Position numbers and translations under genes: made by a program. A stretch of 64,000 nt of DNA, taken from Daucus carota subsp. sativus. Taxonomy: Eukaryota; Streptophyta; Magnoliopsida; Apiales; Apiaceae. Below, one piece after another: positions 1 through 64,000 of this stretch (positions are counted from its first letter, which is position 1; every line of letters begins with the position of its first letter). The stretch is taken from NCBI RefSeq assembly GCF_001625215.2, contig NC_030383.2, forward strand, positions 10,986,779 to 11,050,778, given 5' to 3'. The notes beneath the pieces are model-generated. The model was given only the letters and a program-made list of their open reading frames with translations, made no database searches and was not told the origin of the DNA.

Positions 1-130
1 GAAAAGGAGCATCTATGAACACAAGGTCCATCCTTTCCAGTACATCTGATGGCCATTTCTGAAGCTGTTCCTCAAGGCGCGCGCTGCTGTCGACACCACC
101 GTGAAGGCAAAGAATTTTGGATTTCTTCAT
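1..130 (-). CDS. FSH-type serine hydrolase copy A, exon 1 only (gene runs off the window)
   Basis: This is the first exon of a gene whose remainder lies to the left of the window. The start codon is at 130 and the strand is minus. The reading begins MKKSKILCLHGG and continues to IDAPF, the N-terminal beta strand and LCLHG oxyanion-type loop of the FSH1/OVCA2 alpha/beta hydrolase family. It is almost identical to exon 1 of copy D (38481-38657), including the VDSSARLEEQ stretch, so A and D are duplicates. Whether the rest of copy A is intact cannot be seen. Confidence 0.85.
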   Translation of the reverse strand, partial: MKKSKILCLHGGVDSSARLEEQLQKWPSDVLERMDLVFIDAPF

Positions 131-1414
131 CTTTTATAGATTTTAGCTTCTGATCAGATCTGCTGCTTCTGAAAGAGCTGCACACTTTTCTCTACTATAA
201 ATATCACACACATTTGCAGGAACCTGAATCTTTTAACTTAAGATTATATAAACTCAAGCTTAAGATGATACTAATTAATAGTATTACACATGTGAAATAT
301 ATTTAGGTGAGAATGAACAGTTATGGTTACTTTTTTACTTGCAAATACCCGAAAATGTACAGAAATAGAAAGAGCTAAGGACTAGTAATATTTGTACTCA
401 ACAATCACCTAACTTTGTTTTACTAGCCCGTCTGCTCCGTTGTTAATGCTACAACTGGCATAGAACATGGCAAAAATAGCACTCCCGCGACCATTCAAGT
501 TTTTTGTCTTGTTAGTTGTTAAGTCGTTGTCGACTCCTTTGTATTTATGGTGCAACCGCAATTCAACCTTGCATTTCCTCGTCTGATTCTGTTTACAAAT
601 CGTTCTTCTTAACTAAATTAAGGTTCAACGATAAAAGGTTAAAAAGGACAAGATTAGGATATATAAATTGATTAGGATAATGAGTTTGTACTATGGATCT
701 ATACTTATAATAATTTTTTAGGTAAGTTCAGAATTAGGTTTTTGAAGATATTATATTTCTCTCGTTTTTTTATATTTTTATTGAGTTGTCAAATTTTTTT
801 CACATTTTTTATTTTTCTTTACTCATGGTTCCTCCTTTTCCATCCTTGTTATTAAGAGGGTGTTTGGCTGGCACACAAGTTGGTTTTTTCTGTTTTTAAG
901 CTAGCTTCTGCTTGTTTTCATGCTCTTATTGGGTTTTGTGGTTAGAAGTCAGAAACTAGAATGTGTAGCTTTTTTGTCTTGCCACAACTGCTTATTTGTT
1001 TAATCATCCAAACACTAATCAATTTATAAGTCCACATCTACTTATCATTATATAATTTACTTCTTCACTTTGAAGTAACAAATAACTTCTTTTAAGTTAA
1101 GTCAAACAACCTCTAAATTCACAATATTTCTCACAAGCAAATTATTTATCCTCTGATATTCGCTTTAAATTCAGTTTGTCGTATTCACAATATTTTTCGT
1201 GAATTATGTCACAAATTGTTCGAAATCATAAAAAATATTGAGATCGTATTTTTTTTATTTGAATTCTGAAACTGTATTTTACTGATAAAAACTGTGAATT
1301 ATTGGTCTAATCACAATGAAGACAACAATACAAAGTCCATTGTGATAGAAAGCAGTATCTTGTGTTGTGCTTGATGCATCAAATAGTCAGACAACATCCT
1401 CTTTGTTGACAGAG
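131..1414. other. Spacer between FSH copies A and B
   Basis: No gene is seen. The spacer holds the upstream region of copy A and the downstream region of copy B, plus one short inverted-repeat transposon at 856-1113. The rest is AT-rich unique-looking sequence that recurs at 38658-40022, and in part at 7169-7660. Confidence 0.7.
856..1113. mobile_element. PIF/Harbinger-like MITE, 258 bp
   Basis: The ends form an imperfect inverted repeat (GAGGGTGTTTGGCTG on the left, the complement GAGGTTGTTTGACTT on the right) flanked by TAA at 853-855 and 1114-1116. A 3-bp TAA/TTA target duplication is the PIF/Harbinger signature. There is no coding sequence. The paralogous relic at 7462-7480 has the uninterrupted site with a single TAA. 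The copy at 39446-39725 is the duplicate of this insertion and keeps about 22 bp lost here. Confidence 0.8.
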
Positions 1415-2909
1415 CTACATAAGTGAGCGGATCACTTTAGGAGCTGCAAATGAGGCTTGAACCTTGTCCAGGAAACTGTTCATTACCTTCACACCTTTTT
1501 CATCTGCAACAAAACAGACCTCCTTGTATTATTTTCAAAACTTGTGCTGATGACATTAAAGTGAACAAGATCAATGAAAAGGTGGTCTGCTTCGTTGCAA
1601 GGGTATGGAAGTTTACCTAGTTCTGGTACCTCGTGACCCCCGGGGTGCAAAATAACAAAAGGATCAACAAATGATTCCAATAGTTCAATTGCACCTAACT
1701 TTGCGAAATCATTCTCACCTATTAATGTTTCAGAAAACAAAACAAATGAGATTATAATACAACTGTGTATCGGTAAAATTAATTAAGGATTTGATGAATA
1801 CCGAAGATGTGGAGTGAGGGAATCTGAATCAGAGAGGAAAATGCATTTTCGGCTAGCTTTGGAGTTGCAATCTCTACGCTTGCAAATTTACCTCCGGATA
1901 TCACCACCACACATTTCAAATCTTGCACTTTGGTTAGAGCAACACCCTGCCATGGACCAAATATACACGATGCTGTAAGAGCAATTCCAAGAGATGCCTT
2001 ATAACATGTCCTAAGTCATAATTTAAGGCATAATTTGATGAAAAATGTTGATCCAACAATATCTTAGTGATGCCTTATATCATTAGGACAAGCTACTCAA
2101 GCCTTATTAATAGGGCATCTCTCTCTTTGCCCTATCATATATTTTAATATAAAATCTTGTACCCACTCTCTTTCTCTGCTTTAATGAAAAAAGAGAATCT
2201 TTAATAATAAAATATTAAACATATATTAAAAATAAGGCACATTGCTGAAATCGAACTTAGATAAACATGTCATGAATCACTAGGACATCATATTTTATAT
2301 TAGATTTGGGGCTCTAACTAGGACACTGTTGAACTTGCTCTAAATGTCTTAATTACATGTTCAGCAAGACAGGTTGAAAGTGAGAACTAATTTACCTGGG
2401 CTTGCATTCCCGGTAAGGCAGCGGCTATGATTGCCCCCTTTGTGAAAATAAATCAAAAGAAAGAGTAGTGTCATGTAACAAATTACCAAGACAGCTGCTA
2501 GGACTGTCTAGTAAAGTAGTAGTTTATAGTTAGAAAAGTACCATAGACATGCCGAGAACCCCGTCAAATGGGCCAAGCTTTACCATAGTTTCCTCAATGT
2601 ATGCGACGGACTCATTAAACATGATGTTCATTTTGGTTACATCCTGACATTTATTCGCATTTAGAAGCATCAAACTACTGAGAAAGTGAAAACTGGTTGC
2701 TATAACTGATTTTAAGTGGTTGGATAGCATACCTGATCATCATACCAGGTAAAAGCTCGAAAATCTACATCATAGGCTGCAAAAGGAGCATCGATGCACA
2801 CAAGGTCCATCCTTTCCAATACACTTGAAGGCCATATTTCAAGCTCTTCTTTAAGGAGCACACCACTACTGCGACCACCGTGAAGGCAGAGGATTTTCGA
2901 TTTCCTCAT
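1415..2909 (-). CDS. FSH-type (OVCA2-like) serine hydrolase, copy B, six exons
   Basis: Exons on the minus strand: 2909-2733, 2643-2542, 2437-2396, 1946-1802, 1718-1617, 1503-1415 (177, 102, 42, 145, 102, 89 bp), giving 218 residues. All introns are GT-AG and the frame is kept. The protein starts MRKSKILCLHGG. The nucleophile elbow GMSMG (Ser about 92) spans the exon 2/3 junction. The acid is in FGENDF (Asp about 159) and the base in GGHEVP (His about 184). This matches the alpha/beta-hydrolase triad of the FSH1/OVCA2 family, whose plant members are small, probably cytosolic esterases of unknown substrate. Intron 3 (between exons 3 and 4) contains a 362-bp MITE (1979-2340), and a solo LTR (3010-3498) sits about 100 bp upstream of the ATG, so expression may differ from sister copy E. 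It looks intact. Confidence 0.85.
1979..2340. mobile_element. PIF/Harbinger-like MITE in intron 3 of copy B
   Basis: The ends are GAGCAATTCCAAGAG and, inverted, GAGCAAGTTCAACAG. TAA stands on both sides (1976-1978 and 2341-2343). No open frame of note. The sister intron in copy E (41203-41286) lacks the element, so it was gained after B and E split or lost from E. Its termini resemble the 47077-48129 element. Confidence 0.82.
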
Positions 2910-3009
2910 CTCAGATGTCAGTTTCATTTGCAGTTCTGCGTTAATCAAATTTAATGTGAAAGAGCTCCAGTACACTATTCTCTGCTGTTTATGAAATGGC
3001 CCACACATA

Positions 3010-3498
3010 TGTTGGTTATTTTAGTGTAAATTGAATTAACTAGTTGATCAATGTAATCATAATATTACATCGACCAAGTCAGGAGAGTACGGAGTGTATG
3101 CTTAGTTCAAGTTTATTATGATTATTAGTGCTCATGAGGCATGTTCATTGGCATTAGACACATCTATTGGAAAAGAAGTGTCTATTGGCATTAGATTTGT
3201 CCATTGACATTAGACACATCTATTGGGATAAGATGTTTCTATTGCCATTAGACAAATCTATTTGGATTAAGATGTGTTTATCGTCAAAAAACACATCCAT
3301 TGACATCTATATATAGATGTTGCATTGATCATTTCAAGGATATGGTTCATTTGAAATACACAACAAAACACATTCTCTTTTCTTGCAGAATTTCTGACTT
3401 TATCCGATTGAATTATTTGGTGAACCACAAATAACTTCAATCTGAAAGTGTTGACACGACTTCAGAAAAATCCAAGTTATCACCATACTTATACAACA
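3010..3498. mobile_element. Solo LTR, 489 bp, probably Ty1/Copia type
   Basis: The block begins TGTTGG and ends CAACA (inverted termini TGTTG/CAACA) and is flanked by a perfect 5-bp target duplication ACATA (3005-3009, 3499-3503). The equivalent place in the duplicated block (about 42140) has a single uninterrupted ACATA. There is no second LTR or internal region, so this is the product of LTR-LTR recombination. A TATATATAG stretch near 3312 and a run of related short repeats (CATTAGACACATCTATTGG type, 3145-3300) are visible. It lies just upstream of copy B. Confidence 0.82.
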
Positions 3499-3503
3499 AC
3501 ATA

Positions 3504-4766
3504 TTCAGCTACCTCAACTCACCATTTTCATGCCGACAGCCGGGGACAGAGTTAAAATTTCTAACTCACATTTATTCAAAGTAAAATGTTGAAAATTTAA
3601 ATAAATGTTATTATATACAAAAAAAACTGAAAATTAAAATCAATACAAGCCGCTTCTGATGCTGAGGAGGATGTGGGTCATTTGAGTGGCATGTCAACAT
3701 TAATATTGGAAGGTAGTATTGAACTATCATGTCTCTCTGATTGTTAATTAAGTAAGTTTTAGACTGTTAACTTTCTTTATTGCAATCATTTTTTCTGATC
3801 TTTTTACATAACTTAAATATTTTTACTCTGAAGATGGACTTGGTATACATGGTTATCAGCTTGTAGTGCGGAATGTTATCAAGAAAGATCTCTGATAAGT
3901 GTCTGGTAGAGTCGATTTGTAACTTTTTATTCCTTAACTTACTGATAAGGATCAAGATTTTGCCTAAACAAATCAAAAGAATACATATATGTTATGTTAT
4001 GTGGTTAGCACATTTTCAGCTAACTCAACTCACTATATTCATGCAGACAATCTATCTACCCATTATCTGATTTATATGATGTGACCAACACATTTCCAGC
4101 TACTTCATTTGACCATATTAATGCAGTTCTGTTTAAGAGTACTCCTGTAAACAGAAGTGCATATAATATCTGTATTTTATTCAATTTAAAATATTTTTTG
4201 AGTGAATCTTATAACTTACAATTATTCAAAATACATTGTTAAAAGTTTAAATAGATTTTACTATAAAAGAAATCTGAAAGTATTATAAATAAATTACACA
4301 TATAAAAATGTGATCCAATCGATTTAAGAAAGAATTACACATCTGAAATATATTTAGTTGAGAAAGAACAATTATACTTGTACAGTAACTCTTTTACTTG
4401 CAAATTTTAACCAATATGTAGACAATAGACAAAGATAAAATCTTCAAGAATTTTTTTTTTATTAATTATACGTTAAATCTAATTTTAAGAAATAAATGTC
4501 ATTTCATAGTTCTCGAAATCATAAAAAAAATACTAATCCTCCTTTTTATTTGAATTATGAAACAGTATTTTACCATTTTTATGGTACAAACGGTGTTGGT
4601 CTAGTCTCAGTGAGTACAACAATACAAGCCTGAAGGGGGAGAGCAGAAAGCAAAAGCTACAAAGTCCAGTGTGATAGAAAGCAGTATCTTGTGTTTGGTA
4701 CGCAGTATCTTGTGTTTGGTACTTGATGCATCAGATAATCAGATAACATCCTCATTGTTGACAGAG
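3504..4766. other. Spacer between FSH copies B and C
   Basis: No gene is seen. It is AT-rich. 3504-4380 follows 42140-43010 (E-F spacer); about 4560-4690 instead follows 49960-50080 (left of copy G), marking a switch of paralogue type inside the spacer. Confidence 0.65.
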
Positions 4767-5906
4767 CTACATAAGTGAGCGGATCGCTTTAGGAGCTGCA
4801 AATGAGGCTTGAACCTTGTCCAGGAAACTGTTCATTACCTTCAGACCTTTTTCATCTACAACCAAACAGGACCTCCTTGTATTATTTTCAAAACTTGTGC
4901 TGATGACATTAAAGTGAACAAGATCAATGAAAGGGTGGTCTGCTTCGTGCCAGGGTATAAAAGCTTACCGAGTTTTGGTATCTCATGACCCCCGGAGTGG
5001 AAAATAACAAAAGGATCAAGAAATGAATCCAATAGTTCAATTGCATTCAACCTTGTGAAATCGGTCTCACCTAATAATGTTTTAGAAAACAAAGAAAAAA
5101 TTGAGATTATGACACGACTGTGTATCGATGAGATTAATTAAGGATTTGATGAATACCGAAGCAGTGGAGTGAGGGAATCTGAATTATAGAAGAAAATGCA
5201 TTTTCGGCTAGCTTTGGAGCTTCACCCCCTATACATTCTAATTTACTTCCGGACATCACCATTACAAATTTTAAATCTTCCACTTTGGTCAGAGCAACAC
5301 CCTGCCATGCACCAAATATACACGATGCTATGAATGTCTTATTACATGTTCCGCAAAACAGGTTGAAAGTGAGAAGTAATTTACCTGGGCTTGCATTCCT
5401 GGTAAGGCAGCCGCTACACAAGCTCCCTTGATGTAAATAAATCAACAAAAAAAAGGATTCGTGTCATGTAACAAATTATCAAGACAGTTGCTACGACTGT
5501 CTAGTAAAGTAGTTGTTTCATAGTTAAGAAAAAGTACCATGGACATGCCGAGAACCCCGTCAAATGGGCCAAGCTTTACCATAGTTTCCTCAATGTATGC
5601 GATGGACTCATTGAGCATGATGTTCATTTTGGTTACATCCTGACATTTATTGGCATGTAGAAGCATCATATTACAATTTAGGTTAAACTGATAAAATGTG
5701 AACTTATTAGTACAAGTTAACTAATGTACTTGACCGTTAAACCAGGTAAAAGCCGGAAAATCTTCATCTTCGACACGAAAAGGAGCATCTATGAACACAA
5801 GGTCCATTCTTTCCAATACATTTGAAGGCCATACTTCAAGCCCTTCTTTCAGGATCGCAGCGCTACTGTGAGTACCGTGAAGGCAGAGGATTTTCGATTT
5901 CTTCAT
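4767..5906 (-). CDS. FSH-type (OVCA2-like) serine hydrolase, copy C, six exons
   Basis: Exons: 5906-5730, 5639-5538, 5426-5385, 5301-5157, 5070-4969, 4855-4767; total 657 nt, 218 residues plus stop. All junctions keep frame. Exon 4 ends inside a Gly codon completed by exon 5, and exon 6 begins inside an Asp codon. Triad candidates are Ser92 in GMSMG, Asp159 in GETDF and His184 in GGHEIP. The protein ends in IRSLM. The chosen ATG aligns across all copies; an in-frame upstream ATG exists but its extension is not conserved. It is nearly identical to copy G (exon 4 protein identical by eye) and less like its positional equivalent F. It looks intact. Function is known only at family level. Confidence 0.85.
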
Positions 5907-6081
5907 CCTAGATATCAGACTGGATCTGGTTCGGTTCACCATTTGCAGTTCTGCGTTGATCAAATTTAGTGGGAAAGAGCTCTTGTACTCTATTCGCTGT
6001 TGTTTTTGAAATGGCCCACACATATCCACCTACCTCAACTAACTTTGTTGTACGATAATAAAATGTCAGTATTTTTATTTT

Positions 6082-6283
6082 GGGTCCACGTCCTAGCATA
6101 TGTATGCTGGGACCTGTTAAAAAACATACAGGTTCCTAGTCGTTGGATTAATATCCAGCGATCAGAATTAAAACAAAATTTTGATATATCTCGGGTTTTT
6201 TAACGTTGGATAGGATATTCATCTAACGATTAGAAACCTTTATGTGTTTTTTAACACGTACATATGCTAGGGAACCTAGACCC
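6082..6283. mobile_element. Near-palindromic MITE, about 202 bp
   Basis: The two halves are inverted copies of each other over about 75 bp: GGGTCCACGTCCTAGCAT on the left and GGGTCTAGGTTCCCTAGCAT read from the right, both continuing through TGTTAAAAAACA-like and TCGTTRGAT-like stretches. Folded, it gives a long hairpin. Copies F and G lack this block at the matching upstream position. No clear target duplication was found, so the superfamily is not assigned. Confidence 0.6.
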
Positions 6284-7011
6284 TTATATCTAATGCTTAC
6301 TCCCATCTAATTATATATATATCTAATGATGAAGCGGATATTTTTTTCTATAGTATTGCTAATGATCCATCGATGATTGCTTCGCTTAAGCTTGTTCATA
6401 TCGATGCAACTGCATATTATGCTGCTTTCACAGTTGATTTTAGTGAATTATGGGAGGTTGACCTCTGGTTCGAGTCGAGAGGGACAGGATTGAGTAACGA
6501 TATTGATTTGTTTTTTTAGGTTTTGTCGGTTCTTTTCGGCTATTTTGTGATTTGATTTTAGAAGTTTTATTTACTGCTTTTAACTGATTTTTTTATTTGA
6601 TTTTAATTGATATTAATAGTGACCTTGTAGGGCACTTATTTTTCAACTTTTGCAACGACGGGCAGTTTATTATGTAATTAAATTTAATTTTCAACAGTTT
6701 CAAAATTGTATTTGTAATTGCGGTTACTAGCCGTTGCTGATATGGTTGTAAATGAAATCTTCATATTGTTTTAAGTTTTATTTGAAAGATTTTTTTTTAC
6801 AAATTCTTTTAAAAAATTATAGTATTTCTGCAAAAAAATTGTGTATTTGTTAACAATCCCCTTAAATTAAAAAGGATTAAATATCTAGTTATGATTTTAG
6901 TTACATTTTGACATGTATAAAACGCATGTATTTAAATAATTTTATTATATTTTCATATTTTTGATTTTGTATTAAAATCTGATAATAGACGTATCAGTAA
7001 ACATCAAATCA
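6284..7011. other. No recognised gene; one open stretch of about 66 codons
   Basis: It is AT-rich. A plus-strand frame from about 6327 to 6520 stays open and has a protein-like composition (fragments such as IANDPSMIASLKLVHID and ELWEVDLWFESRG) but has no start/stop architecture or family I recognise. It could be a remnant exon or chance. Nothing else is seen. Confidence 0.3.
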
Positions 7012-7168
7012 AAACATGTAAAAGCAGGAAAATTTTAATTATCTTTCGAAAAAAGAGCATCAATGAACACAAGGTCCAAGTTTTCTGGTACATCTGAAGG
7101 CCATTCCTCCTTTAAGGCGCGCACCCTCTCACCACTGTGAAGACAAATAATTTTGGATTTCCTGAGAT
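7012..7168 (-). pseudogene. Relic of FSH hydrolase exon 1
   Basis: Read on the minus strand this gives RKSKIICLHSGE, then EEWPSDVPENLDLVFIDALF, clearly exon 1 of the FSH array. It lacks the initiating ATG, has an in-frame stop after the IDA motif and small deletions, and no exons 2-6 follow. It is older and more diverged than copies A-G. Confidence 0.8.
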
Positions 7169-7660
7169 GATTTTGTTTACATAATATTCCCTAATTTTAA
7201 AAAAAATATTCATAATTTAATAATAATTATAAAATAAAAAAAGGACTAGATTAGGATATACAGTATAAATTGATTAAGGAAATGAGCTTTTATTATGGGT
7301 CTAGACTAATAATAAATATTTATTAAGCTTATAATTAGATTTTTGAAAATATTGTGTTCACCTTTACCCTTTTTTACGGTGTTTTTCTTGAGTTAAACTT
7401 TTTATCAAATTCTTTATTTTTCTTTACCCATTATCCCTTCTTTTCCATCTTTGTTATTAAATTCGCAGGATTTTCCCCACCCAAAATGATCTATCCTCCG
7501 ATATTCACCTTAAATTCAATTTGTCAAAATTCAATGATTTGTTATATCTGGAAAAGCTCTTTTGGTTTTCGGGTTTTATATCAAATGAGGCAATCATTTT
7601 GTCCAAAAATCTCATTCACGCCATCCATTAAAACATCATATCATTTATACCACTAAATTG
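7169..7660. repeat. Diverged paralogue of the spacer upstream of FSH copies A and D
   Basis: It follows 590-1180 and 39180-39790 in order (GGACTAGATTAGGATATA, then a TTTATTTTTCTTTACCCAT-like stretch, then CCTCCGATATTCACCTTAAA). At 7462-7480 it has the uninterrupted site where A and D carry the Harbinger MITE. It therefore belongs to the exon-1 relic next to it. Confidence 0.7.
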
Positions 7661-7676
7661 AGTGTGTGTGTGTCTA

Positions 7677-7682
7677 TATACA

Positions 7683-7716
<34 letters not shown>

Positions 7717-7738
7717 CATACACACACACACACATACA

Positions 7739-7772
<34 letters not shown>

Positions 7773-7784
7773 CATATACATATA
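7677..7784. repeat. (TACA)n / TA-rich microsatellite
   Basis: Runs of TACA with interspersed CA and TATA units, ending directly at the left end of the inverted-repeat element at 7785. Confidence 0.9.
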
Positions 7785-8186
7785 AGTTCAGTGGAGACTG
7801 CAAATTCTTGGAGACTTGGAGTCCTCCATCCTGACCCTTAATCAGGTTTTAATCCAACGGTTATTATAAATTTGTGTTATAAATTTAAAAACTCTGTGTG
7901 TCCGTATCTATACAGGAAGGTATATGTATTTCATCTATATCAATGATAACGGCCAGCAGTTACCGGAGGTGCTCCATTTCCGGATGGTGTTGTCTCCGTT
8001 AATATCATCTCCAATAATCATTGTATCCCCGAGTTGTTCACCTTTTCTTACGGTCGTTGTTCTGCTGTCTAGTGTTGGCTGGTTTCTCAACTTTTTTCTT
8101 TTTAAAATTTTATCTTGTGGTTGATCTGCAGTCTGCAGATGGTTATTGGAGGCATACATCTAGGTATGGCTATGATGTTTAGTTTT

Positions 8187-8896
8187 TGTTATATGCAAAA
8201 TTATGAAGATTAACTAAATGGGCCAGGCCCACAGAAGAAGACCTATTTGGACCAGGAGAATCAAGATCAACACGACTTCGAAGTGACCCTGTCAAAAGAT
8301 AGGGCGCGCCCTATCTTCTGGGCGCGCCCACTTGCCGAGGATAGTTTGGTCAACAGTAATTTAGAAGGGCAGAAGGAGATGCTTCTTGTTTAGGGGGACG
8401 CCCTTAAGCATAAGTAGATCCTACTGTTAAAATAACGAAGGCCCTACCTTGTAGTCTGAGGGGTTGTCCTCCTTGGGAGGTAGAGGGTAAAGAGAAGACA
8501 CACCCTGAAGGGTCCTATCTCTGTAGTCTGGCGGGTTGTCCCTGTCGGGGAGTAGGATAGTGCCCATGCATTTGGGGTAAGCTCTAGAGCTAGGCCTCAT
8601 CGTATTGGGCCCCTTTCAGGAGGAAGATTCTAGAAGGGGAGGCCCAGCCCACATGGGTGTCTTAGGAGAAAGAACTACGTGCCGGCTTGATCCCCTATAA
8701 ATAGGGGTACGTAGGCATATTGTAGGCATCGATCATTATTGAGAGCTATTCCAGTTAGCAATCTTGAACCCTTTGCTTACAATTGCAGCCGCCTCCATAA
8801 CAAACAACCAACCACTTCCTACATTCTCGCCAACAAGAATCTTGATCCACGCCGCGAACCTCATCTTTGTTAACCTACCAGTTTTCTCCGTTAACA
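8187..8896 (+). repeat. 5' LTR of the Ty3-type element
   Basis: 710 bp, TGTTA...TAACA. A CCCCTATAAATAGGGG box near 8693 is a TATA-type promoter element. Two related stretches of about 60 bp (8445-8500 and 8508-8560, each with a TGTAGTCTG core) form an internal repeat. A perfect palindrome centred on GGCGCGCC lies at about 8298-8315. Confidence 0.88.
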
Positions 8897-11800
8897 AATT
8901 GGCGCTAGAAGGAGGGGCTAGTTCAAGATTTTCCATCAAGGAGAAAGATGTCGAACCACGGCGAGACAAGGCCCGGCGGAAACCAGCAACCCGATCCTAA
9001 ATCCAGAGGAGACAACGTCGGAAAGACAAGCAACACCGGACGGACGGACGACACCACGGTCGGGGACACCCCCCAGGAACAGGCAATTGTGATAACAGAT
9101 GGAGACAACGTCAGTCTACGACGGCCGATCGCCTAGTCGCCTCCAATCATGATGAGTAACGATGAATTATTTGAGAAGTCCATTCAGAGGAGAAGACGAC
9201 GGGCTCGAAGGAGAAGACCGTTATGAAGGAGAAGACGGGTTCGATGAAGAAGTATGTTCAGAGGAGAAGACGGTTGTTTGTTATCGATATTGAACAAGGC
9301 AAGGTTGTGAGGGCGAAAGATGAAGGCAAGATCGGAGCGAAGGTTCAAGAGGCCAACACATGAGGGAAGCGCGATTTGTGGATCTGGAGACTTTCCAAAG
9401 GTTTCAGAAGGAAGCAAGTCCCACGGATGGCACAAGATATCGAGAAGCGCGCCTCCCCCTGACTGGGTGCGCCTCTAGGTAAATATCCTTCTTGATACTC
9501 GTAGGCGATATGTTGTGTTGGTTGTATCTCTTGCAGGGAGGAAGTATGTTAGGAGGTACACCTCCTTCTCACACGGCTTAGGCACAGACACGCTTCACTT
9601 CAATCTCAATGATGCTCAAATCAACCACACAACTCGACAACAGACATCGGCAATCTTCTCGCTCAATCATCAACTCATCATCAAATCTCTTTGCTCCATC
9701 AAATCTTGATCCGTCGTCGAATCTCCTTGCTCCATCAAATCTTGCCATGTCGTCGAATCTCCTTGCTCCGCCGCCAAGCAACCTCATAGCTACCGGGGGA
9801 ATCCCATCTACAACGCTTGTCCAACCTAATGTCCAGAACATACCAGGGATCGGTGCTGTCAACATCAACACTCTCAGGAGAACCTTGACACACTTTGATG
9901 GAGGAAAGATGTCACCCCCAGTCAAGAACCAGTCTTTTTCGAAGTCATCAAGGCTCCTTCGCCCATCAAGAACACACATCAGATATCAAATTTTATGGCA
10001 ACTCCGATGTTGTTGAGTATCTTGGCAGGTTCAATGTCAAGATGCAGAAGAGTTTCTTGGATACAAGTCTCAGAGTGGGAACAGACTTCTTGAAACATCT
10101 ACAAGTCAACAACCCAAGTCCTTGGCTGACCTTTACGCCCCGGCCGAAGCGTACAAGAACGTGGAACAATCCTTGGCTGAAAGCGATAAGAATGAATCTC
10201 AAAGTCCTTCAAAGATCAAGATGAGGAGACGAGAACAATCTTTCAGCCTGGAGCATAGAAGCAGACGTCAAAATCCAAGCAGAGACAATACTACTTATAG
10301 AAGAAACTACACACCACCTCGGGACTATGATGGAAGATCTAATCATCAAACACCTTTGGCTGCGTCAATAGAACACATCTTTAAAGCCAATCGCAACAAA
10401 GGACTCTTCCGAAGACCAGCGCCATTGTTTTCTTGGTAGATGAGGGAAGTTCACATGTGACAATCACTCGGGGGGTAGTTCACTTGCTCTAATGATCCTG
10501 AGGCAATGGTTCCAGTCGAGGTTGAAGCAAGTTCTTTAAGGAGAGACAACTTCGAGCAGGAGGCAAATGGAGTTAATCAGAGGCTTCACCCCGATATGGT
10601 GGAAGAAGTCAGAAGAGAGTCACAAATCAGGAAGGCGGCATATCAACAGAGAACATCTCATTCTACAATAGCAAAGTGAAGGTCAAGTATTTGAAGACGG
10701 GGGACCTAGTGCTATGCACGATGATGCCAGGAATGAACTTGCCAGGTCATGGAGCGTCCGGTGTTAACTGGGAAGAACCCTATCGAACCAGATGCGAAAT
10801 CTTTAGAGGGACACATCGCTTGGAGCATCTGGAGGGAAAAGCTCGTCTCGGAGGTATATACAACGGAGGATTATGAGGGAAGACCTACCACAGGCTCCAA
10901 GGACAGGTCAGAGATCCAGGACAAGTTTCGGGATACAGGCCGAAGACGCAAGACAAGTCCGAAGACACAGGTCGAAGACGTGAGGCAAGCCTGAGGATAC
11001 AGATTGAAGACAGAAGACTCAGAACAAGTCTGAGGATGCAGGTCGAAGACTGAACATCCGAAACAAGACGCAGGATATAAGTTAAAGATCCAGGACCAGT
11101 ACCAACATATAACTTGTTGACCTGAGCAGACAAGTTATCAGACCCAGGAGGAGTTATGAGTAAAATAATGGAGGCCTAAGGTAAGAATATCTTCGAGAGC
11201 GACCTTCATTTCATACTCGTCCTCAATCAAAATCAAAGCTTTCAAGTATGAGAGACGGACATGATAAAGGTCGGGAAAAACATATCTAGTTCAAGGCAGG
11301 CCTGATACCATGAAGAACGACCGTATGCGCTCAGGAAATACAAGTTGAGAGAACGCGTTAGTAGTTGGTAGAAGAAAGTGTTTTAAGGCCACACTTATCT
11401 TTGCATGGATGTTGTGTAAAAGAAAACATTTCACAAACAAGGGAAATAAGTGTTGTATTATCAAGAAGACAACACATAGCTCAGCAAAGGTGACAATGGT
11501 GTGGAAACGCCACAATATTATGGCATGATAACGGAGAGATGCTAGCAGGGCGCGCCTGGTTATATAATAATAAAAATAGATAAAATAAGAAGAAAATGTC
11601 CTCTGTAGTAACAAGCTCGTTTGACAAGCCAATGAAAGGTGGAAAGTGCGACTTTTCTGTAAAAAGAGGATGTATGGCGCGACGCAAAAGCAAGATGTTG
11701 AATGATTGAAAAAGGTCCAGAAGAATTTAATGTACATAAAGAAGGAAGCGAGATCCAGGCTTCAATTCTGAAGGTGCAACATAAAAATATAAAGGGCGCG

Positions 11801-12894
11801 CCAACTTATAAAGCAGGTCACACAAGATCATATATTTACAATATACATACTCGGTTGGTAAATGGAAGGAGAAACTGGGAGGTGGAATTTTGGTTGAAGT
11901 AACATACAAGCATTAATGGTGAAATGATATTATTCATATTACATGTGATATGTGGGGACCGCTATAATACATTTAATTGGATGGAAGAGTACGGGAGTTT
12001 ACAAAGGAAACAAGGTAGTGCTACTATCTCAAATATTTTATAAGTTTAATGGTGGCCATGCAAGTTGGTGGGGCATGATGCATTTAATGAACACATGATG
12101 ATGGCCATTATGTGGGGCCATATCACTACCACACAAATAAATTACAAGGAAGTTAAAGCTTGTATGATTCTGCCTGTCTATCTCATGGTACTCGAATAGC
12201 TAGAGCTCTTATGGAATTTCATCAGGAAAATATAATCAATTATCACGATCCTGTTGCTTCTCGTCATTATTATCGCCGCTATTGTCGTCCCCGATAAGTC
12301 AATATCAACTTTCTTCATAATTATTTGCTTTGGATCATTCTTTTATATACTTCTTATCGTCACTTCCTTGATCGAAAACGCCTAAGGCGCGCCTAGACCG
12401 GGAGTCAAGCTAATATAAGTGTTTATACGAAGACAAAGATGAAAAAATCAGCAGGCAGCATAACTACGTGCGATGGTGACATCAAATATTAAAAAGAGAT
12501 AAACGAATAGGAGGTACGTTCGTCTCCTTCAACCTCGGCTTCCGCGGCCTCATCTTCATCAACTTGGTATCATATCCTTCATCCTCGGCTTCTGCGGCCT
12601 CATCATCAAGTGAACATCGTCTTCGCCTCCGTCAAGCTGAATCATCTTCATCTTCAAGCAACTTCTTCAACGTTGGCTTCAGAGGAATCTCTTTCATTCA
12701 ACTTAGTTACACCATTCAGACTCGGCAATTATCCATCAGGAAAGTCCTAATAATCAACAACATATGGCGCGCCTAGTTAAGGAACGTCTACATCTTCGTC
12801 ACCAACAAAGAACAACCAAGATAGGGCATCCAGGGGATGAAGGACATCAAGATCTCGTCAACATTTTCAATATCGCCAAGATCTGGGGGGTAGT

Positions 12895-13604
12895 TGTTAT
12901 ATGCAAAATTATGAAGATTAACTAAATGGGCCAGGCCCACAGAAGAAGACCTATTTGGACCAGGAGAATCAAGATCAACACGACTTCGAAGTGACCCTGT
13001 CAAAAGATAGGGCGCGCCCTATCTTCTGGGCGCGCCCACTTGCCGAGGATAGTTTGGTCAACAGTAATTTAGAAGGGCAGAAGGAGATGCTTCTTGTTTA
13101 GGGGGACGCCCTTAAGCATAAGTAGATCCTACTGTTAAAATAACGAAGGCCCTACCTTGTAGTCTGAGGGGTTGTCCTCCTTGGGAGGTAGAGGGTAAAG
13201 AGAAGACACACCCTGAAGGGTCCTATCTCTGTAGTCTGGCGGGTTGTCCCTGTCGGGGAGTAGGATAGTGCCCATGCATTTGGGGTAAGCTCTAGAGCCA
13301 GGCCTCAACGTATTGGGCCCCTTTCAGGAGGAAGATTCTAGAAGGGGAGGCCCAGCCCACATGGGTCTCTTAGGAGAAAGAACTACGTGCCGGCTTGATC
13401 CCCTATAAATAGGGGTACGTAGGCATATTGTAGGCATCGATCATTATTGAGAGCTATTCCAGTTAGCAATCTTGAACCCTTTGCTTACAATTGCAGTCGC
13501 CTCCATAACAAACAACCAACCACTTCCTACATTCTCGCCAACAAGAATCTTGATCCACGCCGCGAACCTCATCTTTGTTAACCTACCAGTTTTCTCCGTT
13601 AACA
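12895..13604 (+). repeat. 3' LTR of the Ty3-type element
   Basis: 710 bp, same length as the 5' LTR and about 99.4% identical by eye. It is followed by the GTTTT target duplication. Confidence 0.88.
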
Positions 13605-14206
13605 GTTTTTTATGTATGTAAATCCGATGGCTTGTTCCGTAGTGTTTTTAAGGGAACAAAGGCACACTGTGATTGTCTACTATTAAATTAGGGTCAGACA
13701 AAACATCAACCGGCCACCGATATATCAATATAAACTGACATGCAAGCAACATCACAGGAGGGTAATAGTAAAGTACATGATGGATTAGTGGTTTACTTGT
13801 TAATTTCCACCTGAATTTGATTGATAATCACCTGAACTCATCACTCAATTTAGCAACAATCGTTGAGTTGTATACGATTATCACAATGCTTCCGCTATAA
13901 TCCTCAAGCGTTCTTCTCGATAGTGTTTATCCTCTCAAAATACCAGATTTGATTTGGGAGAGTGATTTTAGAGGAACAATTGAGAGATAATTGTCACTTG
14001 AATGAGTTTAATACGGGAATACGATTGTGCAGACATACGATTTGATCAGCGTTGTATACAGACATATTTATCCAGTAGTTTTAATTCAAAAACAAAATGA
14101 CAGCTGTCGCTCAAATTTGCTGTCCAGTTCAGTTTTAATCTAATGGTCCTAAAATAGGTCTCCAAGTACTCTAAATAATTAGGACTCCAAAGAGCCCAAT
14201 ATATAT

Positions 14207-14618
14207 AGTTAAGTTCTATGGAGTACACAAAAACATTGGAGTATTGGAGTACAAGTCATAATTTTTTAGTTTAATCAAAAATAATATTTTTGATTATTCA
14301 AATTTGTATATAATTTATCATTTATAAGTTGTCTTAATCATAATTATCAATTAATCAATAATATCTTTCAACTTTAACAAGTATTAAGATTCTTGTTCTG
14401 CTTATTAGTTATATTGCAGAACATGGTGCCTCTGATTTATAAAAGTAATTGTTCTACGTTTTGATTACAATGTTTATGTTGTAGAACATAATCTGCAGGT
14501 TGTAGAATGTTTACAAATATTGTAGAACAAAAAAAATTAAATTTAGATGACTAGATTATATTTTATCCAATTTTGTACTCCAATACTCCAATGTCTTTGT
14601 GTACTCCATAGAACTTAA

Positions 14619-14622
<4 letters not shown>
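14207..14622. mobile_element. Mutator-type MITE #2 (AGTTAAGTTCTATGG family), copy 1
   Basis: About 416 bp with 48-bp near-perfect terminal inverted repeats: AGTTAAGTTCTATGGAGTAC at the left and the same sequence inverted at the right. It lies in a TA run. Two relatives in the window (44677-46367 and 48288-48706) have perfect 9-bp target duplications, which places the family in Mutator. The interior is AT-rich and non-coding. Confidence 0.85.

Positions 14623-14670
<48 letters not shown>
14623..14670. repeat. (AT)n microsatellite
   Basis: Uninterrupted AT dinucleotides between TIR elements #2 and #3. Confidence 0.95.
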
Positions 14671-14672
<2 letters not shown>

Positions 14673-15091
14673 TAGCACTCCATAGCATATCCTCTTATAT
14701 GGAGTTACGTAGCACACCATTATAAATATATACATAATATATATTCTATTATATTTTTTATGGAATATAATTACAAATTTTGATTATTAAACTGAAAACG
14801 ATGTTATACAATTTTTTTATTCCAAAGATCATCTAAAATTATGCAATATCTCAACATGATTCTATAACATAATAATAATCATCCAGAATTATTCTGTTGT
14901 AGAATCAGTTTCGAAAATATACTTTTTTAATCAAATTTTAAGTGTTAAATTACTTGAAATAGATTTATTTTATAGAATTCTATATTAGGATCACGTTTTA
15001 TATGTATTCTATAACAGAATTTACAATAAAATTGATGATTTATAGTGGCGCACTATGTAACTCCATATAAGAAGTCCCTCTTTGGAATGTT

Positions 15092-15094
<3 letters not shown>
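14671..15094. mobile_element. TIR element #3, 424 bp, in a TA run
   Basis: The terminal inverted repeats are about 65 bp and imperfect; both contain CTTATATGGAGTTACRTAG, followed by a YCACYATAAAT-like motif. TA microsatellite lies on both sides. The interior is AT-rich with no open frame. Confidence 0.75.

Positions 15095-15145
<51 letters not shown>
15095..15145. repeat. (AT)n microsatellite
   Basis: Uninterrupted AT dinucleotides between TIR elements #3 and #4. Confidence 0.95.
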
Positions 15146-15149
<4 letters not shown>

Positions 15150-17399
15150 CAAGTTACAGGGAGACGCACCTTATCAAGAGACTAGAGAGACTTAATATTA
15201 GCCGTTGATCATATCTGTACTCTTTGAACAGCTACAGGGGCACGCTAGTCAAAAAACAATTTTATACGCTGATATAAATTTCATGTATACGATCCATATA
15301 CGTTTTTTTAAGGTAAGGTGTATATTCTTTTGATTTCGCGCTTCAATCATGGGATTCCCTAAATTTGGAAGCTTTGTAGGGCTTAATATATACTAGATAC
15401 AACCCAAAATCAAGTCTGTAACTGCTGAGGAAAGTTGCAGAGGGTTCTAAATGTCAACATCAATTGAAGCTAACATGGGTTTGTTCTTGCTTTTGATCTC
15501 ACTGAGTGACAATTTGTATACAGCTTCGTGCAGAACACTGTAAGGAACCTTAATTGTTTATGGTTTTTTTGATGTTCTTGTTCAGAGATGAGAACCGTGG
15601 GGAAGAGTTGCAGAATTTAGTAATGTCAGCGTCGATTGATCCTAACATTGTTGGCTCAAGGTTCGTTGTTACTCTTCATCTTTCTGAATCACATTTGTAG
15701 ACGATTTCTTTAAAGAACAGTATAAAGAACAAATTGTTTGTATGAGTGAGAAGGCAATCCATCAAGGTTAAAGTGTTCTTGGCTGCTCTTGTTTCCTCAC
15801 TACTGGCTCTCAAATCACTCGTTAAGATTCATGAATTTGTGGCTACCCAGTGCATCTTTTTAATGATATTAAAATTGGACAGTTGGGCATTAGAACTCAT
15901 GTACAGGAATACGAACAGGAGCAATGCTCATTATCCTACGACCTCTTAGTTTTTTTTTTCTATTTTTGGTGTTCTGAGTGTTCTTAAGATATACAATTAT
16001 TGTTGTCCAGTGTTCTTGAAATTCATGCGTGCTTGCAAATTTTTCATTATTTTGGATTCTTCATTGTGCTCCATTCCGTTTTTGGATGTGCAAAGATATT
16101 TAAGATCAATATTATTTATGAGTCATAATTTATTGACAATTAATGCAGATTTTATTATATAGTAATGGAAATTGTAACTACATATATCTATCCATATTTA
16201 ACAAAATCTTTATGTTTTGACAATACCTGTTTATTTAAAGATCTCTAATTACAAAAGAATCTTTATATTTTTGCTAATAAATTTATTGCAATCTGTATAT
16301 TTTTGGTAATGTGTTCATGCCCATGTAAACTACGTTTCAAATCCTTAAATATTTTGTAACTCATATACTTAGTTGTATTTAACGAGCTAATACTAAAATT
16401 CATGGGAGAAAAAACTAAACAACAAGATTCATAAGTTCCATTCTACTAAAATATATAATGTATGTAGATCACTTAAAAAAACTCAAAATAATTATAATAA
16501 ATTTTGCTAGAATATAATAAAAAAAATTATATTAAAATTTTTAGAATACTTATTCGATTAAAAAGTTTATACTAAAATTTAGTTGTTACTTTGTAGAAAT
16601 AAAAAGATATTATAAAAAGATATTTGTAACTCACAAAGGAATCGTCAAGGGAACACTTTTTAGAATTCTATATTGTCAGTGTTGTTCATTATAGTCATGA
16701 TGTAGAACCTTTTTGCTCGTGATTCTTATAGAACATGCTTTTATCATATAAAACAACTATATATCATATACTTCCTACATCATATTTTTCCAAGTTTTGC
16801 AAACAGTGTATCCTTGGCATAGACCTCCGCCTGGTATTCTTAAAAACAATGTGAGAGATCATGGTGATGAAGCTATTCGTTTATCGGCAATTGGATGTGT
16901 TATGAGGCATACATCATGGCACTGATATTGTAGTTATTATGGAAAACATATGAAGATCAAATCTACACCCATCTATTGGTTCTGGGCCAACATGTGTTCT
17001 TCGACATGTTAAAAGATCGCCTAAATGTATGGTTGTAGATTGGGTTTTTTCAGGTTAATATTAAATTAGAGTTTCTGTTTTTTATAATGAAATTTGCATA
17101 TATGTTTGTGATATTATTCCTTAGAATACAAATATTAATTGTTTATGCATCGACGATATGGAACACATAATAGAATCTTACCTAGAACATGATATTATAT
17201 CATGTAGCTACCAAATATATTTCAATTTCCTGCATTTAAAATTGGAAAAGATTGTGTTATATGAAAATTTTAAAAGAACACATTTTCTTTTCCAAACTTG
17301 TTTTTGAATTTTCCGACTTTTTTTTGTCACTTGAATCTCCCGGTTTTGTTTTTCTCATTTCACATGTCTATAAGAAAAGTCTAATTGAATATTAATATT

Positions 17400-17930
17400 C
17401 AAATTTTTAAATATAAATTTAAACAACACTTTACAGAACCCCGTACAAAAAATATTTCAGCCAATATTAATATTTAAATTTTAAATATCAATATGTAGCT
17501 AAAAAAGTAGGAAAACTAAAAGAACAAAAAAAATCATAAAATATTACACTTAGACATATTATCTTAAAAAACATATTTATACAACACTTTGCGGAAAACT
17601 TGATACGTATAAATAAATATATGAATGTTTTCATGGAATCTCAAACTGAATCACATATAAATTTAAATAACACTTTAATGAACCCCGTACGAAAATATGT
17701 CGGCGAATAATAATATCTAATTTTTCAATATTTAAAATACACCTTAAAATATTTAAATATATTTATACAACATTTTGTGGAACACTTGTTACGCATTATT
17801 AAATATACAAGATATTTTCGTAAAATCTCAAACTAAAATATAAATAACAATTAAAATAATCCCGTACGAAAAATATATCAGTGAATATCAATATTTAGTT
17901 TTTAAATATTTAAAATATACCTTAATATAT
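17400..17930. repeat. Diverged direct repeats inside element #4
   Basis: A CCCCGTACRAAAATAT-like unit with surrounding AACACTTTA and AATATTTAA text occurs about three times (near 17430, 17680 and 17855), each followed by a similar AT-rich tail. Confidence 0.55.
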
Positions 17931-18069
17931 TTAAATTATTTATCATCCATAATTTTATTTAAATGTTAATATATTTCAAATATAGCTAAATTATTTCAAA
18001 AATATTTAAATATTATTTTAAAATAGTTATCTCACACATCAAAAAGATTATATTAATGTTTCTTTTTTA

Positions 18070-18960
18070 TTATTTTTAATATAGTGAGTTTTTAAACTTT
18101 CTTAGTGAGTTCTTTAATTTAGTTAATTCTTACATAATAATAAAATATCATGAAATCATATTAATTTTTACAAGCTCTTTAAGGACAAATTCAACTTTTC
18201 AAATTAATAATCTACAAAAAATAATATCCAAAAAAAAAGATATAGTCTAAATGGGATCGTACATTTTGATTAATATCACGATCATTTTAATTTATTTATT
18301 TTATTATTATTATTATTATTATTATCTTTAAAATAATCTTTAATATGCTATTTATTATGTTTTTTAATATAGTGAGTTATTAAAGTTCTTTAGTGAGTTC
18401 TTTAATTTAGTTATTTCTTAAATTTTCATAATAATAAAATATCAGTGAAGTCATATTAATTTTACAATGTCTTTAAAATAAATTCAAGTCTTCAAATTAA
18501 CAATTTATAAAATGTAATATCTAAAAAAGGATATAGTCTAAATGGGAGCCATGCAGTGGACAAGGCTGTAGGTACATTTTGGTTGATATCACGATCAATT
18601 TAAAGAATCTTTATTATTATCTTTAAAATAATTTATTATATGATCTTTAAAATAATTTTTATTATGATCTTTGTAATGATTTTTAATATAGTGCATTCTT
18701 AAAGTTTCTCAGTGAGCTCTTTAATTTAGTTATTCTTAAAATTTCATAATAATAAAATAGTGAAGTCATATTAATTTTACAACGTTTTTAAAAACAAATT
18801 CAAAATTTCAAATTAATAATCTACAAAAAGTAATATTCAAAAAAAAGATATAGTCTAATGAAAGCTACACATTACATAACGTTATAGGTACGTTTTGGTT
18901 GATATCACGATCATTTTAAAGAATCTTTATTATTATTTTTATTATGATCTTTAAAATACT
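18070..18960. repeat. Tandem repeat, about three units of about 300 bp, inside element #4
   Basis: Each unit has the order TTTTTAATATAGTG, GTTCTTTAATTTAGTTA, ATAATAAAATA, GATATAGTCTAA, then TGATATCACGATC. Units start near 18075, 18361 and 18681. It is non-coding. Confidence 0.75.
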
Positions 18961-21059
18961 CTTTAATATGATCTTTATTATGTTCTTTAATACAATGCTA
19001 AGATTCTATTAAAGGTTTACACAATTATTTCATTATATTAATTATTTATCAAAATATCAACTATTTACCTAAGTATTTCATCTTTTACTTTGAACTAAAT
19101 ATTAAATAGAATAATTTTTATAAAATATTATTTAAATCTATTACATTATAATTTTCAGGGAGTCATCATTAGAATTTAAAATTCGTAGTGATTTTTTGCA
19201 TATAATTTTATATTTCAGTTTTATGTTCATCTACTTGATCATATAATATGTGTTTTAATATGTTCTTCTAATATTTACACAATATTAATATAATTTTCAA
19301 TTATCAACAAATATTCTATAAATACTAATTATATATTTTTTGAGTTCTACTGAGTGATCCACTTAATTTTAGTATAATTTTTTAACTTGGTACGTGTTAT
19401 AAAATTTAATATGTTACTTTGTCTATAATCTTCTATCAAAAATTATTGTAATATTTTTTTGAGTTCTACAAAGTAACAGCTAAATTTTAGTATAAACTTT
19501 TTAATCGAGTAAGTGTTCTAAAAATTTTAATATAATTTTTGAATTATATTCTAGCAAAATTTATTATAATTATTTTGAGTTCTTTGAGTGATCTACATGC
19601 ATTATATATTTTAATAAAATGGAAGCTATGGATCTCGTTGTTTAGTTTTTTCTCCCATGAATTTTAAGATTAGCTCGTAAAATACAATTAAGCAGATGAG
19701 TTACAAAATATTTAAAGATTTGAATCGTAGTTTACATTGACATGAACACATCACCAAAAATATAAAGATTGCTATAAATTTATTACCAAAAATATAAAGA
19801 TTCTTTTGTACTGAGAGAACTTTAAATCAAAATGTATTGCCATAACGTAAAGATTTTGTTAAATATGGATAGATATATGTACGTTACAATTTCCTTTACT
19901 ACCTAATAACATCTACCTTAATCGTTAATTAATTATGACTCATAAATAATATTGATTGTATATATCTTTGCACATAAACTATATTACTCGAATATTTTAA
20001 CATGTATAAGCGGAATACAATGAAGAATCCAAAACAGAACTGCACGTATAAAATTTTATTGTTGTTCTGATCATATTAATAAAATAGAATGTGCTCAACA
20101 TGAAATATTTGTCATGTTTCTAACAACTAACATAAAAATCACAGATCCATTGCAGAGAGCTATATATTGTTATTGCAGTAGCCACCAACATCTGTCTTCA
20201 ATATACCAGGGGACCATTGTAGAGTAAGTTGTATAAGATGATTAAGATCTTTCACAACAACAAAGCAAGAACATGCATACAAGCATAAAACATGTTAGAA
20301 TTAATCGACGTTGACATCAGGATCTTCGGCAACTCTTCCCCACTGTTCTCATTCCCGAAGAAAAACATCAAAAAACCTAGAACATTTGAGGGTTCCTTAC
20401 AGTGTTCTCTCTAAAGCAAATTGTGCATAAAGATTGTTATAGAGAGGTCAAGAGTAAGAACAAACTGTGATTCATCCATGGTGGGAGCTTCTTCAACCTT
20501 TTCCTACAGTTTCGATTTTGCTTCTGCGTTATATCTGGTAGCTATATTGTCCCTCAAAGCTTTCATAATTACATGATCCCATGATCCAATCTCTACCAAG
20601 CTTTGTACATCAACATCAAAACTTTCAGATCACCTAGGGTCATCAAATACAGTATTGTTGCACGCATCGGTACACAATAAATAATGAAACGTGAAGGGCT
20701 CATCTCGTTGATAAGAATTAAAAAAAAAAGTAAACTTTTATCATGAAATATAATTCAAAGATACGTATAGGGGGACAACTGTAACGACCAGAAAAGGAAA
20801 AAGATGATTTGGAGGTGAGAATCAATCAACGAGAGTAATGAAGGTAAGGTTTGTAATAAATCTTAATTTGATACAGGCAAAGATACGTATAAAGAATTTT
20901 TTTGTTTAAAACGTTCCGTATACTGCCCTTGTGGATAATTTAATTGTATTTATACAGTATCTGGAGTATTTAATTAGATCACAAGATCAAGACTGATCCA
21001 ACGGTCAGAAATCACGTCTCTCATGTCTCTCGCTAAGGCTCCGTCTCTTTTGAACCTTC

Positions 21060-21061
<2 letters not shown>

Positions 21062-21098
<37 letters not shown>
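21062..21098. repeat. (AT)n microsatellite
   Basis: Uninterrupted dinucleotide run between TIR elements #4 and #5. Confidence 0.93.
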
Positions 21099-21101
<3 letters not shown>

Positions 21102-21288
21102 TCATGCTCTAGTGAGAACCAATGTTATTGTGAGATATGAGATCTAATCTCAGCCACACAATTTATACCTTTTATCAATCTCTCATCACACATTAATTTT
21201 TAATTTGTAAATATTTTAGCATCATCTTCATTCTAATTCCACCACCTGCCACCTTCAACCACCGCCGATCACCATTTCCGGCCACCAC

Positions 21289-24200
21289 TGTGACGACTCG
21301 GATTTTTCAAAATTTATTTTGTTGTTTATTTTTGATTCTTTAGAAAATGCGGAATAAAATATTATTCTATTCTAGTTTAATAAATTTTAAAAGTACATGT
21401 TTAAATTATTTTTTTTCCGGTTCACTAGGGTATCGAAATTTTGTTGTCTGTTTTGAATTCAATACCATGTTAAATATATGAATTACTTGTTCTATGGTTT
21501 AAGTTTATCATCTGGATGTAACTTATGCTTGTGTGTATATTTGTTACAAATTGTTGTGTTGCTTTATAAATATTTATGATTTTCTTAAAAACGGACTTTA
21601 GGAAAATGAATTCCTGAAAATATGAAAGTGATTTCAAAAATCTTTTAATTATTTAATAATGATAATAAATATTTTTAGGAGTTTTTAAAATATTAAAAAT
21701 CTTATTTCTGTAAGGTCATGTTTTTTTTAATTAGTTTCTAAACGCAGCTAACTTCTTAATTTTGTATAAATTTCGAAAATGCTCTATAAATCCTGAAACT
21801 TTTATTTTATTAGTTTTATAATATTCGGTAATTTATAAAATTAGTTTGGTAATTTTTTTTGAGAAAGTTTTATTGCGAGTTATCCCGTAAATCAACTAAA
21901 TAGCGGGTGTTTGGATGATTATTCAGCTTAAAATAAAAGGTACGTGGCAGCCAAAGGCCATAAAACAGTGTCCCGTATACTCCCCGTCTATTTAGTACTT
22001 CTTTTCTTATTTCTTTTTCTTTCCTTCATGCTCAGCATCACCGTCTCTCTAATCTCTCACTCTCGTCTCTCTCCCTCTCCCAAATCACTCTCAATCTCAC
22101 CTCTTCCCTCAATCAATCTCTCTCGTGTAATTGCTCTTTCTTCCTCCTGCCGTTGCTACAACCGCCGGGTCTTTGCCGCCGCTTTCTCTTCCGGCCAGAA
22201 CCACCACCGTGGCACCGCCTGTATCTTCCTCCTTCCGGCAACCACCATAGCCCTGCACCAGTTATAAATCAGTGGGTATAAAGATTAATTTATCTTTGTC
22301 AAATCAGTTCTATATAAACGTATATATATGTGGTGTTGTGTTTATATGGATTAAATTGATTTATATAATCGATTTATGTGTGCTTGTATGTATACAAACT
22401 GATTATATGCTTGAAATTGAAGGTTGATTTCATTTTTGAGATTGAGATTGGTGTTAGTAATTGTATGATTGAATTGTGTCCTTAATTGATATTTGAATTG
22501 GTTGTTGTAGGTTGATTATAAATAGTGCGCCAACTAGTAGTTTAATCGGATGACTTGGGTACTTGAATTGTGGGAATATATAACTGAGTATTCAAGCTTT
22601 AAGGTCTGAGATTTGTGTAAATGTTTTCAGAATGGTGTTTTAAGAGTTTAAGCATTGGGTTAAAAATTTAGATTTACACATAATCGGTTGAATTGTAGGT
22701 TGCTGCTGATCTGTTTTTCCGTACAATTCTGGGCTCATAGATTTGAATTATATGCTTAATCTTTGTGTGGTTATGTGCTCCTCAGAGTCTAGTTTATGTG
22801 CGCGAAAGAATCGAATCGATTCGATTAGCGAGCTAGGAGATATGACCGTTTTAGTATGGTATGCGCAGAAAATACTGGACAGGGTCTGTTATACTGATTG
22901 CAGACTCTGTTTGGAGGTCTTATACTTGGTGTTTAATTCTGAAATCTTTACTGGAGTTAGATGTTAGTGTCTGGAATATGTCATTAAAATTTTATACAAA
23001 CAGACCAATTTTCCTATTTATTAAAATTCTTAGCGTGGGGCTGGTTCTGCAGGACAGACTCAGGTTCTTGACTTGCAGGCCCTGTTTTACTCCCTTAAAC
23101 ATGGAATTTTCTTCTGAAATTTTTATAGTAGATTGGAATAATGTTTAGGAGTGTCTCATAGAAATTTTGTATTAAAGAGATAAATTTTCAATTTATTAAA
23201 AATCATAGAGTGAGGGCTGTTTGAACTATTTGTTCTCGTCTTCTTTCTTTGATTAGTGCATAGGAGGAGGTTATACTTGGTTGGTCAGTGTTAATCATGT
23301 TTAATAGTGATATATGATTTCAAATCTAGCTATGCAAGTGTGCATACTGTGATATTGTGTTTTAATTGATATTGGTCCAGTACTTATTTGTTTATTGAGT
23401 TGGATTGAGTTGGTTACTTGTTGAATAATATAAGAAAACAGGTGGATAGTCCGATAAATAGAGGAAGTGCTGTCGAATTTTCGTTAGAAACTATATATGT
23501 TTTACTTGTTGAAGGATATTAAATAGATAAGAATAAGGTGACATGGTTAACTGAAACATGTTAAATGTTAACTTATCAATATTGACTTTTTAATGGCTAT
23601 ATAAGTTAATTGTTCAACTATGTGCTATGTGTTTGTCTGACTACGTGGTATGTATATGCGAAGGGTAGATATATAATAGGTCTTAATGCTTTGCGAGCTT
23701 AGTTAATCCGTCGACGACTGAAATAATATTTTGCCATCGTATAGAATTGAACGAGACGTTGATCGAGGCATTGATCGAGAAGTGATTGAAATGGGTATTC
23801 AGAAATAGCTAAGTTGTGTTGCAAGTTGAAGTTAGGCAGAGATTTGCTATAGATAAAATCTTGTCAGAAGCTGGCAGAAAGGAATGATATGGCACTACAT
23901 AGTGTTATTAGAAATCTGAGATAGACACCGGAGTTAAGGCAAGTATATATCCAACCTACTTTCTCTTTAAAAGATTTTGCTCCTGCAATGCTTTGTTATG
24001 CTTTGAATATTGCAAAACTCCTTATAGAATTAGACTTCTACTAATTAACTAGTATTCTGGAATTACCCAAGTATGAAATGGAATACCCTTTGTCACTTAT
24101 ATCTTGCAAATGTATCAGCTTAATTATCATCCTTATCTTCTTCAACTGCCAGATACTTAATATTGAGCTTATAACTTTGTTTTCTTACCTCCCTCTCAAC

Positions 24201-25277
24201 TACAACAAATTGTGTTCTTGCTTATAAACTAGTTCACTTATTTGTTTCTGACTAATAAATGAAACCCTATTTCTTGAAAGACCTTAGTTATCATCATACA
24301 ACCTACCCTGCCATTATTATAACATACATTGATACACTTGATTCAGTAGCCATACCCTTGATAAAGAATACTTAATTAGTAGAACTCTAATGCTAAGGTG
24401 TTGAAATGAATATTTGGTTGAGAATCATTGTTGCTTACAGATTTTGAACCTTGGTTTTAAAATGAAAAAAATGAATTGATTTATCTGTTTTAGAAAGGGA
24501 ATTGGATGAAAATGTTTTATGACCGAGGCGCCGGTCCCAATTGAAGTATTAAAGGCCAAAGTGTGCCTAGGATCCTTTATATTTGAGAACTCGTATTGAA
24601 TATGCGGGTTCGGAGCTATGTCGTGGGCTGATCACCCAGCTTAGCTCGTAGCGTCTTATCTGGTTCCAATTCCATAAAGAAGAAACTGTTTTGTTTAAAT
24701 CATATTGTGTTGGTATCATTATCTTTATATCATTGTTGGTTTGGATATTATATACTTGCTGAGCATTCTTTTGCTCATTCTTGCTATTTCTTCTAACCCC
24801 TTTCAGATAATGTTAAAGATGGTTCGCCTATTTAGGCTAAGCATAAGAGTAAGGCTAGGCGAGGATTGCAAGTGACTAAGTTTCAACCTGATGGTCAGGA
24901 AGAGTATCCAAGATCGAGTCTTTGGGACTAGTGGTAATTAGAGTTGTCTAAATTTGATTTAGTTGTAAAAGCATGTAATAAGATTTATTAGTTTTACTTT
25001 TCTGATTTCAATAATATAGCCTGTTTGCGATCCTGTTTTAAAGGGGGTTAAACTTTGTTTTTTTTTTTAAATCTTTTATTAAAGCTTTTAGGTTTTAAAT
25101 TCTTTGATTTTTATTAGCTTTTCAACAATACATGTTTCGAAAGGGTAAATCATTTTTTTTAATATCCAGGTTTGAAATACTTGTTTTTGCTTTCTTTAAA
25201 AAAAAAACATACAGGTTTTCAATTGGTTTTCTTTTAGTGGCACCAAATCCAGACCCCCGGATTTGAGGGCTGTCACA
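21289..25277 (+). repeat. 5' LTR (3989 bp) of the LARD-type element
   Basis: Begins TGTGACGACTCGG and ends GGGCTGTCACA. It contains a pyrimidine-rich GC-richer segment (about 21960-22260) with a 107-codon open frame that I do not regard as a gene, and a TTGCTGAGCATT-type motif near 24758 often seen in Tekay-like LTRs. Confidence 0.9.
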
Positions 25278-26984
25278 GTTGGTATCAGAGCTGCAGGTTA
25301 TAAGTCATTGAAATCAGAATATAGGTGGTAATATCAGGTTTAATAAAAAGGTGCGTTAAGTGTAACCTCACATAGAGGTAGTCTACAACTATTTGGAATA
25401 GTGTGTGTCAATAGAACCAAGATTCACATATAGTATTGACCTTGAGTATATCATAGTGTGTATAATAGGTTTTCTGTTCCAGAACTAGCAAGTTTATATC
25501 TCAAGGAAGAAAGAACAGGCCTCCACCAGTTTTTATTATATTGAGTATTTAGTACTAATACTAGCAACCAAATAGATTCACTTGTTGAGTCTAGAACGCC
25601 ACTAATTATTTCATAGTCCTTGTCACCAAGATAGAGATAAATTAAAAGGGTTACTATGAGTTGTTATATTGTGGATTAAAATTTCTTAACACCAGTTTAA
25701 TTGAGTTTCAAACTCATAGTAGGTGGATAAGATTTTTGTCAGTGTTTAGCTTGTTAGTCGATTTAGAGTCAAAACTATTTGAAGGGTGAAAGATAGACCT
25801 ATTAGTTGAGCTTTAAAATTGGAATCAGTTGAGGTCGGACCAGTAGAAGCATTCCCATAGTCTAGAGCATCTTTTGAAGTATTTGTCAAGTTTTGAGAAC
25901 TATTTGAAAGGTCACCTTTTGTTTCATGTCAGTGATATATAGAGTTGGTCAAAGAATATAGGTGTTACCAGGTCCGAGTTTCAAGCTTTGTATATAGTTA
26001 AGTAGTGAGCGTTGGAGCTACGTAGAGTTCGTATTAGATTACTCGATCTAGTACCTATGAGTGAGTTAAGATGTCAACGCTCTATGGTGATGACTGCATA
26101 AAGCTGGAAAAGATTTCTGATTGACAACTATATCGATAACGGGATCTTCAGAGGCTATTACAAGTCAACGATAATATATGCAAGTGATCACTAGAACGTC
26201 GAGAAGAATCATTACAATCCAAAACGAGTCATCAAATGAATCGTTCAAGAGGACATCCATGAAAATCCTGGCAATACCTTCCTCATATTCGATAATATTG
26301 ATTTCTTTCCTCATCATTGATTTGTTCTGACATCACTTTCATAAAGACATTTGATGAAGAATATATCTTTCTGTCTCACTTGAGTTCTCGAATGATACTT
26401 GTGCTTACTGTAACACCTTTGGAATCTATTCAATTTTGATAATTTCAAACCCTTTCATATTCTTTATTCTAACCGAGGTGAACAACCCTACTTACAGGGG
26501 ACACAAGGACTATCTGTCTGTGTGATAGAAGTTGGATGGGACGCCATCCCTTGTGTGTGTTGTATATACAAGAAGGTTAACTACCTTTAGTAGTGTCTTA
26601 ATCTAGACACACAACACTGAGTTCTTTAGATCATATTGATCTCTCAGTTATCTCTCATTTCAAATGAGATTTATTTAACATTCTTATAATCATATGACCA
26701 CAATCACGTGATATTTGCTTCGATATAGGAAATCAGTCATACTTTTAAATCTTCAAGATTCTTGTTATCTCTGAGACTTTGGAGGTATGCCAACCAAGTT
26801 GCCAATATGAATTAAGACTTTGTAGTAGAAGGCACCAGGATGAAAGCGGATGACAATGCTGGTATACGGAAGCGATCAAGAAAAATTTTATATCATAAAG
26901 AAAGTATTACGGATTATGGAGATCTTACGCTCTAGTTTGCTTTTCGCTGATTCCGAGGACGGAATCCTTTTAAGGGGGGTAGAT

Positions 26985-29900
26985 TGTGACGACTCGGATT
27001 TTTCAAAATTTATTTTGTTGTTTATTTTTGATTCTTTAGAAAATGCGGAATAAAATATTATTCTATTCTAGTTTAATAAATTTTAAAAGTACATGTTTAA
27101 ATTATTTTTTTTCCGGTTCACTAGGGTATCGAAATTTTGTTGTCTGTTTTGAATTCAATACCATGTTAAATATATGAATTACTTGTTCTATGGTTTAAGT
27201 TTATCATCTGGATGTAACTTATGCTTGTGTGTATATTTGTTACAAATTGTTGTGTTGCTTTATAAATATTTATGATTTTCTTAAAAACGGACTTTAGGAA
27301 AATGAATTCCTGAAAATATGAAAGTGATTTCAAAAATCTTTTAATTATTTAATAATGATAATAAATATTTTTAGGAGTTTTTAAAATATTAAAAATCTTA
27401 TTTCTGTAAGGTCATGTTTTTTTAATTAGTTTCTAAACGCAGCTAACTTCTTAATTTTGTATAAATTTCGAAAATGCTCTATAAATCCTGAAACTTTTAT
27501 TTTATTAGTTTTATAATATTCGGTAATTTATAAAATTAGTTTGGTAATTTTTTTTGAGAAAGTTTTATTGCGAGTTATCCCGTAAATCAACTAAATAGCG
27601 GGTGTTTGGATGATTATTCAGCTTAAAATAAAAGGTACGTGGCAGCCAAAGGCCATAAAACAGTGTCCCGTATACTCCCCGTCTATTTAGTACTTCTTTT
27701 CTTATTTCTTTTTCTTTCCTTCATGCTCAGCATCACCGTCTCTCTAATCTCTCACTCTCGTCTCTCTCCCTCTCCCAAATCACTCTCAATCTCACCTCTT
27801 CCCTCAATCAATCTCTCTCGTGTAATTGCTCTTTCTTCCTCCTGCCGTTGCTACAACCGCCGGGTCTTTGCCGCCGCTTTCTCTTCCGGCCAGAACCACC
27901 ACCGTGGCACCGCCTGTATCTTCCTCCTTCCGGCAACCACCATAGCCCTGCACCAGTTATAAATCAGTGGGTATAAAGATTAATTTATCTTTGTCAAATC
28001 AGTTCTATATAAACGTATATATATGTGGTGTTGTGTTTATATGGATTAAATTGATTTATATAATCGATTTATGTGTGCTTGTATGTATACAAACTGATTA
28101 TATGCTTGAAATTGAAGGTTGATTTCATTTTTGAGATTGAGATTGGTGTTAGTAATTGTATGATTGAATTGTGTCCTTAATTGATATTTGAATTGGTTGT
28201 TGTAGGTTGATTATAAATAGTGCGCCAACTAGTAGTTTAATCGGATGACTTGGGTACTTGAATTGTGGGAATATATAACTGAGTATTCAAGCTTTAAGGT
28301 CTGAGATTTGTGTAAATGTTTTCAGAATGGTGTTTTAAGAGTTTAAGCATTGGGTTAAAAATTTAGATTTACACATAATCGGTTGAATTGTAGGTTGCTG
28401 CTGATCTGTTTTTCCGTACAATTCTGGGCTCATAGATTTGAATTATATGCTTAATCTTTGTGTGGTTATGTGCTCCTCAGAGTCTAGTTTATGTGCGCGA
28501 AAGAATCGAATCGATTCGATTAGCGAGCTAGGAGATATGACCGTTTTAGTATGGTATGCGCAGAAAATACTGGACAGGGTCTGTTATACTGATTGCAGAC
28601 TCTGTTTGGAGGTCTTATACTTGGTGTTTAATTCTGAAATCTTTACTGGAGTTAGATGTTAGTGTCTGGAATATGTCATTAAAATTTTATACAAACAGAC
28701 CAATTTTCCTATTTATTAAAATTCTTAGCGTGGGGCTGGTTCTGCAGGACAGACTCAGGTTCTTGACTTGCAGGCCCTGTTTTACTCCCTTAAACATGGA
28801 ATTTTCTTCTGAAATTTTTATAGTAGATTGGAATAATGTTTAGGAGTGTCTCATAGAAATTTTGTATTAAAGAGATAAATTTTCAATTTATTAAAAATCA
28901 TAGAGTGAGGGCTGTTTGAACTATTTGTTCTCGTCTTCTTTCTTTGATTAGTGCATAGGAGGAGGTTATACTTGGTTGGTCAGTGTTAATCATGTTTAAT
29001 AGTGATATATGATTTCAAATCTAGCTATGCAAGTGTGCATACTGTGATATTGTGTTTTAATTGATATTGGTCCAGTACTTATTTGTTTATTGAGTTGGAT
29101 TGAGTTGGTTACTTGTTGAATAATATAAGAAAACAGGTGGATAGTCCGATAAATAGAGGAAGTGCTGTCGAATTTTCGTTAGAAACTATATATGTTTTAC
29201 TTGTTGAAGGATATTAAATAGATAAGAATAAGGTGACATGGTTAACTGAAACATGTTAAATGTTAACTTATCAATATTGACTTTTTAATGGCTATATAAG
29301 TTAATTGTTCAACTATGTGCTATGTGTTTGTCTGACTACGTGGTATGTATATGCGAAGGGTAGATATATAATAGGTCTTAATGCTTTGCGAGCTTAGTTA
29401 ATCCGTCGACGACTGAAATAATATTTTGCCATCGTATAGAATTGAACGAGACGTTGATCGAGGCATTGATCGAGAAGTGATTGAAATGGGTATTCAGAAA
29501 TAGCTAAGTTGTGTTGCAAGTTGAAGTTAGGCAGAGATTTGCTATAGATAAAATCTTGTCAGAAGCTGGCAGAAAGGAATGATATGGCACTACATAGTGT
29601 TATTAGAAATCTGAGATAGACACCGGAGTTAAGGCAAGTATATATCCAACCTACTTTCTCTTTAAAAGATTTTGCTCCTGCAATGCTTTGTTATGCTTTG
29701 AATATTGCAAAACTCCTTATAGAATTAGACTTCTACTAATTAACTAGTATTCTGGAATTACCCAAGTATGAAATGGAATACCCTTTGTCACTTATATCTT
29801 GCAAATGTATCAGCTTAATTATCATCCTTATCTTCTTCAACTGCCAGATACTTAATATTGAGCTTATAACTTTGTTTTCTTACCTCCCTCTCAACTACAA

Positions 29901-30972
29901 CAAATTGTGTTCTTGCTTATAAACTAGTTCACTTATTTGTTTCTGACTAATAAATGAAACCCTATTTCTTGAAAGACCTTAGTTATCATCATACAACCTA
30001 CCCTGCCATTATTATAACATACATTGATACACTTGATTCAGTAGCCATACCCTTGATAAAGAATACTTAATTAGTAGAACTCTAATGCTAAGGTGTTGAA
30101 ATGAATATTTGGTTGAGAATCATTGTTGCTTACAGATTTTGAACCTTGGTTTTAAAATGAAAAAAATGAATTGATTTATCTGTTTTAGAAAGGGAATTGG
30201 ATGAAAATGTTTTATGACCGAGGCGCCGGTCCCAATTGAAGTATTAAAGGCCAAAGTGTGCCTAGGATCCTTTATATTTGAGAACTCGTATTGAATATGC
30301 GGGTTCGGAGCTATGTCGTGGGCTGATCACCCAGCTTAGCTCGTAGCGTCTTATCTGGTTCCAATTCCATAAAGAAGAAACTGTTTTGTTTAAATCATAT
30401 TGTGTTGGTATCATTATCTTTATATCATTGTTGGTTTGGATATTATATACTTGCTGAGCATTCTTTTGCTCATTCTTGCTATTTCTTCTAACCCCTTTCA
30501 GATAATGTTAAAGATGGTTCGCCTATTTAGGCTAAGCATAAGAGTAAGGCTAGGCGAGGATTGCAAGTGACTAAGTTTCAACCTGATGGTCAGGAAGAGT
30601 ATCCAAGATCGAGTCTTTGGGACTAGTGGTAATTAGAGTTGTCTAAATTTGATTTAGTTGTAAAAGCATGTAATAAGATTTATTAGTTTTACTTTTCTGA
30701 TTTCAATAATATAGCCTGTTTGCGATCCTGTTTTAAAGGGGGTTAAACTTTGTTTTTTTTTTTAAATCTTTTATTAAAGCTTTTAGGTTTTAAATTCTTT
30801 GATTTTTATTAGCTTTTCAACAATACATGTTTCGAAAGGGTAAATCATTTTTTTTAATATCCAGGTTTGAAATACTTGTTTTTGCTTTCTTTAAAAAAAA
30901 AACATACAGGTTTTCAATTGGTTTTCTTTTAGTGGCACCAAATCCAGACCCCCGGATTTGAGGGCTGTCACA
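26985..30972 (+). repeat. 3' LTR (3988 bp) of the LARD-type element
   Basis: Line-by-line reading shows the same sequence as the 5' LTR apart from one T in a homopolymer. Confidence 0.9.
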
Positions 30973-30996
30973 ACCACCACCTCCGGCGACCACCCG

Positions 30997-31105
30997 AAAA
31001 TCACCACCGGCAAACATAAAATCACCACCGTCAAACCGAAAATCACCATCGGAAAACTAAAAATCACCGCTGGAAAAATGAAAATCACTTTCAGAAAATG
31101 AAAAT
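30997..31105. repeat. 21-bp minisatellite in the Pack-MULE body
   Basis: About five consecutive units beginning AAAATCACC and varying after it (ACCGGCAAACAT, ACCGTCAAACCG, ATCGGAAAACTA and so on). The AATCACC core recurs further at 31206-31275 with longer spacing. Confidence 0.75.
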
Positions 31106-31284
31106 CACCACATCACCACCATTTACAAACCACCACCACTATCTACAAACCCCGAAATCTGAAAAATTACCAACTACAAAGTAAAATCAGCTCCAAAAAA
31201 CAAAAATCACCACCGTCAAACAAAAAATCACCACCAGTAAAGAAAAAAATCAACACCAGAAAAATAAAATCACCAACGCCAAAA

Positions 31285-31500
31285 TAGATCCAACAATAGC
31301 GTCTCCGACGACACAACGGCAGCACCCACTTCAACGCATCTCCACCTTCAAACACCACCCCTCCACCACCGATTAACCCTTTCTTCCCTTGTCTACTCCT
31401 TCGCCTCTGATCTTGTCTTCTCCTTCTTCATATTCGTTGACTTCAACTCCACCTCCTTCTCCTCCACCAGCTCCTTCATCGTCATCGCCAAGAAGCTCCA
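31285..31500 (+). pseudogene. Captured, decayed copy of the 5' end of COG5 exon 1
   Basis: This stretch aligns with 53449-53676, the start of the COG5 gene in the same window: AGATCCAACAATAGCGTCTC against AGATCCAACAATGGCGTCTC, then CAACGCATCTCCACCTTCAA in both, then GACTTCAACTCCACCTCC in both. Identity is roughly four fifths with small indels, including about 12 bp missing near the right end. The start codon is changed to ATA. The match begins about 10 bp before the ATG and stops near the codons for EKLQ. It is not a working gene. It lies on the plus strand inside TIR element #5. Confidence 0.85.
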
Positions 31501-31922
31501 CACCAATACAGTTGCTGATTAGCCTGATTGTGTCGCTGGGGAAGGCAATGGCGTTTTCACCGTCGGTGGATTGTGTCATTGGAAAGGCGGCGAAGTTTTC
31601 ACCGTTGGTGGATGGGTCGAGGGAGGTAGAAGGAGACGGAAGGGATAAAGATGACGGGAGAGGGAGATGGAGAGAGAAATGGAGAGCACAGTGGAGGGGA
31701 TGAACAGGTCTGATTGAAGATTGACGTTGGAGGTGAAGAACAATTTTATCGAAGGCAAAAAGCGGTGGTGTGGGGATTGGGGATGAAATGAGAAGATAAG
31801 TGGTCAAGCACGTGGTTAGGAGAGAAAAAATGTGAGGGTGTGATTAAAAGTTGTGTTATAAATAAAGGGCTGAGATTAGATCTCATATCTCACATGAGCT
31901 TGGGTTCTCATTTGAGCACTTG

Positions 31923-31924
<2 letters not shown>

Positions 31925-31960
<36 letters not shown>
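31925..31960. repeat. (TA)n microsatellite
   Basis: Uninterrupted run between TIR elements #5 and #6. Confidence 0.93.
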
Positions 31961-31963
<3 letters not shown>

Positions 31964-34286
31964 GGAGGTTCAAAAGAGACCACTACGCCATAAAAGGCCT
32001 TCTGCAACATAAAATTTATGATGCAGCAGGGGGCTAATATGTTACTAAAGGCCAATAAAAGGGCTAAGGTAACATATATTTTATGATAGGTTTTTTCATG
32101 TTGCCCTAGGGGGTCTAAGGCAACATCTTTTTCTCCTAAACCAACAGAAAATATATGTTAGCGAACTCTATGTAAGCTAACATTTTATTCACCTAACCCA
32201 TCATTATTTTTTGTTACCTAAGAGTGTTATATTTTTTTAAAAAATGATGGGCCCACTGTGGGGCCCACCTGGGGACCACATGGGGCCCACTGTTGGATCC
32301 ACCTGGCTGCCACGTGGCAATGTGGGGCCAATTAATTTGTCAACATTTGAACAAGCTACTGCAACATTTTGAGTAAACAGTTTTTCCAACATTTAAGGTA
32401 GCTACTGCAACATTTTACCCAAAAAAAATTGACATATATGCTCTAAATATACAATACTTCCCAAAATAAACCATTCCAATAAACCATATTTTAAATCCAT
32501 ACACCAAACATCCAACATCTAACATCCACCAGCCAACATCTAATATCCAGCATAACCAATTACAAAATCCAACATCCAACAACATATATAAACATCCAAT
32601 TTACCAACTACTTAAACCAAAATAAAATCGTTTAATTTTCAATACATAATAAAATCAATAATGTCCTTTTACCATCAATTAAAAGTAGATGATATATTTT
32701 TAATTTTTTTTAGATATTGACGTTTTAAAATTTAAAAAAATAAATATTTCACTAGATATTCAAATTAATCTCTCATAAATTTATTATTATTAAAAATGTG
32801 ATAAAATTTATCAGGACTTTTGTGAAGGTGAATAGAGATTTGAAAAAGTTTGTATTAAAGATCTAACATTTAATTTATATGGAGATTCCATAACGTGTTC
32901 GTTAAAGTGATAAGAATAATTATATTTTAATATTAAAATTTAAAAATTAAAATTTCAACATTAATATCAATAAAGTTCAACTTGTAATATCTGCAAAATT
33001 GTTTATACTTATTACTATTTTGATTTAAAGAAGAAAATCTCATACTTTCGTTACAGCTATAATATATTTTACCTACTACCTTATATCTTTTTGATATTAA
33101 GTTACCAACTTATTTTCACGGGATTCTTTTAAGGTGTTTCCTTAGACATATGATAATAATTTCACATCACATATCTTTTTTTATTAAAAGTTAGATGATA
33201 AAATATAAATATTTTAACTTATCTCATTAAGTTTTATATTAATCAATGATTTCTTCACAAATGTAACATATCTTATTGAGTAATTAATATTTTAAATTTT
33301 TTTATTCTTACTGATTTTATAGATATTCTTTAAGATGTTACGTACACATACGGTAAAAATTGCACCTTTGTGTTTTATTTAATTTTGGATAAATAATTTT
33401 AAAACAATTATTCCATTAAGTGTCTAGTGTGCCAAGTGGGCGATATTTTTATAAATTATTTTACATACTAATTTTAAAATTTTAAATATTAATTCCATAT
33501 GTTCTTTTGCAAAGATTCTTTACGGGGCTACATTGCAATAGAATAAAAATACATGGTTGTGATTTTTTTAATATTTACTAACATAGATTCCTTATTTCGA
33601 TTAATATGGAGATTCATTAAGGTGTTCTCAAAAAACTACACGGTTGTGTTTTTTTAAAAAAATTTACTAATAAAGATTTATTAATTCGATTATTATGAAG
33701 ATTCATTAAGGTGTTCTCAAATACTAAGGTTCTAATCAAAGATCTAACAACATTATTATTATTATTATTTTTGCAAACATAGCGTTCTATATCAATTGTT
33801 TTGAATTCTGTTATAGGATCATAATAACATGTTGAACGTTAATGTTCAAAAAATTTCAAAAGAACAAAAAAAAAATCTAAATTTAAATTAGTGTTCTTTA
33901 GACGAATCCAAAAGATCATGATATATACTCTAACTAATATAATAAAAGGACAAATCTTAGCAGATTGGGCTAGATTAAAGATCAAAGATGATAAAATAAT
34001 ACTAGAGTATTCAGTGTTTAAATTGAATTCAAAATGTAATAAATGACAATGATTTCTTTCCAAAACAGAAAAGATCATGCAATCTCTAAATATTAGCAAC
34101 ATACCATATAAAAATAATTAGATCGTATGCACAGAGTTAAAATACAATTGAAAGCCTTCATTATACTATATATTTACAGTAATGCCATTTAATGATATAT
34201 TTAGTAATGTATTCAAATACTAGTTAATCAATGGTCTAGATGTGGTCTCTCAGGTCTCTAGGAAGGGTCTCTCTGGACCTCAATCC
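31961..34286. mobile_element. TIR element #6, interrupted by a CACTA end
   Basis: The left terminus GGGGGAGGTTCAAAAGAGAC matches the right terminus read inverted (GGATTGAGGTCCAGAGAGAC), which continues with repeated AGAGACC and a CCATTGATTA motif like element #4. The left terminus is cut after 20 bp by a CACTA element (31981). The remaining interior (32450-34200) is very AT-rich with recurring short motifs (ATTCATTAAGGTGTTCTCAAA near 33610 and 33700). No open frame of note. Confidence 0.6.
31981..32440 (+). mobile_element. CACTA (CMC) transposon, 5' end fragment
   Basis: Starts CACTACGCCATAAAAGGCC, the typical CACTA terminus. Subterminal repeats based on GCAACAT / TGTTACC follow, then a GC-rich GGGGCCCACCTG-type stretch, and more GCAACATTTT units to about 32430. 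No inverted partner (GGCGTAGTG) was found downstream, so the other end is missing. The right boundary is approximate. Confidence 0.65.
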
Positions 34287-34297
34287 TATATATATAT

Positions 34298-34960
34298 GGG
34301 GAGGATCCTAGGAAAAACCGAGCTTATCAAGAAAACCGAAGGACCCTGCTAATCACCGTTGATCATGTATGCTTGTTTAATGATATATTGTATTGTACCG
34401 TATTGTAATAATTAATAATGTCAATTAAATCTAGCGTATATAAAGTAATTTTCTAACATACATATATACCTAATTATTCACACATTAACATCATGTTTAA
34501 ATAGATTCTCCATATCTTAATTAATGAATCAATCATTTACTGTATATTCAATTTGAATTTCAAATTTCAAATTTTAAAGATTCACACTGAAAAGATTTAA
34601 AAACTACTATTTTACATTTAACATATAATATCTATAAGAAATTATTTCAGAGAATCTTGTATATATATTCTAGAGAATCTTCTATATATATATTAAATAT
34701 TAATAAAATATTTTAGAGAAACTTATGTATATATTAATATTATTAAGATTCTATTAAGTGTTTCACCTATAAATATTAATAATATTATATAAAAAATTTA
34801 AATTAGCATAAAATATTTTAGAGAAACTTATGTATATATTAATATTATTATGATTCTATTAAGTGTTTCACCTATAAATATTAATATTTGAAGGATTGTT
34901 GAAGTGTTCTTTCAAATATTATATAAAAAATTTAAATTAGCATAAAATATTTAGATGTAA
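34298..34960. mobile_element. TIR element #7, left end only
   Basis: After a short TA run, GGGGAGGATCCTAGGAAAAA begins a terminus of the same design as elements #4 and #6, with CACCGTTGATCATG about 65 bp inside. No matching right end was found before the callose synthase exons. The body is AT-rich and contains a 105-bp direct duplication (34706-34915). Confidence 0.5.
34706..34915. repeat. 105-bp direct duplication
   Basis: Two consecutive units each run AAAATATTTTAGAGAAACTT, then GATTCTATTAAGTGTTTCACC, then a TAAATTAGCAT end. A partial third follows at 34916-34950. Confidence 0.75.
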
Positions 34961-35034
34961 GTTACTAATTTAGATGTTCTCCACGCATCAACTGTGTCAT
35001 TAATCGACGACTTCACTAAGACAAATTTTTGTAG

Positions 35035-35914
35035 GTCTATGGTCTTTCTTGGTTCGTCATGGCAACTATCCTTCTGGTACTAAAGGTATGAATATTGAAA
35101 ATGACAATGAATGTCAATAGTATTCTGCACTCTTCTGTATAGGTAGTTATGTGCATTACCAGGTGAGGCGCCACTCTGTTTCTTATCTCTAATCTCAGCA
35201 TGTTTGTGTACCTCCAGCTGCTATCGATGGGAAGACGGAAGTTTGGCACTGACTTTCAGCTCATGTTCAGGATTGTGAAGGTGCTTTTGTTCTTTGGATT
35301 TGTAACAGTTATGACCATCTTATTTCTTGTATGTGGACTCACTATAACGGACATATTTGCTGCTCTCCTTGCTTTCGCTCCCACTGGGTGGGCCTTTCTC
35401 TTGGTAAGTTGCATTATCATATAACTATACGTGAATTACTTTGTCAGTAACATTTATATCTATTACACGCGTAGTAATACAGGTTTAGCACACTAACAAT
35501 GGTTTAAAGTCTGATTTTTAAATGTTTGCCGAGGAATGGTTCAACTAAAAACCTGTATACATGCCCCTCCAGTACCAACTGCAATGCATCTTTTTAAACT
35601 GGAAACATAATCTTTTATTTGCTATCTTTTGATGTGCCCAAAAAATAAGTAAGTTCTTGTCTTGTTCTTTGCAGATCGGCCAAGCATGTAGGCCTGCTTT
35701 GAAAGGTATAGGGTTCTGGAATTCCTTAATGGAGTTGGCAAGGGCATATGAATGCATGATGTCGCTGGTGATATTCATGCCAATAGTTATATTATCCTGG
35801 TTCCCTTTTGTATCGGAGTTCCAAATAAGGCTGCTCTTTAATCAAGCTTTCAGCAGAGGCCTCCAGATTTCGATGATTCTTGCAGGAAAAAAAGACAAGA
35901 AATCAAACACTTAA
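35035..35914 (+). pseudogene. 3' fragment of a callose synthase (glucan synthase-like) gene, last three exons
   Basis: Three exons with GT-AG borders read through to a stop: 35035-35085 (VYGLSWFVMATILLVLK), 35218-35403 (LLSMGRRKFGTDFQLMF... to GWAFLL), 35675-35914 (IGQACRPALKGIG... LFNQAFSRGLQISMILAG). This is the C-terminal transmembrane region of plant callose synthases, about 158 residues of a protein near 1900. It resembles the CalS9/10 (GSL10/GSL8) type more than CalS1/3, judged from memory. Upstream is only transposon-derived AT-rich sequence, so the catalytic part is gone and this should not make a working enzyme. The remaining frame is undamaged, which suggests a recent truncation or a very long upstream intron that was invaded. 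Confidence 0.8.
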
Positions 35915-36312
35915 AATTTCCCACATTGAAGTCCTCTCATATTACATTCTATTTGATTCTGAGTCTTGTATATAGGAGCTAGCTAGTTATCAAGAAATTG
36001 TATAAGAACATAGAATACCACACAACACAGCAGATATGTTAGAATTAGTACCTTGGTGTAAAATTACAGCTCATTCTTGTCTGATGTGCACTGATTCAAC
36101 TACAGTTGTTTATGGTTCTAGGCTGTCCCTGTGGATCAGGAAGTAAAGAGCAAAAGGGAACATCATTAAGTGACAAAGCAACATTGTTATTGGATACCAG
36201 ATGCACTGTTAAGGAACTTCAATAACATTATACTCACCACAGTAGGTTTATAGTCCGATATATTCATAGTGCAGACTGCAGAGGGCTAGTTGATATCAGA
36301 GAAAATGGTTTC
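35915..36312. other. Sequence after the callose synthase fragment
   Basis: Probably former 3' untranslated region. No gene or repeat recognised. Confidence 0.5.
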
Positions 36313-36315
36313 TTA

Positions 36316-36662
36316 GAGCAGCTCCGGCGCTCCCCTGCCAATTTTCTATTTTCTGTCCCCACATGATTGCCAACTAATCAAAACTTGTCCCAACAAAAAA
36401 TGTGTCCAATTCTCTGCAATGCACTGTCCATGTACTGTCTAGCTTTTTTATTAGTATAGTATTACTTTTTTATAATTTTGAACCCCGCTAAACTCAATTA
36501 TATATAATATAAGAAGTAACACTATCCTTCTGCTGTTGTCCATGCCCACCGTAGTGTCTTCTGGCCTCATTTTTTCTTTTCCTCCGATGAAAGTGGACAG
36601 GCCACCTGCAAATTGTACTTTCCGGGAGTTGTCCACAAAAAGAAGCAGCGCTGGAGCTGCTC
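36316..36662. mobile_element. PIF/Harbinger-like MITE, 347 bp
   Basis: Termini GAGCAGCTCCGGCGCT and, inverted, GAGCAGCTCCAGCGCT, flanked by TTA at 36313-36315 and 36663-36665. Non-coding interior. Confidence 0.82.
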
Positions 36663-36665
36663 TTA

Positions 36666-37410
36666 GAGCAGGTCCAGTTGGTTAAAAAAAAAAAAAGCAG
36701 GTTCAGTGTATTTGATTCGGTTTGATTAATCGAAAACTGTGCCGAATATCCGAAATAATTGCGATTCGGTTAATCGAATTGATATTTTTGTTCAATTTCT
36801 CGACAATCAAAAATCTGAATTTTGATATTTCAGTTTTCCAATTTTATATCCGTGATTAAAAGAAAACTAATGATTAACCGAAATACTTATAAAAATACTA
36901 AAATATATTTAAGTTAATAACATAAATACATTACACTCGAGTAACTTCACTACTTCACAGTTCGCATACACTAATTATATTATCGTTGTCAGCGACTTAG
37001 CCAAACCCTAATCAAGGAATCGAACATCCGATTCAAAGCCCCAACCGAGAAAGTGCCGTACTGAATCTTAATTTCCTAACAGAATCTATCAAATATCAAT
37101 CAATTCCAGCCCTGAAAATCTATCACATTGTTCTCTGCGTCCAACTAACTCATTATTATTGTACACAAGTTAAAAATGGAATTTTATACACCAAACTGTC
37201 CCAAAAATATCATTATTTCAAAAATAAAAAGTCATGACAGTCCGCATCAATAAATTTCTCAATAATTTTAGACAACATCCGCATCATCTTTTATTACAAT
37301 TAAAATCTCGAAAGATATATTTATTAAAAAGAGGGGTAACTTGTGAATTCCTCTGTTGTTTCGTACTTGATGCATCAAATAATCAATAAGCATCCTCTGC
37401 TGTTGAGAAG
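36666..37410. other. No gene seen; repeat-derived AT-rich spacer
   Basis: 36690-36870 is rich in ATTCGGTT / GATTAATCG motifs typical of decayed plant transposons. The remainder to the stop codon of copy D shows nothing recognisable. Confidence 0.5.
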
Positions 37411-38657
37411 CTACATAAGTGAGCGGACTCGAGGAGAAGGAAATGAGGCTTGAATCTTGTCCAGAAAACTGTTCATTACTTTCAAACCTTTTTCATCTAC
37501 AACAAAACAGACTTCCTTGTATTATATCAAAACTTATGCTGATGACATTAAACTATTAAAGTGTACAAGATCAATGAAAGGGTAGTCTGCTAGGTTGCAA
37601 GAGTTTATACCTAGTTCTGGCACCTCATGACCCCCGGAGTGAAAAATAACGAAAGGGTGGAGGAATGAGGCCAGTAGTTCAATTGCTGACAGCTTTGCCA
37701 AGTCGTTCTCGCCTGTTTACGTTTCAGAAAACAAAACAAATGAGAAAATAACACGGCTGTGTCTCGATAAGATTAGTTAAGGATTTGATAAATACCGAAG
37801 CAATGAAGTGAGGGGATCTGAATGAGTGAGGAAAATGCATTTTCCGCCAGCTTTGGAGCTGCAAGCCCTGAGCTTCCTAATTGACCTCCTGATATCACCA
37901 CCACAAATTTCAGATCGTCTACTTTGGTTAGAGCCACACCCTGTCATGCACCAAATAACAAAAAGCGGTATCAATGCCTTAATTAGGTGCAGGGGCGGAT
38001 CTAGCATGAGAAATTTAGAATGATGAAAAAGTGTCAAAAAAAATTTGTTGGGGGACACGTGTCCCCCATTGTTCCTTACTAGATCCGCCTCTGATTAGGT
38101 GTACCGCGTGCAAGACAGGTCTGGAAGTGAGAAGTAATTTACCTGGGCTTGCATTCCCGGTAAGGCAGCCGCTATGCAAGCTCCCTTGATGTAAAAGAAA
38201 AAGGAGTCGTGTCATGTAACAAATTACTTACGAATACAGCTGCTACGACTGTCTCGTAATGTAGTAGTGTGTAGTTAAAAGAAAAGTACCATAGACATGC
38301 CGAGAACCCCGTCAAAGGGGCCAAGCTTTACCATAGTCTCCTCAATGTATGCGATGGACTCATTAAACGTGCTGTTCAGTGTGGTTTCATCCTGATATAT
38401 ATTGGCATGCAGAAGCATCAAATTACAAGTTAAGTTTAACTGATAAAATGAGAATTTATTAGTACAAGTTAACTAGGTACTTGACCGTCAAACCAGGTAA
38501 AAGCCGGAAAATCTTCATTATCAACGCGAAAAGGAGCATCTATGAACACAAGGTCCATTCTTTCCAGTACATCTGATGGCCATTTCTGAAGCTGTTCCTC
38601 AAGGCGCGCGCTGCTGTCGACACCACCGTGAAGGCAAAGAATTTTGGATTTCTTCAT
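37411..38657 (-). CDS. FSH-type (OVCA2-like) serine hydrolase, copy D, six exons
   Basis: Exons: 38657-38481, 38391-38290, 38184-38143, 37940-37796, 37712-37611, 37496-37411 (177, 102, 42, 145, 102, 86 bp), 217 residues. Borders are GT-AG and the frame is kept. Starts MKKSKILCLHGGVDSS. It has GMSMG (Ser92), GENDL (Asp159) and GGHEVP (His184). The segment that reads LDPFVIFH in the sisters is LHPFVIFH here, a change of a conserved Asp that is not the presumed triad acid. Exon 6 is one codon shorter, ending VRSLM. Intron 3 carries a 104-bp hAT MITE. It looks intact and is the partner of the truncated copy A. Confidence 0.83.
37990..38093. mobile_element. hAT-type MITE, 104 bp, in intron 3 of copy D
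   Basis: Termini CAGGGGCGGATCTAG and CTAGATCCGCCTCTG, flanked by a perfect 8-bp target duplication ATTAGGTG (37982-37989, 38094-38101). An inner GGGGGACACGTGTCCCCC palindrome is present. The sister copies lack it. Confidence 0.9.
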
Positions 38658-39032
38658 CTTTTATAGATTTTAGCTTCTGATCAGATCTGCTGCTTCTGAA
38701 AGAGCTGCACACTTTTGTCTACTATAAATATCACACACATTTGCAGGAACCTGAATCTTTTAACTTAAGATTATATAAACTCAAGCTTAAGATGATACTA
38801 ATTAATAGTATTACACATGTGAAATATATTTAGGTGAGAATGAACAGTTATGGTTACTTTTTTACTTGGAAATACCCGAAAATGTACAGAAATAGAAAGA
38901 TCTAAGGACTAGTAATATTTGTACTCAACAATCACCTAACTTTGTTTTACTAGCCCGTCTGCTCCGTTGTTAATGCTACAACTGGCATAGAACATTGCAA
39001 AAATAGCACTCCCGCGACCATTCAAGTTTTTT

Positions 39033-39158
39033 GTCTTGTTAGTTGTTAAGTCGTTGTCAACTCCTTTGTATTTATGGTGCAACCGCAATTCAACCGTCTT
39101 GTTAGTTGTTAAGTCGTTGTCGACTCCTTTGTATTTATGGTGCAACCGCAATTCAACC
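39033..39158. repeat. 63-bp tandem duplication
   Basis: The unit starting GTCTTGTTAGTTGTTAAGTC occurs twice here but once in the sister block (about 509-571). The units differ at one base. Confidence 0.9.
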
Positions 39159-39445
39159 TTGCATTTCCTCGTCTCATTCTGTTTACAAATCGTTCTTCTT
39201 AACTAAATTAAGGTTCAACGATAAAAGGTTAAAAAGGACAAGATTAGGATATATAAATTGATTAGGATAATGAGTTTGTACTATGGATCTATACTTATAA
39301 TAATTTTTTAGGTAAGTTCAGAATTAGGTTTTTGAAGATATTATATTTCTCTCGTTTTTTTATATTTTTATTGAGTTGTCAAATTTTTTTCACATTTTTT
39401 ATTTTTCTTTACTCATGGTTCCTCCTTTTCCATCCTTGTTATTAA

Positions 39446-39725
39446 GAGGGTGTTTGGCTGACACACAAGTTGGCTTTTTCTGTTTTTAAGTTAGCTTCTG
39501 CTTGTACATGACTGTTTGGAAAATAAGTTTCATGCTCTTATTGGGTTTTGTGGTTAGAAGTCAGAAGCTGGAATGTGTAGCTTTTTTGTCTTGCCACAAC
39601 TACTTATTTGTTTAATCATCCAAACACTAATCAATTTATAAGTCCACATCTACTTATCATTATATAATTTACTTCTTCACTTTGAAGTAACAAATAACTT
39701 CTTTTAAGTTAAGTCAAACAACCTC
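39446..39725. mobile_element. PIF/Harbinger-like MITE, 280 bp (duplicate of 856-1113)
   Basis: Same termini and same TAA flanks as 856-1113. It retains a TACATGACTGTTTGG segment missing from that copy. Confidence 0.8.
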
Positions 39726-40310
39726 TAAATTCACAAGATTTCTCACAAGCAAATTATTTATCCTCTGATATTCGCTTTAAATTCAGTTTGTCGTATTCAC
39801 AATATTTTTCGTGAATTATGTCACAAATTGTTCGAAATCATAAAAAATATTGAGATCGTATTTTTTTTATTTGAATTCTGAAACTGTATTTTACTGATAA
39901 AAACTGTGAATTATTGGTCTAATCACAATGAAGACAACAATACAAAGTCCATTGTGATAGAAAGCAGTTGTGTTGTGCTTGATGCATCAAATAGTCAGAC
40001 AACATCCACTTTGTTGACAGAGCTACATAAGTGAGCGGATCACTTTAGGAGCTGCAAATGAGGCTTGAACCTTGTCCAGGAAACTGTTCATTACCTTCAC
40101 ACCTTTTTCATCTGCAACAAAACAGACCTCCTTGTATTATTTTCAAAACTTGTGCTGATGACATTAAAGTGAACAAGATCAATGAAAAGGTGGTCTGCTT
40201 CGTTGCAAGGGTATAAAAGTTTACCTAGTTCTGGTACCTCGTGACCCCCGGGGTGCAAAATAACAAAAGGATCAACAAATGATTCCAATAGTTCAATTGC
40301 ACCTAACTTT

Positions 40311-40440
40311 GCGAAATCATTCTCACCTATTAATGTTTCAGAAAACAAAACAAATGAGATTATAATAGGGTTTTAGCGAAATCATTCTCACCTATTAATG
40401 TTTCAGAAAACAAAACAAATGAGATTATAATAGGGTTTTA
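40311..40440. repeat. 65-bp tandem duplication spanning exon 5 border and a transposon end
   Basis: The unit from GCGAAATCATTCTCACC to AATAGGGTTTTA occurs twice in tandem (40311-40375, 40376-40440). Its last bases GGGTTTTA are the terminus of the MULE that begins at 40433, so the duplication includes 8 bp of the element. Confidence 0.9.
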
Positions 40441-41007
40441 TATCAAGCAGGCCACTCATCTCGCCGAAAAGTCTCAAGTAGAACATAGGTCTCCACGGCG
40501 ACTCATTTAAAAGACTAAATCACTGTAAAATATCTCATCGTTAACTTTTTCAAATTTTTTTAACGGAAATCGTTAAATTGAAAATCCTCCGTTAATAACG
40601 ATTAGAAATGCACATATGGCAATACAATTGGCGCTTACTTGTTGCTGACTTGTAAACAGATTAAACAAAAACTAATTAAACAATTAAATAACCAAAATAA
40701 AAACATAAAACCAAAACAAAAACAAAAAACGTCTACATACAACTATCATACACATACATCGTCTAGGGCTTTAGATTTGGGGAAGACCAAGAACAGTTTG
40801 TGCTGCTGCTATTTAGGGTTCGAAAAGGAATCATCTTGCTGCGATTGAGGATTTACTAATCAGAATCAAAGCTCTGTTAATTTTTTTCATAAAAGTTAGC
40901 GGTGAGATATTTTACAGTGATTTAGTCTTTTAAATGAGTCGTTGTGGAGACCTATGTTCTACTTGAGACTTTTCGGCAAAATGAGTGGTCTACTTGATAT
41001 AAAATCC
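40433..41007. mobile_element. Mutator-like MITE, 575 bp, in intron 4 of copy E
   Basis: Terminal inverted repeats of about 105 bp: GGGTTTTATATCAAG at the left, GGATTTTATATCAAG inverted at the right, both continuing to the CACTGTAAAATATCTC region. The target duplication is GATTATAATA (40423-40432, 41008-41017), 9-10 bp as for Mutator. Copy B has the single empty site. The interior has a short GC-richer stretch (40760-40850) with a 69-codon open frame of no recognised family, possibly captured sequence. Confidence 0.88.
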
Positions 41008-41596
41008 GATTATAATACGACTGTGTATCGTAAAATTAATTAAGGATTTGATGAATACCGAAGATGTGGAGTGAGGGAGTCTGAATCAGAGAGGAAAATG
41101 CATTTTCGGCTAGCTTTGGAGTTGCAATCTCTACACTTGCAAATTTACCTCCACATATCACCACCACACATTTCAAATCTTGCACTTTGGTAGAGCAACA
41201 CCCTGCAATGCACCAAATATACACGATGCTATATATATCTTAATTACATGTTCAGCAAGAAAGGTTGAGAGTGAGAAGTAATTTACCTGGGCTTGCATTC
41301 CCGGTAAGGCAGCCGCTATGAGTGCTCCCTTTGTGAAAATAAATCAAAAGAAAGACTCGTGTCATGTAACAAATTACCAAGACAGCTGCTAGGATTGTGT
41401 AGTAAAGTAGTTGTTCATAGTTAAGAGAAAAGTACCATGGACATGCCGAGAACCCCGTCAAATGGGCCAAGCTTTACCATAGTTTCCTCAATGTATGCGA
41501 CGGACTCATTAAACATGATGTTCAGTCTGGTTACATCTTGACATTTATTCGCATGTAGAAGCATCAAATTACTAAGAAAATGAAAACTGGTTGCTA

Positions 41597-41836
41597 TTGG
41601 GTTTGTTTAGTGTGTGTCCATGGGCACATGCTAAGCACGGAATTTTATATGTTTGGGAGATTTTGATTGGTATGGTGGTTGTATATATTTTATATGTTTG
41701 GGAGATTTTGATTGGTATGGTGGTTGTATATACAGAGAGTCCATCATTATTAAAATATGAGAGCCAATCAAAAAGAGTTAAAACTTATAAAATTTCTCGC
41801 TTAGCATGTGCCCATGGACACACACTAGAAAAACCG
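41597..41836. mobile_element. MITE, 240 bp, TA target site, in intron 1 of copy E
   Basis: Inverted termini share TAGTGTGTGTCCATGGGCAC and ATGCTAAGC. TA stands on both sides (41595-41596, 41837-41838); copy B shows the empty site GCTATAACTG-like with one TA. A TA duplication suggests Tc1/mariner-type, though the termini are not Stowaway-like. The interior has a 57-bp tandem duplication (TTTGGGAGATTTTGATTGG). Confidence 0.75.
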
Positions 41837-43104
41837 TAACTGATTTGAAGTGGTTGGATGGCATACCTGATCATCATACCAGGTAAAAGCTCGAAAATCT
41901 ACATCATAGGCTGCAAAAGGAGCATCGATGCACACAAGGTCCATCCTTTCCAATACACTTGAAGGCCATATTTCAAGCTCTTCTTTAAGGAGCACACCAC
42001 TACTGCGACCACCGTGAAGGCAGAGGATTTTCGATTTCTTCATCTCAGATGTCAGTTTCATTTGCAGTTCTGCGTTGATCAAATTTAATGTGAAAGAGCT
42101 CTAGTACACTATTCTCTGCTGTTTATGAAATGGCCCACACATATTCAGCTACCTCAACTTACCATTTTCATGCCGACAGCCGGGAACAGAGTTAAAATTT
42201 CTAACTCACATTTATTCAAAGTAAAATGTTGAAAATTTAAATAAATGTTATTATATACAAAAAAAACTGAAAATTAAAATCAATACAAGCCGCTTCTGAT
42301 GCTGAGGAGGATGTGGGTCATTTGAGTGGCATGTCAACATTAATATTGGAAGGTAGTATTGAACTATCATGTCTCTCTGATTGTTAATTAAGTAAGTTTT
42401 AGACTGTTAACTTTCTTCATTGCAATCAGTTTTTCTGATGTTTTTACATCACTTAAATATTTTTTACTCTGAAGATGGACTTCGTATACATGGTTATCAG
42501 CTTGTAGTGCAGAATGTTATCGAGAAAGATCTCTGATAAGTGTCTGGTAGAGTCGATTTGTAACTTTGTATTCCTTAACTTACTGATAAGGATCAAGATT
42601 TTGCCTAAACAAATCAAAAGATTACATTTTCAGCTAACTCAACTCACTATGCTCATGCTGACAATCTATCTACCCATTTTTCTGATGTATAAAATGTGAC
42701 CAACACATTTCCAGCTACTTCATCTGACCATATTCATGCAGTTCTGTTTAAGAGTACTCCTATAAACAGAAGTGCATATAATATCTGTATTTTATTCAAT
42801 TTAAAATATTTTTTGAGTGAATCTTATAACTTGCATTATTCAAAATACATTGTTAAAAGTTTAAATAGATGTTACTATAAAAGAAAGCTGAAAGTATTAT
42901 AAATAAATTATACATATAAAATTATGATCCTATTGATTTAAGAAAGAATTACACATCTGAAATATATTTAGTTGAGAACCAACAATTATACTTGTACAGT
43001 AACTCTTTTACTTGCAAATTCCGGTGTGATAGAAAGCAGTATCTTGTGTTTGGTACTTGATGCATCAGATAATCAGACAACATCCTCTTAATTTGTTGAC
43101 AGAG

Positions 43105-44211
43105 CTACATAAGTGAGCGGATTGCTTTAGGAGCTGCAAATGAGGCTTGAACCTTGTCCAGGAAACTCTTCATTACCTTCAAACCTTTTTCATCTACAAC
43201 AAAACAGACCTCCTAGTATTATTTTCAAAACTTGTGCTGATGACATTAAAGTGAACAAGATCAATGAAAGGGTGTTCTGCTTCGTTGCTAAGGGAATAAA
43301 AGTTTACCTAGTTCTGGTACCTCGTGACCCCCGGAGTGAAAAATAACAAAAGGATCAAGAAAAAAATCCAATAGTTCAATTGCAGTCAACTTTGTGAAAT
43401 CGTTCTCACCTATTAATGATTTAGAAAGAAAAAAGAGAGATTATGATACGACTGTGTATCGATGAGATTAATTAAGGATTTGATGAATACCGAAGGAGTG
43501 GAGTGAGGGAATCTGAATAAGAGAGGAAAATGCATTTTCGGCTAGCTTTGGAACTTCAGGCCCTAGACAATCTAATTTACTTCCGGATATCACCATGACA
43601 AATTGTAAATCTTGCACTTTGGTGAGAGCAACACCCTGCCATGCACCAAATATACACCATGCAATGAATGTCTTAATTACACGTTCCGCAAGACAGGTTG
43701 AAAGTGAGAAGTATTTTACCTGCGCTTGCATTCCTGGTAAGGTAGCCGCTACACAAGCTCCCTTGATGTAAATAAATCAAAAAAAAAAAAAAGAGTCGTG
43801 TCATGTAACAAATTACCAAGACAGCTGCTACGACTGTCTAGTAAAGCAGTTGTTGATAGTTAAGAGAAAAGTACCATAGACATGCCGAGAACCCCGTCAA
43901 ATGGGCCAAGCTTTATCATAGCTTCCTCAATGTATGCGATGGACTCATTGAACATGATGTTCATTTGGGTTGTATCCTGACATATATCAAATTGAAAGTT
44001 AAGTTTAACTGATAAAATTATAACTTATTAGTACAAGTTGACTAAGTACTTGAGCGTGAATCCAGCTAAAAGCCGGAAAATCTTCATCCTCCACACGAAA
44101 AGGAGCATCTATGAACACAAGGTCCATCCTTTCCAATACATTTGAAGGCCATATTTGAAGCTCTTCTTTAAGAAGCGCACCGTGAAGGCAGAGGATTTTC
44201 GATTTCTTCAT
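43105..44211 (-). CDS. FSH-type (OVCA2-like) serine hydrolase, copy F, six exons, 5-residue deletion
   Basis: Exons: 44211-44050, 43976-43875, 43761-43720, 43635-43491, 43409-43308, 43193-43105 (162, 102, 42, 145, 102, 89 bp), 213 residues. Frame and GT-AG borders are kept. Exon 1 is 15 bp shorter than in all other copies: LCLHG is followed directly by ALLKEELQIW, so five residues of the loop after the oxyanion-type HG are missing. GMSMG, GENDF and GGHEVP remain. It may be active, altered, or on its way to decay. Other exons are slightly more diverged from C and G than those are from each other. Confidence 0.8.
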
Positions 44212-44920
44212 CTTAGATATCGGATTCGTTGTGGTTGGGTTCACCATTTGCTGTTCTGCGTTGATCAAATTTAATGTGAAAGAGCTCTACTCTACTCTCT
44301 GTTGTTTATGAAATGGTCCACACTTGTCCAGCTACCTCAACTAACCATGTTCTACTCTGTTCTCTGTTGTTTATGAAATGGCACACACATATTTAGCTAC
44401 CTCAACTAACTATGTTCATGACTTCATGGTCTAGAGGCTAGAGGTCCCGGGATCCGTCCTCATACGATAATAATAATGTTAGTATTTTTATTTCTACTTA
44501 ATTAAAAAATTAACATAAATAAAAAGAATTAAAGTGGGAACAAGACATAGTAACGAAGATAGAACATCACGAATGGACAAAGGAGAACGAATGTTTTGAT
44601 TGGTCAAAATGCCCGGAAGTTTTTGAAATATATTCGTAGCATGAACCTTTGGCTGAGTTTTTAGTTTAGGACTTAAGAGTTAAGTTCTATGGAGTACATA
44701 AAAACATTGGAGTATTGGAGTACAAATCATAATTTTTTAGTTTAATTATAAATAATAACTTTGATTATCCAAATTTATATATGATTTATCATTTATATGT
44801 GGTATTAAACATAATTATCAATTAATTATTAATATATTTCAACTTTAACAAGCATTAAGATTGTTGTTTTGCTTATAAATTATATTGCAGAACATAATGT
44901 CCTATGATTTATAAAAGTAA

Positions 44921-46194
44921 CTAGATGAGAAGCCGCGCGTTGCGGCGGCCTATAAAAATTATAATAATGATTTAATATTAATATTTCTATAATAAAATAA
45001 TTTTATGGTTGTCTATAAAATGTATATTAATGTTTCAAAATTAATATTTGTAGGATAAAATAAATTTTATATTATAAAAATCTTAATGTAATACTAATAT
45101 TAATATATAAAATTGCAAAATTGGACTATAATTCATGGTGAAAAAATGAAAATAAATTTATACACATAATTAACAATTTAAAGCACGACGAATCTTAATT
45201 TTATTTGTGTGTTTTTTTTAAAGTAATCACGTTCTTACATTGTCACCTCACTCCAATTTTTTTGGATTGATTGTGCACAAAAACATCTAACTTAAATCCG
45301 TGAGATAGCGGTCTATAACTACACTTACTTGTAACAACCTTTATTTTTTAATATTATATAAACAGCTTTCACTTAAAAATTGTTTGAACGGAGCAAAGTA
45401 AATCGTATAGAAATTAACAACACCAAACATTCCGATGAACAAAACAAATATTATAAAAGAATAACCAACAAACATACATCACTATCCATCAATATCAATC
45501 TATTGATATCATCCATCAATATCATGTCAAGATTTTATTTTTTTCCCATGTTTGGATTTGTCGACTCCCACGTAGCGGTCTATAACTATCTTTGCTCGCA
45601 GCAACCTTTATTTTTTTAATACTGTATAAACATGCTTCACTTATTGTTGCAGAAGAACAGCACCATCGAGTTAGAAATCGTTGCTTGCAACAACCTTTAT
45701 TTTTTCAGTACTGTATAAACAGCCTCACTCATCGTTGCAGTCGAACAGCACCACCGAGTTAGAAATCGTTACTTGCAACAACCTTTATTTGTTTAGTACT
45801 GTATAAACAGCCTTCACTTATCGTTGCAGAAGAACAACAACACCGAGTTAGAAATCGAGCAAGAACTATATGAGGTTGTGTTTAGATGATCCAAAACCCT
45901 ACGATCTATAGGGGTATTTATAGGTGCAGAGAGACTTGTGTGCTACTCTTTCCCATAATTAAATAATCTGAGACAAAATCAGATTAAAACTTTCAAGCTA
46001 CTATATTCCATAAATAATCTGAAACAAAATCAGATTGTGAAACTTGCTTCTAATATACCCGAAACTAAAAAAAGTCGTTCTAATTTTTGATATTTTTCAT
46101 ACAAAAATTCCAAAAAAATTAGAAAAATAGAACGGAGCGATGTGAGAGGCGCCACCTACACGCCCCTCGCTTCTCCTTTATATAAGTATATTGA
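44921..46194 (-). mobile_element. Non-autonomous Helitron, 1274 bp
   Basis: Read on the minus strand it starts TCAATATACTTATATAAAGG and ends CTCATCTAG. Eleven bases before the CTAG-end is a GCCGC/GCGGC hairpin, and it sits between A and T with no target duplication. These are the Helitron rules. The unfilled site is visible in MITE copy 1 (about 14450, GTAATTGTTC). No Rep/helicase coding is present. The body contains about 90-bp tandem repeats (45593-45862). Confidence 0.9.
45593..45862. repeat. Tandem repeat, three units of about 90 bp, inside the Helitron
   Basis: Each unit has GCAACAACCTTTATTT, TACTGTATAAACA, TCGTTGCAG and GAGTTAGAAATCG in this order, starting near 45593, 45681 and 45773. 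A worn copy of the first part lies at about 45330. Confidence 0.85.
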
Positions 46195-46376
46195 TTGTTC
46201 TATCTTTTGATGACGATGTTTATGTTGTAGAACATATTCTGCAGGTTGTGTGATGTTTATAAATAGTGTAGAACAAAAAAAATTAAGATTCAAATGACTA
46301 TATTATATTTTATGAATCTTGTATTCCAATACTCCAATATTTTTTGTACTCCATAGAATTTGACTCTAGGACTTAA

Positions 46377-47076
46377 TACTATTTTCAAGAGTTTTTTAAT
46401 AGTCTCTTAAATATAATATAACAATTATGATTCTCAATAATATAGTATAATTTTAAGTGTGTCAACTTCAACGATGCTCTCCATATCCTCTCATTATTAT
46501 ATATTTTGTTCGTATTTATACCGGCTATGTTAAAGATTAAAATTCATGTAGTGTGGGAATGCATTTTGTATTATTAAAAACAAATTTAGAGCCACTACAC
46601 GGCTCCTGAAAATAGAGGAGAGAGAAGAGATTCTTAAAGTTTTTAAGAGTGAGCATCTTTTGGAGCTCAATTATTGATCATCCTTTTTATATAAAGCTTA
46701 TTTAAAAGTTTATTGGTGATGCTCTAACGTGACTTATGTGGTAAGTTGAGAGTTTATAGTGGCTATCGAATAATTTTAACTTATTAATGACTTATGGGTT
46801 ATTAAAAATATAATAATAAAAATAAAAATGATTTACGTGTAACTTATGATTTATGAGTAAATTTTGTCAAAATAAAAAAGTTTTAAAAAATTAAGTTATT
46901 GAAAAAAGAATCTCAAACTAACTTTAATTTTTAATCAGTTTCTGACTTGATTCTGATTTTAAGCCGATTTCTGAATTAATTACCCAAACATATATTTTTT
47001 CAACTTAGAGCCAAAAATCACTCAAAACCCAAACAAATAGACTCACCGGTCTTTTGATGCTAGCCCTTGGCGGTTG
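46377..47076. other. No gene seen; paralogue of sequence upstream of copy G
   Basis: 46377-46870 follows 51695-52160 with moderate divergence, so this belongs to the duplicated FSH surroundings. 46900-47045 resembles ends of decayed MITEs. Confidence 0.55.
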
Positions 47077-48129
47077 GAGCAAGTCCAATAAGTTACCTAT
47101 ATGATGTCCTAAACTCACATTTAGGTAATGTGTCAAAAAAATGCACTCCAAGTGTTATTCTAAATCACTAGCACAACCTTAATTCTCCTATCCATTACCT
47201 ATTTATAAGTAACCTCTAGTCATTTTAGAAAACTGGATATCAGATTCACCTCGTTTAAACAATTACCTGCATCAGGTTAAACACAATCACTCTAACGTGA
47301 AACGACATGACTACGTTAATGTATTCCGTGTCTTGTTTGTAAAATAAAAGATAATGAGTATTTTTTTAACAAATAATGATAAAAATCACGTAAGTTTCAA
47401 TTTTTATTTGTGATACCCCCATTTACAAGCATGTCTCTTTAATTTTATCTTGTACGTTCAAATATTTAGAATGTTGTTGTCAAAAAATTTACACACAATT
47501 TTGTTTCCTTTCAAAAAAGAATATACATTATTTTTAATGTCAATAAAGCATGATACATATTTAAAAATGAAAAAAAATTAATTAATATGTCAAATTTTAT
47601 TCCAATATAAATGATATATATATCTTCTATTTTTGTAATTAAAATGTTAAATTTTATTCTAATATAAAATGATACAGTTTTTATTTTTGTGTATAAACTT
47701 ACGTCGAGGGAACACTTGCAAAATATTTAAATTTATTTTTCAAATTATTTTGGAAAATAAATTAAAACTACATTAGATGTCTAACCATCATAAATGTTGC
47801 AGCGGTATACTTGATATCGAGGAAACGGGAATCAGTTTAGAAGTCTGATGTATTTGCAATGTCGTTTAATAAATTACTGTAGCGTTTCACCGCACCTAAC
47901 CCTAATAATTACATGAGATCAATCTGATTTCCTTTATTCTTGTTTAATATTTATGAATAAAATAATTATCTCTCTCCTTCTTTCTTTGTCTATTCTCTCA
48001 TTTTGGGGATTACTATTGGAGTTGACACTAAAAATAGATTACCTAAATCACTAAGACATACTAGCACTCATTATTTTATATTATTTATTATTTATAAGTA
48101 ATAGGATAGGTAATCTATTGGACTTGCTC
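47077..48129. mobile_element. PIF/Harbinger-like TIR element, 1053 bp, non-coding
   Basis: Termini GAGCAAGTCCAATAAGTTAC and, inverted, GAGCAAGTCCAATAGATTAC. Flanks TTG (47074-47076) and TTA (48130-48132) fit a 3-bp target duplication with one change. AT-rich interior without a transposase. Confidence 0.72.
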
Positions 48130-48287
48130 TTAGCAGGTTGGCCCTTTACATTACTCTCCGCATCCGCGGTCATGCAAACAGGCGGGGACAGAGTTTGAAT
48201 TTTTAACTCGCAGGGTATAAATAAATGTTATTATATACAGGAAAAAAACAGAAATTTAACATCAATAAGATGATATATGAGATCTAA

Positions 48288-48706
48288 GAGTTAAGTTCTA
48301 TGGAGTACATAAAAACATTGGAGTATTGGAGTACAAGTTTTAATTTTTTAGTTTAATCATAAATAATATATTTGATTATACAAATTTATATACAATCTAT
48401 CATTTATAAGTTGTCTTGCACATAATTGTCTATCAATCTTTAATATCCTTCAACTTTAACAAGTATTAACATTATTGTTCTGCTTATTAGTTATATTGCA
48501 GAACATAGAGTCTTGTAATTTATAAAAGTCCTTATTTTACCTTTTGATTACAATGTTTATGTTGTGTAGAACATAATGTGCAGGTTATTAAATGTTTACG
48601 AATATTATTGAACAAAAAAATTGAAATTTAGATGAATAGATTACATTTTATCCAACTTTGTACTCCAATACTCCAATATATTGTGTACTCCATTGAACTT
48701 TACTCT
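48288..48706. mobile_element. Mutator-type MITE (AGTTAAGTTCTATGG family), copy 3
   Basis: Termini GAGTTAAGTTCTATGGAGTA and the inverse; perfect 9-bp target duplication GAGATCTAA (48279-48287, 48707-48715). 419 bp. Confidence 0.9.
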
Positions 48707-48746
48707 GAGATCTAAATCTCATTTATATATAATCTAATTTAACGGC

Positions 48747-49467
48747 TAGGGGTGTAAAACGATACAGACTATTCGGTGTTTCGGCTTACTCGAAAATATG
48801 ATACATATCCTATATCCGTTTTATAAACGATCCAAATCTGGCGAAAAAATTAGACGCAGATAATATATGATCCCAGATACGAGCACTCCTATGCCCGCTC
48901 AGATTAAGTCTCATATATTTTTTCGTAATATGATCCTACCCGTATACCCGAATATGATCCATGGTTCATATTCGATTTGAACTCATATACATGTTATATT
49001 TTTAATTCATTACATTTGTAAGTAAATAATCATCATTTTATAAAATTTTAATATCTTTTTTAAGTTTAAATCTTCATAAAATATGATTTATTCAATGTGA
49101 CAATACTTATTATCTTCATATATATATTTAATAAAATATATATACTGACATATAATTGTAAGTTTAATTTAAACTTGTTATATTTTATAATATTATGTTT
49201 ATTTAGACTAAACGATAATTATTGGAATAATTACAATAATAATAATAATAATATTTAATGTTAGTGGATCATAACCGGCCCATATTCGATGGATCATAAA
49301 CTACCCGGGAAAATATGGTATTGGATCATATTCGGTTCAGATCTGGATCTCAAATATCTGGGATCAATTTATCTCCGAATAAAATGATCCCGGACTCAAA
49401 TCTGGACATGTTAAATGGATACGTGAGCAGAAATACCTAATATCACCCGGATCATTTTACGGTCCTA
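48747..49467. mobile_element. hAT-type non-autonomous element, 721 bp
   Basis: Starts TAGGGGTGTAAAACGAT; the inverted right end reads TAGGACCGTAAAATGAT. Flanks TTAACGGC and CTAACGGC are an 8-bp target duplication with one change. Interior is rich in GGATCATA-type repeats. No transposase is seen. Confidence 0.75.
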
Positions 49468-49475
49468 CTAACGGC

Positions 49476-50145
49476 CCATCATGGGCATCCTACACAAATA
49501 CAATACACCATCACACACACATAATCCTTCCTAAACCATTCTATTTTTAATTTGATTTCTCCGTCCAATCGGCGAGTTTGTTTTAAAAGACGAATTCATT
49601 TAATTTACGTACCATATATGCGATGTTTCAACATGATTTTCATATAATTCTCATTTTAAGTGTTCTCCCACATTCTATATAATAATATTATTAATGTATA
49701 AGAAAACAATGAGCTTAAAATATATTGCAAACGAATTGACATCTTTAGGTTGTGGACGCCATCTATACCACAACTTTTATAAAAATAATTGAAATAGCAA
49801 TTTTCAAACAAATTGACAACAAATAACAGCTTATAAACGCAAGGATGGCATTATGACAATTTCAGACCCGACCCGAATCTGCAATCCGATTTACTGAGAC
49901 AAAACTTGAAAGTGGTCTAAAAATTACAGATTGACCTGAAATGGACCCGAAATGAAATAGTACTTTTACCATTTTATGGTAAAAACGGTGAATTATTGGT
50001 GTAGTCGCAGTGGGTACAACAATACAAGTCTGAAGGGGAAGAGCAGAAAGCAGAAGTGACAAAGTCCAGTGTGATAGAAAGCAGTATCTTGTGTTTGGTA
50101 CTTGATGCATCAGATAATCAGACAACATCCTCTTTGTTGACAGAG
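49476..50145. other. Spacer left of FSH copy G
   Basis: No gene. 49960-50145 matches the sequence left of copy C (4560-4766), including the downstream flank and CAGTGTGATAGAAAGCAG. Confidence 0.6.
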
Positions 50146-51285
50146 CTACATAAGTGAGCGGATCGCTTTAGGAGCTGCAAATGAGGCTTGAACCTTGTCC
50201 AGGAAACTGTTCATTACTTTCAAACCTTTTTCATCTACAACAAAACAGACTTCCTTGTATTATTTTCAAAACTTATGCTGATGACATTAAAGTGTACAAG
50301 ATCAATGAAAGGGTGGTGTGATTCGTGCCAGGGTAAAAAAGCTTACCGAGTTTTGGTATCTCATGACCCCCGGAGTGAAAAATAACAAAAGGATCAAGAA
50401 ATGAATCCAATAGTTCAATCGCATTCAACTTTGTAAAGTCGTTCTCACCTATTAGTGTTTTAGAAAACAAAAAGGAATTGAGATTATGATACGGTATATT
50501 GATGAGATTAATTAATTAAGGATTTGATGAATACCGAAGCAGTGGAGTGAGGGAATCTGAATTATAGAGGAAAATGCATTTTCGGCTAGCTTTGGAGCTT
50601 CACCCCCTATACATTCTAATTTACTTCCGGACATCACCATTACAAATTTTAAATCTTCCACTTTGGTGAGAGCAACACCCTGCCATGCACCAAATATACA
50701 CCATGCTATGAATGTCTGAATTACATAATCCGCAAGACAGGTTGAAAGTGAGAAGTATTTTACCTGGGCTTGCATTCCTGGTAAGGCAGCCGCTACACAA
50801 GCTCCCTTGATGTAAATAAATCAACAAAAACAAAGGATTCGTGTCATGTAACAAATTATCAAGACAGTTGCTACTGTCTAGTAAAGTAGTAGTTCATGGT
50901 TAAGAGAAAAGTACCATAGACATGCCGAGAACCCCATCAAATGGGCCAAGCTTTACCATAGTTTCCTCAATGTATGCTATGGACTCATTGAACATGATGT
51001 TCATTTTGGTTACATCCTGACATATATTGGCATGTAGAAGCATCAAATTACAAGTTAAGTTTAAGTGATAAAATTATAACTTATAATTAGTACAAGTTAA
51101 CTAGGTACTTGAGCGTTAAACCAGGTAAAAGCCGGAAAATCTTCATCTTCGACACGAAAAGGAGCATCTATGAACACAAGGTCCATCCTGTCCAGTACAT
51201 TTGAAGGCCATACTTCAAGCCCTTCTTTCAGGATCGCAGCGCTACTGTGAGTACCGTGAAGGCAAAGGATTTTCGATTTCTTCAT
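50146..51285 (-). CDS. FSH-type (OVCA2-like) serine hydrolase, copy G, six exons
   Basis: Exons: 51285-51109, 51016-50915, 50805-50764, 50679-50535, 50448-50347, 50234-50146; 657 nt, 218 residues. All junctions keep frame and use GT-AG. Starts MKKSKILCLHGTHSSAAILK. GMSMG (Ser92), GENDF (Asp159) and GGHEIP (His184) are present. Exon 4 protein (GVALTKVEDLKF...) is the same as in copy C, and exon 1 differs only at a few positions (for example LDRMD for LERMD). It looks intact. It is the last member of the array before unrelated genes. Confidence 0.85.
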
Positions 51286-52682
51286 ACTAGATATCAGATT
51301 CGATCCGGTTCGTTTCACCATTTGCAGTTCTGCGTCAATCAAATTTAATGTGAAAGAGCTCTGCTCTACTCCCTGTTGTTTATGAAATGCCCCACACATA
51401 TCCAGGCTCCAGCTACCTCAACTAACCATGTTTATGGCCTATTGGCCTGGTCCTGAGTTCCGTGCCCATGCGATAATAAAATATGTTCGTATTTCCGCTA
51501 CTAAATTTAAAAAATTAACATAAATAAAAAGAATTTAAGTGGGAGACCCACAGTAACGAAGATAGACCATCGTGAAGACGTGAATGGACAAAGGAGAAGC
51601 ATGTTTTTTTGATTGGTCAAAAAATGCGAGGAAATTTTTGAAATATATTCATAGTATGAGTCTGTCTGGCCAAATTTATAAGTTATGACTTAATAATATT
51701 TTCAAGAATTTTCTTGTAGGCTGTTGAATATAATATAAAAAATACGACTTTTAAGAATATAGTGTGATTTTAAGAGTGTCAATTTCAACAATGCTCTCTA
51801 TATTCTCTCATTATTATATATTTTATTAATATTTAAACCCATTGCTTTAAAGATTCAAATTCATGTTGTGGAGGGAATTCATTTTTTATTATTAAAATAT
51901 AAATTAAAAGCCACTAAATGACTGTTAAAATAGAGAAGAAAGAAAAGGATCTTACTCGGTGCTCAATTTATGATCCTCCTCTTTTTGAGTTACGAGCCTA
52001 TTTAGAATCTTTTCGAGTTGCTCTAATATGACTTATAACGTGATTTATGTGATAAGTTAGGAATTTAAAATGTCTGTTTAGGTAATTTTGACTTGTTAAT
52101 AACTTATGTGTTATTAAAAATTTAATAATAAAAATAAAAATGATTTATGTGTAACTTATGATTTATAAATAATTTTTTAATAGAGAATTTTATTAATAAA
52201 ACAAATATAAATAATTATATAAATAATGATAGATACCAACATGTCCTTTTTTTAATATAAAATATTATTATTAAAAACAAACAGGAAGCATCGTATAAGT
52301 CTTATTAACACTGACGTGTACCACGTCAATCAAACTCGGACTATTATATACTTTTAATTATAATATTGTCTACTCTAAGACAATTTCTTTTCCATTTATT
52401 ATGAAATATGAGAAATATGATTCAAAATTATTATAAAAATATATTATTACATATTAATATTATAAAAATATTAATAGACAGATGATAAAAATATTTATTT
52501 TTTTACACTAATAATTTATGATATAAAAAAATATGAAAACTAAAATTTTAAGAGAGGATATAATCAACCAGTATAATTTATTGATCTTTCAATTCATCAA
52601 TTAAATTATTAACAAAATAATATTAAAATTTAAATTACAAATAATAAATTTAATTACACGATCGCTTGTGCTTGGTTTAATG
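51286..52682. other. Upstream region of copy G and AT-rich spacer
   Basis: No gene. 51400-52170 is the paralogue of 44300-44670 plus 46377-46870. From about 52200 the sequence is very AT-rich without recognisable features. Confidence 0.55.
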
Positions 52683-53262
52683 TAGGCCTGACAATTTGAC
52701 ACGTAACACGCTAACACCAAACGAAATGACACGAAAAATATGGATATGGGTTTTGATTTCCCATAAACAAAACAAGAAAGTACACGAAAACGAAATTACA
52801 CAATAAATTTCGTGTCGGATATGGATTTTCATTTGGGGTACACAAAATACACCAAATATTTATAAATAATATTTATTATATATATGTTATGATATATTAA
52901 ATATATAATTGTGTAAAAATTATATATTTATATGTATGTGTGGATATATATTGTAGACACATTAACAATTTATAGAGAATTATATGTAAGTATAAATATA
53001 TCATTCACATTTAATAAAATTATAAAGAAAAATATATATTAAATCTATTATTTGATTAAAAAATACATTAATATTTTTATATATAATATACACGAAAAGT
53101 ACATGAAATGTACACGAAACATTTCGGATCATATACGGGTTTCAAATTAGGTACACAAAATTAATAACAAGCGGATACATGTTTCACCTTCGAGTACACG
53201 AAACACAAAAATATACGAGGTGAAAGTATACGAAACCAAACGATTGCCACTTGCCACCCCTA
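52683..53262. mobile_element. hAT-type non-autonomous element, 580 bp
   Basis: Left end TAGGCCTGACAATTTGACAC, inverted right end TAGGGGTGGCAAGTGGCAA. Flanks GTTTAATG (52675-52682) and GTTTAATT (53263-53270) form an 8-bp target duplication with one change. Interior has many TACACGAAA motifs. Its right end lies about 200 bp upstream of the COG5 start codon. Confidence 0.72.
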
Positions 53263-53460
53263 GTTTAATTGTTGGCAGTGATTAATTAGCAACTTTTAGA
53301 AATGACTATACATTAATTTAATTTTTATTTTGTTATTTCAAGTATTTTCATCTAATGACCGAGGAAATTAAATCTTAATACTCTATAATCGCTTCTCCAA
53401 ATACATATCGAGTCTGGTAAACAAGTGTGGAATAGAAGACGGAGCAAAACAGATCCAACA

Positions 53461-56023
53461 ATGGCGTCTCCGGCGACACCGCGACAATACCCACTCCAAC
53501 GCATCTCCACCTTCAAAGACCGCCCCTCCACCACCGCATCAACCCCTTCTTCCCCTCTCTCCTCCTTCGCCTCCGATCCCATCTTCTCCGTCTTCCTCTC
53601 CGCCGACTTCAACTCCACCTCCTTTTCCTCCACCGCTCTCTCCACCGGCTCCTCCATAGCCATCGCCGAGAAGCTCCAGCTCGCCATTCGCACTCTCGAG
53701 AACCAGCTTCGATCCCAGGTCCTTTCGCACCACACCCATCTTCTCTCCCAGCTCTCTAATCTCCACCAGGCTGATTCTTCGCTTACCCATCTGAGAAACT
53801 CGCTGAGTACTCTGCAGTCATCGCTGCTGCGTCTGCGGGCCGAGATCACGGAGCCCAATAAGGCGATAAAGTCGAAGACTACCCAGCTTTCGAATTTGCA
53901 TTCGAGTGTGTCGTATTTGCAGGGGACGATTAGGTTGATTCGGTTGTCGAGGAAGCTGAGGGGGTTGATGGGGGTGGAGAGTTTGGATTTGTCGAAATGT
54001 GCGCAGTTGTATTATGAGGTTGTGAGTTTGTTTAATGAGAGTGATTTGGGGGGAATTGGGGTTGTGGAGGAGGAAATGAAGTGGGTTTTGGAGTGCGGGG
54101 AGGAGTTGCGGGTGAAGGGGATGGAGGTTCTTGAGAGAGGGTTGGAGTCGTTTAATCAGGCGGAAGTTGGGGCGGGGTTGCAGGTGTTTTATAATTTAGG
54201 GGAGTTACGTGGTACTGTGGAGGGATTGGTTGGGAAGTATAAGAATGTTGGTGTCAAGAGTATTGCCAATGCGTTGGATATGAAGGCGATTTCGAGTGGT
54301 GGGGGGATGTATGGAGGAGGGCCGGGTGGGATACAGAGGAGTGGGACGCCGCAGATTGGGGGTGGGAGTAAGGCCAAGGAAGCGTTGTGGCAACGGATGA
54401 ATGGGTGTATGGATCAGTTGCATAGTATTGTTGTGGCTGTTTGGCATTTACAGAGAGTCTTGTCGAAGAAGAGGGATCCGTTTACTCATGTGTTGTTGCT
54501 CGACGAGGTTATGCAGGTATGGTTTATGTAGTATTGTTGTTGTCGGTTTTGTGGTTTTATGTAATTATATATTATCTTGAGCTAAATGTTTAGATAGAAT
54601 TCTGAAAATGATAATAAGGATGATCTGATATGTAGTATCTTGTATCCTATTCAAATAGGCATAGGTAAACCAAACATATTAGTGTATCCCGCTCTCAAAG
54701 TACTTTATTAATTAGGGAGTAAGAGTATGCACAAGCACACTGCAACACCTATGCACAAGCACACTGCAACACCTTAACCTAACTTGTAAATTTTTTTAAC
54801 AAATCTTGTTTTGTCCTAATATCCAGTGTCTCGTTAGAAGTCATAATTTGATTGTGTAGAGTAGGCTACCTTCAAATTTTTATTAGCTAAGGTAATTTAT
54901 TAATGCCATCATTGGTGTTGTATTGCTGTTATCAGTTATCAGCATTGTAATATTATTAACTTTTATTAGCTCTTATCATCTTAGGAAGGTAATTTGATGT
55001 TAACATATAGAGTTTGGGAGGCACTTCTGAAAAGCTTTGCTAACCAAATGAAAAAAAAACCTTTATTAGCCAAATAAAATGTCAGTTTTATGGTTTTATG
55101 CAAGTACAGAAGGTGGAGCTAAATGTTTTGATAGAATTATGAAAAATGATATCGAGGATGGTGTGGTATACAGCATGTTGCATCGCATACAATAATATAA
55201 ATAGGTACTCCCCCTGTCCCTTCAGATTGTTAACATGTGGCAGATAAGGTGACACGCATTTTAAGGTTCCAATAAGTATAGTTTCATATATTATTTTAAC
55301 TTTTATGTTCTTTAAAATAAGAATTTCGTCTTAAAATTTTTAATAAAAAAATAAATTTTGAAAGGTAAGTTATGAAATTATACTTTATATCCACCTTAAA
55401 ATGCACGTCAAGCAGTGCAAGAAAACTGTTAACAAATGGATGGGATGGAGGGAGTATAACTAAACCAAACATATAAGCGTATCCTGCTCTGGAGTAGTTA
55501 AAAGTAGGGGAGTAGGATGTACTCTATACTCACCATGCCTTAACTCATAAGAAATATTAACCCAATATAATTTTGTACAGAAATGTAGTTTTTGGTTTGA
55601 AAGCTTAATTTTTTAATTCAGAGAACAGTCTCCCTTCAAAGTGGAGGACAAACAATTGGTTATTGTTGGTGTATCAAATTATGTTTGTTATTACTTTGTA
55701 CAATCAAGTTAATGACTAGTTACACCAATGGTGTTGTACTGAAGGTATGGTTTAGGTAGTTTATGGTTAATAGTTTTATGTTAAGTACATTATCTCTGGC
55801 TAATAGTATTGGTACGATTGGATGTTGGAGTTGTGAAAAATGATATTGAGGATGATGTGATGTATGTATGTTGCAGGCATAGAAACAGGGATAACCAAAT
55901 ATATCAGATTATCATTGTATACCACTCATAAGTCTTAAGTATTCGTAAGTAGGGGATTAGGATGAAATGCAGGCACACCTTACCCATACTCGTAGTAGTA
56001 CAGAGGTATTGCCATAAAAATAA

Positions 56024-56056
<33 letters not shown>

Positions 56057-57927
56057 ACACAAAAAAAAAGCCTTTAAGAAAACATAACCCTTAATTTTGT
56101 TTTGTCCAAATATGCGGTGCCTGTTCAAAAATTCTAACTTGATTCTGTAGAACAGGCTACATTCAGATTACAGGATTTTATATGTTATTATCCTGAGTAA
56201 TTTAATTATTTGTGCCATCAGTGGTGTTGTATTGCTGTCATGAGTTCTCAGCTTTGTAATACTGACTTGTATTAGCTCTTTTTATCTTAGGAAGGTGATT
56301 CAATGTTAACAGATCGAATTTGGGAGGCACTTGTGAAAGCCTTTGCTAGCCAAATGAAATCTGTTTTCACAGCATCGAGCTTTGTTAAAGAAATTTTCAC
56401 CACTGCCTATCCCAAACTCTTCTCTATGATAGAGAATCTCCTCGAAAGAATTTCACGTGACACTGATGTTAAAGGAGTACTACCAGCTATGAGTCCAGAA
56501 GGAAGAGAGCAAATGATTAATGCCGTTGAAATATTTCAGACATCTTTTCTGGCCCTCTGCTTGAGTCGTTTGTCTGATCTTGTTAATACTGTGTTTCCAA
56601 TGTCAAGTCGTGGAAGTATTCCATCCAAGGAACATATATCAAGAATTATATTACGCATTCAGGAAGAGATTGAAGCTGTTCACATGGATGCTCGTTTAAC
56701 ACTGTTAGTCTTGCGAGAGATCAGCAAAGTTCTTCTTCTGGTGGCACAAAGAGCTGAATACCAGGTAAGTTTCAGCATAATTGAAGCGATATGTATATAC
56801 ATAAACTATATGAAAAAAGGAACTACATTGATTAAACAATCCAGTCCATGAGATTCGTGAATATATGACTACAGATCAAGTATGAATGAACATTAATTAG
56901 TTATAACACTTTTATTAACCTTGATCATGTTTATTTAATTAAAATATAATATTATTTTTAACTACTGAGAATTTTGTTATAGATTTCCACTGGACCTGAA
57001 GCACGTCAGATAACAAGTGCGGCAACTTCAGCTCAGATAAAAAACTTTACACTTTGTCAGCATCTACAAGAAATTCATACACGCGTAACGTTAATGGTGA
57101 AAGGACTGCCTGCAATCGCTGCAGAAGTTCTGTCTTCTTCGTTGGGCACAATATATGGTGTTGCCTGTGATTCTGTGACATCCCTTTTCCAAGCAATGCT
57201 TGAGCGCCTCGAGTCTTGTATCTTGCAGATCCATGATCAGAATTTTGGTGCACTTGGCATGGATTCTGCTATGGACAACAATTCATCTCCGTACATGGAA
57301 GAACTGCAACAGTGCATAACTCATTTTCGCAGAGAATTCTTGTCTAGACTGTTGCCTACTTCAGCAAGTGCTAGCTCTGTAGGGTCAGAAACAATATGCA
57401 CCAGACTTGTCAGGAGCATGGCTTCTCGTGTTCTGATATATTTTATCAGGCATGCTTCGCTTGTTAGACCTCTCTCTGAGTCTGGAAAGTTAAAAATGGC
57501 GAGAGACATGGCCGAACTGGAATTAGCCGTGGGTCAGAACTTGTTCCCAGTGGAACAGCTTGGTGCCCCATACCGAGCTCTTAGAGCATTGAGGCCTATT
57601 ATCTTCTTAGAAACATCTCAACTGGCTGAATCTCCTCTTCTTCAAGATCTTCCACCAAGTGTGATCCTTCATCATCTTTATTCACGTGGTCCGGAAGAAT
57701 TAGAATCACCATTGCAGAGGAACAAGCTTACATATCTGCAATATTCACTATGGTTGGATTCTCAGGGGGAGGATCAGATCTGGAAAGGTATTAAAGCAAC
57801 TTTGGATGATTACGCAGTGAAGGTTAAGGCAAGAGGAGACAAAGAGTTCAGTCCAGTATATCCCCTTATGATAAGACTCGGGTCATCATTATCAGAAAAA
57901 GCTCCAGCATCTCATAAACCTTTTTGA
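53461..57927 (+). CDS. COG5: Conserved oligomeric Golgi complex subunit 5, three exons
   Basis: Exons 53461-54516, 56291-56764 and 56983-57927 (1056, 474, 945 nt) join in phase 0 with GT-AG introns, giving 824 residues, close to the usual length of plant COG5. COG5 is a lobe-B subunit of the COG tether, which holds retrograde vesicles at Golgi membranes. Exon 1 has a Ser/Pro-rich start (MASPATPRQYPLQRIST), then DPIFSVFLSADFNSTSFSS and a coiled-coil region (about 75-165: AEKLQLAIRTLENQLRSQ... LSKLRGLM-type). A Gly-rich linker (about 280-300) precedes the WQRMNGCMDQLHS segment. Exon 2 starts EGDSMLTDRIWEALVKAF; exon 3 ends APASHKPF. The ATG at 53461 (AACAATGGC) is preferred over the in-frame one at 53425, because family proteins start near MASP. 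Exon 1 wobble positions are strongly GC-biased in its first third. Intron 1 is internally duplicated. Confidence 0.93.
54729..54772. repeat. 22-bp tandem duplication
   Basis: ATGCACAAGCACACTGCAAC followed by ACCT occurs twice in a row in COG5 intron 1. Confidence 0.85.
55208..55454. mobile_element. Stowaway-like (Tc1/mariner) MITE, 247 bp
   Basis: Termini CTCCCCCTGTCCCTTC and GGATGGAGGGAG with TA on each side (55206-55207, 55455-55456). The consensus CTCCCTCCGTCCC is the classic Stowaway end. It lies in COG5 intron 1. Confidence 0.88.
56026..56056. repeat. Poly-C tract of 31 bases
   Basis: Thirty-one uninterrupted C residues in COG5 intron 1, about 235 bp before exon 2, followed by CACAC and an A run. 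The pre-mRNA therefore carries C31 on the sense strand. Confidence 0.95.
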
Positions 57928-58944
57928 CACTGTTAATCTTTATATTTTCAGTGGTTAATCTCGGAAAATTAAGGGGGGCAAAAAAAGATTGTTGGTGATT
58001 CATCAATGACTTCAGTACCCCTTGTCTCCCTTCACTGCATATATACACCAAATCATGTTGTTGCAGGTAGTATTCTTGAGCCAAAAACGACAGGAGGGTC
58101 AGAGTTCTAAATGGCTAAATTGCGGTGCATATATATAGTTTTATGTAATGAGATATGTTTTGCTAGACATGCTTTTCAATTCTATTGATTTTATTTTCTT
58201 AGTAACATTTCTATTAGATCAATATTTTGTGCACATCTGTCTAAACTTTAAAGTAATACAAATGAGCTGAATATTCCTTTATAGTAATTATTAATGCTCC
58301 TTTGTAACTTATACGAAATTCTCAACTCATTTTCTATATTTGCTAGTCGTTTGGCATTATTTAAATGTATTATTATCATACATAATATTAACAGTACAGA
58401 AGTTGTGATGTGATTACAATATGTATGAAAGGGGTGGGGGTGTTTGGACGCAGCTAATCACATTCATACCTGTGCACTTGAATTAACAATTCACAAGTCT
58501 CTGTCCATGATGTTAATTCCTGGCATCACCATCAGGAAACTCAATTTTGGCTCTGCCCTGTCCCTCTGAATTAAATATTGTCAATACATGCATGATCAAT
58601 CACACACAAACACACATATGTATGAAATGAATTGACCAAGAACATGATCCATGTAAATACAGAATTCAGCATGTCCAGATAACTACACAACTAGTCATAA
58701 TAACTCAGATAAATTAGGACTTGGGAGGAAAATATCTGGAAAAGTTGGTGAAGAGGAATAGATGAATGCACATCATTTTCAGCATCTCTTTCATATGCTT
58801 TCACCTTAACGGTTGTGTATATCAGCACCCTTTATATCTTCCACATTGTTAGCTGTTAGGATTATTCGTTACCCACAAGAAAGCCGGAGACGATTCCTAG
58901 GCCAAGCCTTCCAAGAAACTCCTACTTTCTAAGTAATATAAGCC
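57928..58944. other. COG5 3' flank and VQ gene promoter
   Basis: No gene. The first part is presumably the COG5 3' untranslated region. A W-box core TTGACC lies at 58632-58637 and a TATA-like box at 58831. A GGGGTGGGGGTG stretch at 58432 is unremarkable. Confidence 0.6.
58831..58840 (+). promoter_or_regulatory. TATA-like box of the VQ gene
   Basis: TTTATATCTT about 115 bases before the ATG at 58945, a plausible spacing for a plant core promoter with a short leader. Upstream TTGACC could bind WRKY factors, the usual partners of VQ proteins. Position-based inference only. Confidence 0.4.
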
Positions 58945-59721
58945 ATGGTAAACAAATTTGTTACCTCTCAAGCTGCAGTAGCTGATCATAATTTATCGGT
59001 GAACAGTATTTCAAAGAAAATTTGTGACAAGAAAAGTTACCGAGATAGCAAGGCCAAGGTTTTGAAGCCTAAAGTGTATATCCTCAGAGATTCATCTACC
59101 TTCAGAAATCTTGTTCAAGAATTGACTGGCAATGGAAACACTGGATGTACAAATGCTTCTGATAGTACAAGTGCATCGCTATCGTCTTCGTCTGACACCA
59201 CATTTACACCAGTTGGTCATGAGATGGTTCCCATCCTGCAGAACAATATGATGTATGCAAGTGAATATTATTGTTTTCAAGAAATGAGCCCCGTGGGAGC
59301 AATTAGCATTCCAGGCGTATCGGATTTTTCTCCTTGCGCTATTATTTCCAATCCGATTATTGATCATGAGCAAGATTCATTTATAGGGAACAATATGATG
59401 TATAATATTGGAGATTTTGGTAATTTTCAAGAAAGTAGCACTGAAGTATCATTTGATTCTTCGGATCATCTGATTAGGACACCGGTGACATCGGATTTTT
59501 CTGAAGAAATCGTTGATTACATGCCAACTACATTCGAAGATGATGAGTTTCAGGCTAGTTGGAACATGATGAGTTATCCGCAATACGAAGAGACGGAGAC
59601 ATGGTTTTCTGAAATTGAATCCTGTGTTTATAATAACCACGGGTCGAACTGGTTCCAACCTCCAGGCATGGCTGCGGAGGTTTGTGCATTTGATTGTGAC
59701 TTGTCTGCAATCATCTCATGA
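58945..59721 (+). CDS. VQ motif-containing protein, single exon, 258 aa
   Basis: The VQ signature FxxLVQxLTG is present as FRNLVQELTG at residues 53-62, preceded by KPKVYILRDSSTF, as in plant VQ proteins. VQ proteins are nuclear cofactors that bind the WRKY DNA-binding domain and tune defence and developmental transcription. The rest is low-complexity and acidic: a Ser-rich segment (about 71-84), several NNMMY repeats (about 96-99, 151-154 and a similar NMMSY later), and an acidic C-terminal half ending CDLSAIIS. The two NNMMY-containing blocks suggest an internal duplication. The ATG lies in GCCATGG, a strong context. Intronless, as most VQ genes are. An AATAAA signal follows at 59885. Which VQ subfamily is not determined. 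Confidence 0.9.
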   Translation: MVNKFVTSQAAVADHNLSVNSISKKICDKKSYRDSKAKVLKPKVYILRDSSTFRNLVQELTGNGNTGCTNASDSTSASLSSSSDTTFTPVGHEMVPILQNNMMYASEYYCFQEMSPVGAISIPGVSDFSPCAIISNPIIDHEQDSFIGNNMMYNIGDFGNFQESSTEVSFDSSDHLIRTPVTSDFSEEIVDYMPTTFEDDEFQASWNMMSYPQYEETETWFSEIESCVYNNHGSNWFQPPGMAAEVCAFDCDLSAIIS

Positions 59722-59884
59722 TATTTGGAGTTGGACATGCAGGTTTTATTAGTTAATCAGGTTTTGTACATTGGTGTATATATAGTGTTATTGTTATAGA
59801 AATGTATATAACGCATCATAATTAGCTAGTTTACTAGTTACTGGAGTAAATTACATGTAAACCGTGTATATAGTGAGGTGATGC

Positions 59885-59890
59885 AATAAA
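59885..59890 (+). promoter_or_regulatory. Candidate polyadenylation signal of the VQ gene
   Basis: AATAAA 164 bases after the stop codon. Suggestive only. Confidence 0.4.
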
Positions 59891-60056
59891 TATTCTGTAC
59901 ATTCTGTAAACATGCAAGTAGAAATGTTAATGATTTCTTGATTTCCCTGTCTATAGCAAATGTTTTATGTTTTCACGTATCAACTAATGTAATTGCATTC
60001 GGCGTGTTCGTACAAGACAAGAATGGTTAGATTTTTTGCACCCATAACTTCATCTC

Positions 60057-60129
60057 GACTCTGTGGCCCAATGGATAAGGCGCTGGTCTACGAAACCAGA
60101 GACTCTGGGTTCGATCCCCAGCAGAGTCG
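60057..60129 (+). tRNA. tRNA-Arg (anticodon ACG)
   Basis: A 73-nt cloverleaf fits completely: acceptor stem GACTCTG/CAGAGTC with discriminator G; D arm GGCCCAATGGATAAGGC; anticodon stem CTGGT/ACCAG around loop CTACGAA (ACG at 60090-60092, read as ICG after editing); T arm CTGGG TTCGATC CCCAG. No intron. A TTTTT terminator stands at 60145-60149, 16 bases downstream. Decodes CGU/CGC/CGA arginine codons. Confidence 0.97.
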
Positions 60130-60144
60130 TATTCTAGTTTGTTG

Positions 60145-60149
60145 TTTTT
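60145..60149 (+). terminator. RNA polymerase III terminator of tRNA-Arg
   Basis: Five T residues 16 bases after the tRNA end, the usual pol III stop. Confidence 0.7.
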
Positions 60150-60717
60150 GGAAATCCAGAAGGCTGAGAGATTTACATCTCTTATTTTTTGTTTCTAGGA
60201 GTGGATGACTGCTTTGGTGCAAGGAGTAGAGAGATTTCTGTTTTCTTTTCCTTTCATTTTTAAGTTAATCGCAAGATTATAGTTTATACTTTATATTCAT
60301 CAACTTTGCCTATTGCCTAATAAACACCAATTTCTTCCAAAATTTCACTTCAAACCAATTTTTAAGTAGCTAAAGTAATGCAATTTCTTTCCTTCTGAAA
60401 AAAATATGATAGATCCCAAGTGCAAGATTTTATTCTGATTATAAGTTTTTCATCAAGTACAAACACACTAAGCTGTGGAATGTAGACTCTCTACAAAAAA
60501 TGCTATATTTTCTTAAGCTGGATCCTAGAAGCATTAAATTCAAACATATATAATAATAAAATTATAGTTTAAACTCTAGGCATAAGCTTCCACTACATGT
60601 CTACTACATGAATTTTGATAACCACACTATACCACTAGTTCAATAATTACAGATGGTAAACTAAAGATCTCACACTGAGTGATGTTGTGAACAGTCTTTC
60701 TGTTGGCAAAATCAGGA
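60150..60717. other. No gene seen
   Basis: AT-rich sequence between tRNA-Arg and the cytochrome b561 stop codon; the right part is probably the 3' untranslated region of that gene. Confidence 0.5.
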
Positions 60718-62767
60718 TCAGTGAGATGAATATACCATTAATTTTCTGGAGGGACCTCTGTGAGGGCTAATTGGCTTCGCTGCGAAATTCATCTCCTGAT
60801 TAGTGGGTTGGACTGGTGCATCACCTAGAACTACTCCTTGTTTCTTTATGTAGTTCCATTTGTCTTGAAACAAGTATAGAAAGGCAATCAAGAGAACCTC
60901 GACAGTGAAAATTGTGGTCCAGAAGTTAATGCTTTTCGAGCTTCTCTTTTGGTAGGCTAGTAAGCCTGTGTACACATTTATGATTCCCAATAGAGAAACT
61001 GCAGTCCCCAGGCTCCAATGGACCAAAAACCATAAGCTCCTTCTTCTATTTCCCCTGTATACAAGAAAGAGAATGTTTAACCTCCGATTTTTCATCAAAC
61101 TTCCAAATTTTATTTTAATGGGAACGGGCTTTTAAAGAAGGCCTCTAAATCTACTCGTCAGGGCATTCCATACCATATGACGAACCAGGGCAAATTAAAA
61201 AAATTTGCCCACAGAAAAAAAGTTCTTCTAGAAAAATAAAGATAATGTAAACTCAGATAAAGGTGAACATTTAGATCCATAGATTCTACCGAAATCAAGA
61301 AAATTCCCTATAAAATCAGTCAAATATTAAATCTTCAGAAGTGGAATTTGAAAAATTAACTCACAGACTCGTAAGTAGGTGGAAAATTTTAAACTATCAG
61401 TCATTTTTACAAGAAATCTCGATACATACTATAAATATTAGATAGGTTGATTAAATTTGGGACCCCTAAAACGCATGTGCCTAGAAAGGTCGCCCTGCTT
61501 GAGAAAAAGGCTCATCCCAGAATGAGGGCAAAAACGAGTAACACAAGTATTATGTATGTTACCTTTTTGGGCGGAAAAATCCAACCAAGGTCTGCAACCA
61601 TACAACACCATAGAGTGCTAATCCTAACCTCTGGTGATTATTGTTGAAAGTATTTTCAAACATTCTTATCGACAAAACTGCTCCTGCAGTTACCAGAAGC
61701 ACTGAAAGTATCTGCAGAAGAAATAATACAAGTTAATAACATAAAGCAACTCATTAACCTTTATGGGGATTGTTAAATTTTATTTATAGGTAATATAATG
61801 CATCAAATGATAAGCATGAACAGTGTCAGGATTATATTTGATGCTCATTTACTAGATAGTAAAACAGGGAGGCTACTGTTTCTTTTTCACAGACATATTA
61901 ATGTCTTTTCTTAAACTTCAAGTACCTATCATCTAATAGTAACACATTGTAGAAGTATATCTTTGACAATTAAACTATGGGCTATAAAAGTAATTATATG
62001 CAAGTAGGGTAGAATATACTTTTACTTTATTTTTGACCATCATTAGAGCTTTAAAGTAGGGTATTTAGAGGTAATAGACAGTTTAAGATTTGCTGTCCAC
62101 TTTGTGTGGCCCTGATTAGAGATTTTAGTGATGCTTTTATGACTTTAGAACCTTAGTAACAAAAAGAGAAAATAATATACTAGTATTATTTCATTATATA
62201 GATGATTACTAATTAACTAACTTGTTTTAAAAATTTAACAAAACAGAAAATTGTTAAAAACCAGAAACATAAAAATGACCTTGGAACTTGCCTGAAGAGT
62301 TGCATGTGTGTAAAACATAATCTTCAGTCTTTTTCCAGATTGTTCTGTATTCATCATTCTAATGACAAGTATTCCTACCGGCATCAAGAAACCCATTGAT
62401 GTCCAAAGGAGAAATCCGTGTACTGTTATGTCAGATACCATCTGAGGACTCAACTGAAACGCGTTGCAATTCAGTTATTGCTCATGAAAAATTGCAATTA
62501 CTAGAAAGTACAGTATGCATGGCTAAGTTTTGCTAAATGCAAACAAACATAAGATGTGTAGTAGTTATTTGCTGGAAAGATTAGGAACTTTTGTATTATG
62601 TGAGATGCATTCTGTAAACAAGGAGTCACCTTATTACTCTTGGAATGATTGTTGAAGGTGTCCAATTCTGCATGTGCTTCATCAGATGCCTTGGTGAGGG
62701 GTGGAAGAACAAGAACAGCCACTATTATTAGAACGATGAACAGCAGCACCTTTTGCGCTTGTACCAT
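60718..62767 (-). CDS. Cytochrome b561 domain-containing protein, four exons, 261 aa
   Basis: Exons: 62767-62630, 62453-62292, 61711-61563, 61054-60718 (138, 162, 149, 337 nt). A hydrophobic N-terminus (residues 7-25, signal peptide or first helix) is followed by five predicted membrane helices (about 54-74, 96-116, 128-147, 156-180, 189-209). Four histidines placed as in the b561 core, His58 (VHGFLLW), His96 (YTHATLQ), His126 (NNHQRLG) and His162 (LVHWSLG), should bind two haems, so the protein probably moves electrons across a membrane, usually from ascorbate. There is no DOMON domain, as in the small plant b561-domain proteins of about 260 aa. Intron 2 starts with GC (CAG|GCAAGT), a GC-AG intron with otherwise ideal donor; the others are GT-AG. 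The start at 62767 fits the hydrophobic leader; there is no upstream in-frame ATG. Confidence 0.9.
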
Positions 62768-64000
62768 TGTAAAATCTTCCAAAGAGAAAAATAAAGATAA
62801 ATCTAATCAGTATGATGCTGATTACTTGGATTTCTGATAGCAATCGAGGATTTCATGCCCCGGGAAATCTGATTACTGAAAGCTCAGTGGAGCACAAATG
62901 AAGAAGCTCAACAAAATCCGTGAAGCCTTAATATGTTATTTTTCTGAGCTACCTACCAATCTCTTCATGCATATGTATATGTGTCTTTTCAAAGTGTTGC
63001 TACTGTATTTTAAGCTGTATATCTGTATATCTTCTCTTCTGGTATGAATCTAGAAGGTTAAAGTGTACCTCTTCCTTTTCTTTACTAAGAGGCAAACAGC
63101 ATTAATCTTCTGTCTGTTGAAAGAAACCAAAGTTGGATGCTCTAATCAAAAGATATGCCTTTGCATGACTTTGGTGGACATATAAGTAATCCATGGGAAT
63201 GAACAAAACAGAAAAAATGAGAAGAACAAGTTAAGATTTCAACCATGTAGGGTCAGTGTCACAGGCTTTCTGATTTAATGGAATAGAATGTGCAATTCCA
63301 GGAGAGCATCAAAAAAGTCAGAATGCATATGGAGGATGTATATAAATTTAAAAAGGTGATAAAATACTCATAACACTCTATTCTACCTACCTAGTCAGTA
63401 CATTCCCCTCTATAAAAGCTTAATTCAAATATAATACTAATTAATAACCACATAGATGGTGTTCTGAAGATATAATTTCATTGGGTATGAAGACAGTTTC
63501 AGAATAGTTTCATCAATAAATTGGATTGGTTCACTGGTGAATAACAAGCTAAGGTTGCGTATGTTAGGACCTTTCCGAGACTATATATGCCATGTGTCTC
63601 ACAACCTTGTACATTGAGGAAAATTTTTTTATGTCACTTGTAAAAATTTCACTTTAACAAGAACTAGGAGGCCTCAATTCAGGATTACAGTGAACAAGGT
63701 ACAACTATTAGAACATGAACTTTATGTAAACATAAGTTTTTGCAATCATCACTACAGATCAAACCACCATGTTATGGATGATAAATCAAATCCTAACCAA
63801 ATAAGGGTCTAGCTATTATGATCTTTAACAGACATGTAAAAAGAGAAGAGAAGAGTATATTAAAATGGAACAAAGATAGGTGGACTAAGACATGTTATTC
63901 CCCACCCCCATGCAGCTTTTTTTATTTCATTTGTTGGAAATCTACCAGAGATTGCACAACAGCTAGCACATAAAAATGGTCCCTCCCTTAGCTCCTTCAA
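62768..64000. other. Upstream region of the cytochrome b561 gene; no further gene seen
   Basis: AT-rich sequence with no long open frame on either strand and no recognised repeat family. Confidence 0.55.

Follow-up and report, generated by a model that had tools for sequence, protein, structure and literature searches.

The 64,000-nucleotide stretch of carrot DNA analysed here, which is referred to as the window, contains the gene COG5, whose first exon matches the Pfam domains COG5_N (E 4.6e-23) and COG5_C (E 1.2e-38), and an element with terminal inverted repeats (TIRs) that carries a piece of the 5' end of this gene (Table 1). The outer ends of the element lie at 21099 (GAGTCATGCTC...) and 31924 (...GAGCACTTGCC), each of them adjoining a (TA)n tract, and the terminal sequences of the family to which it belongs are GAGTCATGCTC...GAGAACC and GGCAAGTGCTCAAATGAGAACC. 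A preliminary description of the locus mentioned strong inverted termini of 60 bp, and termini of 57-58 bp, with 44 of 51 aligned bases identical, are indeed present, although separated by a retrotransposon. Without the latter the element measures ~1.1 kb, and its ends are now 10.8 kb apart because a 9.7-kb LTR retrotransposon has inserted within it. The LTRs of this retrotransposon (3989 and 3988 bp) exhibit no mismatches and one single-base indel, with the target duplication ACCAC on both sides; their near-identity over such a length indicates that the insertion is very recent. In addition, a second inverted pair, at 31906-31979, links the right end of the element with the adjoining sequence, and several long direct repeats of ~80-99% identity, located in 1-6053 and 37357-51432, join sequence on the left side of the window to the region at 37-51 kb.

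Table 1. Coordinates of the element, of its components and of the parent sequence in the window.
Feature	Position	Strand	Basis
(TA)n microsatellite, left element end (target site)	21062..21098		sequence, flank listing
Left terminal inverted repeat	21099..21155	+	44/51 aligned bases identical to the inverted right end
Left arm up to the retrotransposon insertion; last bases are the target duplication ACCAC (21284-21288)	21156..21288	+	in sister copies without an interruption, this arm runs directly into the right part
Nested LTR retrotransposon; LTRs 21289-25277 and 26985-30972	21289..30972		LTR comparison; ACCAC on each side
Inner sequence: degenerate AAAATCACCACCG-type repeats, also in family members without COG5	30973..31279	+	sequence, genome matches
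Captured COG5 5' piece (end of the 5' UTR, beginning of exon 1); ATG to ATA, frameshift, stop	31280..31500	+	alignment, translation
Right inner part	31501..31866	+	search with 31500-31830
Right terminal inverted repeat	31867..31924	-	end alignment; genome pattern search
(TA)n microsatellite, right element end	31925..31960		sequence
Parent sequence in COG5 (ATG 53461)	53445..53678	+	alignment, exon 1 search, Pfam

In a local alignment with 13 gap columns and a score of 140 (136 with the bare 216-base query), 31280-31500 and 53445-53678 are identical at 190 of 221 aligned bases, which bears out the claim of the preliminary description that the segment corresponds to COG5 from before the ATG into exon 1. 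The captured piece starts 16 nt upstream of the COG5 ATG and ends within exon 1, and the pieces of some sister copies start up to 8 nt earlier. An explanation of the similarity by composition alone, as CT-rich, Ser/Pro-coding sequence, has nothing in its favour except the bias itself and can practically be dismissed. Base shuffles (1000) scored 27 at most and codon shuffles of COG5 (1000) 33 at most, far below 136-140, so that chance similarity was rejected; the top-scoring window tile outside the COG5 start reached 20 (tiles starting at 30700-31700 excluded), and the similarity takes in 5' UTR bases and has a sharp edge. A better parent elsewhere was also discarded, since no other gene matched the piece when the genome was searched with COG5 exon 1 and all 15 candidates were scored. 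The 16 matches of this search comprise the gene, the 12 element copies described below, two pieces of a further element (L036) and a duplicate on contig C9 of another part of COG5. Thus, the two objections foreseen in the preliminary description, namely a match no better than that of Ser/Pro-coding sequence and a better match to another gene, both fall away. Moreover, its statement that the GC-biased start of COG5 was captured agrees with a GC content of 59% in the parent piece against 34% in the window. The duplicate on C9 (L037 3425-4476, C9:6127924-6128975) corresponds to COG5 54097-55139, with some intron 1 sequence among it, and is 93% identical overall and 99% in the exon part (exon match C9:6128552-6128975); no sign of the element family was seen at this duplicate.

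A genome search with 31200-31600 yielded at least 87 matches, with 40 of 188 candidates scored. They include 12 element copies with the COG5 piece (that of the window among them), the COG5 gene, and 74 matches to the repeat part only, which by position represent at least 39 loci, 12 adjoining a COG5 piece and at least 27 away from any. Therefore, some members of the family have a COG5 piece and others lack it, and both kinds of copy that the preliminary description proposed to look for are found. The 12 copies are distributed over six contigs (C2, C3, C4, C6, C7 and C8), and at most 11 of them represent independent insertions, since L011 and L012 are contained in one segmental duplication, whose blocks are 91-98% identical over ~8.4 kb. 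A 13th element, L036, is located at C6:3259322-3259596. The element is mobile together with its fragment, as the 12 copies and one longer derivative occupy different sites. Its length is 1079-1124 bp in seven of the 11 other copies and 1119 bp in L010 when the own right end of this copy is used, the size outliers being L009 (2584 bp), L014 (1709 bp) and L019 (984 bp). L009, the nearest sister copy, is longer through another insertion (L009 3255-4704), which differs from that of the window copy, lies ~10 bases from the point where the retrotransposon splits the latter, and presumably has hAT-like ends. When 31500-31830 was searched for a second captured gene (seven of seven candidates scored), eight matches were obtained, all of them element copies except one weak match at C8:24265114. 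At two loci (L010 3292-6691 and L018 1393-4750), three family members are arranged head to tail with TA tracts as joints; in each trio only one member has the COG5 piece, and the inserts of the others differ. The insert of one COG5-less neighbour (L018 1860-2200) has 18 matches in the genome, and repeated packing of other genes by the family is no more than conceivable.

At 24 alignment columns the 12 copies agree with one another but not with COG5; the change from ATG to ATA belongs to these, as does a gap spanning ~12 columns. In 11 of the copies the match to COG5 ends at 53678, and in the remaining one at 53676, followed in all 12 by CACCAA. A tree of the piece, with COG5 as root, places the window copy and L009 from C2, which are identical in the piece, together with L010-L013 in a group of six (support 97/93); over 982 bases, the window copy and the C2 copy show 99.5% identity. 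The 24 shared columns, together with the position of the window copy next to a copy from another chromosome, thus point to one capture that was then amplified. The element L036 retains the ATG and contains COG5 53444-53515 and 53875 to ~54068, with a weak extension to 54123, and its segment 4124-4394 aligns with window 31075-31350 at 65% identity, crossing the left junction. From this junction alignment a shared origin with the other copies may be assumed, and the simplest reading would be one capture of at least ~625 bp with internal deletions afterwards; a second, independent capture in L036 is possible.

According to the preliminary description, parent and copy lie so close together that a local capture could be considered, in which the window element would have copied the piece straight from COG5. 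Both sequences are indeed 22 kb apart on the same strand, and the probability that one of 12 copies falls within 22 kb of the parent is ~0.0012 under uniform placement; however, this value overstates the surprise, because the finding was chosen for both lying in one window, and inspection of a single stretch by itself can reveal only cases of this kind. Against a direct local copy, the window copy shares the 24 derived columns with 11 others and is nested in their tree, its nearest relative is on C2, and L014 on C8 (91.1% identity, the highest) is closer to COG5 than the window copy is (86.0%; the lowest value is 85.5%, in L011). Moreover, the data reject a clade of COG5 and the window copy (p-AU 3.6e-9) and one of COG5, the window copy and L009 (p-AU 3.2e-5), and weakly also one of COG5 and the five-copy subgroup (p-AU 0.028). 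Local capture by the window element is therefore extremely unlikely. A milder version, with a local capture of COG5 in the ancestor, subsequent spread of the family and, later, a short-range hop of the window copy or its return to the neighbourhood, would also account for the nearness to the parent and could invoke the local hopping described for some transposable elements (PMC13317346). Nevertheless, the closest relative of the window copy is on another chromosome, which does not point to a local last jump, and no second COG5-bearing copy was found in the window; such a course carries only a small probability. It could even be imagined that the return was not due to chance, and that homology to the sequence or chromatin of the donor gene steers gene-carrying, microsatellite-targeting elements back to its vicinity, but such homing seems very improbable. 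From the tree, the last step was the transposition of an already amplified element, and this is the most likely origin of the site 22 kb from COG5. The closeness of a captured piece and its parent within one window is, thus, poor evidence for local capture.

Very probably, then, the captured piece is part of a non-autonomous, Mutator-like element that targets TA microsatellites (Pack-type, of the MuTAnT/MiM kind), and a single capture was amplified before the window copy arose by a late transposition. While homology, termini, copies, common junction, tree and nested insertion are directly observed, the course of events that connects them could be as follows. The family ancestor would have copied at least ~625 bp of the COG5 5' end once, from 16-24 nt before the ATG to ~54068, probably through ectopic repair or gap-filling as proposed for MULEs. 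The lineage of L036 (C6), presumably of common origin with the other copies, would have deleted the middle of the piece. In the lineage of the other 12 copies, ~234 bp would have been kept and the start codon lost, and these copies may have spread into TA-rich sites with a transposase probably supplied in trans. The window copy would represent a late transposition in a subgroup from which its closest known relative lies on C2, and it was afterwards split by the LTR retrotransposon. The locus thereby offers, for a TA-targeting Mutator-like family, an ordered chain of events that comprises one capture, start-codon loss, internal deletions, spread and a nested retrotransposon.

As a non-autonomous TIR element with a host-gene fragment, the window element is of the Pack type and represents an ordinary kind of plant transposon. 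As regards the target, all 12 copies have four or more consecutive TA units within 24 bp of an end, and in eight of them these lie directly at the end (within 2 bp). The sole readable target duplication among the 12 is that of L017, whose ends are flanked by a 10-bp direct repeat, TATATACTTA; in the other 11, a duplication is masked by the TA tracts or no repeat is evident. Pattern searches of the genome recovered 124 left ends (at most one mismatch) and 181 right ends (at most two mismatches), with none in either backward control. When 100 of the 124 left and 100 of the 181 right ends were used for pairing, at least 65 of these 100 left ends had a convergent right end within 25 kb. Among the 65 pairs listed, 57 measure 869-1359 bp, which constitutes a clear size class, and eight hold the COG5 piece. 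The Pack-MULE label of the preliminary description is probable, given a TIR element with Mutator-like features and a copy of the GC-rich start of COG5. As regards an autonomous partner, no MULE domain was found inside any of the 65 listed pairs, with 150 of 813 MULE candidates scored. Within the same scored set, three MULE matches occur no more than 3 kb from a right end, all of them outside the element, and two belong to a FAR1-type MULE, here named 'X', which is found beside L011 and L012 with its end on the same TA tract (Pfam FAR1 and MULE at L012, MULE and SWIM at L011).

The 'X' family adjoins the right ends of L009, L011 and L012, and in the window the reverse-strand 5' end of a transposase-coding 'X' (20300-21061) adjoins the element across a shared TA tract. 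On the other side, to the right of the TA tract, 31961-31997 contains ~20 bases of an 'X'-like end followed by CACTACGCCATAAAAGG, which we take to be probably the start of a CACTA element; even with as many as 3 mismatches allowed, CACTACGCCATAAAAGG matches nowhere else in the window. Of 1000 shuffles each, 25 attained the score of the 'X' end against the right end of the element, and 359 attained its score against the left end. With an end only weakly like those of the element, 'X' was rejected as a proven autonomous partner, and it therefore counts little for the Mutator assignment. Another mover could be considered, such as a different TIR superfamily (e.g., hAT, PIF/Harbinger or CACTA) or circle recombination via TA repeats instead of a Mutator transposase. 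The masking of most target duplications by TA tracts, the failure to find a transposase with the same ends in the listed pairs and scored candidates mentioned above, and the circle model mentioned for TA-flanked elements (PMC8227079) would all be compatible with it. However, the 10-bp duplication of L017 exceeds the 8, 3 and 5 nt of hAT, PIF and CACTA (PMC8903248), and both Medicago and carrot are known to have Mutator-like elements that target TA repeats (PMC4486113, PMC8227079), so that a mover other than a Mutator transposase is considered unlikely.

The MuTAnT elements of Medicago truncatula are TA-targeting, Mutator-like TIR elements, mostly non-autonomous (PMC4486113), and the MiMs of carrot reportedly amount to 2156 copies in 15 TA-flanked families, three of which have related putative autonomous Mutators (PMC8227079). 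As with these MITEs inserted in microsatellites, the window element is a TIR element in (TA)n, probably Mutator-like, its likeness to MiMs being one of features. In contrast to them, it is ~1.1 kb long and contains a gene fragment, whereas 90% of MuTAnTs in Medicago measure 200-300 bp and the Mutator-like MITEs of carrot have a mean of 429 bp (PMC4486113, PMC8227079). The Pack-MULE PM-ZIBP of tomato, with 14 copies, readable duplications of 9-10 bp and tandem TIRs in 13 of the 14 (PMC3310237), resembles the present family in being non-autonomous and in exhibiting many copies of one captured host-gene piece. It differs from the family described here, which has short ends of 57-58 bp and a TA-rich target, mostly a TA microsatellite. 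These inverted termini are also shorter than the TIRs of typical MULEs, which span 100-500 bp (PMC3310237). As in rice, where GC-rich parents are the rule for MULEs (PMC4858842), the parent is GC-rich here too (59%, compared with 34% in the window). No essential difference separates the element from Pack-TYPE transposons, which are likewise TIR elements that match a coding gene and lack a transposase (PMC8903248, which at the level of its main text mentions neither carrot nor Daucus). The literature searched contained no joint description of TA-microsatellite targeting and carriage of gene fragments, whether for Pack-MULEs or for MITEs. Searches for carrot Pack-MULEs (judged by title), for Mutator-like elements or MULEs of Daucus carota (judged by listing) and for capture of COG5 by a transposable element (judged by listing) returned, respectively, no paper on the subject, only a grape match and only unrelated matches. 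The window family unites two known behaviours, TA-microsatellite targeting and gene-fragment capture.

With respect to function, the translated window piece has lost both start codon and frame and contains no intact reading frame. Compared with COG5, the 12 copies, which are not independent, together have 92, 101 and 125 mismatches at codon positions 1, 2 and 3, respectively; with these near-neutral proportions, selection on the piece was rejected, and from its sequence the piece looks neutrally decayed. The number of exact 21-mers shared with the COG5 5' region is one in the window copy, six in L014, five in L036 and none in L019, and that of exact 24-mers is none, two, two and none, respectively. 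Since the window copy has one shared 21-mer and no 24-mer, action on COG5 through small RNAs from this copy seems unlikely, while small RNAs from other copies could possibly act on the gene.
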